Program-made: the position numbers and the translations under genes
Origin: Thermothelomyces thermophilus ATCC 42464
Lineage: Eukaryota > Ascomycota > Sordariomycetes > Sordariales > Chaetomiaceae
Length of the DNA: 64,000 nt
Direction of reading: 5' to 3'
Assembly: GCF_000226095.1 (NCBI RefSeq)
Contig: NC_016476.1
Coordinates: 3,162,001 to 3,226,000, forward strand
Shown: piece by piece, positions 1 to 64,000 of the stretch
Position numbering within the stretch: the first letter of the stretch is position 1
Layout of the letters: every line of letters begins with the position of its first letter
Notes under the pieces: generated by a model
The model's input: the letters and a program-made list of their open reading frames with translations, nothing else
Told to the model about the DNA's origin: nothing
The model's database searches: none

Positions 1-2848
1 GGAAGAAAAGGGGGCGGCCACTAGCATTGGCAGACCCTAGGCAAAAAAAGCTTTGTTTCGGATGAGGTTTGGTTGAGGGCAATATCCAGTAGCCTCGTAG
101 GATTGATGATTGAAGACTTCAACGTCACCCGCTTTCTCGCTGGTCGGCCGTGTCCGGATCCTGTTGCATGCCGCACGTGCGATGTCACTAGTCTTGTCTG
201 GGGTGTGGACAAATGCCCGGCTGTATTTCAGAGCACAAGTTAACGTTTGCTCTTCGCTCGTGCGGATCTTCGTATTAGTCCCATACTGGAAACAATCCTC
301 TGAAAGAACATGATCGTAACACGCCGATGGGCAAACAGCTTCGTCCTTTATCCCCTCGGTGAGTATACACCAGCACAGGCCTAGCCCTTCCCCTCTCCTG
401 ATGAAAAGTCCAACGGGAACCCCGACTGGAGGATTACCTCGCCCCTTTGCTTGCCATCGTGACAGCCTCTCTAGGTCGACCTGACCATCCATGGCTGGGA
501 ACCGAGCCGGGCATCTCGTTTGTGGACATGTTGGGCGAGTTCTCCCCACGAATGTCCCAACGTTGCATGATGGTACCAGTCGTGTACACCGATAAATTAA
601 TCGATCGGTCCAACGTACCAGGCTGGACCCCAGCTCAGGCGGCAAAGATGAAGACTACTTACTGCATAGAAACCGCCCAGGCGCACGACCAGGCGCATCT
701 TCCGCTCAGCGTACTTTGTTCTGGCAGGGATCTGGAGAATCCTGCCTTACCCGAAACCTGAAGTAGACCGTCCAACATACTAAGAGCCAGTACGAGTTTT
801 CTAGGCACCCGGCTCTCTGATATCGAATGACCGAATAGTATGCAGTCAAGGAGAAACAATATAAAGCGAACCAATAAGGTGGACCGTGCCGGAAGATGGT
901 TCGTCGCAGTGCAAGCACAATGAGGGTACCAATGGACAAGCTCAGATGTCTTATCTGAGCCCCAAGCTTATCGTTCTTTTCTCGACTGTTTATCTTTGAG
1001 GCGAGTGAAGCCTTCGTATTAGCCAGGTAATGATCATTGACAAGATAGGGGACGGTGTTATCCGGGTCTTGTCGAAACGGAGGCAAAAGCAGAAGATAAC
1101 CTTGCTCGTACCCAACAAGGACACGCTCAAACCGTTGAACATAGACACAGCACTAAAACTGCGCAGCTATCAGGGGTTCGTACCGAGTTGGAGTAAGTGT
1201 TCTGACTTGCATGGTTGATGTCGGATGCCTAGAGTAAAGCAGCAAGGGGTCTACCAGAGAGCGAACCGCAGAAATTCGCCTGAAAGAGAAGAACTTGGAA
1301 ACTCTGGTTCCCGCAGTTACCAGGAGGACGCTCACTGATCAAGTCATGGAATTGTAAGTGTTCCGCCAAGCGTACAAGCAGCTGGCTCATACCACTCTGC
1401 TCCCTCCTTGCGGCCTCGAAGACATCCCTCTCAAGCAGGGCTTGGCCCTCGCTCAGCACTCTGGAAGCTGGCGCGCCGAACACCTGCCACCGGGAGGAGA
1501 AGTAGTGATGGCGAGACAGTACTCGCAAATGGTCTCTTGCCGCGTTCTCCGAGGATGACAGGATGACTCCGTTCTCACGAACGCCGGAGCCGATGTGCCG
1601 AGACCTATCATGCCCGGGGCGCTCGGTCGCCCTGAGAGTCCAGTAATCACCTCAGAAAGGGTGTCATCAACCATATTTGAGCATCGATACCAGAAATCAA
1701 GCAGGCTTCCGCCGCTGGCCGAGCGTGTTGCCGCGCGTATACGTTGTGCACGAACAACATCATAGCAAAAAGTCAACGGGAAATAACCTAGACGGAAGTT
1801 TAGATGGAGCTCGCAAAGACCACGGAAGAGGAATCCAGTGCTATTTGCTGCCATGACACTCTGTTTTGCTTCACATTCGTCTGGGTCGAGACTTAGTCAT
1901 GGCGTGGACGGCGAGGAAGATGTTGTTGGTATGGCTGATCCCCTGATTGGAACCAAAAGAGCCCAGGTAACAAGCATGGGACTGGAGAAACGATGGAGAC
2001 AATATAAGATTCCAACCAAACCCCAAATGGGAGCAGAGGGTTGAACTCACGAGTCTTGAGGCACCGCGTACGTGTCCAAGATTGGACGCCTAGTCCCAAC
2101 ACTTCCGACACAGGCGGAGCATTGAACCAGAGTGTCAATGAATGACATTGAATGAAATGCACCATGGGCGCTAAATCCCACGCATATGCATTTACAGCGC
2201 TGTTCAACCATTTTGGTTAGCTTTAATGGTTCTCGGCAGGGTTGTGTACCCGTTGTGATTCTCGACTCGACCAGAGATAATTCGGAACCTCGCTGCAGAG
2301 TTGGGGCAATCGTGCCCCCACCTAGACTTGTAATCCCATTATGCGAGACATGTCTGTGTGCCAGGAATGCGCCTGCCCACCCTACAGACCACCTCCGAAG
2401 AAATGCTGGCGTCGCCTTGCATGAATTCCTGAAGACAGCCTTGCAGGCGACTTTTTGGGGAGCTATCGTTCGCGGCAACAACCCCTAACCCGGTAGAACT
2501 GGTTCCCACCGCGCTTGTGTTAGCTAGGTCTAAACATCAATGATATTTTCCAGGTCTTGTCTGCTCTCCCTAGACAAACCAACAAGCTAGGGCCGAGCCA
2601 GAGTGCATCGATCCTGTATGAGCGCACTGTTCGACGAATGTGAGCGAGAAGCGACAGAACGTCCAACAACAGTTTAAAAGCGTAAGCGTATTCAACTGGT
2701 AGAAATTGCGACAGCGTCCATCCAAACTTTTACCAACCAGCAGCTTCGGAACACCTCCAGAGCCTCTGGCGCGAATGAGCTAGGTCTCGGCAACACCGCG
2801 CGCAATGCTGTAAATCTGCCACATCCCAGCTCTTGGTGTTGGGGTATC
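1..2848. other. GC-balanced region with no recognisable gene
   Basis: I read both strands and could not support any gene here. Several open frames of 60-200 codons exist, the longest on the minus strand from 645 to 37, but their translations are rich in Cys, Trp and Arg without any domain, look like random sequence, and have no convincing splice partners. The base composition is like the neighbouring genes and unlike the RIP-mutated block downstream, so this is probably ordinary intergenic DNA or holds a divergent multi-exon gene I cannot recognise. The last part, up to about 2848, is likely the 3' flank of the FKBP gene. Confidence 0.5.
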
Positions 2849-3659
2849 TTAGAGTTCATTGTGCTCTTGAACATCATCGGTACCGGCAACCACGGTCTTG
2901 ATGGCCTCCGCGGCTCCGCTCACTGCGCCTGCAACCTTCTCGGCCACCTTTTGGCTAGACGAGGACGCAGGGCTATCAGCGGCGGGCTTCGTAACAATCG
3001 ACTCAGGTTGGGGAACACCCTCGATTCCCATCAACTCAGTCTCGAAAACTGCTCGGTGAAGAGGCGGTCAGCAAGAGAGCAGCAGCGATTGTGACTGTTG
3101 GGCCGGGGAAGGGAGGTGGGGTTCACGAGCGAAGAGAGGTCGTACCTAAGGTAGAGCCTGCTGGGATGGGACCGACGCTTCGATCTCCATAGCCGTAGCT
3201 CGGAGCAATGGTGAGGGTCCGTTTTTCGCCGATGCACATATCAAGCAAGCCCTCGTCCCAGCTAAGCCCAGTCAGAGTACGTTTTCCAAAAGGTGCTCAT
3301 TGCGTTCTCCGGGAGTATCTCACCCTCTAATCACCATCCCGGCCCCCAGCTTGAAGCTGAAAGGCGATCCGCGGTCGTAGCCTAGCACGGGCGATCCCAG
3401 TCAGCCCTAGTTCGATATCGGCGACACCAAGTCGAAGAATGCGCCTGACCAGAGGACAGGCGAGAGCGAACTCACTAGCATCGAATTTCTGGCCATTGGA
3501 TTGGAGAGTGCCGCGATAATGAACACTGATTCTGTCTCCCTTTTGGGTTTTCCTCTCGCACTCAACAGGGAGCGTCACGTCAATCTTCAGCTCATCAGAG
3601 GCCAGGGCGCCAACAGCAGCCGAGGCGAGCAGGAAAAATGACAAGAGGACGTGTTGCAT
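2849..3659 (-). CDS. FPR2: ER-luminal FKBP-type peptidyl-prolyl isomerase (FKBP2/FKBP22 type)
   Basis: Catalyses cis-trans isomerisation of prolyl bonds during folding in the endoplasmic reticulum. Four exons by my splicing: 3659-3476, 3381-3324, 3261-3146 and 3048-2849, with GT...AG introns in every case, giving 185 residues. Residues 1-20 are a clear signal peptide (hydrophobic, ending in VGALA). The FKBP fold covers about 38-133 and keeps the usual ligand-pocket positions: Tyr48 in VHYRG, Phe59-Asp60 in KFDAS, Phe69, Val78-Ile79 and Trp82 in VIRGWDEG, Tyr105 in SYGYGD and Phe121 in VFETEL. A low-complexity Ala/Ser/Lys-rich tail of about 50 residues follows and ends in HNEL, an ER-retrieval signal of the HDEL type reported for Neurospora FKBP22. 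The reading frame is open across all four exons. I infer that it is functional. Confidence 0.93.
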
Positions 3660-5371
3660 ATTGGAAGACGGGGCGGACGACGGGGCGGGACGGTGGTGAA
3701 TCGGGCGAAACCGCTGGGGCAGTCTCGGTGTATTATTTCGTGTAGGTAATAGGGTGTGCCCAGGCACTACGCCAGACAACAAGCGCAAATGTCGGGTGTG
3801 GTGGATGGCAGGCAGCAGGAAGGATAGAATGCCAATATGCCACCAGGCAGTGTTGGGATCCCGCCAGATCACCCAAAAGACACCTAGATTCGGTAGATCC
3901 TTGACGAAATGCAGGTCCCAGGACAGCCCCACAGCAGTTTAAACCGACTCTGAACAGGAATGCAAAACAGGCCCACACCATCCGGCAGCCACCATGCACT
4001 CAGCCCAGATTCGGCCCGCCAAAGGACAACAGCCACCTCTGGGCGATTCCTGAACGGAGCTCAACCATCGTCGCGCAGGCCATATCTACACAGCGATTGA
4101 GCGATCGTCATTGATGATAGAAGGCAACCATTGGATGACAATCATGGCTCACCCAGGACGCTCTCAGTGTACGAACGGGTGGGGCTTCTTGTTTATCACT
4201 GCAGGTTCCACTCTATTGGCTGATCAAGTTGATTGCTTAACTCGTATGTTCAGCAACAGCGCACCTCACTTATCGATCGCTGTCCGACTCTCGGTGTGTA
4301 GTCCTGGCAAGTTGTTCGTGTCTCCTCAAGCTGTTGGTCTGTGCAGCCTGGTGCCAGAGTGACTCACCCTCTCAGCCACACACAGTAGCAATCGCTGAGC
4401 TTCAGACTTGCCAGTTTGAGTCCTAGCAAAGACCTCCCAAGGCAGCAGCAGGCAGAAGGTTGCCCAACCACTCTGACCAACTCAGTTGCGCGGCCGATTC
4501 CAGCAGCCAACGAGATCGTCACAAACTCCGGCAGTCCAGATTCAATAGGTTTCAAGTTCATCATTCTGCTCCGGGATTGCCTGAGTTTCGAACGGTTGGC
4601 TTTGCCTCCAGGCTTCCAGGCATTCAACCCGGTAGGGGAAAGGTTTGAGCGGATTGGCTAGCCTCGACTGCCGGAGGCGGTCTTTGAGTTGCTGCGGGAG
4701 TTCTCGTACCTTGCATGAGGCTGTCGAAATCGCGATTCCATGTTTGTGTGAGGCGTGTGGCACAAACGAGCAACGTTGGAGCCGGTGTACCTGCTGATTG
4801 AAACCCAAAGGCCGCCGGTCCAAAGCTCCCAGAGGACTAGCCCCACGGTGACAACTCAAGCCCTTGATGGTCTCGCAGTTGAAAGGCAACTGTTCACCTG
4901 AGGCATTGACTCATCGGGTTCTCTCCACTCTGGTGCCTTTCTAGCCGTCTAGACAGGCAAGGCATCAGTGGCCTGCAGTCTGCCTGAGTGCCTCACCGAG
5001 AAGCTTCGCCCACCCCAAGCTCGCCTCACCGATTTTTTAAGGTCTATCCCAACTCGCCACGGTTCAGCGACAAAATGTCGCGGCATCGGCGTGTTCCGGT
5101 ACTTATATGAGGCCTGTCCCTTTTTTTGACGTGTCGAGTCTGCACCATGTTATATCATTAGCCTAGGGACGTCTCTCCAATCTTGCCGTGCAATAACGCC
5201 TTTGCCATCCTTTCATCATAAAACTTCGAGTTCAGTACCCAGCTCTCAATGCCTTCGAAACATAGTCCCCGGGCCGTCATTTTTCAGGGCAGCAGTCGTC
5301 GATCAACCTACAGGGCACCGGGGTCCACCTGCACCACGTTATCTTCACCACACTCCCAGATTATCTCCTCA
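3660..5371. other. Intergenic region between FKBP gene and a small plus-strand gene
   Basis: This holds the upstream region of the minus-strand FKBP gene and of the small plus-strand gene starting at 5372, so the two are divergent. I see no open frame with a recognisable domain; the frames at 4111-4362 and 4364-4661 are short and featureless. Composition is normal, with no RIP signature. An in-frame upstream ATG at 5249 could extend the small gene. Confidence 0.5.
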
Positions 5372-5635
5372 ATGGATTCCTCAAACGCTTCCCGGTCAAC
5401 TATCGAGGCACGGTATCGAACCGGTTCCTCAGGTAAATCTCCTCCTGCCTCGTTTAGCCACCATCATCAGGGGACTGACAGGTCTCTAGACACATTTTAC
5501 GTCGACGTCAAAGAGATTAAGAACCCGCGGGGCGGCCCGAATACTGTGATTGTCCAGCAGTACCGCCCAAACCCGGACAAGGATGAACCGAGGTCGTCAG
5601 ATCGGTATTCCGACGGCTACTACAGCAAGAAGTAG
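5372..5635 (+). CDS. Small hypothetical protein, probably one 57-nt intron
   Basis: I do not recognise the family. The frame from the ATG at 5372 to the stop at 5633-5635 is open both with and without a candidate intron at 5433-5489 (GTAAAT...CTAG). That intron is exactly 57 nt and has a good branch-like ACTGAC about ten bases before the 3' end, which is typical of short fungal introns. Splicing gives 68 residues. The C-terminal half has an orderly acidic/basic composition (DTFYVDVKEIKNPRGG, then VIVQQYRPNP, ending SDGYYSKK) and reads like real coding sequence. There is no signal peptide or membrane segment. An upstream in-frame ATG at 5249 would add 41 residues of poorer composition. Function is unknown; I infer a real gene from coding character and the intron only. 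Confidence 0.45.
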   Translation: MDSSNASRSTIEARYRTGSSGKSPPASFSHHHQGTDRSLDTFYVDVKEIKNPRGGPNTVIVQQYRPNPDKDEPRSSDRYSDGYYSKK

Positions 5636-6485
5636 CAACCAGGGCTGGGGGTATGCTCCCCCATGAAGCATGAGCGCTGTGGTCTAGAAGTGCCCTGTCT
5701 AGTATTATCCCTTTTTGGCGTCGGCTTGGTTGTTCATAGACGTTCACGGTTAGACGGTATCACCGAGGGAACCTGCAAAGCAGGCTTGCCTTCAGCAATG
5801 GGGTAATTGGGTCTAGAAGCTTTCGGTTATATTATAAGACTGGCGTTAATGGAGAACTTTTATGCCTATGCTATGGTTAGGGTGTCGGCCAAGTTCCTTT
5901 TCTTGTCTCTTTAGTAAACTACTAAGATCACTTCGGAGGTGTTGTGAGCGTGCCGTTTATTTGGGCTCCACAACCAAGCTTGGCGTGGGCAGAGCCCAAC
6001 AACATTCTCGAAACACCTGACTCCTGTCAATTCGGTCCTTGTCAAATTAATACTAGAATTGCTCGTGCCACTTTTACAAGCAATGAACCCTGCCGCTAGA
6101 GCTGTGTTTAAACAGGCATGCGCAACGCAGAGACGAATCGAGATATCACCCTAGCTGTTGATTGGCGAATGGAGATATTGCTCCCATACAAGTGGATAAC
6201 AGTCCTTTTCAGTGCAATAAGACCTTAACTGTATATCCGCTACCCCAACGTCATACTCCTGCCTTCCAAATGGCTAGAGTGTACACGTTGCCCGACATCA
6301 GAGAAGCCACCACAGCTAACGGCCTTGTACCGCGGGATATAAACCTATAGGAGAAGCTCCGGTTTTGGAGATATACGTCTCGCAGAACCTACGCAGGACC
6401 CTTGGCCTCGCCCCATTCGGGAGACCGCATTTATTCCGGGGTTCGATTTCCGGGGAACAAATAATCGGGTGAAAAGGCAGTTAGG
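5636..6485. other. Intergenic region, nothing recognised
   Basis: Lies between the 3' ends of the small plus-strand gene and the minus-strand RPEL gene, so it is a convergent intergenic space. I see no supported gene. A stretch at about 6433-6456 resembles a tRNA T-arm but lacks the rest of a tRNA. Confidence 0.5.
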
Positions 6486-6990
6486 TCAGGCACCGCCCTC
6501 TCGCTTTGCGTATTCCTCCTCAATCGCCTCGGCGTATTTATCGTCGGGAGCGCGCGGGTCTTCATGCAATACGCCGTCTCGGATCAGCGCTTCCGGGGAA
6601 GGCCGATGTGCAATCTTTTCGTTCAACGAATCGGCCCGCATGTGCCTCTCAAGCTGCACATACGTTTTGAACCAAGTCAGCCGGGTGTGCTTAACAAAGG
6701 CTACACTGACGGGGAGACGAGCCAAGGCCATTTCTCACTTGTTTTTGGTTCGCCTGAAGGCCCGGAGCGGCTGTTGAAGCAGGGAGAATGTTTCCTAGCG
6801 CAAAGGAATAGCGTTAGCCTAAACCTGAACAATTCGGGGGCAGGAAGGATGGCATACTGTCGACTAGTTCTTGACGGCCTGGCCGGTGGCTTAAATGAAA
6901 CTCAAGAGAGTTTTTCCGGGCGGGGCTAGACCGACTGGGCGAGATGGGCGTCTCGTCTATCAAGTTGACGTTCTCCTCACTGTCAGCCAT
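6486..6990 (-). CDS. RPEL-repeat protein
   Basis: Small fungal protein with two RPEL motifs; in animals such motifs bind G-actin, but the role of the short fungal proteins is not established. Three exons by my splicing: 6990-6858, 6794-6739 and 6653-6486, with introns of 63 and 85 nt, giving 118 residues. RPEL 1 is residues 28-50 (SLEFHLSHRPGRQELVD, then RNILP across the first splice junction). RPEL 2 is about 72-95 (SLNEKIAHRPSPEALIRDGV). The first junction restores the expected RNILP exactly, which supports the intron calls. The N-terminus (MADSEENVNLIDETPIS) and acidic C-terminus ending in YAKREGGA complete the protein. It is divergent from RTC5, 631 bp away. The actin link is known of the motif, not shown for this gene. 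Confidence 0.85.
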
Positions 6991-7621
6991 GATGCAATCG
7001 ATGTCCTGTGATACGCTTCTCGCGCTTTGCGGATCTGACACGGTTCGAGGGCTGGTCAGATACAAGCGAGTGCGCTGAGCCTGATGAGACTGGAGAGGGG
7101 ACAAAAAAGGTGTGGGCTATAAGGTCTTTTGTATTTGGGCAGAAGTGCAGGTCGGCGTAAGGCATAGCTCAAGCTTCTAGTTGGACCCTAATGCAGCTGC
7201 CAACTTCGAAGAGGAGGGGGTTCCATTTCCTAACAAGGAAACTAGCTGTGGATCCCGTATATAATGGAGTAATGTTGACGCAACAAGACCTTACCTGGCC
7301 TGCGGCTCGGGGCCGGGACCCCGCGTGCCCCACTTGCCCCCCGTTAATCCAGATAGTGAGTGTAAACATACATACATGTATGTACATACCTCTGACCTCT
7401 TGTGTTCCTTACATGAGCGAAGCCATGCTCAGCGTTAACTTCCATCTACCGTTGCTCGTCTGGACATATTACTTCTCAGCAATCGATCAGCTCCGAGTCC
7501 TGTCGCTAACTACCCAACCCCACCGTCCACTCAACCTCGGGAGGTGTTTCAACCCAAGCACATTTCGACGAATTACATATCGCTTCTCGCTCAATGCTTG
7601 CAATTCAATTTTCGTCCTACA
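6991..7621. other. Divergent promoter region of the RPEL gene and RTC5
   Basis: Shared upstream region of two divergent genes. Contains a CATA-repeat palindrome near 7369-7388 (CATACATACATGTATGTACA). Long pyrimidine-rich stretches near 7500-7620 precede the RTC5 start. I see no other gene here. Confidence 0.5.
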
Positions 7622-9581
7622 ATGGGGCAATCTTTATCCAATGAGAAGGCTGCTTCTCCCTCCCGCGAGGAGCTTGTGAAGCAATTAGTGAGCCCCCTCA
7701 TCGCAGCCAGCATTACTGGTCCACCGCTGTCAGCCATGGGCTCGATTTGACTCGTGGTGTGGGCAGGCCGGCAGATTTGCCCACAGGTGCTTCACATCCC
7801 TCGAGCTCTACTCCCTCCGTAATACTTTCGACCGCCTAGCCGACCAAGAGCAGAGTGTCCGATACCTGAAGGAAACCACCATGACTCGATTCCTTGAGAT
7901 ACCTGATACCCTTGGCGTGGGCCCGGTGCTTTTTCAGATGGTATCCTACCTTGGCGCCTTCCCTTTTTTCCAAGACGCCCCAGTTGTTCTCGGCCTGGAG
8001 CAGTTGATCATGGTTGTCACTGTCCTTACGGATAGATACCGGAAGGTTCTGGCCAGCAGTGGCATGGACCGGCGAAAGCTATTGTTTCGAAGCTTGGCTG
8101 TCTATGATCGCAAGTTTTCCGAGATGACTTCAAGCAGGCCGGTAAGGTTGAAGCAGGAGCACGATCAGGTGAGAACCGGCCAGGATAGGGACGCAGTCTC
8201 TACTGGCCGGTCGTTGTCAGGGTCGGTTGTTGACGAAACCGGAAACGATGAAGACCTCGGGCTCGACGACGACGAACTGGTCCTCGCGGCATTTGAATTG
8301 CTAGATTGCACCAAGCCCCCCAAGCATGGCGATGTGGCGATTACACATATCCATACGTCCTTCATTCCAACGGACAACTTTCGCAAGCTCGTCATGCTTC
8401 TTCTCTTGATCGCGCCGCTCGACGCTCAAGAAGGCCTATCACTGTATTCGAGCCGGTTGTCCGTCGATGAGTTGCAGAATCTCAGAGAGACGGCAGGCTG
8501 CATTCTTTCGGTGTTTCTCGACGTTGAACAAGCTCCCGGAGTCAATTTCTCGCGTTTCCTTGCTACTATACCAGCACTGATGCCGTATATGTTCGACGGC
8601 CTCGGTACTCTCTTCGAACACTTCCTCTTTCCTAAGAATCTGGACCTCCATCGCCACTCTGACGGACAGCATCAAACCGTCAACCTGCTCCAAGAGCCCG
8701 TCCAACCATTACTAGAGACTGATGGGTCGATAATGAAGCCCAACATCCTCTCCCAGATATCCTTCTTTATCCCCGGTTCGTCGCTCTTCCGCAAGCTCCG
8801 CCTCTTATACTCCGGCGACGAGGACGGTTTCAGCATGGGAAGCTTTGAATCGAAGGTTTTTAACTGGAGAGCCCCGACTATCCTGCTCGTGAGCGGGACC
8901 CGTCTTCCGGAGGAGGCACTTTATGCGCATTCAGGGCCTGCTTCGGTTTTTCTTTCAACGCTGCCCTCGCATCGACTCCCGCCAGACAACACCAACAGGG
9001 ACCAGCAGGGCAGGTTGACTTTCGGGGTATACCTGAATCAGCCCTGGAAGTACACCCACAAAGAAACATTTGGCGATGGAGAGACAATCTTGTTTCAGCT
9101 CCAACCGGTGCATGACGTCTTCCGCTCATCCACGGTAAACAAAAATTACGCATCATTCAGGAAGCCTTCAGCCTCTGTCCCATTGGGAGGGATATCGTTT
9201 GGCTGCCCCCCTCCACAGCCCAGCCAAACCTACCGCCGGTCCAACATTATGTCACTGGGGCCTGTCTCCCTAGTCCTCGAGGACAGCCTCGAATTCGGAT
9301 GCTTTACACACGATTACACGTCAAAGGGAGGCGCCTTCCGGACAAGTGTTGCCCGAAAATTTGACTTCCAAGAGCGCTTCGAGATCTCAAGCGTTGAGGT
9401 CTGGGGCTGCGGTGGTGACGAGGAGGCTAGGCATCAAGCCGAGCGTTGGGCATGGGAGGTTAGGGAAGCCGAGGCCAGGAGAAGGTTGAATCTCGGGACC
9501 GGCGACATCGAAGCCGACCGTGCCTTGTTGGAGATGGCGGGGCTGGTTGGAAGCAGCAGAAGTGGAGGAAGCATGGCGTAG
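7622..9581 (+). CDS. RTC5: TLDc-domain protein, RTC5 type
   Basis: Fungal TLDc-domain protein. In yeast, Rtc5 has been tied to telomere-capping genetics and to vacuolar ATPase regulation. Two exons: 7622-7687, intron 7688-7766 (GTGAGC...GGGCAG), 7767-9581; 626 residues. The first exon is only 22 residues. Splicing joins VKQL to AGRFAHRCFTSLELYSL, restoring the conserved N-terminal region. The start MGQSLS has Gly2 and Ser6, as in an N-myristoylation signal, which would fit membrane recruitment (inference). The helical N-terminal region runs to about residue 330. The TLDc domain is about 352-570: it opens with SQISFFIPGSS, holds FSMGSFESKVFNWRAPTILL in the middle and ends SVEVWGCGG. A charged helical tail of about 55 residues closes the protein. 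It converges with RCF1, 294 bp downstream. Confidence 0.9.
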
Positions 9582-9875
9582 AGAGACCTGACACCCAAGG
9601 GGGAGGATGCCTCGTGCTTAAACATGTGTATCCGCCAGCGGATTGGCCGGTTCGCTAGCGGAACTCGCCCTAACACACCCTCCCCGAAGTGGGTAAACCA
9701 GAGTTGAACCTTTAACGGCCTTACTACAAGAGTGGAATGAACTGGCGAAGAAGTTTGGACAAGTTCCATTTTTGACACTGAACGCCCTATGTTTGATGTA
9801 TCAAATACATATTACCTAAGCTCCGGACCGTAAGAACTTACATGAGAGGCCTTTGTGCAAAGGCCGGGGGCTATA

Positions 9876-10636
9876 TCAACGAGACCCTTCGGACCCGTGG
9901 CTTTGATCCTTTTTCTCCTTCCCGGGGTCTTCTGGTGCCTTGCTCGACCCGCCAAACCAACTTCCCAGAAAGCCCAGCAGCGCACTCTTAGATTCCTTCT
10001 GGCCGTCTGCTGCTTGGCTGGGTGGCTCGATTGCCCCCATCTGCGTCCCCTCACCCGCAACGGGCTTGGCTCGCTCCGATGCAGTTGCTGACTGTGATGC
10101 CACCCCCGCGGCTGCCGATTCATTCTTTGCTGCGCGCTCGGCTGCTCGCTTCCGTTTTTTGTCCATCATCTCCTGGAGAGCCTTCTCCTCCTCGTCACGG
10201 GCCTCTAGTTCCCTGATCCATTTCTGTCGCTTCTCCTCTGCCTCTCGCTGCTGCTTCAACTTCCACAACTCCCTTTGTTTGTTGCGGTCTTCGGCATAGT
10301 AGATACCGCCAGCAACCATGGCTAGCACAGTGAAGCCCTGCGCTGCGACACGGGCCCGGAACATCCTCTGGACGCCGTGATGGTCGCCGCGGCGCATCGC
10401 GCGGTACGCATTTGTGAATGCGGCAACGGTGAGGATGCAGCCAATCGGGACTAGCGGCTCCTCTTTGAGCTTTCGCAAGATTTTCTGGAAACCGGATTCA
10501 TTGTAGAAATCCCTGGTGAAACCTATATAAGCTCTTGTTCGCCCATAAACAAAGGAGGAACGGCATTCCAACTGGCTTACTCATTATCGTCAAAAGACGA
10601 CGGCAGTGGCCTGCCGGACAGAGGTCGGTCGGACAT
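9876..10636 (-). CDS. RCF1: Respiratory supercomplex factor 1 (HIG1 domain)
   Basis: Inner mitochondrial membrane protein that helps cytochrome c oxidase assemble and join respiratory supercomplexes. Two exons: 10636-10581 and 10512-9876, with an intron GTAAGC...CACCAG; 230 residues. The first exon encodes MSDRPLSGRPLPSSFDDN and the junction yields EDFYNES, the usual start of the HIG1 region. The HIG1 domain is about 20-95: EEPLVPIGCILTVAAF is the first membrane helix and GFTVLAMVAGGIYY the second. Between them residues 67-77 (QRMFRARVAAQ) fit the fungal QX3RXRX3Q motif exactly. A long charged coiled coil (about 92-150) and a low-complexity tail follow, as in fungal orthologues. It is divergent from ILV1, with 692 bp between start codons. 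Confidence 0.93.
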
Positions 10637-10835
10637 CCTTAGCGGTCGATCTGAGTACTTTAAAGCCGATAGGCGGGCTTGGGCATTCGGAAACGTGTTT
10701 GAGTTGCCGTGCTGTGGTCGTGGCCAACGCGCTGGTATGGTGGAAGCTTCATGTCGCTCATGCACGCACGGGAGAATCTTGGCACTGCGCCAAGTGGTGG
10801 AGTCATGTATGACCTGACGTAGTACGTGCAGTACG

Positions 10836-10852
10836 TACGGATGTAATCCGTA
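10836..10852. promoter_or_regulatory. CGG-N7-CCG palindrome, copy 1
   Basis: TACGGATGTAATCCGTA: arms ACGGAT and ATCCGT are perfect inverted repeats around GTA. CGG...CCG half-sites with fixed spacing are the classic target shape of fungal Zn2Cys6 regulators. Which regulator binds is unknown. Confidence 0.45.
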
Positions 10853-10910
10853 TAGTAGTAATATACAGACCACTCCCAGTCGATTCTCCCTGTCTCTGAC
10901 ACGGCACATG

Positions 10911-10927
10911 TACGGACGTAATCCGTA
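10911..10927. promoter_or_regulatory. CGG-N7-CCG palindrome, copy 2
   Basis: TACGGACGTAATCCGTA, identical to the copy 75 bp upstream except for one T-to-C change. The same spacing of CGG and CCG is kept. The repetition makes a chance palindrome less likely. Confidence 0.45.
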
Positions 10928-11110
10928 CTATTATAAACGTGCGCTAGTACACGTACCTCGAAGTATCGGCGGTGTTAGTACGAAAGCTCATGTACCTGAC
11001 GCGTGGAGCTTGCGAGCTCAGCAAGTGCTACCATGCGGTAGAACACGGTTCAGTAATATTCATCACATTCCTACCAGGGAGCGGCCAAGCTGATGATTGT
11101 ATCAACGGAG

Positions 11111-11130
11111 AGTATTCTGTACCGAATACT
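11111..11130. repeat. Inverted repeat AGTATTC-N6-GAATACT
   Basis: Perfect 7-bp arms around TGTACC, about 200 bp upstream of the ILV1 start. It could be an operator-like site or chance. Confidence 0.35.
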
Positions 11131-11158
11131 GCGAAGATCGGACAGTTACGTGCACGAA

Positions 11159-11164
11159 TGACTC
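11159..11164 (+). promoter_or_regulatory. Possible Gcn4/CPC-1 site (TGACTC) upstream of ILV1
   Basis: ATGACTCG lies 165-170 bp before the ILV1 start codon. TGACTC is the core of the site bound by the general amino-acid control activator (Gcn4 in yeast, CPC-1 in Neurospora), and amino-acid biosynthesis genes such as ILV1 are usual targets. A 6-bp match alone is weak; the position and gene make it plausible. Confidence 0.4.
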
Positions 11165-11328
11165 GATCTCCTGGGCCCACATGGCTGGGGATACGGACTT
11201 CGGGACACGCCCCACTAAAATATTCGGGCACTTTTTTAAGATAAGATTGTACGCAGCCCGAGAACGGAGCTCCGACTTCCCCAGGGCACAGCAGCAGTTT
11301 AACTTTATCACGGTAAATTGTCGCTGGG

Positions 11329-13317
11329 ATGACGACTTCCTCGGAGACCGCGAGCCCATTGGGGCCAAAGGACGGTGAGCAGATTCAAATCAGTGGTGGC
11401 AACAGCACGAGCACGACTACCCAAATACCGACGACACAAACACCTTCTTCAGAGGACGATGGGTCACTCGCCAAAACACCGTTTCTGAGCAGCCTTTCCC
11501 TCACCGAATACAGCGCAAAGCCGACTATCTCTCCCGAGGATAGGAAGATGAACATGAAGAACATCGTTCCCGAAGAGTTTCTTCTGCCGAATGGAAACCC
11601 GGACGTGAGTCTCCCAGGCCTGTTCCGCGATTTTACCGCGAGATGGGCCATCTCAACCACACACCCTCGTCCCACTGTCGCTGCTTGTGGCAGCGCGCCC
11701 TCTGGGTCCATCTTTCTCTCATTGCTCGTGCTTGGAAGTTCTTGAGGTGTTTACCATTTGATTGGTTGCTGAGACGGGCTGCAGTACTTGCGTCTTATTA
11801 TCACTTCCTACCCCAGGGTTAGAGAGGTGTGCAACGAGATCCCACTGGTCCACGCGGTCAACCTAAGCAATCGCCTGGAATGTAAGGTACTGCTCAAGCG
11901 TGAGGATGAGCAGCCCGTGTTCAGCTTCAAGCTACGGGGCGCCTATAACAAGATGGCCCACCTGGACCGGGCCGAGTCCTGGCGAGGTGTGATTTGCTGC
12001 AGCGCCGGCAACCATGCACAGGGTGTGGCGTACTCCGCAAGAAAGTTGAAAATTCCGGCCACCATTGTCATGCCCAAGGGCACGCCGAGCATCAAACATC
12101 TCAACGTGTCAAGATTGGGAGGTCATGTGGTTCTCCATGGCGCGGACTTTGACGAAGCCAAGGAGGAGTGCGCTCGGCGGGCAAAGCAAGACGGCCTGAT
12201 CAACATCCCGCCATTCGACGACCCGTACGTCATCGCTGGCCAGGGGACCATTGGCATGGAGATTCTCTCTCAGACAAACCTGCAGAAGCTCCAGGCAATC
12301 TTCTGCTGCGTCGGCGGCGGCGGCCTCATTGCTGGTGTTGGTGTCTATGTGAAGCGCATTGCGCCGCACGTCAAGATTATTGGGGTGGAGACTTACGACG
12401 CGGACGCCATGACCCAGTCGCTGGCAAAGGGCGAACGCGTGCTTCTCAAGGACGTCGGGCTCTTTGCAGACGGAGCAGCGGTCAAAACCGTCGGCGAGGA
12501 GACATTCCGCATCTGTCAGGAGGTGGTCGACGAAATGGTTCGGGTGACCACGGACGAGGCCTGCGCCGCCATCAAAGACATGTTCGAGGACACTCGGTCC
12601 GTGGTCGAGCCTGCGGGTGCCTTGGCCATTGCTGGACTCAAGAAATGGGTCGCCGCGAACCCCTCCAGCGATCCAACAAGATCTGTCGTGGCTATCACAT
12701 CTGGCGCAAACATGAACTTCGACCGGCTCGGCTTTGTTGCTGCTCGTGCTACGTACGGCGAAGGGAGGGAAGCGCTTTTGGCCGCCAAAATCCCGGAAAA
12801 ACCAGGTGCTTTTGCAGAGCTGATCAATGCTGTTATGCCCCATTCCGTAACCGAATTTAGTTACCGGTATGCGGGCGACACTGAGGCTAACGTGCTACTC
12901 GGCATCTCTCTCACGGCGCCGGGGAGCCAACGGGCACACGAACTACAAAAGATCATGGATCGCATCCGGGCATCTGGGACAATGGACGTGGCCGACTTGT
13001 CCGGGGATGAGCTGACGAAGAGCCATCTCCGGTACATGGTTGGTGGTCGATCTAACGTGCCGAACGAGCGCCTCTACATGTTTCGGTTCCCCGAGCGGCC
13101 CGGTGCTCTGGAGCGATTCCTTCAGACGCTCCGACCAAAATATAACATTAGCCTATTCCAGTACCGGAACCATGGTGGAGACATTGGCCAGGTTTTGACT
13201 GGAATTCTGTGTCCCGATGACGAAATCACCGAGCTACATCAGTTTCTTAAGGAGATTGGTTATCCATGGGAGGATTGCACAAGTTCTGCTATGTTCAAAA
13301 CATTTCTAAGAGCATAA
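11329..13317 (+). CDS. ILV1: Threonine dehydratase (threonine deaminase), biosynthetic
   Basis: PLP enzyme that converts threonine to 2-oxobutanoate and ammonia, the first step of isoleucine synthesis, in mitochondria. Two exons: 11329-11604, intron 11605-11784 (GTGAGT...CTGCAG), 11785-13317; 602 residues. The catalytic domain carries the PLP lysine, Lys141 in [13 protein letters not shown], the substrate loop SAGNHAQG and the glycine-rich phosphate loop VGGGGLIAG. The C-terminal half has two ACT-like regulatory regions: one starts at [18 protein letters not shown], the other at [18 protein letters not shown] and contains [12 protein letters not shown]; these are the isoleucine/valine-sensing part. 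The first 60 residues are Ser/Thr-rich and not an obvious presequence, so an upstream exon or start is possible. RIP-mutated DNA begins within a few bases of the stop, so the normal 3' flank has been replaced. Confidence 0.95.
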
Positions 13318-15605
13318 GAAGAAGATAGTATAGAAGCCTAGGTATAGACATTTTAACTAATACATCTGATAGCTTATATATATATACTCTTATAACTAAG
13401 CTGCTTGATTAGGTTATAGATATTTTAATAAGGATATACTTAGAATCATTTAACTATTATATAGCCACTTAGGATAGGTATAAGCCTTAAGTTTAACTAT
13501 AGCTATAGTTATCCTTAACTATAAAAATATTTATAGGTTATATAATTAAGGCTAACCTCTAGCTAACTAGTTAACTATATTAATACCTAGGCCTAGTAAA
13601 GACTCTAATAATTCTAGCCTCTAGGCCTTAAGTATCTTAAACTAAGATTTTCTATCAGAATCTACCTAGGACTACCTTCTTTAGCTAGGTTATAAAGGCT
13701 TATTAGACTAGGGCTAGAAGCTCTTAATATAACTAGAGGGCTATAGAGTATAGTTTTATTTTTCTAGCTCTAAGAAGCTTTACTATATTTAATAGGTATA
13801 GATAGAAGGCGCCTAGGCATCTAGAGGTACTACTAATAATAAAGACAAAGATATAGAACAACAAGTAATAATAAACACTTCTTTATCATATATATATATA
13901 TATATATATAATAAAGATATAGTTCTTCTTTCTTTTATAAGTTTAGCTATCTTTTTCTATATAAGTAGACTCTTTTATACCTACCTAGAGGGGCATTAGT
14001 ATTATTACCTTTATATCTATTATTATTACTATCTTAGTAGATAGATTTATCTGCTATAACTATAGATACTTAGACGCCCTAGATACTTTAAGCTATTACT
14101 CCTTTCTATCTAACTAAGCAGAGGTTTAGTTTTAGAGGTATATAGCTATATTATAGAGAGGTAGTACTAGCTTATATATTTTTAAGAGCTTAATTAGGGA
14201 AGAGCTTAGCTTTAAGTCTAAACTAGGCTATTAGACTTTAAAAGTAATAGATAGTAATGATAATACTAGAGGAGAAAAGCCAATTATATATAGAAGTATA
14301 TATAGTAAGTCTATTAGGAAAGTAAGAAGGGTAAATATAAGTATTAAGAGATCGGTATATTTAATAGTAGGCTAGGAAACTACTCTTACTCTAATATAAT
14401 AATGCTACTAGTAGAGATAATAAGAATAACAAGATAACAAGTTTAAGGGAGTTTAGCATCTATCTAAAGGGATAGAAACTCTAATATATAGATTAATAAA
14501 GCTAGAACTATTTAGGTTTTAGAAATAAGACTTTAAGATTATAAGGGCATTAGAGGAAAGCCTTACACCTAGTAGTTAGTACTAACTAATTAGTTTAGAA
14601 CTACTACCTATCTCCTAATAGGTAAGGCTAAAACCACTAGACATGCTAATATAGCTAGATATATTAACACTAAATTTCTTATATATTTATATCTTTATAA
14701 ATGGTACTATTAAGTTTACTTACCCTTGTAACAATAGCCTTAAATGGCTATAAATAGTTTAATTATAAACTAGGCTCTAAAAAGCTTAAAAATATAATAA
14801 AATTTAATTCTACCTAGTTATAACTAGTTAAATAACTAGTTATATAACTTGCCTTTATCTTACTCTCCCTCTATATTATACCCCCTATCCCTATCACTCT
14901 TAACACTCTTAATTATAGTAGTACCTTCTCTATTAGCATCCTAGTAATAGTTATTATCTTCTATCCCTAGCGTTACTAATATAGACTTATAGGTACGTCG
15001 TTTTTGAAACCTCCTAATATTCTTAATGATAGCTATATATAGAGACTCCTTCTTAACCCTAGATAGAGATAACAACTTAATATCCTTTTCCTACCTATCT
15101 TTACTATCTATAAAGTTAAATCTATTATTATTACTATTATTAATTAACATTATAGATATATTACTAATCTATATCCTAGGATATTTAGGGGATAGGAGTT
15201 TGACTTCTAATAATAGCTTCTTAGCTAACTAGGGAATTAGGACTTCCTTTTTATCTCCAAAGTCAAAAATTACTAAAAGCTAACGCTCATTTAGTACTAA
15301 AGAAGATTATTATCATTAAGAAGAAGATAATCATTCTTATTAGTCTTTTCTAAGAGTTTAATACAGGTTAGGATATAAAGGTAACGTCAATTAGTACTAG
15401 GAATCTTATTTTCTAGGCCCTTTTTCTAGACTTTATATTCCTCTTTATAATCTTATTTGATCTATTTAATGGTAATATAGGTAGCGTTTTAGCTAATATC
15501 TTAAATAGCCTTAGAACTCTTCTAAGCTTAGATATCCTAAACCTATTAAATCTATTAAATAGTTATACTTATTATAACCTCTCTTATTAGCTTGACAAAT
15601 TAGCC
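13318..15605 (+). mobile_element. RIP-mutated block with a decayed gypsy gag-like segment
   Basis: AT-rich from the first bases after the ILV1 stop, dense in TAG/TAA in all frames. The part at about 13860-14560 matches the reverse complement of about 55760-56430: for example GAGCTTAATTAGGGAAGAGC at 14187 against GGGCTTAATTAGGGAAGAGC on the other strand near 56140. It is therefore a plus-strand relative of the minus-strand gypsy-3 fragment far downstream, in the gag-like part of the element. The flanks at 13318-13800 and 14640-15605 are also RIP-mutated repeat DNA that I cannot assign. A run of TA repeats lies at about 13888-13911. No functional gene. Confidence 0.6.
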
Positions 15606-18600
15606 TATTATAGGACTAGGCTCTACCTAGGATAGACAATACTAGGCTTTACCTAGTACCAGACTAGACCTACCTAGCCTTACTAATATATATACTATTA
15701 GCCTATAGGACGTTTATAATTCGTTTATAACTCGTTTATTAAATATGCCGTTAGGGCCTGGTTAGGGCCCGGCCTAGGACCTAACCAGGCTTACCTAGGT
15801 TATATATATATATATATATTAGGTAAAAGGCACTCCTCTATATAATTATTATATTCTTTCTCTTTTTCCTCTTTGAGGTAGTTAAATAAAATATTATATA
15901 TTTATCTATAGCAGCTATAAGGCTAGTATATTATATTTTAACTATAACTAGAGAGGCTCTGGCATACTTATTAGCATAGCGGTATAGGATAAATAATAAT
16001 AATAATAATAATAATAATAATTTTAACTACCTTCTTATTAGTAGTAGCTTCTCTAAGGGAGCTATTAATAATATAGTTATAGTAGATCTAAAGGTATATA
16101 AGCCCTTAAGCTTAGTAGAACTATAGGAGCTTGTTTTAATACCCTTTAAGTATCCTATACTTAACCTATCCTAACTCCTAACTTAGCTAGGGTACCCCCT
16201 AAAGCCTAGTGGCTATAACGAAAGCGCCTCCTTACTAGATAACCCGTTAATAGTAAAAAGGAACGTTTTAGAGCCTAGAAGAGTATAATAGAGTATATTC
16301 TTATAATAGATAAGGACTTTATCGGCGTTAATTATGATTAGTAGATCTTTATCTAGGGAAACATTATATATTAGGTATAGACCTAAGTTATAGCCTACTA
16401 TAAATATATAGGCCTAATAGTAAGATGTGATCTGATCTAGTTCCTTTAATATCTTAAAAGCATCTTCTCTAACCTTTATAAGAAGATAGTAGCCCTATTA
16501 GAGCTAGGATTCTTATAATAAAGGGATAATAAGCCATTCTCTACTTATATTATTTGGTTTAGGGCTAAGCTATTAAAGGTAGGTAATCTCTTCTAGAATT
16601 ATAAGACATACCTAATTAAACTATAATAATTCCTCTCTTTAAAACTTAAGTATATAGTAATAAGATAAAGAATCCCCTAAGATAACTATATAGTAATTAT
16701 GAAAAAAATACTATAAGATTACTATAGATCTTAAAACCATCTAACTAGGTAATAGACATTAATAGATATAAAAGCTATAGGTAGTACGTAAACTATAGAG
16801 AGAGAAAGATATAAAAACAGATATACTAAGAACTACAATTAACTTAGCTTATATTAACCTATAGAAGAAGCATCTTAATAAGGATAGGGTAGGTAGGTAT
16901 AATAGTAATACCCTAGAGGTAAAATAGATTAACTAGAAAGTATATTTAATATAATAAGTAGCTAGAGTATATATCTAATATAGATAAAACGGCTACTTTA
17001 TTATTGAATATAATTTTACTATTACTATAAGACTAATATAGAAGAACTAGCTAAGAGTTAATATTAATACCTTAGAGGCTAAGGAATAGAAGGAAGATAA
17101 TAACCTATCTAATAAAGAAGATAAGGAGTAGGGAAAAGAGTAGCCCTTAAACAAAGTCTTATAAAGGGGCTAGAAGATTATAACTATATAACAGACGAGT
17201 TTATAAAGATTAATAAAAGAATAGATGGACCTCCTTTTCTTATTCCAATCTTCTTTACCTCTACTAGCTTTATGAATACCTAAGTAGATAATAGATATTC
17301 TTATTATAATATTATTAATAAAAGAATATATTAGAAGCTTAGAATTAGGTAAATTAGTATACTTACTATATATATCCTTAGGATTATAGCTAGGCTATAT
17401 ATAGTCTAAAGGATTACTTAAATAGCTTATATTATAATAGATATTAATAGCTAGATAAGATAGGCTATATTCTATATAGTCCTAGGACCTATATATAATA
17501 TTATATTAGGCCTTCTATAGATAGAGTATTAGAATGTTATATTAGATATATATATAGGTATCCTTAAGATTAGAATATAACTAAGACTATTTATATCCTT
17601 ATAGCTAAGAAGGATAAGAATCTTCTAAATTATAAGTATAATTTTTATAGATATAATATAGAAGATATAGAAGAAGAAGACTTCTAATATCTTCCTAATT
17701 ACTAGTATCTAGGAAATAATAACTATCTTAGAAGTAAAATACTACTATAATAGAGAGGGTATAGAAAGTAGAGGTACCTAGTTAGAGGCTAGTATAGAGC
17801 TAGAGATTATCTTACTAGATAAACTTTATAATTTTACTAATCTCTTTAATAAGGTGAAAGCTAATTAACTACCTCTATATTATAATATAGCTAATTACTA
17901 TATTATATTAAAGGAGGGCTAAGATAGAAAGACCTCTAAGCTCCCTTAGGGGGCTCTCTATAATATACTATAAGATTATTCATTAGAGATCTAAAAGTAA
18001 GTTATTAACTTATTAGATAAGCGATAGATCTAAGCTAGTTCCTTATTAGCTATTACCCTTATCTTCTTAACAAAGAAGGTAGATAAGGGATAGAGGTTTT
18101 ATATTACTTAAGATTATAAAGTAAGACTAGTATCCCCTATTACTTATTAAGGAGATATTCTATTCCTAAGTTAGAGCTAAGTAATTTATAAAGTTAGATA
18201 TCTAGGTAGCCTTTTACTATATTTAGATTATAAATAGTAATAAGTATTTAATAATATTTTAGACCTAATTTAGCCTCTTTAAGTAGCCTATCCATTCCTT
18301 TAGACGTATAGATATACTTATAACATTTTAATAATATATTAATAATATCTTTAGCTTAATATTTAGAGACTTTATAATAATATACTTTAAGATTATCTTA
18401 ATCTATATTATAGGTAATAAGTCAGATTATTTAAAGTAGATAAGAGATATATTCTAAAGATTATAGAAAGTAGGACTTATATTAGATGTTAAGAAATATA
18501 TATTTATTATAAAAGAAGTTAAATAACTTGGTTATATTATTAAGGTAAGGGCCTAGATCTACCTAGATCTTAAAAAGCTAGCTGCTATCTATAAGTAAGA

Positions 18601-19310
18601 GGTACTATAGAAGGTTTAGGGAGTATAGAGTTTCCTAGGGTTTATAAACTTCTATTAAGACTTTATCTCTAACTTCTCTAAATTAATTATACCTTTAATA
18701 TAGTTAACTTATAAGAATAGCTTATTTTAATGAGGGATAGAGGAATAGGAGGCCTTTTAAAGCCCTTAAGATAGCTTTTATATTAGAATCTATTCTAATA
18801 TAATAGGATCCTAAATAGGAGATAGTACTTAAGATAGATTACTCTAAGATAATATTAAAAAGGTGCCTATCTTAATCAGGAGGAGATAGGGCCTTATGCC
18901 CTATAGCCTATTATTTTATAAAGCTAACCCTAGCTAAATAGAATTATATAATCTATAATAAGGAATTACTTATAATTATCTTATATTTAAAGGCCTAATT
19001 AGCTAAGCTTTATAGTATTATTACTCCCTTTTAGATTCTAACTAATTATAAAAACCTTATATACTTTTCCTAGCCTTATTTAATTAGTAAATAATAAGCC
19101 TAATAGGCTAAAATACTATCGCTCTTTAATTCTAAACTTTATTATTAACCTAGATTATAAGTATTCTACCCTAATAACTTATCCTACTATAAATAAGACT
19201 ATCTTAAAGATATATAATATATAATATAACTCCTTCCTATTATTTAGATAAATATAGTAAACACCTTAACATTACCTAAAGTATCCTATTTACGAATAGG
19301 GAGTACTATT
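15606..19310 (+). mobile_element. Gypsy-1: RIP-degraded Ty3/gypsy element, 5' LTR to RNase H
   Basis: Starts TATTATAGG, which aligns with TGTTATAGG at the start of the second copy at 58844 (TG changed to TA). The LTR-like part runs to about 16040 and is interrupted by a 76-bp LINE fragment. The internal region encodes broken pol: the reverse transcriptase begins near 18033 (ASSLLAITLIFLTKKVDKG in one frame) and an RNase H-like region lies near 19027-19200. Stops are frequent in all frames. No 3' LTR is visible, because LINE-1 starts at about 19311. The second copy at 58844-62158 aligns throughout. Confidence 0.75.
15945..16020 (+). mobile_element. 76-bp LINE 3'-end insertion with target duplication
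   Basis: The segment holds AACTAGAGAGGCTCTGGCAT and ends in AAT repeats, the same 3' end as the long LINE copies near 27400 and 55330. It is flanked by TTTTAACTA at 15936-15944 and 16021-16029. The related gypsy copy at about 59170-59185 has no insert and a single TTCTAACTACC, so it serves as the empty site. This is an extreme 5' truncation of the LINE. Confidence 0.85.
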
Positions 19311-21170
19311 TTTATAGATAGATGGCTTACAGCCTTATAGGATAAGGGAAAAAGAGCATCCTCTAAAAAAAAACTTCTCCTATATCTTCGCAAATACCCT
19401 ACCAGAATATACAAAACTACCATCGCTAGAAAGCTCTCAAGAGACGCTACTTAACGATACTACTTTCAACCACGCACAAGCCGTTATAGCTATATAATAG
19501 GCACTATAAGCATAGAAACCAGACCTAACTATAATCTAACTGTACCTCGTATACCTGTCAAAACTTTCATTATATAGACTACCTAACACCCCTAAATATA
19601 ATGTTAATTTAAAGCCTACTACTAAGCTACTAAGTAGGGAGGCCTATAGCTTTAAACTAATTAAAGGGTAGCCCTCTATAGGCCTCCCTTACCCTAGGTA
19701 TTAAGGAATTTAGGGGTCTTATTACTTAACTAGTTAACTTTATACTAAGCCTTAAATAAGGTAAGGTATAAGACCTTATTAATAGGCTCTTATAGGGCCT
19801 TATAATTACTATTATAGGCCTAGTTCTAAACCTATAGGAACTTATAGCTAAGGAAGTCAAAAAGGGGCTTAAAGAAGCCTTTAAGGCTACCCCCTACCCT
19901 ACCTAGGTATAGGTAGTTATAGGTTTATAATAGGGGGTAACAAGTCCCTAGGGAGGCCTACTATTAGCTAAAGTAGTACTATTATAAGCCTTATAAGAGG
20001 TTATAATATAGAATATAAACCTATAGAAAGACCTTAAGGCCTATACCCTAGCTAAGATAATCTAAGTAATTAATAAGGCTTCTAGCTACTAAAGAGCTAT
20101 TATAGCTAGGAAGCTCCTAAGTAGGGATATTATAATAGTCTTTAAAGATAAGGCTAGTAAGGATTAGTATTTAGCTAATAAGCAATAGATAGCTATATAG
20201 CCTTTAGAGAGTAGGCTAAGGAGGTTAATAAGGCCTATATAGTCTTAGTTAAAGGAGTCTAGAAGGAGGAGCTATAGGGGGTTAGTAAGTAAGACTTTAA
20301 GGGAGTAATAGGCCTATAATTAATTAAAATGGTTAAGTTCTAGCTATTAAAGAGCCTATAAAGGATATAGGCTATAGTATTCCTAGGCTTATAAGACCTT
20401 AAAGAGGCCTAGAAAGCCTATAATAAGGGTATAGTCTAAGATATTTAAGTATTAGATTATAAGCGTTATTAGGATACCCTAGAGCTAAGGTAATATTATA
20501 GGTACTAGAGCTTTAGCTATATCTAGTAATATTATTAGTAATTAGCTTATTATAGCTATTATAATATAAAGGCCTATAGGGAGGAAGGGAAGACTAGAAA
20601 GCCCTAGTACCTTACTTATTCTAATTAGCTCCCTTATAGGTATATAGCCTATAAAGGCCTTTATATAGCCTAATATAAAGGCTACCTAAAGAAAGTCAAG
20701 GCCTAGGAAAGGGCTAGGGAGGCCTACTAATATAGACCTTAAACCTTTTAACTATTAGAGTAGTTATACTAGAAGGTAGCCTTTAAGTTTAATAACTAGC
20801 TAGATAACAATAATTACTATTAAACTAAGGTTAAATACCCCTATAGAAGGCCTACCCTAGCCTAGTAAGTAGCTAGGAATACCTTATTTAATACCTAATA
20901 GATCTATATTTCCTTTCTATAGCTTAGAACCCCTTCCTCTTTATAATTAGCTAAGGGGGTAATAGCTATATAGCCTACTATTATACCCTTAGGCTCTACT
21001 CTAGCTACCTTAAATATAAATTAAGATCTTCTAATAGAATATCTAAGGTAATAAATAGGCCTTTAAGGTCCTACTAAAAAAAGCTAAATATAATCTACTA
21101 GCTATCTAGGAGCTATAGATTAACTAGTTTATAAGGTTAATATATTACCTTAAAGCTTTAAACTACTACC

Positions 21171-21180
21171 TAGTTTATAA
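21171..21180 (+). repeat. Left copy of 10-bp target duplication (TAGTTTATAA)
   Basis: LINE sequence directly before the GC-rich island. The same ten bases stand after the island, while intact LINE copies have the site once (51984, TAGTCTATAAGCC; about 57509, TAGTTTATAAGCC). Confidence 0.85.
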
Positions 21181-21181
21181 A

Positions 21182-22567
21182 CAGGAGCGCCTCGAGCGCA
21201 GGTATCCCACGCCCCACGAGTGGACCTTCCGGACGCGCATGGACTTCCGTGGCGGCAACTGCGCGAGGTTCGAGCCTTCGCCGGGAAAAATCACAGACTG
21301 GCAGCAGGTTGCCTGGTGGTTTGAGACCACGGTCAAGCGGCTTGAGGATCCCAACATTGACGGGCAGGGCGTAAAGGATGCTCCGCACGAGTACCCCCCC
21401 GGGACCAAGGATGTGACGGCAAAGTCGGAGGAGTGGAGGAGAGGATACTACGAGGCCATGATGGGATATGCCAAGGCAGCTGAGCACATGGACGGTTGGG
21501 TGCTCGATAAGTCCAGGAATATTGTCTTTCCTCCGGGAACCATGATCGGGCCGTCAAATCCCTTCCCCAAGCCACTCCCGCCGGGCTTCAAGGGCGCGCC
21601 GCGCGAGGAGGACTGCGAGCTGCGGTTCGAGTCCCCTGATGCCATCTACCTGCGCATCCTGTCCACCCCCGGGTTCACAAATCGTCAAAAGATCGAGGCC
21701 GGCCTGGCTTACGGTTCCTGGCTGGAGTACAAAGGCATCAACGGCCCGGCCAGCGTCATCCTCGAGGATGCCGTGAACCTCGCGGCCTCCGAGCGGCCAG
21801 GCCTGCCCGCCGAGCCCCTCGACAAGAAGACCTGGACCCTCAGCGAAGCCGCCGGTCTCCCTTCCGAGAACCTCCTCAACGCTCTCACAGCCTACGCCAC
21901 CTTCCGCGCCCGCCAGGGTGCCCTCGACTCCGCCCTGCCCATCCTCGTCTCCATCCTCAAAGCCCGCCGCAGCCTCCCGCCGCCCACGGCCCACTCCTCG
22001 TCCTCCTCGAACTCCATAACCGCTGCCCTGAACAGCAACAATAACAACAACAACAACAACAACGGCAACGGCAACGGCAACAAGCCCGCCGGGGCCCGAT
22101 CAGCAGGCATCTGGTCCACCCTCACGGCATTCCTCGCGCCGCCCCCTTACCCCCCACCCCCGCCAGACGGCACCGCCCCGCCCACCCGCGACGCCCTCGA
22201 CCTCTGCCAGGAAGCCGCCCTGAGCCTGCACATCGGCGAGATCTTGTACGCCTCCTCCCCCGGCAGCCGCGAGGAGGGCCTCGGCTGGACGCGCGAGGCC
22301 GTCGACGTCGCCGAGGAGCAGCTGCACCAGCTGCCGCAAAAGGCCACGCGGGACAGCCCCGCGCGCGCCGCCTGCCGCGAGTGCCTCGCCACCGGCCTGG
22401 GCAACTGGGCCGCCAAAGTCGGTCATAGTCGGTTCTGGCAGCTTTCTGGCAGCCGACGCAACCTCGAAAACCCGAAAACCCCGTTGGTCAGCGGGATCCG
22501 CAAGAGATTCGCGGTATTGTGCGGCCTGCTTCGGCTTCTGGTCAGGAAGCATATCGCTTGGCTTTGA
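21182..22567 (+). pseudogene. 5'-truncated coding sequence of an uncharacterised fungal protein (TPR-like)
   Basis: An open frame of 461 codons runs from the island's left edge, beginning at a Gln codon; the first ATG is at 21239. Residues before that ATG (QERLERRYPTPHEWTF) look as coding as those after, so the true N-terminus is missing. The sequence resembles a family of uncharacterised fungal proteins with helical TPR-like repeats: NRQKIEAGLAYGSWLEYKGI and LLNALTAYATFRARQG are typical helix pairs. A low-complexity stretch of Ser and then Asn (AAC repeats at about 22032-22063) and Pro runs follow, then a second conserved part ending LATGLGNWAAK at about 22417. After GTCGG at 22418 the frame reads as random sequence to the stop at 22565-22567, so the natural C-terminus is also lost. 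Function unknown; I recognise the style of the family, not a named gene. Confidence 0.65.
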
Positions 22568-22614
22568 ATGGGTCGTTTCTCATCTGCAGCATGTACTCGT
22601 AGAAAGCTTCAACG
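22542..22614 (-). other. Possible terminal exon of an unidentified minus-strand gene
   Basis: On the minus strand, after a plausible 3' splice site (CACTCCAG), the frame reads VEAFYEYMLQMRNDPFKAKR and then a stop. The composition looks coding, but I cannot name the family and no upstream exon is clear. It converges with and overlaps the end of the plus-strand frame. Confidence 0.25.
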
Positions 22615-24029
22615 CTGGAGTGTTGGGAGTGGGGGTGGCGTGCTTGACGGGGTCCTGCGCTGATCCATCCGCCGAACGAGAGCAATGTCTTGGCATAATG
22701 CAACACGCCAAGGAAAGGGAGCCTCCAAAGACGACTGCGCAAAGCCTCATTATTCTCACAAGTCGTCTATTGTGGTTAACGTTACCACACTTGCGGACTC
22801 TCCACGTAAGCCGTCCAATCAATGAATGTACACTACGGTGCTCATCGGACAACGAGAAGGGGATCAGAGATCTACGAGTGGGTCGAGCGCGAGAGAGAAG
22901 AGACCGACTAGTTTTTTTCCCTCTTCCTCTTCTTTTCAGTTCCGCTCCCTCCAACGCTTATTATGAACAAGTACACACATACATACCTCTTGACCATCAG
23001 CAGCCTAAGTCATTAGTGTAGGACCCCTGGTATTGGGTACATACCTACATACAGTACATACACTACGCAGCACACAATAACGAGCAACGTAGCCACTGGA
23101 AGAGTGATGTCTGAAAGGTGGTAGAGCGTCCTGTATCAATGGAACCTTAACCAACTTCTCGGGCCCGGCAACAACGAGTCGAGCCGCCGGAGTACGTCAG
23201 ACTGTGAAACCGCCTCTGTTCGCCTTGCAAAGGTCTCAGTGAAAAGGGCTAATAGGTACACGACATATGCATCGCATGCGATCTATATACGCGTATATTT
23301 TTCTCTCGTCGTCCCTCCCTCTGACTAACGCTGGGAGGGAAGAGGGGTGAAGGAGGAGGAGGGAAGGGAAGGGAGGGGCGGGGAGGGGCCGGAACCCATC
23401 GACGAGAGTAAAAACTTGGGAGGGACCCGTGCCACCCCTCCCATCCGGCGTCGTACTCGATCTCATCTCGCTCATGATCCCAGCACATCCGAAGCACACC
23501 GCCCCGCCTAGCGAGCGTGATGTCCGCCCATCTCTCTCAGGCCCCAACCCCCTCCCCTACACACGGTGCGTTTGTGGATGCTTACCGCCTCCCCGGTAGC
23601 GAGATGGTATATGTATGTATGTACATACACGCTCTGTACAGAGGCAGTGTGTGCGGGTGTGTGAAGCGTTGCATACCGGTATTGTGTATACCCGAATTTG
23701 TATGTACCTTCTCTGGACCCGGGCTGGTTCGACCCATCGCCGTGTGGTTTTTCGTAAGCCCCACAGGAAATCCCACGAGCTCACTCATCAACGACAGGCC
23801 ACGCGAAAGCTGGCCTCGTCAGTGACGGCCAGGCGCCACGGCGGGGTCAGAGCCAATCAAGCATCCTGGGACACTTGCTTCGACCTCTGTCACACCGATT
23901 ATCCCTCTGCCTCGAGACATTGTCAAATCTGAATCAAACGTGGGTAGAAATGAACTGTGTTGATTCTCCTGAAATCTAGAACTTTGACTTAAGCGAGGGT
24001 AAAAGAATATGTGTTCAAGAAAACAACGT
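22615..24029. other. Non-coding remainder of the island
   Basis: GC-balanced, without a supported gene. Contains ACATAC-type microsatellites (about 22972-23062 and 23612-23630), a purine-rich tract (23333-23390) and short open frames without domains. If the island is a reverse-transcribed RNA, this would be 3' untranslated or read-through sequence. Confidence 0.45.
23333..23390 (+). repeat. Purine-rich tract with G-quadruplex pattern
   Basis: Nearly pure G/A on the plus strand; 23361-23388 has six G-runs of three or more separated by one or two bases. Confidence 0.7.
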
Positions 24030-24063
24030 AAAAAAAAAAAAGAAGAAGAAGAAGAAGAAGAAG
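24030..24063 (+). repeat. A12 plus GAA-repeat tail of the island
   Basis: Twelve A (24030-24041) then seven GAA units and a G. Lies two bases before the right-hand target duplication. Confidence 0.85.
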
Positions 24064-24065
24064 TT

Positions 24066-24075
24066 TAGTTTATAA
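24066..24075 (+). repeat. Right copy of 10-bp target duplication (TAGTTTATAA)
   Basis: Continues directly into GCCTAAGGATAAAGTAGC, the LINE sequence that follows this site in LINE-2 (51994 onward). Confidence 0.85.
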
Positions 24076-27000
24076 GCCTAAGGATAAAGTAGCTATTCTA
24101 ATAGTTAAGTAATTCTTAGTTAACTAATAAGACTATTTAATAGAGAAAAACTAATATAGGGTAACCTTTCTAGCCTTAGGGGAGAGGGGGTTTAAACTTT
24201 AGTTAATCTATAATAATAAAAGGAAGTAGGCCTTTTTATAAGACCTATTAACCTTACCCTAGCTATCTTACCCCTAAGTTCTTATAGGTAACTTTAACCT
24301 TTACTACCTAGTCTAAGACCTATTTAATAGGCTTAGCCTAGGGGCTAGGGACCTCCTTAGCCTTATATACTAGTAGGACCTTAATCTATATATACCCTAT
24401 AGCTAGGTCACTAGGGCCCCCTAGGGGGACTAACGTAGCCGGCCTTCTATAATAGACCTATTCTAGGCCTTGACTAGGCTAGAAGCGACCTATAGAGATA
24501 TTATAAAATATAGGAAATCTAACTACTACCTATAGGCCCTAAATATTTCCCTCTAGGGGACTAATAGGCCCGTACTAGCTAGTAAAGGGTAGGACTAGAA
24601 GAGCCTAGATAAGGAGGTCGTATAGGCTAAGGCGGCCTACCTCCTACTCTAGCTTAGTAGGTAGGTATCGGCCCTGGCCGGGCCTATCTTCCGGGGCCTA
24701 GAGGAGCTTCTATAGGCCTTTGACAGGCTTATAGAGGCCCTCGAAGAGATAGCTATAGTCTTAGCCCCGGCAAAGAAGGCTAGTATAGGTGGTAAACGAG
24801 CTTAGTAGTAGACAAAGGAGGTTCGAGAGGCCTGGAAGAGGGCTAAGGAGGTAGAGAGGGCCTATAGGGGCACCCTAAACCCCTATATATAGGAAGCACT
24901 TCGGCAGGCCCTATAAGACTAGGCTAAGACTATTATAGCTACAAAGACTAAGAGCTAGAGGGCTACGTTATAGGAGGTAACTAACTAGCCGGACTTATTA
25001 TAGAGACTAGAGTAGTAGGTAAGGCTATAAAGCTACCTACTAGTTAACCTTCTAAAGCTCCCGGCCTTCGAAGGAAGGCTTATAACCTACTAATAGAAGG
25101 CTAGAGCACTAGCCGATAAGTTCTTTCTAAACCTAGAAGTAGACCTATTAGATATTGACGACCTAGATCTAAACGATTACTAAGAGCCAAAGTTCGAAAT
25201 AAGCTAAAAGGTTATAGTAGGTAAAGTTAAGGTAGTACTAGCTAGGGCGGCCCTATAGAAAGCCCTAGGGGAGGACCTCTTCCCTATAGGTCTATTAAAG
25301 GCCTATAGGTAGCCGCTCTACCAGATATTAGCAAAACTAGCCTTAGAGAGCCTACGGCTTGGCTGTTTTCCGGCCTGGTTTAAAAGGGCTAAAATAGTAG
25401 TCCTCTATAAGCCTGGCAAACCCCTATAAGCCTACTTTACCCTAGGTAGCTATAGGCCTATAGCGCTCCTACTAATAGTAGGCAAGGTATTAAAGGCTAT
25501 AGTCGCTTAGAAGGTAACGGCTATTATAGAGGCCTATAGGCTTCTCCTGGCTAAATAAATAGGTAACTAGGAATATAGGTCTATAGAACTAGCTATTCGG
25601 CTTATTATAGCTTAGGTCTAGGAGGCTTAGAGGTATAAGGCAGCTACCTCCCTCCTATAGCTTGACATCTTAGGGGCTTTTGACACTATTAACTATACCT
25701 AGCTATTAGCCACTTTACAGAGCTAGGGCTTCCCAAAGTAGGTAGTAGTCTAGGTTAGGGAGTAGCTATAAGATAGGGTAGCTATCCTTTACTTTGATAG
25801 TTAGGAAATAAAGGATATAGTAGTAAGGGTTAAGGTCCTATAGGGGTTACCCTTCTCTCCTATACTATTTATCTTCTATATAGCCTCCCTTTACTAGGTT
25901 ATTTACTAGGCTAGCCCTATAGTTAGTCTAATAGGCTTTACTAACGATACTAACCTCCTAGCCTTTAGGAGGGCTAAGGAGGCCTATAATAGCTAGCTAT
26001 AGAGGGCCTAGAAGGCCTACCTTTAGTAGGCTAGGACCTAGGGTATAGCTTTTGCCCTAGAAAAGTACGAGCTTATCTACTTTAATAGGGGTTAGAAATA
26101 GTAGTTATAACTACTAGAGCTCCAAGGGCCGGGGGGGGGTCCATTACTATAGCCTTATTATAGTCGGCTAGATTCCTTAGGGTCTAGCTAGACTAAAGGC
26201 TATAATAGGGCCCTTACTATATAAAGGTAGCTAAGAAGTTAGAAACCTAGGAGTTTGCCCTAACTAGGCTTACTATAAAGACCTAGGGCCCTAGCCTCCT
26301 ATAGGCCTATAAGGTCTATACTAAGTATATCTATAGTGCCTTAGCCTATAGAGCCTCGAACTTCTATAAGCCTACTAAGCCAGGGGGTAAGCTAAAAGGC
26401 CCTATTAGGGAACTATTAAAGGCCTAATATAAGGCCCTTTAAGTAGTTACTAGGGCCTATAAGGCTACCCCTATCTAATGCCTCGAAATAGAAGCCTAGG
26501 TACTACCCCTCGACCTTTATCTTAACAAGAGGCTAGCCGACTTTAAAGCCAAACTTAACTAACTACTCTTATAGACTAGGGCAGGTCTAGGGGCCTCCTA
26601 GGTCCCTATAAGGGCTCTTATCTAATAGGCCTATAATAGGCTAAGCTAGAGGTTCCAGAAGAGAAGGGCTAGGGCAAGGGGCTAGGAGCTGAAGCCTATA
26701 GCCCTAGAGGTAGCAAGGTTAACGGTCCGGCAGTAGGTTTAGGAGGGCTGTAGAGGGGGTTAACCCCCCCTATAGACCCTATAAAGAAGGCTACAGGCTA
26801 CGGAACTAGCCGTATTAGCTAGCTAGAGCAACCGTTAGAAGGCCGACCAAGCCGGTAGGAGGATATAGCACGTATTAGATAAGGACCCTCTACACCTAGT
26901 TTTTAAGGGGAAGGCCTATAAAGGCACTAGGGCCTAATAAAGGCCTAGAGCTCCCTATTAGTATAGGCCTATATAGGGGCTATTAGCCTCTGTAACTTCC

Positions 27001-27463
27001 TTTTTAGGGTTTAAGTCCCAGGGGTCAGTACCCCCTACTATGCCTATAGCTAGGGGAGGGAAACTATAGAGTACCTAGTCGTATAGTGCCCGAACCTACT
27101 AAGAAGCCGAACGTAGGAACTCTGAGAAATACGGTCGTAAAGGGACCTAGACCTTGTTCTACGGGGTATAGGGACCTGTAACTATCGTTTGGCAAGGAGG
27201 GTTCTATAGTGGCTAATAGACCTAGGGAGGCTCCCGGAATATTGCCTCGTAAGGAGGCTAGACCGGGAGGGAAGGCCTTTATAGGGCTATTCTAGCCACT
27301 TCTCCTTTTCTTTATAGTGTATTAGTACCCTGGATTAGGCGTTAGAGGCGGGACAGAGGTTTTTATCCGGCCTATTAGGCACGGTTTCCTTTATATATAA
27401 CTAGAGAGGCTCTAGCATGCTTATTAGTATAATGGTATAGGACTAATAATAATAATAATAATA

Positions 27464-28756
27464 CTATATTATTAAGGCTCTAGGTATATCATTAGCTATA
27501 CTATTTAACTAGTAAACTAGGATAAGAGTATCTATTTCTATGATAAAGTATACTAAAGAGGTACTATTAGAAATACTTTAATAGGAAAAGTAGTCTATAG
27601 AGCTCTCGTTTAGTAAGGTTATACTATTTCTCTGCCTTAGACTATATCCTACTCTTAAATTAGTATAGGTATCTCTTCTCATTAGGGCCGACTTATTTAA
27701 TAACTCCTCCCTAACTAAAAAGACTTATATTAGTCATTAGGTATATATATCTAACTATACCTAGGGTTATTAAAAATAAGTAGTATAAAGACTAGGGTAG
27801 TGGTTATTTAGGTTTAAAGTTCCTTTATAGCCTACTATTAAGTAGGGCCCTATTCCTAATAGGTATTCTTCTTTATTAGGTTATATAATAGCTAAGTAAT
27901 GATAGTAAAGTGCTTTATTTAGATTTAGTAGTGGCTAACAATCCCTAAGAAAGTATAAATATCCTTTAAATCTAAATAAGCAATTTACTTAAGGATTTTT
28001 ATAACTTTAATATTATTAGGTAATCGCCCTTTAGGTATATAAAGGTAGCTAAGTAATACTACTTATAGTTAGCACTATTAGGATTTCCTAGCTATAATAG
28101 TAACTCTAGTAAGTTTAGCGTTTAAGAGAACTATATTAACGTTTTAGAGATATTTAACTATAAACTTTTATAACCTAAGGATAACTTTTTCCCTATTATA
28201 GTTAGACTATAGCCCCTTTATATAGATATTATCTAGATAAACACGGTAGATATCTAGAATCAGGTTCTAAAAGATCTAGGTCATTACTTATTAGAACTAG
28301 GCAATAGAGTTTATTCTACCTATAGGGAGGGTATATATCTGGAAAAGGCTAATAGGCATTTAAAAGGTAATAAGATCCTGGCTCTATTTATTAAAGCTAA
28401 CTCAGTTATATCTAGAAAAGAGGTCTAAGAGGGAGATAACTTTATAATCCCTAAAGTCCTTACTAAATTCCTCTATAGCTAGTAGTATAAATATATCTTA
28501 TATAGTTATAGTATTAGCTTTCTAGGTATTATTAATTAGCTAGAGACTATTATTCTTTTTAAGAATTAAAAACTAGTTATTATAGTAGCTCCTATAGCTA
28601 GGCTTAATAATCCTATATTAAACCCTCTACTTTAGAAGATTAATAACCTTTAATATTAATAGCTTTAAGATAGAGATACTCTTTAATTACTATATTATAT
28701 AGGGAATAGTCTGGATAACCTAAGGGGGAATAATATTAGGGTAAATCTACCTATAT
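27464..28756 (-). mobile_element. Gypsy-3 fragment with reverse transcriptase (minus strand)
   Basis: On the minus strand about 28600-28100 reads as broken gypsy reverse transcriptase: EEFSKDFRDYKVISLLDLFSR is the spacing of the fungal EEFAxxFxGxxxxSLxDFFSGYDQ region, followed by LDNIYIKG where LDDIGVKG is usual (Asp to Asn, a G-to-A change). It lies between the 3' end of LINE-1 and the 3' end of LINE-5. The segments at 48918-50144 and 55389-56615 are probably upstream parts of the same or a sister element, now separated by nested LINEs. Confidence 0.6.
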
Positions 28757-29722
28757 TTATTATTATTATTATTATTAATCCTATACTACTATACTAATAA
28801 ATATACTAGAGCCTCTTTAGTTATATATAAAGGAAACTATACCTAATAGGCTAGATAAAAACCTCTATCCCGGCTTTAACGCCTAATCTAGAATACTAAT
28901 ATACTATAAAGGAAAAAAAGAAGTAGCTAGAATAGCCCTATAGAGGCCTTACCCCCTGGTCTAGCCTCCTTATAAGGCGGTATTCCGGAAGCCTCCTTAG
29001 GTCTATTAGCCACTATAGAACCCTCCTTACTAAACGATGGTTATAGGCCCCTATACCCTGTGAAACGAGGTCTAGGTCCCTTTATAACCGTATTTCCTAG
29101 GAGTCCTACGTTCGGCTTTTTAGTAGGTTTAGGTACTAAATAACTAGGTATTTAATAGTCTCCCTCCCCTAGCTATAGGCATAGTAAGGGGTACTAACCC
29201 CTAGGACTTAAACCCTAAATAGGAAGTGATAGAGGCCGATAGCCCCTATATAGGCCTATATTAATAAGGAGCTCTAGGCCTTTATTAGGCCCTAGTACCT
29301 TTATAAGCCTTTCCCTATAAAAACTAGGTATAGGGGGTCCTTATCTAATATATACTATATCCTCCTACTAGCTTAGTCAGCCTTCTAATAGTTGCTCTAG
29401 CTAGCTACTATAGTTAGTTCTATAGCCTATAGCCTTCTTTATAGGGTCTATAGGGGGGGTTAACCCTATCTATAGCCCTCCTAAACCTATTACTAGACCA
29501 TTAACCTTACTACCTCTAGGGCTATAGGCTTTAGCTCCTAGCCTTTTACCCTAGCCCTTCTCTTCTAGAACCTCTAACTTAGCCTATTATAGGCCTATTA
29601 GATAAGAGCCCTTATAAGGACCTAAGGAGCCTCTAAGCCTATCCTAGTCTATAGGAGTAGCTAGTTAAGTTTAGCTTTAAAGTCGGCTAACCTCTTATTA
29701 AGGTAGAGGTCAAGGGGTAGTA
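28757..29722 (-). mobile_element. LINE-5, 3' segment (minus strand)
   Basis: Begins on the plus strand with TTA repeats (the reverse of the AAT tail) and reads back through the Cys/His end region. Interrupted at 29722 by chromovirus E1. Continues at 37331-37496 and 44866 to about 48917; the three pieces sum to about 5.2 kb, the full LINE length. Confidence 0.85.
29718..29722 (+). repeat. Target duplication TAGTA, left of chromovirus E1
   Basis: Same five bases as 37331-37335 on the other side of the element. The uninterrupted LINE reads GGTAGTACCTAGGC, with TAGTA once. Confidence 0.85.
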
Positions 29723-30174
29723 TATGACGAACCTAGCTCAGACTGCTTCTAAAAGGGTTTAGACAAAGGTAGATTAAGCGGGACAAACAGGCAGGTCGTC
29801 TAAGGGATTCGGTAAAGCCAAAGGGTTTATAACAACACTAGAGTTGTCTCTTATAGTAATTAGCAATACTTGGTATAAGTACTGTGATTATAGGTTGCTA
29901 TCACTGGTAAACTCCTAGAGTCTACTATAACGAGTGACTATTTATATGTATATATACTTCTGTCGATCGCTTATAGTCCTTTTCTATCCTGTCCTTAGAT
30001 TGCCTTTGGTAGCTAGCTATCCTCTGCTATCTTTCCCTTTTGGCAATTGTTTGCCCGTAGTAGCCCGCGCTCCTTAGCGATCCTATGTTAGCCTTGCTTT
30101 GTGCCCTTCTTAATTAGTGGCTTATTTAGCCTGCTATACCTTACTAGGTTGTGGTATATAGTTAGCTTGTAATA
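29723..30174 (-). repeat. E1 left LTR (3' LTR in element sense)
   Basis: 452 bp, aligns over its whole length with 36879-37330. Plus-strand ends read TATGACG...TAATA, where the other copy has TGTGACA...GTGACA; the terminal TG has become TA. Confidence 0.9.
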
Positions 30175-30296
30175 TAATACCCTCTCTTTAGGGCTTTTGA
30201 CCTAAAAGCTTCTTATGACTTGTTTTAAATATTACTAATACCCCCTTTTCCCTAGTAGGTGACGTCCTTCTTTTGCTAGTTTCTTTTTGCTATAGC

Positions 30297-30960
30297 TAAT
30301 TGTATTCCTAGGAATTGTCGCGATCTTAAACGTGAACGATATACTATTGCTATTAAGATTAAGTAAGAGGGTTATAAGGTCGCTATACCTTATAAGCGTT
30401 ATTAGAATATAAAGCTATAAAAGTGTTATATAATGATAGAGGGTTTAAATAAGTGTTAAAACTATATTTATATAGGTAAGAAGTGTAGTGGTTCGAATAT
30501 TACAGATGCCTATAGGTTCTTTGTTATTTTCCTTTATAGTCTTAGGTTACTAACTATCTTAGTCCTTTTAAATTTGTTAGAGTAGGAGAAGGTTTTAAGG
30601 GAGATTATTAAGACCGAGGCATTACTTGCTTAGACGCTAAGCCGTTTAAGTTAATTGTATTATTTATAGCAATCTCTATACGATCGTAGTACCGAAGTTT
30701 TTCGTTATAGTATAGCTTGTCTAGAAGAGGAGGAAGAACTAGATACTCCTCTACCGATGTCGGAGACGTAGACCCTCACGGGTTAGGCTTAGGTATTAGG
30801 TACTTTTGACGTGCTTGATTAGGAGTCGATTAGGTTAGATTCTAATCCTAATTCTAGCGGGTTCCCCTCTTTTTCTATCGGGGAATAGGCTTTAGAGCTA
30901 GTTCTTATAGCTAATTAGGATTCTATTAGTAGAACTACTCTAGTTTCTTAGGGTAATTTA
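30297..30960 (+). pseudogene. Antisense frame in E1: Cys-rich and coiled-coil-like
   Basis: Read on the plus strand, opposite to gag-pol, one frame stays largely open apart from RIP-type TAG/TAA. It begins near NCIPRNCRDLKRERYTI, has a Cys cluster further on (KCQNYIYIGKKCSGSN, with a Tyr where CxxC would place a Cys, a likely TGT-to-TAT change) and then a charged, Leu-rich helical stretch with an acidic run EEEEELDTPLP. The pattern resembles antisense frames with a zinc-cluster-like motif and a coiled coil that I recall beside fungal gypsy elements. Function unknown. Start and end are approximate. Confidence 0.5.
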
Positions 30961-33847
30961 GGTTCTTAATAGGTTCTTATAAGTTATCTTCTAGTCTAAA
31001 ATTAAGCTATTTAACTAGGTACTATAGTTCTCTATTAATAATACATAAATCTAGAATTTCTTCGATGTCCTATTCTTCCTTTTTATCCTTTGCTTTGATG
31101 TATATAGCAATTTTAGCGTTTTTTGGTACTAGTTCGAGAAGTGAAATATAAAAAACATTTATCTATAGTTATATAGATAACGGTAACGATAGTCGATAGT
31201 TAGATGTCGAAATTCGTTCTTCGATAATAAAGGGTCCGACCTTCTTAAAGTCTAGCTTTATATTTAGTCGTTTGGTTTATAAGTTTTGTGTGATTAGGTA
31301 GACTTTGTCTCCCCTCTCTAGGCGAGGTTCCTTAAGCCTATGTTTGTCGTAGTAATTTTTTATTCTGGTCCTGATAAACTCGAGTTCCTTTTTAAGTTTC
31401 TTATGTAGTATATATATTTGTTCTACTTTAACTACTGCTCTTGGTATTATAATCTCTAGTCTTTACCTAAGGTCTGCTTTATATCTATAGTTTGCGAAGA
31501 ATGGTATAACTTTGGTTATTTCCGTTGGCGTCGTATTGTAAGCGAGTTATACTATTAGTAATAGTATAACCTAATCGTCTTGCTAGTAGTTAATATAAGA
31601 ATGGAGATATTACTTGATAACTTAGTTTAGTCGCTCTATTTGTCTGTTAGTCTATAGGTAATATGTTATTAATAGCTTGTTATTAATGCCTAATCGTTAT
31701 ATTAATGCTTGCTAGAACTTTAATACGAACTTAGTGTCTCTATTGGTAATCTATTCTTGTAGCTAAGTATATACTAATATAACTTGCTAATAGATTATAT
31801 CTGCTAGCTGTTTAGCTATCTAGGATTCTTTATAGGGAAAGAAGTATATCTATTTAGTTAGGTAATCTACTATAGTAAGGATGCTATTATAGATTACTCC
31901 TATGGCCGTGTCCTTAGATTTTGGCAGCTTTATAATGAAGTCTATTATAACTAAGCTCTATAGTTTGTTAGCTATTAATAATAGCTAAAGTAGCCTATAT
32001 AGCTTATATTATACCGTTTTGCTTTAATTACAAATGTCGTAGTTCTATATAACTTCCTTAATTTATACTATTAACTATAGAAAGTCGTAGTATTTCTTGA
32101 CTTGTGCAATAGTCTTTATAACTCCTTTATATCCTCCGAGTTTCGACTTGTAGAGTTCTCGAATCATCTATAGCTATTGATCTTTGTCGTAGATATACGC
32201 TTTGCCTCGGTATTAAAGTTTCCTATCTCTTTCTTTTACTTTGTTAGGTACTAGTAGTCTAGGTATTGCTTGATACTATGTCTCGTTAATCCTTTCTTCT
32301 CGAAAGATTATATAATATTCTAGGAACAAGTTAAGTAGATTATCTTTTATAGGTGTCTACGTTTTATAATGTAGTGTTCTGTCTGTTTATTTCTTGAATA
32401 ACGGTAGTATTATTTCTATTTATCCTTTTATATGATCTGTTTGTTGGCTTAAGATGTCTGCTTGTACGTTCTCTTTGCCCTTCTTATAGTGGATCTCAAA
32501 GTTGAATTCTATGAGGAATTCTGCCTATTGTATTTGTCGTCTGTTAAGCTCCTTTGTCGTTATAAAGTATTATAAATTCTTATAATCTATATATACTTGT
32601 ACCGATTTAATCGTACCGCTGAGGTATAGTTGCTATTCCTTGAAAGCTTTGACAATTATAAGTAGTTCCTTGTCGTAGATCGGATAATTGAGATATAGTC
32701 TATCGAGCTTTTTCAAAAAGAAGGCTATAGGATGTAGCTTTCTTTGTCTGTCTCGTTATCCTAATTGTCTTCCGATAGTATAGTCTAAAGCGTCCGTTTC
32801 TACCTCGAATGGCTTCTTAGGGTCTAGTAGTATTAGTACTAGATCTTCGGTAATGGTGTCGTAGATTTGTATAAATGCTTGCTTATATTGCTCTTCCTAT
32901 TAGAATTTAGTATTCTTCTTAGTAAGTTTATATAAAGGTTATATAATTGCTCTAAAGTTCTTAATAAATATTTGGTAGAAGTTCGTAAATCTAATGAAAC
33001 TTCGTACTTCTGTGACTGACGTTAGTCGGGGCTAATTCTTGATAGCTTTAACCTTTAAAGGTTCTATCTAGATTTATCCTAGGGATATTTCGTATCCTAA
33101 AAAGATTATCTTCCTAATATAGAATTTGCTCTTTTCCTTGTTAACTAATAGCTTATATATATATAGCGCGTCTAGTACTACTTTTATATACTTCTAGTGT
33201 TCGTCTATTATCTTAGAGAAGATGAGTATATCATTAAGATAATATACTGTAAATTTGTTAAGAAAGGGTCGGATAGCTTGATTAATTAGGGCTTAGAACG
33301 TTATTAGCGCGTTTGTAAGTCTGAATAGTATAACGAGGTACTTGTAGTAGCTATAGGGTGTCCTAAAGGCCGTTTTCTACTTGTCGCCTTCTTTGATCTA
33401 TATATAGTTATAGGCCGATAGTAAGTCAAGATACGTGAAATATTAGGCTCCTGCTAACTAATCTCAGAGCCGTAAGATTAATGGTAACAGGTATTAGTTT
33501 TTTACAATCTATTAAGTTACTAATAGTCAACGTATAACTATAGCTTTCTATCTTTCTTAGGTATAAATAGGATTAGATAGCCTACTAGCGATGTCGATAG
33601 GTAGATATATCCTCTTTAAAGGTTTTCCTCTAAATATTACTTAAGTTCTTTATTCTATATCTAGCTTATATAGTAAATCTTAAAGAACTTTAGTTATACT
33701 CCTTCCTTAAGCTTAATCTTATAATCCTATAGGCCGTATTCTAGTAGTCCTTCTAGATGTTTCGGTTCGAATGCTAGGTGTCCTTTATATTCCTTTGGTA
33801 CTTCCCTAGTCTTGTCTTATCTTTCGGTTTTCTAATAGTATACGAAC

Positions 33848-36800
33848 TTGGTTCTATCTATAGCGATGCTAGCGATTTCTCCTGTCTTAACCTACTACTC
33901 CTATTATAGTACTCTATATTTATTAATAGAGAGAATAGCTATTGGCGGTTTAGCTCGTTCCTCCTATTATAATATTAATATCGTTGTATTACCTCTTCTA
34001 AAGTCTATAGTAGTCTGCCTGCTACTATCTATCTCTTATAGTAGATCTGTAGGATATGCCTTTCCTTAAGTATCGTCTGCTTGTGATCCTTGTGTACTCC
34101 CTATCTTGCTAGTCAAATATAACTCTATTTAGGGTTATAGGTAGCTATTATTCTTCTAGCTAATATCTAGGTCATAGTCTTTATACTATAGTAACCTTAA
34201 TATTATATCTTTATGGTTACCTATATCTATAATACTAAATATAACTACTATAGTCTTCCCTACTATAGTAATATTAATCGGTTTAGTCTCCTTATATACC
34301 TATTACGTCGGAAATAGCCCTTTGACTATGCTATACTTCTACTTTATTCTCTAGGGTATCTGTAGCTAATTTACAAGTGTCGGCGAAATCAGGTTTATCT
34401 CTACTTTACTATCTACTAGTACGAGCATTTCGTGTTATTTCTACTATGTTATTATCTATAATTGCTTGTCTTACTACCGTCGTCTGAAGATTATAGCAAT
34501 TTCCTATATTTCTACTAGGAGGTCTCGATATAATGGTCTCTTATACTAGTTCTTCCTATACTACACTATTATCTACTGCTATATAGGCGTTAATGGCTTC
34601 TAGGCCCCTCGAAGGGCCTTGACCTATTTCCTAGGTTAGTGCTAACCTCTTTAGTTATTTGGCTAATAGCAGCTTCGTTAATCGTGCTTATTTCCGTAAG
34701 CTATTAAGTGCTTACGGCTTCCTACTATTAGGTCTATTCTGCTTTCTATTATATGTACTATAGCTTCGTCTGAAGCTCCCAAATTCGTAATTTCTTTTTG
34801 TCCGCGTGATAAAGGCAATTGTTACTCTAGTACAAGTCCTACGTATCTCGTCCGGTTCTATAGTGCCTAGGCTAGGCTTGTCTTAGAACTATTGTAATGC
34901 CTTCTAGATCGCGGGCTTTAATCTTCTAGAGTAATTCGGCCGCTCTATTTCCTATATTATAGACCTATTCTATAAGGCGTAAGCTTCTATCCTCATTTCC
35001 TTGTCAGGTCGGCTAGTGATTATTTTCGAATTTGTCGCAGAAGTAGTATCGGCATTTATATACCATATACTAGAACTAGGGTACTTGTATATATGCCTTA
35101 TATCGAGGGTATAGTTATATAGCGTTACCTAGGAGGTATTAAAATTCTTTCCTAAATCCTTCCTATTATATATAGACTATAGGTACTCTAGTGCTAATAT
35201 AGGAGTATTTCTTCTAATAGCTTTCCTACGTACGCTTGTCTTTTCTATAGTTTGTATATATAAACTAGTATTCTAGGTTCTATATATTGTTACTAAGTTA
35301 CTAGCCGTTAAGATACTTGGTATAGCTATTAGGCCTATTATATATTATAGGCTATTCTCCTTTAATAGTTTCTATAATATGTTAGAGTTCCCTTATTTTA
35401 TCTCTTATTCTATCGCTCTATTAGGCAAGTTAAATTAAGCGTCTATCTTGTTTATATAGTTCCGTATTAAGCCGAAAAACTTCATTACGGTACTATTTGA
35501 TTTGTTCCTAGAGGAATAGAATATTAGGTCTAGGTCTTTCGATTCCTTGTATATTAGTTATTCATAATCTATCCTACCTTTATATGACCGTGAAACCCTA
35601 TTACCTCAAGGCTAGGAGAATCGAAACTAGTAGTATATATTTTCTTACTATATCCTATTCGGCAAGACCTATCTCTAGGTCTATAGTGACTAGTTTAGAG
35701 TACGGTGCTTGTTTGTCTTTACTATTATCGTTATATCCGAGACTGTCCGTGTCATTGCCCTTGTCTTCGTAGCTCGTGGCCGCTACTTTGATAACGTCCT
35801 TAGTAGTTTCGTCAATAGCTATAATTTCCTTTCTAGGGACTATCTTCTACTCTTTCTTCGGGCTTCGACATTCTCGCTTATAGTGCTCTTTCTTTCTATA
35901 ATTATAGTAGATAATATTAGACTTATCTTTAGTTGTCTTCTTCTAGTCCTGCTTTTACGTTATATCTATATCTATAGCTCTAGGGTATATCCTATATAAG
36001 GTACTGACGTATACTTACTTTTTCTTGTTATTAGCCTTAACTATAGTTCTATTTATTTGACCTTGTTTCTATTACTTTTATATATAGAGTTAATTATCGA
36101 TTCTAATAGCCTATATAATATATTTATCTAGGGTCTTAGGCTAATTATACTTATATAGCTTATCTTTAACCTTTTCCTTTAAGCTATTATAGAATAGTTA
36201 TATTAATACCTTATTATTAAGCTAAGACTTAAATATATCCTATCTAAATTATATAGCGTAGAAGGCTATTAACTTAGTCTATTAGAGATTAGTAAGTTTT
36301 TTTTATATATAAATCTTCTTATCTTTATCACTAAAAACCTTCTAAAGCTCTTCTTCGAAACGGTTATAAGATTAGAAGACTACCTATATAAACGTGTCTC
36401 GGTCGTCTTTATCTTCCTTAGTAAGATAGTCGTTCTATATAGGCTTAAACTATCTCAATGCCTTACCCTTTAGTCTCGTAGCTATATAGAGGACTTTAGC
36501 TTTATTATCTAGAAACTTGTCATCATTAAGCCAGAAGTAAGATTAGAGGTTTATTAGGAATCTTACAAGATCTTCCTTAGTTCCTCTATATTTGCTAGGT
36601 AGTTTGATCTTAATACGGCTCGCTTTAACAGTCTTAAGCGCCTCGATTTTAGTATAGGCCTTATTAACCAGTTTCTATAAGTACTTTTTGCCATACTCGA
36701 GTTCCTTGATTCGGGCTTAAGTAGCCTTATCTCTCTAGTCTAACTCCTAGATCCACTACTAGAGTTAACTAAGCTAAGCAAGTAACTATTTAGCCGTAAC

Positions 36801-36851
36801 GTTAGTAGCTATATCGATATCGAGGTCAAAGTCACCTCCGTTCTAAACCAT
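33848..36851 (-). pseudogene. E1 gag and protease region
   Basis: From the ATG at 36851, 27 bases inside the right LTR. Capsid-like segments include KVLYIATRLKGKALR and FEEELQKVFSDKDKK with RIP stops between. The region 36000-33900 carries the nucleocapsid/protease part in poor condition. Limits are approximate. Confidence 0.6.
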
Positions 36852-36878
36852 AATAGAACAAAGGGAGTAATAGTAACA

Positions 36879-37330
36879 TGTGACAAACCTAGCTTAGACT
36901 GCTTCTAAAAGGGTTTAGACAAAGGTAGATTAAGCAGGACAAATAGGTAGGTTGTCTAAGGGATTCGGTGAAGCCAAAGGGTTTATAACAACACTAGAGT
37001 TATCTCTTACAGTAATTAGCAATACTTAGTATAAATACTATAATTATAGGTTACTATCACTAGTAAACTCCCAGAGTCTACTATAACGAGTGACTATTTA
37101 CATGTATATATACTTCTGTCGATCGCTTATAGTCCCCTTCTATCCTGTCCTTGGATCGCCTTTGGTAGCTAGCTATCCTCTGCTATCTTTCCCTTTTGGC
37201 AATTGTTCGCCCGTGGTAGCCCGCGCTCCCTAGCGATCCTATGTTAGCCTCGCTTCGTGCCCTTCTTGATTGGTGGCTCATTTAGCCTGCTATACCCCAC
37301 CGGGTCGCGGTATATGGTTGGCTCGTGACA
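36879..37330 (-). repeat. E1 right LTR (5' LTR in element sense)
   Basis: 452 bp, less mutated than the left copy (keeps CGCCCGTGGTAGCCCGCGC where the left has more TA). Begins TGTGACA, ends GTGACA on the plus strand. Confidence 0.9.
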
Positions 37331-37496
37331 TAGTACCTAGGCTTCCATTTTAAGGCACTAGATAGGGGTAGCCTTATAGGCCCTAGTAACTACTTAAAGG
37401 GCCCTATATTAGGCCTTTAATAGTTTTTTAGCAAGGCCTTCTAGCTTACCCCCTAGCTTAGTAAGCTTATAGAAGGTTAAGGCCCTATAGGCTAGG
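37331..37496 (-). mobile_element. LINE-5, middle segment (156 bp plus duplications)
   Basis: Contains the right TAGTA duplication of E1 (37331-37335), 156 bp of LINE sequence, and the left CTAGG duplication of E2 (37492-37496). Confidence 0.85.
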
Positions 37497-37856
37497 TATT
37501 ATAAACGCAAGCCGACCTGTGCCTACGGCCAGGCTGTGGCGGCCGGAGGGCCCACGCCTAGGCACTAATAGGTATAACCCTGCTATGACAGGCACGATCA
37601 GAGCATGGCCGGGGAAAGGGGATAGCCAATCTATAGTATAAGATATATCTATTAGCCTACGGATCCGAAAGGGAGGTTTTCCTCCCTAAGGATTAGTCTG
37701 TATAACTACGATTCGAGTAGGATACGAATAGGTAGCTGCCGGCCCTAGAACAATTGACTCTCCCTGCCCCTGTGATTAGTACGAACCTGTTTAGAAAGGC
37801 CTTTATAATAGTACTACCTCTCTTAATAACTAGCCTAATGGTAGGCCGCCTTGACA
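37497..37856 (+). repeat. E2 left LTR
   Basis: 360 bp, starts TATTATAAACGC, ends CTTGACA. The differences from the right LTR that I can see are all transitions. Confidence 0.9.
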
Positions 37857-39769
37857 GTTTCTGATCCTTCCTACCCTTTGTTAATTGAGATGGTACCGTC
37901 ATTTAGCCGTTTAACGCCTGTAGGACTAGAGGAAGAGCCCTTGAGCTAAAGCGAGACCCTTTTAGCCTAGTATTAGCCACGAAACCATTCTAAACCCCCC
38001 CCTTTGCGTCCTAATACCCCCTGATTCGGAGCCCTTAGTATAAGGCCCTGACTATGAAGAGCTTATCTGGAATTTAGAAGGCCGGGTTAAGGAGCTAGAA
38101 AGGCTATAATAGCTATAAGACTAGGAAAAATTCCTATTAGAGAAGCTAAGACTATTAGATTATATAAAGGCCTCGAAACGACCCTAATTACCTATTAAAT
38201 CCTTTAATTCTAATGACTTAGGATATTATTCTAAGGCTATTAAGGTTACTAATCTAATTTGATTTACTAATATAATGACCTACTAATAGTAGTAAGAGTA
38301 GCTCTAAGATTTATAATACGCTTTTTAGAGAGACCTTAAATGTTTTAAAATATTATAGAATTATATCCTATTTACGTTTAATTATATAGATAAGCAACTT
38401 TAGAACCGCTAGTATAGTTATTATTAGAATGTACTACCTAAGGAGCGTAATTAGCTAGAAAATAACTAGACTCTATTTAAAGAATAGACAAACGCTTATA
38501 TAATTAACCTTATAGACTAGGTATCTTAAGTAGCCAAGGCTTTAAATTTGGCCTATTAATAAAATGGTTAATCCTTATAGGATCTTTACTATTACCTTAA
38601 ATCCCTTAAAGCTTAATTTCCCTATTAAGATAAGAAAAGCTAAGCTTTAAACTTTTATACTAAGCTATTACCTTTCCTTATTTAATATATCGACTATTAC
38701 TATACCTACTGCCTAGAAACGCGAGAAGGAATAGTATAGTTAGTATTATAAATCTAGTATAGCTTCTAATGACCGAATCATAGTTAGACTACCTCCTTTT
38801 CGCTACTAATTCAAGATTAACTATATTATATACCTAATATATTACGTTTTCGTATATTATCGTCCTACTATTAAACCGGACCTATGACAAAGCTATAACC
38901 GGCCCTATAAGGCACCCTAAACCTTATATTAACCATTACTCTAAGGATATAAAGTAGTAGCTTATATTTCCGATATAGAAAGGAGGGACATTTTATAAGA
39001 GAATGCCTAGAAACGGTATAGGTTACCTCCTACCGATAGGGCTAATACCCTAGTCGCTAAGGTTTAGGCCGTTTTCGCTAGGGAAACAGGAGTCGCTCAT
39101 AATAGACCTTGATACCATAGGAATGGCTATAGGGGATGACCTAAAAAGGGAGCATATATATATAGCTATCATAATAAATGTATATAAAGGCGTTTCGACG
39201 ATAGCAGACCTAGATTCTTATATAGAAGTAAATATTATAGATTTCGACCTTATTTAGAAATACTAACTAAAACGACTTACTTATATTCTACCTATAATTT
39301 GATAGTTTAACGAAACAATTATAACATCCTATAAGGTATATCAAGTACCGATTATACTAACTAATAAATATAGAACTATATATCAATATAATTACCCTTA
39401 TATTAAGCTATAAGGCCGAAACCTTGTTAGTCTTATTAGGAATGCCTATACTTAGCGATCTTACTATCTTATTATTCCTAATAGAGAATCGCTAATAGTT
39501 TCTACTAGAAACTAAGATAGCCTAACTTTAGCACCTTAAAAGAATGGAAAAGGACTGCTAAAGGGGAGTCAAGGTCTTTATATTAACTACTATTTCGGAT
39601 GTCTCTATAGATCTATTCCCTAACGAGGAAGAACCGAAACCCTTAGGAAGCCTAGAAGAAATTCCCCCTAAGCTATAAGACTTCGCTAACGTAATAGATA
39701 TAACAAATTCGAGTATCCTTCCTTTGTTTAAAGTAACTAATTATAAGATCGATCTATAACCGGGGACGA

Positions 39770-42700
39770 CTCCTCTAGTTAGACTAATTTACCCCCTATC
39801 CTAGTATAAACTTGGCATATTATAGGAATACTTAGATAAAAACCTCGCTAAGGGGAGGATTTAACCTTCTAAGAGTTTGGCGGCTAGCCTAATCCTATTT
39901 ATACCTAAAAAGGATAGAAGCCTTCGTCTTTATATTAATTACTAAGGACTTAATACGATTACCTAGAAGAATTGCTATCCGTTACCCCTTATTTCAGAGA
40001 TTCTTAATTATACTTCTAGCGCTTAATTCTTTACTAAGCTTAATATTAAAGATACTTATTATTAGATTCGAGTATAAGAAGGGGATAAGTAGAAAACCGC
40101 CTTTCGAACTTGCTATAGATTATTCGAGTATTTAGTTATACTATTTAGCCTAATAAATATATTAGCCACTTTTTAGAATTATACTTATTAAGCATTAGGT
40201 AGACTATTTAATAAATTTTATATAGTTTATTTAGATGATATCTTAATTTTTTTACCTAATTACAAAATATATATAAAATATATCTAGAAAGTCCTTAAAT
40301 AACTATAGAATATATAGCTATATTATAAACCTAGTAAATGTTCATTTTACAAGGACTAGGTTAACTTCCTCAGATTTATAGCAAATTAGTAAGGAATTAT
40401 AATAGACCTAGTATAAATCGAAATAGTAAAGAAATAGCTAGAACCCTAGACCTATTATAATATTTAGGTGTTTCTTAGATTTATTAATTTTTATTAGAAA
40501 TTCATTCGTAATTTTTCATAGATCGCCTACCCCCTGACAAGTCTATTAAAGGGGCTAGAAAAGGGGAAGAAACTAGGAGGAGTCTAATTTAACCTTAAAG
40601 AATAAAAGGCATTTCAAGAAATTAAAAACTATTTTAAATCGGCGCTAGTTCTCTAGCATTTCAATTCCGAAAAACCGATAACCATTAAAATAGACGCTTC
40701 TATATTTATAATAGGGGCTATCTTATTATAACAAGTAAAGGACTCTCGAAAACATCTTATTATATTCTAGTTAGCTAAGTTCTCTAGATTAGCCTATTAC
40801 TATAATATCCCTAATAAGGAAATAATAGCAATTATAGAAAGCTTTAAGCACTAGTAACACTATTTAATAGGGAATCCCTATAAAATTATAGTCTATTTAG
40901 ATTATAATAATTTATAAGGATTTATAAGATAAACCTAATTTAATAGTTACTAAGCTAGATAGTATATATATCTCTTAGGCTTTAACTTCACTATTGAGTA
41001 CTAGCTAAGGAAGCGAAACCTTATAGATAGCCCTTTAAGAAGACTAGATTATAAAGAAGATAATCCTCTTAGGAACTAAGAATAGTTACCTATAATCTAA
41101 AGGAAGATAGTAAACTATAAAAAGGTATAAGAAGTGTAGAGAGTTTCGTAATCTTTTTAATACCAAATTAGAGTCTAGTCGTTAAAAGTTAATCTAAAGG
41201 GATTATACGATATAGAACGAGTATACCTCGAAAGAAAGCTAATTATATTATAAAGATAGGCTAAAGAGGCGGTAAGACTAGAATTAGCTTCTGCTATCTA
41301 GCCGTTATAAACATTTAGAGAATGTATTTTAGAGCTCTAAAGATTAGACCCCTTAACTTAAAGAGTAAGGGAAGGCCTAGAAAAGGGTATAATAAAAGAC
41401 TAGCGAAGTATTAACAAAGCCGAACTATAGTCCTTAGGATATAGCGGCGAGCTACTTTATAAGAGAGCACTTTATATTCCTATAGAAGAAACTATAAGGT
41501 AAGAAATCCTCTAGTTATATTATAATAATACTAGAGCTAGGCACTTTAGCCCTAAAAGAACTAGTAAACTTATTTAAAGAAAGTTTAACTAGTAAGGCCT
41601 AGTAAGAGATGTTAGACATTAGTACTAAACCTGCTACGTTTGCTAAATAAATAAGCCGAGATGGCATTAAGGTTATAGTAGCTTAGAATCCCTACCAATC
41701 CCTAACCAACCCTAGTAAGAGATTAGTATAGATATAATTATAGGTTTTCCTATAGTAAATTTCTAAGTAGAGGAAAAGAACGTTATACTTATAGTTATAG
41801 ACTACTATACTAAGCTAAACCGATTCTTTGCTATTAATTTAGATATTATAAGTTAGTAGCTTATTAAGCTAATTTATAAAGAGATTAAACTTAAATATAG
41901 TATATTAGAAGGCTATATAAGTAATTATAGCTTTATATTTACTTCCTAATTTTAGGCAGATCTCTATTACCTAAACTATATTACTAGGAGGCTTTCTATA
42001 GCATTTTACCCCTAAACTAATAACTAAGCTAAGCAAAGTAACTAAATACTTATATAATACCTTTACTATTTTGCTATAGTAAACCCTATAATTTAGGTAC
42101 AAATCCTCCTAGAAGTAGAGTTTATATATAATAATATTATTAATATAACTACTAGGCTACCCCCTTTTTAAGCATTAATAGGTTATAACCTTACAATTTT
42201 ATTATAAATCAGGGACGATTTGCCTAAAGGGAGGTACTACCCTAATATAATAAAACAAATCGAAAAATTATAAGCATTATAAAAATAAGTAGAAAGGTAT
42301 TAGAAGGAAGCTATTTAAAATTACAAAATTCATTATAACTAAAAGTATTAGGAAAGGGTATTTAAGAGGGGTAACTTTATCCTACTCTCGACCTAGAATC
42401 TTAAGTTAAAGATACTAAGAAAATTAACCCCTAAATTTATTAGCCTATTTTAGGTACTTAACCTAGTTAGTTTGCTAGTATATTAGCTAGCATTACCTAT
42501 ATAATACGCCCGGCTATATAATATCTTCCCTATTTCCCTGCTTAAACTATAGCACCTATATAATTAAAACAAGGCAGAACAAATGCCAATGCCGGAACTC
42601 GAGGACAATAAAAAATAGGAGGTTAAAGAGGTTTTAGTAAAGCAGGCTAATAGTAGGACCTATTGGTTCCTAGTAAAGTAGAAGGGATAGCCCTCTAAAT

Positions 42701-42830
42701 TTAACTAATAGGTAGACGAAGAAGACATCGCTAATACGTAGGGTAAAGTACGTAAGTTTAGGAGGCGTACTATGACTATAGAGCGCCTACAATATAGTGT
42801 AAAAAAGCATAAGAAGAGGCTAAGAAAAGG
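39770..42830 (+). pseudogene. E2 pol: RT, RNase H, integrase, chromodomain
   Basis: The best-preserved pol in the window. The frame at about 40219-41090 is readable with few breaks: VYLDDILIF, then KCSFYKDQVNFLRFIA, then FYQKFIRNFSQIAYPLTSLL. This matches the usual fungal gypsy order. The integrase catalytic part begins near ISIDIIIGFPIVNF at about 41718. Stops are TAG or TAA at positions expected for Trp or Gln codons, which is the RIP effect. Confidence 0.8.
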
Positions 42831-43329
42831 GCGCCTATAGAAAACGCCTAGATATATATCCTAAGGAAAAGTACGCCAGGTAGGGTAGCGCGTTACTATA
42901 GTAATATACCCTAAGACCGCGATTGAAATACTATAGAAAACGCCTGGAAAAGGGCGCCCTAGGAAGGGCCCTAAGCTATATTATAGAGAACTATATTTTA
43001 AATCGACATTACACCGAAACTATAGTAAAGAAGGCCTTACTAGAGATACTAAAATTAGTAAAAAAAAAATTTATATTATAGTACTATAAACTGGTAGAGC
43101 AAATCTATAATACTAATTTAGGGCCGAAAGGGTATCTACTCTATATAATTAAAAAAAATAAAAATAGGATAAAGTTTTACTACCCCGAAAACCCTATTAA
43201 AAGCTATTATAAGAGACAAACTCTAAGTCTATTATATATTTACCTAAAAATTAGGCTACCTTACCCTTACTACCTAGGGCCCCTATTATAAGCGTACCTA
43301 ATTTAGTAATAAACTTATACTTAGCTATC

Positions 43330-44008
43330 TATTAAGTGATATAACCCTTGTTAACAGGCTCTAGGCAAGGTAATAGCAAATACCGCTAGATTACAAGATC
43401 CTATAGTACCTATACTATATTAGTAAATAACTAGGCAGACTAAAATATAACTAAATACACTATACTAGCGTTAAACTTAAGGTATAGGTTAGTAGCTATA
43501 ATTATATACTTATAATCGGTTATAAACTTGCTATATACTAGCCATTACTCCTATAAATATATTAGTATCTATGCTAAATTATAAGCGAAAATAAATAGGT
43601 TCCTATAGAAGTAATCTTCTTACTACTATTACTAATAAGGCCTATATTAGACTAATAATATTTCTTAACCACCTCGAAAGTAATAGCTATATCGTTTATA
43701 AATATAATAATATAATAGTAATAGCGCTTACTAAGTATAAGCAAGTCCTTAAAGTTAGCTATATCTGGCTTTAAGGCCAAAATAACCTTATAGGCAGACC
43801 AAATAATGATTATAAGGTCAATTATATCGCTAGTTATAGCACTAGCAGCCTAAACAATTATTAATACCTAGGGAATTGCTCCCAAAATGTATACTTACTA
43901 GGAGGTAGCTCGTCTAATAGCCCTAGCAGCACCAAAAACACTTAAATAAGCTAGTAGTAGGAAACGTATATTAAACGTCAAAGGGAACCTCGTCGTTCGC
44001 CTTGACAT
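43330..44008 (-). pseudogene. Antisense frame in E2 with hydrophobic helices
   Basis: On the minus strand, opposite to gag-pol, an ATG at 44008-44006 opens a frame of about 225 codons with only a few RIP-type stops. It starts MSRRTTRFPLTFNIRFLLLA and has further hydrophobic stretches (LIIVQAASAITSDIIDLIII, then YYYYIIIFINDIAITF). Several look long enough to be membrane segments. I do not recognise a family. The frame lies between the chromodomain and the 3' LTR, the same relative place as the antisense frame in E1, though the two proteins look different. Function is unknown. Confidence 0.45.
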
Positions 44009-44505
44009 CTTTAATAGCGCTATATAAGCACTATATATATAGTAGTAAGTCGGCTATACTAAGTTACTAAATCTCTATAATATTACTATAGATACAAAAA
44101 TAAAGATTTAAAATTTGAAAATTAAATTATAGGCAGCCGAAGAGCGAACGATATAAGGAAGATAAGATTAAAGATTAAAAGAAAATCGAGAGCGAAAGGT
44201 AGCCTTCTAAGAAAGTCAAATATTATTTCTATCGCTATAATAAAGACCTTCCCAATACTACGGTAACCACTGGATATATTTATAATAAAGCGAATCTTTA
44301 GACAAAAACACTCGAATAGTAACTATAATAATAGTAATATATATACGAAAACAAAGGTACCTAGTACCTACCTATTCTATATATAATCGTAAACAAAGCC
44401 GTAATAACAAAGCGCCAAAACAATGGCGATCTGCCACCACGTAATAAAGCTATTCCAATAGAGCCTATAGGCCTATAGATAGGCCTGCTAAGGGGGAGAG
44501 TAAGT

Positions 44506-44865
44506 TATTACAAACGTAAGCTAACCTATGCCTACGGCCGGGCCGTAGCAGCTAGAGGGCCTACGCCCGGGCACTAATAGGCATGACCCTGCTATAACGG
44601 GCACGATCGGGGCACGGCCGGGGAAAGGGGATAGCCGATCCGTAGTATAAGATGTATCTATTAGCCTACAGATCCGAAAGGGAGGTTTTCCTCCCTAAGG
44701 ATTAGTCTATATAACTACGATTCGAGTAGGATACGAATGGGCAGCTGCCGGCCCTAGAATAATTGACTCTCCCTACCTCCGCGATTAGTGCGAACCTGCT
44801 TAGAAAGGCCTTTGTGATAGTGCTACCTCTCTTGATAACTAGCCTAACGGCAGGCCGCCCTGACA
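44506..44865 (+). repeat. E2 right LTR
   Basis: 360 bp, starts TATTACAAACGT, ends CCTGACA, followed by CTAGG (44866-44870), which also precedes the left LTR. Confidence 0.9.
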
Positions 44866-47800
44866 CTAGGGCGCTATAGATATACTTAGTATAGACCTTA
44901 TAAGCCTATAAGAAGCCTAGGCCTTAGGTCTTTATAATAAGTCTAGTTAGTGTAAACTCTTAGGTTTCTAGCTTCTTAACTACCTTTATATAGTAAGGGC
45001 CTTATTATAGCCTCTAATCTAGCTAGACCCTAAGGAATCTAGCTAACTTTAAAGGGGTTATAATGGTAATACCCCTTTTAGGCTATAGGAGCTCTAGTAG
45101 TTATAACTATTATTTCCGGCCCCTATTAAAGTAGATAAGTTTATACTTTTCTAAGGTAAAAGCTATACTCTAGGTCTTACCTACTATAGGTAGGCCTTCT
45201 AGGCTTTCTATAGTTAACTATTATAGGCCTCTTTAGCCTTTCTAAAGGCTAGAAGGTTAATATTATTAATAAAGCCTATTAAACTAACTAGAGGGCTAGC
45301 CTAGTAAATAGCCTAGTAAAGAGAGGCTATATAGAAGATAAATAGTATAAGGGAGAGGGGTAACCCTTATAGGACCTTAGCCCTTATTATTATATTCTTT
45401 ATTTCCTAGCTATTAAAGTAAAGGATAGCTACCTTATCCTATAGCTAATCTTTAACTTTAGGAAGCCCTAGCTCTATAAAGTAGCTAATAGTTAGGTATA
45501 GTTAATAGTATTAAAAGCCCTTAAAATATTAAACTATAAGAGGGAGATAGCTACTTTATACCTTTAAGCCTCCTAGACCTAGGTTATAATAAGCCAAATA
45601 GCTAGTTCTATAGACCTATACTCCTAGTTACCTATCTATTCGGCTAGGAGAAGCCTATAGGCCTCTATAATAGTTATTACCTTCTAGGTAACTATAGCCT
45701 CTAATACCTTACCTACTATTAGTAAGAATGCTATAGGCCTATAGCTACCTAGGGTAAAGTAGGCCTATAGGGGTTTACTAGGCTTATAAAGGACTATTAT
45801 CTTAGCCCTTTTAAACTAGGCTAGGAAATAGCTAAGCCATAAGCTCTCTAAGACTAATATAGCTAATATCTAATAAAGCGGCTACCTATAGGCCTTTAAT
45901 AGACCTATAAGGAAGAGGTCCTCCCCTAAGGCTTTCTATAAGGCCGCTCTAGCTAATACTACCCTAACGTTATCTACTATAACCTCCTAGCTTACTTTAA
46001 ACTTTAGCTCCTAGTAGTTATTTAATTCTAGGTTATTAATATCTAATAGGTCTACTTCTAGATTTAGAAAGAACTTATTAGCTAATGCCCTAGCCTTTTA
46101 TTAATAGGTTATAAGCCTACCTTCAAAGGCTAGGAGCTTTAGAACGTTAATTAGTAGATAGCTTTATAGCCTTACCTACTATTCTAGCCTCTATAATAGG
46201 TCTAATTAGTTAGTTACTTTCTATAGTATAGCTTTCTAGTTCTTAGTCTTTATAGCTATAATAGTCTTAGCCTAGTCTTATAGGGCCTACTAAAGTACCT
46301 CCTATATATAAGGGTTTAGGGTACCCCTATAGGCCTTCTCTACCTCCTTAGCCCTCTTCTAGGCCTTTTAAACCTCCTTTATCTACTATTAAGCTCGTTT
46401 ACTACCTATATTAGCCTTCTTTACTAGAGCTAAGACTATAACTATCTCCTTAAAGGCCTTTATAAGCCTATTAAAAGCTTATAAAAGCTACTCTAGGCCT
46501 TGGAAAACAGGCCTAGCTAGGGCTAATACCTACCTACCAAGCTAGAGTAAGAGATAGGCTACCTTAGCCTATATAATCTCCCTATCTAGGCTCTTTTAGT
46601 CCTACCCTCTATTAGCCGGTATAGGTCTATAGGTCCCTTAAAGGGAGACCTATAAGGTTTATAGATAATAGTTAGACTTCCCCTATTCCATAATATCTCT
46701 ATAGGTTACTTCTAATCTAGCTAAGGCCTAAAATAGGTCTATTATAAAAGGCCGGCTATATTAGTCCCCCTAGGGGGCCCTAGTAACTTAGTTATATAGT
46801 ATATATAGGCTAAGGTCCTATTAGTCTATAAGGCTAAGGAGGTCCCTAGCCCCTAGGCTAAGCCTGTTAAATAGGCCCTAGACTAGGTAGTAGAGGTTGA
46901 AGTTACCTATAAGAACTAGGGGGTAGGTTAGCTAAGGTAGGGCTAGTAGGTCCTATAAGAAGGCCTGCTCCCCCTTATTATTATAGACTAACTAGAGCTC
47001 GAACCTCCTCTCTCCTAGGGCCAGAAAGGTTACCTTATATTAGTTCTCCTCTGCCGAATAGTCCTACTAGTTAACTAGAAAGCGCATAGCCACTAGAATA
47101 GCTACCTTACCTTTAGGCTTATAAACTAGGTAGTATTTCAAGGCCTAGAGATAGTATATTAACCCTATAAACCAGTTAATCTACGGTTCCTAGATAGCTA
47201 ATAGGTTATATTTAGCCTCCTCTAGTAGGACCTTAAGGGCCTATTTATTACCTTAGGTATTCTATTAAAGGATCTTAATTTACATTCAAGGTAGCTAGAG
47301 TAGAGGCTAAGGGTATAGTAGTTAGCTCTATAACTACTACCCCCTCGGCTAGTTATAAAAAGGAGGGGGTTCTAGGTTATAGAAAGGAAATATAAGTCTA
47401 TTAGGCATCGAATAAGGCGCTCTTAGCCGCCTATTAGGCTAAGGTAGGCCTCTTATAAAGGCGTTTAGCCCTAATTTAATAGTAATTGTCATCTTCTAGC
47501 TAGTTACTAAACTCGAAGGCTACCTTCTAATATAATTATTCTAGTAGTTAGACGGTTTAGGGTCTATACTAGTAGGCCTCCTTAGCCCTTTCCTAGGCCT
47601 TGACTTTCTTTAGGTAGCCCCTATACTAGGCTATATAAGGGCCCTTATAGGCTATATACTAGTAAGGGAGTTAGTTAGAGTAGGTAAGGTATTAGGCCTC
47701 CTTAGTCTTCCCCCTCTCCCTATAGACCTTTATACTATAGTAGCTATAATAGGCCGGCTACTAGTAGTATTATTAAATATAGCTAAAGCTCTAATATCTA

Positions 47801-48917
47801 TAGTATTACCTTAGCTCTAGTAAGGCTTATAGTCTAATACCTAGGTATCTTAGACTATACCCTTGTTATAGGCCTTCTAGGCCTCTTTAAGGTCTTATAA
47901 GCCTAGGAATACTATAGCCTACTTCCTTTATAGGCTCTTTAGTAGCTAGAACTTGACTATTTCAATCAAGTATAAGCCTATAACCCCTTTAAAGTCTTAT
48001 TTACTAATCCCTTATAGCTTCTCTTTCTAGACTCCTTTAACTAGGACTATATAGGCCTTATTAACCTCCTTAGCTTCCTCTCTAAACGCTATAACTACCT
48101 ACTACTTATTAGCTAAATATTAATCCTTAATAGCCTTATCTTTAAGGACTATTATTATATCCTTACTTAGGAGCTTCCTAGCTATAACGGCTCCTTAATA
48201 ACTAGAAGCCTAATTAACTATTTAGACTATCTTAGCTAGGGTTTAGGCTTTAAGGTCTTCCTATAGGCTTATATTCTATATTATAACCTCCTATAAGGCC
48301 TATAATAGTACTACCTTAGCTATTAACAGGCCTCCTTAGGGGCTTATTACCCCCTATTATAGCCTTATAGCTACCTATACCTAGGTAAGGTAAAGGGTAG
48401 CCTTAAAGGCTTCTTTAAGCCCCTTTTTAACTTTCTTAGCTATAAGTTCCTATAGGTTTAGAACTAGGCCTATAATAATAGTTATAAGGCCCTATAAGAG
48501 CCTATTAGTAAGGTCCTATACCTTACCCTATTTAAGGCTTAATATAAGGTTAATTAGTTATGTAATAAGATTCTTTAGCTCTTTAATATCTAAGGTAGGA
48601 TAGGCCTATAATAGGTCTCCCTTTAATTAGTTCGAAGCTATAAGCCTCCCTACCTAGTAGTTTAATAGTAGGCTTTAAATTGACGTTACATTTAGGGGCG
48701 CTAGGTAATCTATATAGTGAAAATTTTAATAGGCGTATAAGGTATGGTCAGATTATAGTCAGGTCCGGTTCCTATGCTTACGATGCCTATTGTATACTTA
48801 TAACCGCTTGTATATAGTTGAAACTAGTACCGTTAGATAGCGTGTTTTGAGAGCTTTCTAGCGGTGGTAGTTTCGTATGTTTTGGTAGGGTATTTGTAGA
48901 GATATAAGAGAAGCTCC
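44866..48917 (-). mobile_element. LINE-5, 5' segment (minus strand): RT, endonuclease, ORF1, leader
   Basis: Reverse transcriptase remains are at about 45840-45090, the endonuclease GNFNLYY box is within 46873-46915 (minus), ORF1 follows and the 5' leader ends near 48917, where the bases shared with LINE-1 (CTTCTC at the start) stop. The exact 5' end is uncertain by about 60 bp. No target duplication could be found. Confidence 0.85.
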
Positions 48918-50144
48918 CTCCCTTCCCTTTACTAAAAATTACTTAAAACTAATTTCATAGATAAGCCTATCATAGATATCCTCTACTAGGACTAGATATC
49001 TATAGGCAAAGTATATCTAGTTATTATAATAATAATAGCTATAAGGTATAATTAAGGTTAAACTTAGCTAGAATATATTACTTTTCTTCTTTTACTAAGA
49101 CTCTTAAGTAGCTAATAGGTAGGTCTAGATCTCCTTAGTCTTGTCATTACTTAGGTTATCTATCTAGTTTTAAGAATACCTACCCCTATCTAAGGATTTA
49201 TAGCTAACTTTGCCCTTATTAATCTAAAGCTTATATAAGGCGTCTATAAGCCTATTAATAATCTTATTAAAGGTAGTATCTCTCTAAGTAGATAAACCTA
49301 AAGGACTTTTCTATATTTAGAAAGCTAAAGGACGTTTCTTAATAATCTAGCTTACCTATAGTTTAACTTCTCCTCCTTTTATATCTAGCTTATAGTATAC
49401 CAACCTAGTATTAATACCCTTATATAGATACTCCTATATAATATTATAAAAGTCTTCCTACTCTATATTATTAACTTATAAGTTACCCTTCTTATAGACC
49501 TAAAGATTAGTCTAGAGAGTAAGGGAAAATCTATCCTATACCTTCCAGATAGCTAATAACTAATAGACTACTTTCTTTTTCTTTAATACTTAGGTAAGTA
49601 AGATATTAATATACTTTAGGTAGTTATAAATAGACTTAGCCAAATCTATATACTAGGAATTTAGAAGATATTCTAGCTCTTAAGTAGAGGTTTCTTAATA
49701 AAAGTTATTTTACTTCTAATATTCCTTAATAGTAGCTTTAAAAATAGTCTAGTCCTTTTTCTTTAACTCTAGCTACTAGTTAAGAATCTCCTAAAGGTCA
49801 TCTATATATTATTACTTAAAATAAGAGATCTTATTAATATTATCTCTATTAAAGATTTCATAAGCCTTTATAAAATACTTAAGGTACTTAGTAGTATTAT
49901 AACTAGAGAAGAGACTAGGTAATCCCTTATTTATTAATAAAGGGAATATAACCTAGATAACCTTAGTAAGTTTATCTACTATAATATCTACTTAAATATG
50001 ATATTTAACTTCTAAATCTAAAGTAAGGTTTCTAAACTCTAGTAATTAAGGTAATTCTAATAATATCCTTCCTAATAAGGTTTTAATATCTAGATATCAA
50101 AGATATTAAAAGTAGCGATTCTAATTAAAGTATTTATTAAACTA
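48918..50144 (-). mobile_element. Gypsy-3 segment between LINE-5 and LINE-2
   Basis: RIP-mutated DNA with gag-like broken frames on the minus strand. Its right end (TATTTATTAAACTA, 50131-50144) is the left target duplication of LINE-2 and continues, across LINE-2, at 55403. I assign it to the gypsy-3 element by that continuity. Confidence 0.5.
50131..50144 (+). repeat. Left 14-bp target duplication of LINE-2
   Basis: TATTTATTAAACTA, identical to 55389-55402. Confidence 0.8.
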
Positions 50145-53100
50145 GGTCTATACTTATAGTCCTTAGGAATTACTAAAAGGAGTAAAAACTTACTATATAC
50201 TAGCGTATCTTCGCGAATACCCTACCAAAACACACGAAACTACCATCACTAGAAAGCTCTCGAAAAACGCTATCTAACGGTACCACCTTCAACCACGTGC
50301 GAGCCGTTACAGGTATACAACAGGCGTTACAGACGCAGGAACCGGACCCGACCATAATCCGACCATATCTCATACGACCGTCAAAACTTTTTACCATATA
50401 GATTACCTAACGCCCCTAAATGTAATATCGATTTAAAGCCTACTATTAAGCCACTAAGTAGGGAGGCCTATAGCTTTAAACTAATTAAAGGAAGGCCTAT
50501 TATAGGCCTACCCTACCTTAGATATTAAAGAGCTAAAGAGTCTTATTATATAACTAGTTAACCTTATATTAAGCCCTAAATAAGGTAAGGTATAGGACCT
50601 TACTAATAGGCTTTTATAGGGTCTTATAACTACTATTATAGGCCTAGTTCTAAACCTATAGGAACTTATAGCTAAGGAAGTTAAAAAGGGGCTTAAAGAA
50701 GCCCTTAAGGCTACTCCCTACCTTACCTAGGTATAGGTAGCTATAAGCTTATAGTAAGGGGCTATAGGCCCCTAGGGAGGCCTACTATTAGCTAAGGTAG
50801 TACTATTATAGGCTATATAGGAGGTTATAATATAGAATATAAGCTTATAGGAAGACCTTAAAGCCTAAATCCCGGCCGAGATAGTCTAAGTAGTTAATAA
50901 GGCTTCTAGTTACTAGGGAGCCATTATAGCTAGGAAGCTCTTAAGTAGAGATATAGTAATAATCTTTAAAAATAAGGCTACTAAGGATTAGTATTTGGCT
51001 AATAAGTCATAGGTAGTTATAGCCTTTAAAGAGGAGGCTAAGGAGGTTAATAGAGCCTATATAGTCCTAGTTAAAGGAGTCTAGAAGGTAGAGCTATAGG
51101 GGGTTAGTAAATAAGACTTTAAGGGGGCTATAAGCCTATACTCGATCGAAACGGTTAAGTTCTGGCTATTAAAGAGCTTATAAAGGAAGTAGGCTATAGT
51201 ACTCCTAGGCCTATAGGACCTTAAAGAGGCCTAGAAAGCCTATATTAAAGGTATAATCTAGGATACCTAGATACTAGACTATAAGCCTTACTAGGATGCT
51301 TTAGAGCTAAGGTAATATTATAGGTATTAGAGCGTTAGCTATACCTAATAGTATTACTAGTAGGTAGCCTATTATAGCTACTATAGTATAAAGGCCTATA
51401 AGGAGGGAAGGAAGACTAGGGAGGCTTAGTACCCTACCTACTCTAACTAACTCCCTTATAGGTATATAGCCTATAGGGGCCTCTATATAGCCTAGTATAA
51501 GGGCTACCTAAAGAAAGTTAAAGCCTAGGAAAAGGCTAGGGAGGCCTACTAATATAGATCTTAGACCTTCTAGCTATTAGAATAACTATACTAGAAGGTA
51601 GCCTTTAAGTTTAATAGCTAACTAGAAGACGACGACCATTACTAAACCAGGGCTAAATACTCTTATAAGAGGTCTACCCTAGCCTAATAGGTAGCTAGGA
51701 GTACCTTATTCGATGCTTAGTAGACCTATATCTCCTTTCTATAGCCTAGAGCCCCTTCCCTCTTATAATTAGTTAAGGAGGTAATAGCTATAGAGCCTAT
51801 TATTATTATATCCTTGTCCTTTACTCTAGCTACCTTAAATATAAATTAAGATCTTTTAGTAGAATACCTAAGATAATAAATAGGCCTTTAAGGTCTTACT
51901 AGAGGAGGCTAAATATAATCTACTAGCTATCTAGGAACTATAGATTAACTAGTTTATAAGGTTAATATATTACCCCTAGGCTTCGAAATACTACCTAGTC
52001 TATAAGCCTAAGGGTAAAGCGGCTATTCTAATAGCTAAATGGTTCCTAGTTAATTAGTAAGACTATTTAGTAGAAGAGAACTAGTATAGGGTAACCTTTC
52101 TAGCCCTAGGAGAGAAGGGGTTTAAACTCTAGTTAGTTTATAATAATAAAGGTAAACAGGCCCTCTTATAGGACCTACTAGCCTTACCTTAGCTAACTTA
52201 TCCCCTAGTTCTTATAGGTAACTTTAATCTCTATTACTTAGTCTAGGACCCATTTAATAGGCTTAGCCTAGGGGCTAGGGACCTACTTAGTTTTATAGAC
52301 TAATAGGACCTTAACCTATATATATTATATAGCTAGGTTATTAGGGCCCTCTAAGGGGACTAATATAGCTAGCCTTCTATAATAGACTTATTCTAGGCCT
52401 TAGCTAGGCTAGAAGCGACCTATAGAGATATTATAGAATATAGGAAATCTAACTACTACCTATAGGCCCTAAATATCTCCCCCTAAGGAACTAATAGGCC
52501 TATACTAGCTAGTAAAGGGTAGGACTAGAAGAGCCTAGATAAGGAGGTTATATAGGCTAAGGCGGCTTACCTCCTACTCTGGCTTGGTAGGTAGATATTA
52601 GCCCTAGCTAGGCCTATCTTCTAGGGCCTAAGAGAGCTTCTATAGGCCTTTAATAGGCTTATAGAGGCCCTTAAGAAAATAGCTATAGTCTTAGCTCTAG
52701 TAAAGAAGGTCAATATAGGTAGTAAATAAGCTTAATAATAGATAAAGGAGGTTTAAGAGGCTTAGAAGAGGGCTAAAGAGGTAGAGAGGGCCTATAAAGG
52801 TACCCTAAACCCCTATATATAGGAGGTACTTTAGTAGGCCCTATAGGACTAGACTAAGACTATTATAGCTATAAAGACTAAAAGCTAGAGAGCTATATTA
52901 TAAGAGATAACTAACTAACTAGACCTATTATAGAGGCTAAAGCGGTAGGTAAGGCTATAAAGTTACCTACTAGTTAATCTTTTAAAGTTCTTAGCCTTTA
53001 AAGGAGAGCTTATAACCTACTAATAGAAGGTTAGGGCTTTAGCTAATAAGTTCTTTCTAAACCTAGAAGTAGACTTATTAGATATTAATAACCTAGATCT

Positions 53101-55388
53101 AGATAACTATTAGGAGCCGAAGTTTGAAATAAGCTAAGAGGTTATAATAGGTAAAGTTAGGGTAATACTAGCTAGAGCGGCCCTATAGAAGGCCCTAGGG
53201 GAGAACCTCCTCTCTATAGGCCTTCTAAAGGCCTATAGGTAGCCGTTTTACTAGATACTAGCTAAACTAGCCTTAGAGAGCTTATAGCTTGGCTATTTCC
53301 TAGCCTAGTTTAAAAGGGCTAAGATAATAGTCCTCTATAAGCTTAGTAAACCCTTATAGGCCTACTTTACCCTAGGTAGCTATAGGCCTATAGTGCTCTT
53401 ACTAATAATAGGTAAGGTATTAGAGGCTATAGTTACCTAAAAGGTAATAGCTATTATAGAGGCCTATAGGCTTCTCCTAGCTAAATAAATAGGTAATTAG
53501 GAACATAGATCTATAGAACTAGCTATTTGGCTTATTATAGCTTAGGTCTAGGAGGCCTAAAGGTATAAGGTAACTACCTCCTTCCTATAGCTTGATATCT
53601 TAAGGGCTTTTGATATTATTAACTATACCTAGTTATTAGCTACTTTATGGAGCTAGGGCTTCCTAAAGTAGTTAGTAGTCTAGGTTAGAAAGTAATTATA
53701 AGATAGGATAGCTATCCTTTACTTTAATGGCCAAGAAATAAAGGATATAATAGTAAGGGTTAGAATCCCTTAAAGGTTACCCTTCTCCCCTATACTATTT
53801 ATCTTCTATATAGCCTCTCTTTACTAGGCTATTTATTAGGCTTACCTTATAGTTAGTTTAATAGGCTTTACTAATAATATCAACCTTTTAACCTTTAGGA
53901 AAGCTAAAGAGGCCTATAATAGTTAGCTATAGAAGGCTTAAAAGGCCTACCTATAGGTAAAGACCTAAGGTATAGCTTTTACCTTAGAAAAGTATAAACT
54001 TATCTACTTAATGGGGGCTAGAAATAGTAGTTATAACTACTAGAGCTCTTATAACCTAGAGGGGTTATTATTACTATAACCCTATTAAAGTTAGCTAGAT
54101 TCCTAGGGGTCTAGCTAGATTAGATGCTATAATAAGGCCTTTACTATATAAAGGTAGCTAAGAAGTTAGAAACCTAGGAGTTTACCCTAACTAAGCTTAC
54201 TATAAAGACCTAGGGACCTAGCCTCCTATAGGCCTATAAGGTCTATACTAAGTATATTTATAGTGCCTTAGCCTATAGGGCCTTAAACTTTTATAAACCT
54301 ACTAAGCTAGGGAGCAAGCTAGAAGGCCTTATTAGGGAGCTATTAAAGGCCTAATATAAGGCTTTTTAAGTAGTTATTAGGGCCTATAAGGCTACTCTTA
54401 TCTAGTACCTCGACATAGAAGCCTAGGTACCACCCCTTAACCTTTATCTTAATAAGAGGCTAGCTAACTTTAAAGCCAAACTTAACTAGCTACTCCTATA
54501 AACTAAGGTAGGCCTAGGGGCCTCCTAGGTCCTTATAAGGGCTCTTATCTAATAGGTCTATAATAGGCTAAGCTAGAGGTTCTAGAAGAGAAGGGCTAGG
54601 GTAAAAGGCTAAGAGCTAAAGCCTATAGCCCTAGAGGTAGTAAGGTTAATGGTCTAGTAATAGGTTTAGGAGGGCTATAGTCAGGGTTAACCCCCCCTAT
54701 AGACCCTATAAAGAAGGCTATAGGCTATAGAACTAACTATAGTAGCTAGCTAGAGCAACTACTAGAAGGCTGACTAAGCTAGTAGGAGGATATAGTATAT
54801 ATTAGATAAGGACCCCCTATACCTAGTTTTTATAGGGAAAGGCTTATAAAGGTACTAGGGCCTAATAAAGGCCTAGAGCTCCTTATTGATATAGGCCTAT
54901 ATAGGGGCTATCGGCCTCTATAACTTCCTATTTAGGGTTTAAGTCCTAAGGGTTAGTACCGCTTATTATACCTATAGCTAGGGGAGGGAGATTGTTAAGT
55001 ACCTAGTTATTTGGTACCTAAACCTACCAAGAAACCGAACATAGGAATCCTAGGAAATACGGTCGTAAAGGGACCTAGACCTTATTTTATAGGGTATAAG
55101 GGCCTATAACTATCGTTTAGCAAGGAGGGTTCTATAGTAGTTAATAGACTTAAAGAGGCTCCTAGAATACTACCTTATAAGGAGACTAGACTAGGAGGTA
55201 AGGCCTTTATAGGGCTATTCTAGCTACTTCTCCTTTCTTTATAGTATATTAGTATTCTAGATTAGGCGTTAAAGGCGTGATAGAGGTTTTTATCTGGCCT
55301 ATTAGGTATGGTTTCCTTTATATATAACTAGAGAGGCTCTAGCATGCTTATTAGTATAATAGTATAGGACTAATAATAATAATAATAA
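50145..55388 (+). mobile_element. LINE-2: full-length, with 14-bp target duplication
   Basis: About 5.24 kb, the reference copy for this family. Leader to about 50450, ORF1 with Cys/His-like remains to about 51990, ORF2 endonuclease with GNFNLYY at 52217, reverse transcriptase about 53290-54030 with GFTNN at 53863, zinc-knuckle-like end region, and AAT repeats at the 3' end. Long stretches of ORF2 read through in one frame (for example VTFLALGEKGFKLQLVYNNK near 52100) with stops where Trp or Gln codons would be. Confidence 0.88.
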
Positions 55389-55402
55389 TATTTATTAAAC
55401 TA
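55389..55402 (+). repeat. Right 14-bp target duplication of LINE-2
   Basis: TATTTATTAAACTA directly after the AAT tail. Confidence 0.8.
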
Positions 55403-56615
55403 ATAAGAAGAGAGGTACCTAAGGTTATTATCCTTAATTATACCTTCCTATTTAGGTAACTTCCTTAAAGATAACTTTTCCTTCTAAGTAACTAATTTAA
55501 GAAGTCTTCCTTTTTTCCTTTAAATCTTTTTATAATTAATAAAATTAAAGGTAAACTTAGTTTACTACTTTTACTCCTTTAAAGTATATCTAGTAAAGCT
55601 ATCTTTAAACCTTCTAATAAGGGATACCTTATAATAATAGCATTTTAACCCCTAAAGTTAGAATTCCTAAAATAATAAGATAAATCTATACTGGATTACT
55701 AAAGAGTAATAATATATAAATAGATATACCCTTACTAATAAGTATTAATACCAAGGTAACTAGGGCTAGGATAGCTATAAAGCTCTTCTTTAATATCTAT
55801 ATAACTCTAAAGTCTCGTTTCTAAATCCTAAATAGTTCTAATGTTACTAATCTATATTTTAGAGTTTCTATCCCTTTAGATAGATATTAAACTCCTTTAA
55901 ACTTATTATCCTACGATTCCTACTATCTTTACTAATAGTATTATTATATCAGGGCAAGAGTAGTTCCCTAGCCTACTATTAGATATACTAATCTCCTAAT
56001 ACCTATATTTGCCCTTCTTACTTTCCTAATAATTTTCTTATATATACCTCTATATATATATCTTTACTCCTCTATTATAAATATTACTATCCTATTATAC
56101 TTGAAGTCTAATAGTCTAGTTTAGACTTAGAGCTAAGCTCTTCCCTAATTAAGCCCCTAAAAATATAAGCTACTACTAATCCTCTAGGGTACCACTTAGC
56201 ACCTCTAGAACTAAACCTCTATTTGGTTAGATAGGGAGGGGCTTCGGCTCAGAAGATCTAGGGCGTCCGAATATTTGTAATTATAATATATAAGTCTGAC
56301 TATCTAGACGGTAATGATATTAGAGGCAAAGGTAGTAATAGTGATATCCCTCTAGATAGACGTAAAAGAGTCTACCTATATAGAAAAAGATTCCCTAACT
56401 TATAAAAGAAAGAAGAACTATATCCTATTACTTAGATCTATTAGAGCAAACGAGTATTAAAAGCTATCTATTGTCCTTATCTATCCTGCTTCTTCCTAAT
56501 ATCCCTAGATAGGTAACCTTTATTTATATCTATTATATATAATAAAGCTCTATAGAACTGGAAAAACAAAACTATACCTTGTGCCTTTCTAGTTATATTA
56601 AGAGCTTCTGGCCCT
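55403..56615 (-). mobile_element. Gypsy-3 gag-like segment (minus strand)
   Basis: Reverse complement matches about 13860-14560. The minus frame includes LIREELSSKSKLDY, like the plus-strand copy LIREELSFKSKLGY. It ends where LINE-3 begins. Confidence 0.6.
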
Positions 56616-58843
56616 AGTCCAGTAAATAAGACTTTAAGGGAGCTATAGGGTTATAATTAATTGAAATAGTTAAGTTCTAGCTATTAAATAGCCTATAAAG
56701 AAAGTAGGCTACAGTACTCTTAGGCTTATAAGACCTTAATAAGGCCTAGAAACCCTATAATAAAGGTATAGTCTAGGATACCTAGGTATTAGATTATTAG
56801 CCTTATTAAGATACCTTAGAGCTAAGATAATATTATAAGTACTAGAGCTTTAGCTATACCTAATAATACTATTAGTAGTTAGTCTATTATAGCTATTATA
56901 GTATAAAGGCCTATAGGGAAGGGGGGAAGACTAGGGAGGCTTAATACCTTACCTACTCTAACTAGCTCCTTTATAGATATATAGCCTATAGAGGCTCTTA
57001 TATAGCCTGGTATAAGGGCTACCTAAAGAAAGTCAAGGCCTAGGAGAAGGCTAGGACGGCCTACTAATATAGACCTTAAACTTTCTAACTACTAGAGTAG
57101 CTATACTAGAAGGTAAGCTTTAAGTTTAATAGCTAGCTAGAAGATAATAACTACTACTAAACAAGGGCTAAATACCCTTATAAGAGGCCTACCCTAGCCT
57201 AATAGGCGGCTAGGAACACTCTATACGATACCTAATAGACCTATATCTCCTTTTTATACCTTAAAACCCCTTACCTTTTATAACTAACCAAAGGGGTAAT
57301 AGCTATGGATCCTATAACTATACCCTTAGCCTTTACTCTAGCTACTCTAAATATAAATTAAGATCTTTTAGTAAAATATCTAAGGTAATAAATAGGCTCT
57401 TAAGGTCCTATTAGAGGAAGTTAAATATAATCTATTAGCTATCTAGGAGCTATAGATTAACCGATTTATAGGGTTAATATACTACCTTTAGGCTTTAAAT
57501 TACTACCTAGTTTATAAGCCTAAAGGTAAGATAGCTATTCTAGTAGCTAAATACTTTCTAATTAGCTAGTAAGACTATTTTATAAAGGAAAGCTAATATA
57601 AGGTAACCTTTCTAGCCCTAAGAGAGAGGGGGTTTAAACTTTAGTTAGTCTATAATAATAAGGGGGAGTAGGCCTTTTTATAGGACTTACTAGCCCTACT
57701 TTAGCTATCCTACCTCCTAGTTCCTATAGGTAACTTTAACCTCTATTACCTAGTCTAGGACCTATTTAATAGGCTAAGCCTAGGGGCTAGGGACCTCCTT
57801 AGCCTTATAGACTAATAGGACCTTAACCTATATATACTATATAGCTAGGTTATTAGGGCCCCCTAGGGGGCTAATATAGCTAGCCTTTTATAATAGATCT
57901 ACTTTAGGTCTTAGCTAGATTAGAAGTAACCTATAAAGATATCTTAGAATAAGGAAGGTCTAATTACTACCTATAAGCCTTATAGGTCTCCCTTTAAGGG
58001 ACCTATAAACCTATATTAGCTAGTAGAGGGTAGGATTAGAAGAGCCTAGATAGGAAGGTTATATAGGCTAAGGTAGCCTACCTCTTTCTCTAGCTTAGTA
58101 GATAGGTAATAGCCCTAGTTAGGCCTATTTTCTAGGGCCTAGAGGAACTTCTATAGGCCTTTAATAGGCTTATAAAGGCTCTTAATAAAATAGCTATAAC
58201 CTTAGCTCTAGTAGAGAAGGCTAATATAGGGGGTAAATAGGCCTAGTAGTAGACAAGGGAAGTTTAAGAGGCCTAGAAGAGGGCTAGGGAGGTAAAGAAG
58301 GCTTATAAGGGTACTTTAAACCCTTATATATAAGAGGTACTTTAGTAAGCCCTATAAGATTAGGCTAAGATTATTATAGCTATAAAGACTAAGAGCTAGA
58401 GAACTATATTATAGGAGGTAACTAACTAGCTAGACCTATTATAAAGGCTAGAGTAGTAGGGAAGGCTATAGAGCTACCTACTAGTTAACCCTCTAAAGCT
58501 CTTAGCCTTTAAGGAAGGGCTTATAACCTACTAATAGAAGGCTAAGGCACTAGCTAATAAGTTCTTTCTAAACCTAAAAGTAGACCTATTAGATATTAAA
58601 GACCTAAAACTAAATAACTACTAGGAGCCGAAGTTTAAAATATACTAAGAGGTTATAGTAGATAAAGTTAGAATAGTATTAGCTAGAGTAGCCCTATAGA
58701 AAGCCCTAAACGAGGACCTCCTCTTTATAGGCCTATTAAAGGCCTATAGATAGCTACTCTTCTAGATGTTAGCTATATTAGCCTTAGAGAGCTTATAGCT
58801 TAGCTATTTTCTAGCCTAGTTTAAAAGGGCTAAGATAGTAGTC
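56616..58843 (+). mobile_element. LINE-3: 5'-truncated, then cut by Gypsy-2
   Basis: Starts inside ORF1 (AGTAAATAAGACTTTAAGGG, as at 51107 in LINE-2). The endonuclease box is near 57728 and the RT start near 58815. Strongly RIP-mutated. Stops at GTAGTC, where the gypsy LTR begins. Confidence 0.8.
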
Positions 58844-61800
58844 TGTTATAGGCCTAGGCTACACCTAGGCTAGACAATGCCTAGGCTTTACCTAGGTATA
58901 GAACAGACCTACCCTACCCTACTTACCTATACCCTATAGGTCTATAGAGCGTTCGTTACTCGTTCGTAACTCGTCCGGTGGATATACGGCTAAGGCCCAG
59001 TTAGGGCCTAACCTAGAGCGTAACCAGGCCCTACCTAGGTTATATATATATATATTAGTTAAAAGGCACTCCTCTATATAACTCTTATATTCTTCCTCTT
59101 TTTCCTCTCTAAAGTAATTAAATAAAATATTATATACTTATCTATAGATACTATAAGGCTAGTATATTATATTCTAACTACCTTTATACTAGTAGTAACT
59201 CCTTAAGGGAGTTATTAATAATATAGTTATAGTAGATTCGAGAGTATATAAGCCTTTAGGCTTACTAGAATTATAAGAGCTTATCTATTCCCTTTAAATA
59301 GTAATAGAATAGTAGAATATTACTATTGATACCCTCTAGGTATTAGAAACCTAACCTATCCTAACCCCTAAGTTAGCTAGAGTACCCCTTAAAGCTTAGT
59401 AGCTATAACGGAAGCGCTTCCTAACTAGATAACCTTTTGATAGTAAAACGGAACTCTTTATAGTATAGAAGAGTATAATAGAATATATCCTTATAGCTAA
59501 TAGAGATTTTATCGGCTCTAATTATAACTAATAGGTCTTTATCTAGGGAAACCTTATATATTAGGTATAGACCTAAGTTATAGCCTATTATAAATCTATA
59601 GGCCTAAACGTTAGGTATAATCTAACTTGGTTCCTCTAATACCTTGAGAGCGTCTTCTCTAACCTTTATAAGAAAATAATAGCCTTATTAGAACTAGAAT
59701 TCTTATAATAGAGAGATAATAAACTATTCTCTACCTTTATTACTTAGTTTAAGGTTAAGCTATTAAAGGTAGGTAGCCTCCTTTAGAATAATAAGATATA
59801 TCTAATTAAATTATAATAATACCTCTCTCTAAAACTTAAATATATAATAGTTAGATACAGAATCCCCTAAGATAATTATATAATAGTAGTTATAAAATAC
59901 TATAAGATTATTATAGATCTTCTGGCTCTTTAGCTTAATAATAAATATTAATAGATATAAAGGTAGTAGGTAATATTTAAACTATAAAGAGAAAAGGATA
60001 TAAAAGGAGATATATTAATAATTAGAATTAACTTATTTTATATTAACCTATAGAGGAAAGGACCTAATAAAGATAAGATAAGAAAATATAAAGATAACAT
60101 TCTATAGGTAAAATAGGTTAGCTAGGAACTATACTTAGCCTGATAAGTAGCTAGAATATATATCTAATATAGGTAGAAGGGTTACTTTATTATAAAGTAT
60201 AACTTTACCTTTACTTTAAGGCTAATATAGTAGAACTAGTTAAGAATTAATATTAATATCTTAGAAGCTAAGGAATAGAAGGAAGATAATAACCTATCTA
60301 ATAAAGAACATAGGGAGTTAGGAAAAGAGTAACCCTTAAGCAAAGTCTTATAAGGGGGTTAGAAGATTATAACTACCTAGAAGATAAGTTTATAAAGATT
60401 AGTAAAAGAATAGATAGACCTCTTTTTCTTATTTTAATCTTCCTTAACTTTACTAGCTTTATAAATATTTAAGTAGATAGTAGATATTCTAATCATAGCG
60501 CTATTTAAAAGAATATATTAGAAGCTTAGAATCGAGTAGATTAGTTTACCTATTATATATACCTTTAATATAATAACTAGGTTATAATTAACTAGAAGAT
60601 TACTTAGATAGCTTATATTATAATAGATATTAATAGATAGGAGAGCTAGGCTATATTCTATATAGTCCTAGGACTTATATATAATATTATATTTAGCTTC
60701 CTATAGATAGAATACTAGCAAGTTATATTAGATATATATATAGGTATTCTTAAAATTAGAATATAATTAAGACTATTTATCTATAAGATCTCTTTATAGC
60801 TAAGATAGATAAGAATATCCTAAATTATAGGTATAATCTTTATAGGTATAGTTTAAAAGATATAAAAGAAGAAGACTTCTAATACCTTCCTAATTACTAA
60901 TATCTAGGAAATAATAATTATCTTAGAATTAAGATACTAATTTAATAGAGAAAATATAAAAAATAGGGACACTTAACTAGGGCTTAATATAAAGTTAGAG
61001 GTTACCTTACTAGATAAACTTTACGATTTTACTAACCTCTTTAATAAAGAGAAAGCTAATAGACTTCCTCTATATTATAATATAGCTAATTATCATCTTA
61101 AATTAAAGGAAGGCCTAGATAGAAAGACTCTTAAACTCCTTTAGGGGCCTCTCTATAATATACTATAAGATTATTTATTAGAAGTCTAAAAGTAAGTTAT
61201 TAACTTACTAGATAAGGGATAGATCTAAGCTAGCTCCTCCTTAGCTACTGCCTTTATCCTCTTAGTAAAGAAAGTAGATAGAAGATAGAGGTTTCATATT
61301 AACTATTAGGCGCTAAATTAGATTATAAAGTAAGATTAATATCCCCTTTTACTTATTAAGGAGATGCTTTACTTATTAGCTAGAGTTAAATAGTTTATAA
61401 AGCTAGATATCTAAATAGCCTTCTATTATATCTAGATTATAGAGGACTATAAGTATTTAATAGCTTTCTAGACCTAGTTAGCCTTTTTAAGTAGCTTATC
61501 TATCCCTTTAGACTTATAAATATACCTATAATCTTCTAATAATATATTAATAATACTCTTAGCTTAATATTTAGAGACTTTATAATAATATACCTTAATT
61601 GTATCTTAATATATATTTTGGATAATAAGAAAGATTATATAAGATAAGTAAGAGATATACTCTAAAGATTATAAAAGGTAGAACTTATATTAGATCTTAA
61701 GAAGTATATATTTACTATAAAAGAAGTTAAATACTTTAGCTATATTATAGAGGTATAGGCCTAGGTTTACTTAGACTCTAAAAAGCTAGTTACTATCTAT

Positions 61801-62158
61801 AAGTAATAGGTATTATAAAAGGTTTAAGGAGTATAGAGTTTCCTAGGGTTTATAAACTTCTACTAAGACTTTATCTTTAACTTCTCTAAACTATACCCTT
61901 AATATAGTTAATTTATAAGAATACCCTATTTTGACAAGGGACTAAGGAATAAGAGGACTTTAAAGCTCTTAAGATAGTTTTTATATTAGAACCTATCCTA
62001 GTATAATAGGATCCTAGATAGGAGATAGTATTTAAGGTAGATTACTTTAAGATAGTATTAGGAAGGTACTTATCCTAATAAGGAGAAGATAAAGTCCTAT
62101 ATCCTATAACCTATTATTCTATAAAACTATCCTTAGCTAAATAGAACTATATAATTTA
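58844..62158 (+). mobile_element. Gypsy-2: second copy of the Gypsy-1 family, 3'-truncated
   Basis: Starts TGTTATAGGCCTAGGC with an intact TG end. The LTR-like part runs to about 59180 and lacks the LINE fragment found in Gypsy-1. Broken gag, then reverse transcriptase from about 61235. Ends in RNase H where LINE-4 begins (about 62158); the matching place in Gypsy-1 is about 18957. Confidence 0.78.
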
Positions 62159-64000
62159 TAAAGGCCTATAGGCGACCGCTCTACCGGATACTAGCAAAAC
62201 TAGCCTTAGAGAGCCTACGGCTCGGCTATTTTCCAGCCCGGTTCAAAAGGGCCAAGACAGTGGTCCTCTATAAGCCTGGCAAACCCTTACAAGTCTACTT
62301 CACCCTAGGTGGCTATAGGCCTATAGCGCTCCTACTAACAGTAGGCAAAGTACTAGAGGCTATAATTGCCTAGAAGGTAACAGCCGTCACAGAGGCCTAT
62401 AGGCTCCTCCCGGCCAAACAGATAGGCAACCGGGAACACAGGTTTACGGAACTAGCCATTCGGCTTGTTACGGCTTAGGTCTAGGAGGCTTAGAGGTACA
62501 AGGCAGCTGCCTCCCTCCTATAGCTCGACATCTTAGGGGCTTTCGACACTGTCAACCATACCCGGCTAATAGCCACTTTATAGAGCCAGGGCTTCCCAAA
62601 GTGGTTAGTGGTCTAGGTTAGGGAGTGGCTACGGGACAGGGTGGCTATCCTTTACTTCAATAGCTAGGAAACAGAGGATATAGTAATAAGGGCCAGGGTC
62701 CCCTAGGGGTTGCCCCTCTCCCCTATACTATTTATCCCCTATATAGCCTCTCTTTACTAAGCTATTTGCTAGGCTTGCCTTATAGTCAGTTTAATAGGCT
62801 TTGCTAATGATATTAATCTTCTGGCCTTTAGGAGGGCTAAAGAGGCCTATAATGGTTAGCTATAGAGGGCCTAGAAGGCCTACCTATAGTAGGTAAAGAC
62901 CTAGGGTATAGCTTTTGCCCTAGAAAAGTACAAACTTATCTACTTTAACAGGGGCCGGAAATAGTAGTCATGACTACTAGAGCTCCTATAGCCTAGAGGG
63001 GGTACTATTACTATAGCCCTATTAAAGTTAGCTAGATTCCTAGGGGTCTAGCTAGACTAGAGGTTATAGTAAGGCCCCTACTACGTAATAGTAGCTAAGA
63101 AGCTAGAAACCTAGGAGTTTACCCTAACTAGGCTTACTATAAAGACCTAGGGCCCTAGCCTCCTATAGGCCTATAAGGTCTATACTAAGTATATCTATAG
63201 TACCTTAGCTTATAGAGCCTCAAACTTCTATAAGCCTACTAAACCAGGGAGTAAGCTAGAAGGCCCTGCTAAGGAACTATTAAAGGCCTAATATAAGGCC
63301 CTTTAAATAGTTACTAGAGCCTATAAGGCTACCCCTATCTAATACCTTGAAATAGAAGCCTAGGTACTACCCCTCGACCTCTATCTTAACAAGAGGCTAG
63401 CCGACTTCAAAGCTAAACTTGACTAGCTACTCCTATAGACTAGGGCAGGCCTAGGGGCCCCCCGGGTCCCTATAAGGGCTCTTATCTAACAGGCCTATAA
63501 TAGGCTTAGCTAGAGGTTCTAGAAGAGAAAGACTAGGGCAAGGGGCTAGGAGCTAAAGCCTATAGCCCTAGAGGTAGTAAGGTCAATAATCTGGTAGTAG
63601 GTTTAGGAAAGCTATAGAGGGGGTTAACCCCCCCTATAGACCCTATGAAGAAGGCCACAGGCTATAGAACTAGCCGTAGTGGCTAGCTAGAGCAACTATT
63701 AGAGGGCCGACTAAGCCGGTAAGAGGATATAGCGTATATTAGATAAGGACCCCCTATACCTAGTTTTTACAAGGGAAGGCCTATAAAGGCACTAGGGCCT
63801 AACGAAGGCCTAGAGCTCCCTACTAGTATAGGCCTATATAGGGGCTATCGGCCTCTATAACTTCCTTTTTAGGGTTTAAGTCCTAGGGGTTAGTACCCCC
63901 TACTACGCCTATAGCTAAGGGAGGGAAACTATAGAGCACCTAGTTATTTGGTGCCCGAACCTACCGAGAAGCCGAACGTGGGAATCCTGGGAAATACGGT
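62159..64000 (+). mobile_element. LINE-4: 5'-truncated, lightly RIP-mutated, runs off the window
   Basis: Starts in ORF2 just before the reverse transcriptase (AAGGCCTATAGGCGACCGCT) and repeats about 105 bp also present at the end of LINE-3, so it is a separate copy. It keeps many CpA and CpG sites that are TpA or TpG in the other copies (CCGGGAACACAGG at about 62429, for example). The RT core GFANDINLL is at 62797. Its 3' end is outside the window. Confidence 0.85.

Follow-up and report, generated by a model that had tools for sequence, protein, structure and literature searches.

Two host donors in one insert bracketed by a 10-bp duplication within a RIP-degraded LINE of Thermothelomyces thermophilus

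How did ordinary host sequence come to lie within a dead LINE of Thermothelomyces thermophilus? Reverse transcription is usually regarded as proven where a target-site duplication occurs together with an A-rich end and a truncated 5' end. The insert described here shows all three of these marks, yet it stems from two host loci, of which one is intergenic, and its tail is encoded by the donor. The insert (bases 21181-24065, 2.9 kb) lies in a window of 64,000 nucleotides, the whole stretch of DNA analysed (C5:3162001-3226000), and had been read in a preliminary description as one host transcript copied into the LINE by target-primed reverse transcription.

The insert and its two donors

The resident LINE (plus strand, 19374-27471) is split by the insert into two parts, 19374-21180 and 24066-27471, which align at 85-87% identity to an uninterrupted copy of 5,192 bp at 50206-55397. 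It has been heavily degraded by RIP, with TpA/ApT of ~1.9-3.3 and (CpA+TpG)/(ApC+GpT) of 0.06-0.40 in the 500-base steps that lie wholly inside it. The ten bases TAGTTTATAA are found at both 21171-21180 and 24066-24075, forming an exact duplication that brackets the insert, as seen by direct reading, by comparison with other LINE copies, and by alignment to the uninterrupted copy, which places the two breakpoints at 21180 and 24066, sharing exactly 10 bp. In 11 of 11 LINE copies examined at the site (three within the window and eight elsewhere, the eight being chosen for matching the right flank) ACC/ACT-TAGTTTATAA-GCC is unbroken, with no or one change within the ten bases, and the probability of a 10-bp match by chance at the local composition is ~1.5e-6. 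The GC content of the insert is 59%, versus 23-36% on the left (13501-21000) and 35-49% on the right (24001-27500), in 500-base steps. In these respects the preliminary description, which had the LINE cut and resumed by the same ten bases at 24066, the site crossed without a break by other copies, and the 2.9 kb in between of normal composition, is borne out, and the insertion into a dead LINE is real. Between the duplications and the copied sequence stand one filler base on the left (A, 21181) and two on the right (TT, 24064-24065), foreign to both donor and target.

A search of the fungus's own genome (38,744,216 bases in 7 contigs) with 21150-24100 returned 38 matches. Apart from the locus itself and two long matches, these are short and hit either the LINE flank or a trinucleotide stretch of the first piece; a second copy of the whole insert was not among them. 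The insert thus consists of two unrelated host pieces placed end to end, piece A from C1 and piece B from C5. Neither donor locus has been lost, which makes the pieces copies. A single retrocopy of one gene, and with it the earlier proposal of one host transcript, is rejected by these two donors on two contigs, while the broader claim that host sequence was copied into the dead LINE with a target-site duplication, after RIP of the LINE, holds.

Piece A (21182-22415, plus strand) is a copy in sense orientation of G000:C1:6381693-6380460 (minus strand), with 0 differences over 1,234 bp, and spans codons 99-509, together with one further base, of a gene that encodes a 588-aa protein. It is cut within the coding sequence at both ends, such that codons 1-98 and everything after codon 509 are missing. 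The insert had been described as starting in mid-codon; it does start in mid-gene, but on a codon boundary. Since the reading frame of donor A is uninterrupted and piece B is intergenic, there was no intron available to lose. The donor A protein has 729 relatives at E<=0.001, the named ones among the 120 listed belonging to filamentous fungi, and no Pfam domain was found in it; some records of its relatives bear the label "MFS maltose permease", which is a record name alone. Among the relatives listed, the closest is a Thermothelomyces heterothallicus protein that is 99% identical and differs in several residues and in the length of an NG repeat. As the insert is identical to donor A while this protein differs, the copy should be younger than the split from T. 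heterothallicus. The RIP indices of piece A are 0.44 (TpA/ApT) and 1.32 ((CpA+TpG)/(ApC+GpT)).

Piece B (22416-24063, plus strand) is a copy of G000:C5:2634419-2632771 (minus strand) over 1,648 bp, from which it deviates by 13 point differences and the absence of one A, and has indices of 0.89 and 1.00, respectively. Its donor lies ~550 kb from the insert on the same contig as the window. A phosphatidylserine decarboxylase gene lies on the opposite strand, and the donor segment begins 187 bp past its stop codon. The segment covers a stretch without a recognised gene, ahead of a frame whose match to Zn2Cys6 is weak and falls below the cut-off. The longest frame of piece B, which extends 99 bases beyond it, gave no Pfam match and has 0 relatives among 648 candidates, so that a conserved gene within the piece is rejected, and neither the insert nor the surroundings of the donors matched a known structured RNA (Rfam) or a tRNA. 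Judged by these searches, piece B appears to be intergenic, with neither a gene-like nor a known-RNA signal.

The join between the two pieces is blunt (donor A ...GCCGCCA|TGG, donor B ...CTCCG|AAG), with no bases in common and no duplication. As the list of open reading frames and the donor boundaries show, the intact 461-codon frame that had been taken for a single gene (21182-22567, plus strand) is a chance fusion of ~411 codons from piece A with ~50 from intergenic piece B. It does not represent a known protein: among the best 120 of 129 matches, which are relatives of donor A, coverage is at most 94% and none matches at 100%, and nothing points to its expression or annotation.

The 3' end of the insert does read A12(GAA)7, as reported (24029-24063, plus strand, the run starting at ~24029). 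Comparison with the donor shows that it was copied from A13(GAA)11, such that an added poly(A) tail is rejected. The donor tract in which piece B ends reads (TTC)n and then T13 (C5:2632763-2632821; L010 4264-4322), ~180 bp past the phosphatidylserine decarboxylase stop codon. Within 75,000 bases of ordinary DNA, A- or T-rich tracts like this one take up 164 (~0.2%), the donor tract counted in. Because such tracts are rare, the end of piece B inside one is probably not random, and internal priming or repeat fragility may have placed it there.

Mutations acquired after the insertion

All 13 point differences in piece B are C:G>T:A changes that occurred in the insert; donor B carries none of them. 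Ten of the 13 fall at CpA/TpG, where 25% of the C:G sites lie (p=1.2e-4). Changed C:G sites number 0/821 in piece A versus 13/873 in piece B (Fisher p=2.5e-4), and changed CpA sites alone 0/143 versus 10/218 (p=0.007). Furthermore, all of the changes are concentrated in the central part of piece B, at 22768-23609 (p=0.003 over C:G sites, 0.011 over CpA sites), and the parts of the piece to the left and right of it keep their 48 and 65 CpA sites unchanged. This pattern points to RIP. Leakage of RIP from the LINE is rejected as the sole cause, because piece A, which adjoins the LINE, and the LINE-side stretch of piece B are clean. Plain decay of methylated cytosines is unlikely, given that 10 of 13 changes are at CpA and none is in piece A. 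The insert had been described as free of RIP, either escaping it or arriving after it; the changes in piece B contradict the escape, and the insertion did follow RIP of the LINE, but preceded a later, light round that hit piece B.

Ordinary RIP mutates both copies of a duplication. The changes seen here resemble it in being C:G>T:A, mostly at CpA, and in lying in a duplicated stretch of the insert, but they differ from it in being light, limited to the middle of one half, and present in the inserted copy only, the donor being clean. A clean donor B would fit a cross that joined the mutated insert with an unmutated donor allele, or chromatin-dependent handling. Linkage of duplicates favours RIP, and the contrast between the linked piece B and the unlinked piece A is, at this locus, a single case. 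According to PMC11969663, a cross in Neurospora leaves about half of the unlinked duplicates free of RIP, so that the escape of piece A needs no special cause.

The identity of the donors and the junctions can be read directly, as can the duplication, the empty site and the pattern of mutation, and we are highly confident of the anatomy of the insert together with the order of events, in which RIP of the LINE was followed by the insertion and this by a later, light RIP round. If RIP needs sex, RIP changes after the insertion would mean that the lineage had sex after it. The species is described in a paper on a sister species as being without a functional sexual cycle.

Routes to a two-part insert

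We prefer, with a probability of about one half, the reading in which copies of two distant sequences filled a staggered break that end joining then sealed. A break with overhangs of ~10 nt would have arisen in the already RIP-degraded LINE and would have been patched from two distant host copies, the C1 gene (A) and the C5 intergenic stretch (B), the patch being captured as DNA or cDNA during repair. The two pieces would have been joined to each other without common bases and to the target via the one- and two-base fillers, as non-homologous end joining leaves them, while fill-in of the overhangs would have produced the 10-bp duplication. Later the duplication of B would have been lightly RIPed in the inserted copy and that of A spared.

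Break repair is favoured by the two donors on two contigs, the intergenic nature of piece B, the internal cuts at both ends of piece A, the blunt A/B join, the short fillers, the donor-encoded tail, and the fact that no complete LINE was seen among the candidates scored. In addition, induced breaks in Magnaporthe oryzae captured other genomic DNA, coding sequences included, as reported in part of PMC9684475. On the other hand, three of the four M. oryzae junctions given in that part have 2-3 bp of microhomology, and there is none here. The end of piece B in an A-rich tract would then be explained only by repeat fragility, and both the sense orientation of piece A and the 3' position of the A-rich end are as retrotransposition would give them. 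Human class 2 templated insertions also count against break repair at this locus, since they are attributed to break repair, are described in the relevant portion of PMC5110952 as being without a target duplication, and are argued by its authors to be RNA-derived patches.

Target-primed reverse transcription with a template jump, yielding a chimeric retrocopy, is a real possibility, if one at less than even odds, and the data do not decide between it and break repair. A LINE enzyme would have nicked the dead LINE and primed on the internal A13(GAA)n of a putative non-coding B transcript, copied 1.65 kb of it, jumped to a fragment of the A mRNA and copied 1.23 kb of that. Such a course would account for the 10-bp duplication, for an A-rich 3' end that falls in a rare type of tract and for the sense orientation of piece A, and it has a parallel in the Magnaporthe chimeric retrogenes, which are flanked by repeats of 10-20 bp and whose jump points lack microhomology (PMC2104539, in the sections consulted). 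The duplication also begins with TA, like five of the nine clear resident-LINE duplications as printed (six of nine when one A that may derive from the tail is not counted); the base rate is 18%. By contrast, piece B is intergenic, and piece A, unlike the 5' portions of the Magnaporthe chimeras, is not a full-length RNA copy. Moreover, the GCC|A/T motif of those chimeras is not present at the jump site, CTCCG|AAG, and the tail is donor-encoded. Of the original proposal the target duplication therefore stands, whereas the added tail and the single transcript fall, and the process is conceivable only if priming took place in a GAA tract of genomic origin and the enzyme then switched templates.

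The habits of the resident LINE weigh in the same direction. In 16 of 16 near-full-length copies, taken from the best 29 of 426 candidates plus the copies in the window, the 3' end is (TAA)3 or more. Nine of these have duplications of 13-16 bp with at most one mismatch, five have none that is clear, one has an exact 10-bp duplication (15 bp with one mismatch), and another has 12 bp with one mismatch. A 10-bp duplication is thus unusual for this LINE, yet allowed. The insert lacks the signature of the resident LINE, having neither a (TAA)n tail nor a 13-16-bp duplication. The uninterrupted copy (window 50131-55405) is itself bounded by an exact duplication of 14 bp, TATTTATTAAACTA, and carries a tail of the (TAA)n type.

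A complete LINE as a source of the enzyme was not found among the best 150 of 1117 RVT_1 candidates. Six of these 150 have LINE-like spacing: five, relatives of the LINE 3' half, are interrupted by 9-13 stops, and the remaining one belongs to a frame of 312 aa within RIPed DNA. All five Exo_endo_phos_2 matches contain 4-7 stops. Of the same 150 matches to RVT_1, 30 fall within open frames, 1264 or 1287 aa long, that occur as near-identical copies genome-wide; one such element that was read (L047 430-3483) is Gypsy LTR-like by eye and without RIP. The elements of this group probably spread once RIP was no longer effective.

Two separate events, with B inserted first and RIPed and A added beside it later, are improbable. 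They would explain why piece A has 0 differences and piece B 13, a contrast that holds at CpA sites alone. However, one duplication flanks both pieces and none lies at their join, which leads us to infer a single event. Moreover, RIP treats each duplication separately and about half of the unlinked ones escape per cross, as set out in part of PMC11969663, so that one event suffices.

A DNA transposon with a 10-bp duplication, which was excised and its gap filled ectopically or which carried captured host pieces in the manner of a Pack-MULE, is very improbable. Mutator-like elements typically have duplications of 8-11 bp and captured gene pieces, as found here, and the one- and two-base extras resemble footprints. 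Nevertheless, terminal inverted repeats are absent from the insert, only 3 of 25 end positions agreeing, no other copy of the insert exists in the genome, and a six-frame search of the genome for the MULE transposase domain (PF10551) gave 0 matches, a search that a strongly RIPed domain could escape. An artefact of assembly or cloning is hardly credible, for although chimeric joins of two loci are typical of such artefacts, an exact 10-bp duplication brackets this chimera and an artefact does not create 13 changes of one kind relative to the donor.

If break repair is the correct reading, the locus may have a wider meaning, which we put forward only tentatively. Patchwork repair of staggered breaks in heterochromatin with host DNA from different chromosomes, accompanied by a duplication, could give rise to natural two-part duplications in fungi with RIP. 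One contiguous insert would have been read by RIP as two, the half with its donor on the same chromosome being mutated and the half from the other chromosome spared, with the linked donor untouched and no spread from the RIPed LINE. The insert also serves as a built-in control for RIP, in which two fresh duplications are adjacent and one is mutated while the other is not, and it is informative about the way RIP recognises and delimits its targets and about a possible role of linkage. The order of LINE death, insertion and a RIP round is found in an industrial fungus described as asexual in the above sense, and cryptic sex, if this reading is true, would be dated after the insertion.

Relation to known systems

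No other island of this length and with ordinary RIP indices was found in the AT-rich DNA of the window and of C1:4440001-4640000, of which ~155 kb is AT-rich. The three other GC-richer islands in the window (36900-38100, 44380-44960 and 62150-62850) were rejected as similar inserts, being pieces of multicopy repeats; the one at 62150-62850 belongs to the reverse transcriptase region of the LINE. The AT-rich part of the C1 region contains ten small islands, of which the one searched is multicopy over the first 365 of its 601 bases and three more coincide with matches of the window-island searches. Among the entries listed from the open-licence literature, a scope outside which most subscription journals lie, none describes a fungus with RIP in which host sequence from two donors forms one insert flanked by a duplication.

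The nearest counterparts in a filamentous fungus are the chimeric retrogenes of Magnaporthe grisea (MINE and relatives), which, as presented in the portion of PMC2104539 drawn on here, likewise join two unrelated sequences without microhomology between flanking repeats of 10-20 bp. Their 3' part is usually a LINE or SINE, their 5' part is a full-length RNA copy, and their jump sites follow GCC|A/T, whereas the insert contains no piece of a mobile element, both ends of piece A are internal, the motif is absent, and piece B is intergenic. Human templated sequence insertion polymorphisms of class 1 are also copies of distant sequence, with intergenic donors allowed and with a target duplication. 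In the account given in part of PMC5110952 they carry 10-40 untemplated A after a polyadenylation signal and sit at TTTT/A sites, while the insert has a donor-encoded tail and two donors joined. Finally, the human class 2 insertions and the capture of DNA at breaks, as far as the corresponding parts of PMC5110952 and PMC9684475 describe them, share with the insert the untemplated bases at the junctions, the intact distant donors and the absence of an added poly(A). Class 2 differs, in the same part of PMC5110952, by having no target duplication, where the insert has an exact one of 10 bp.
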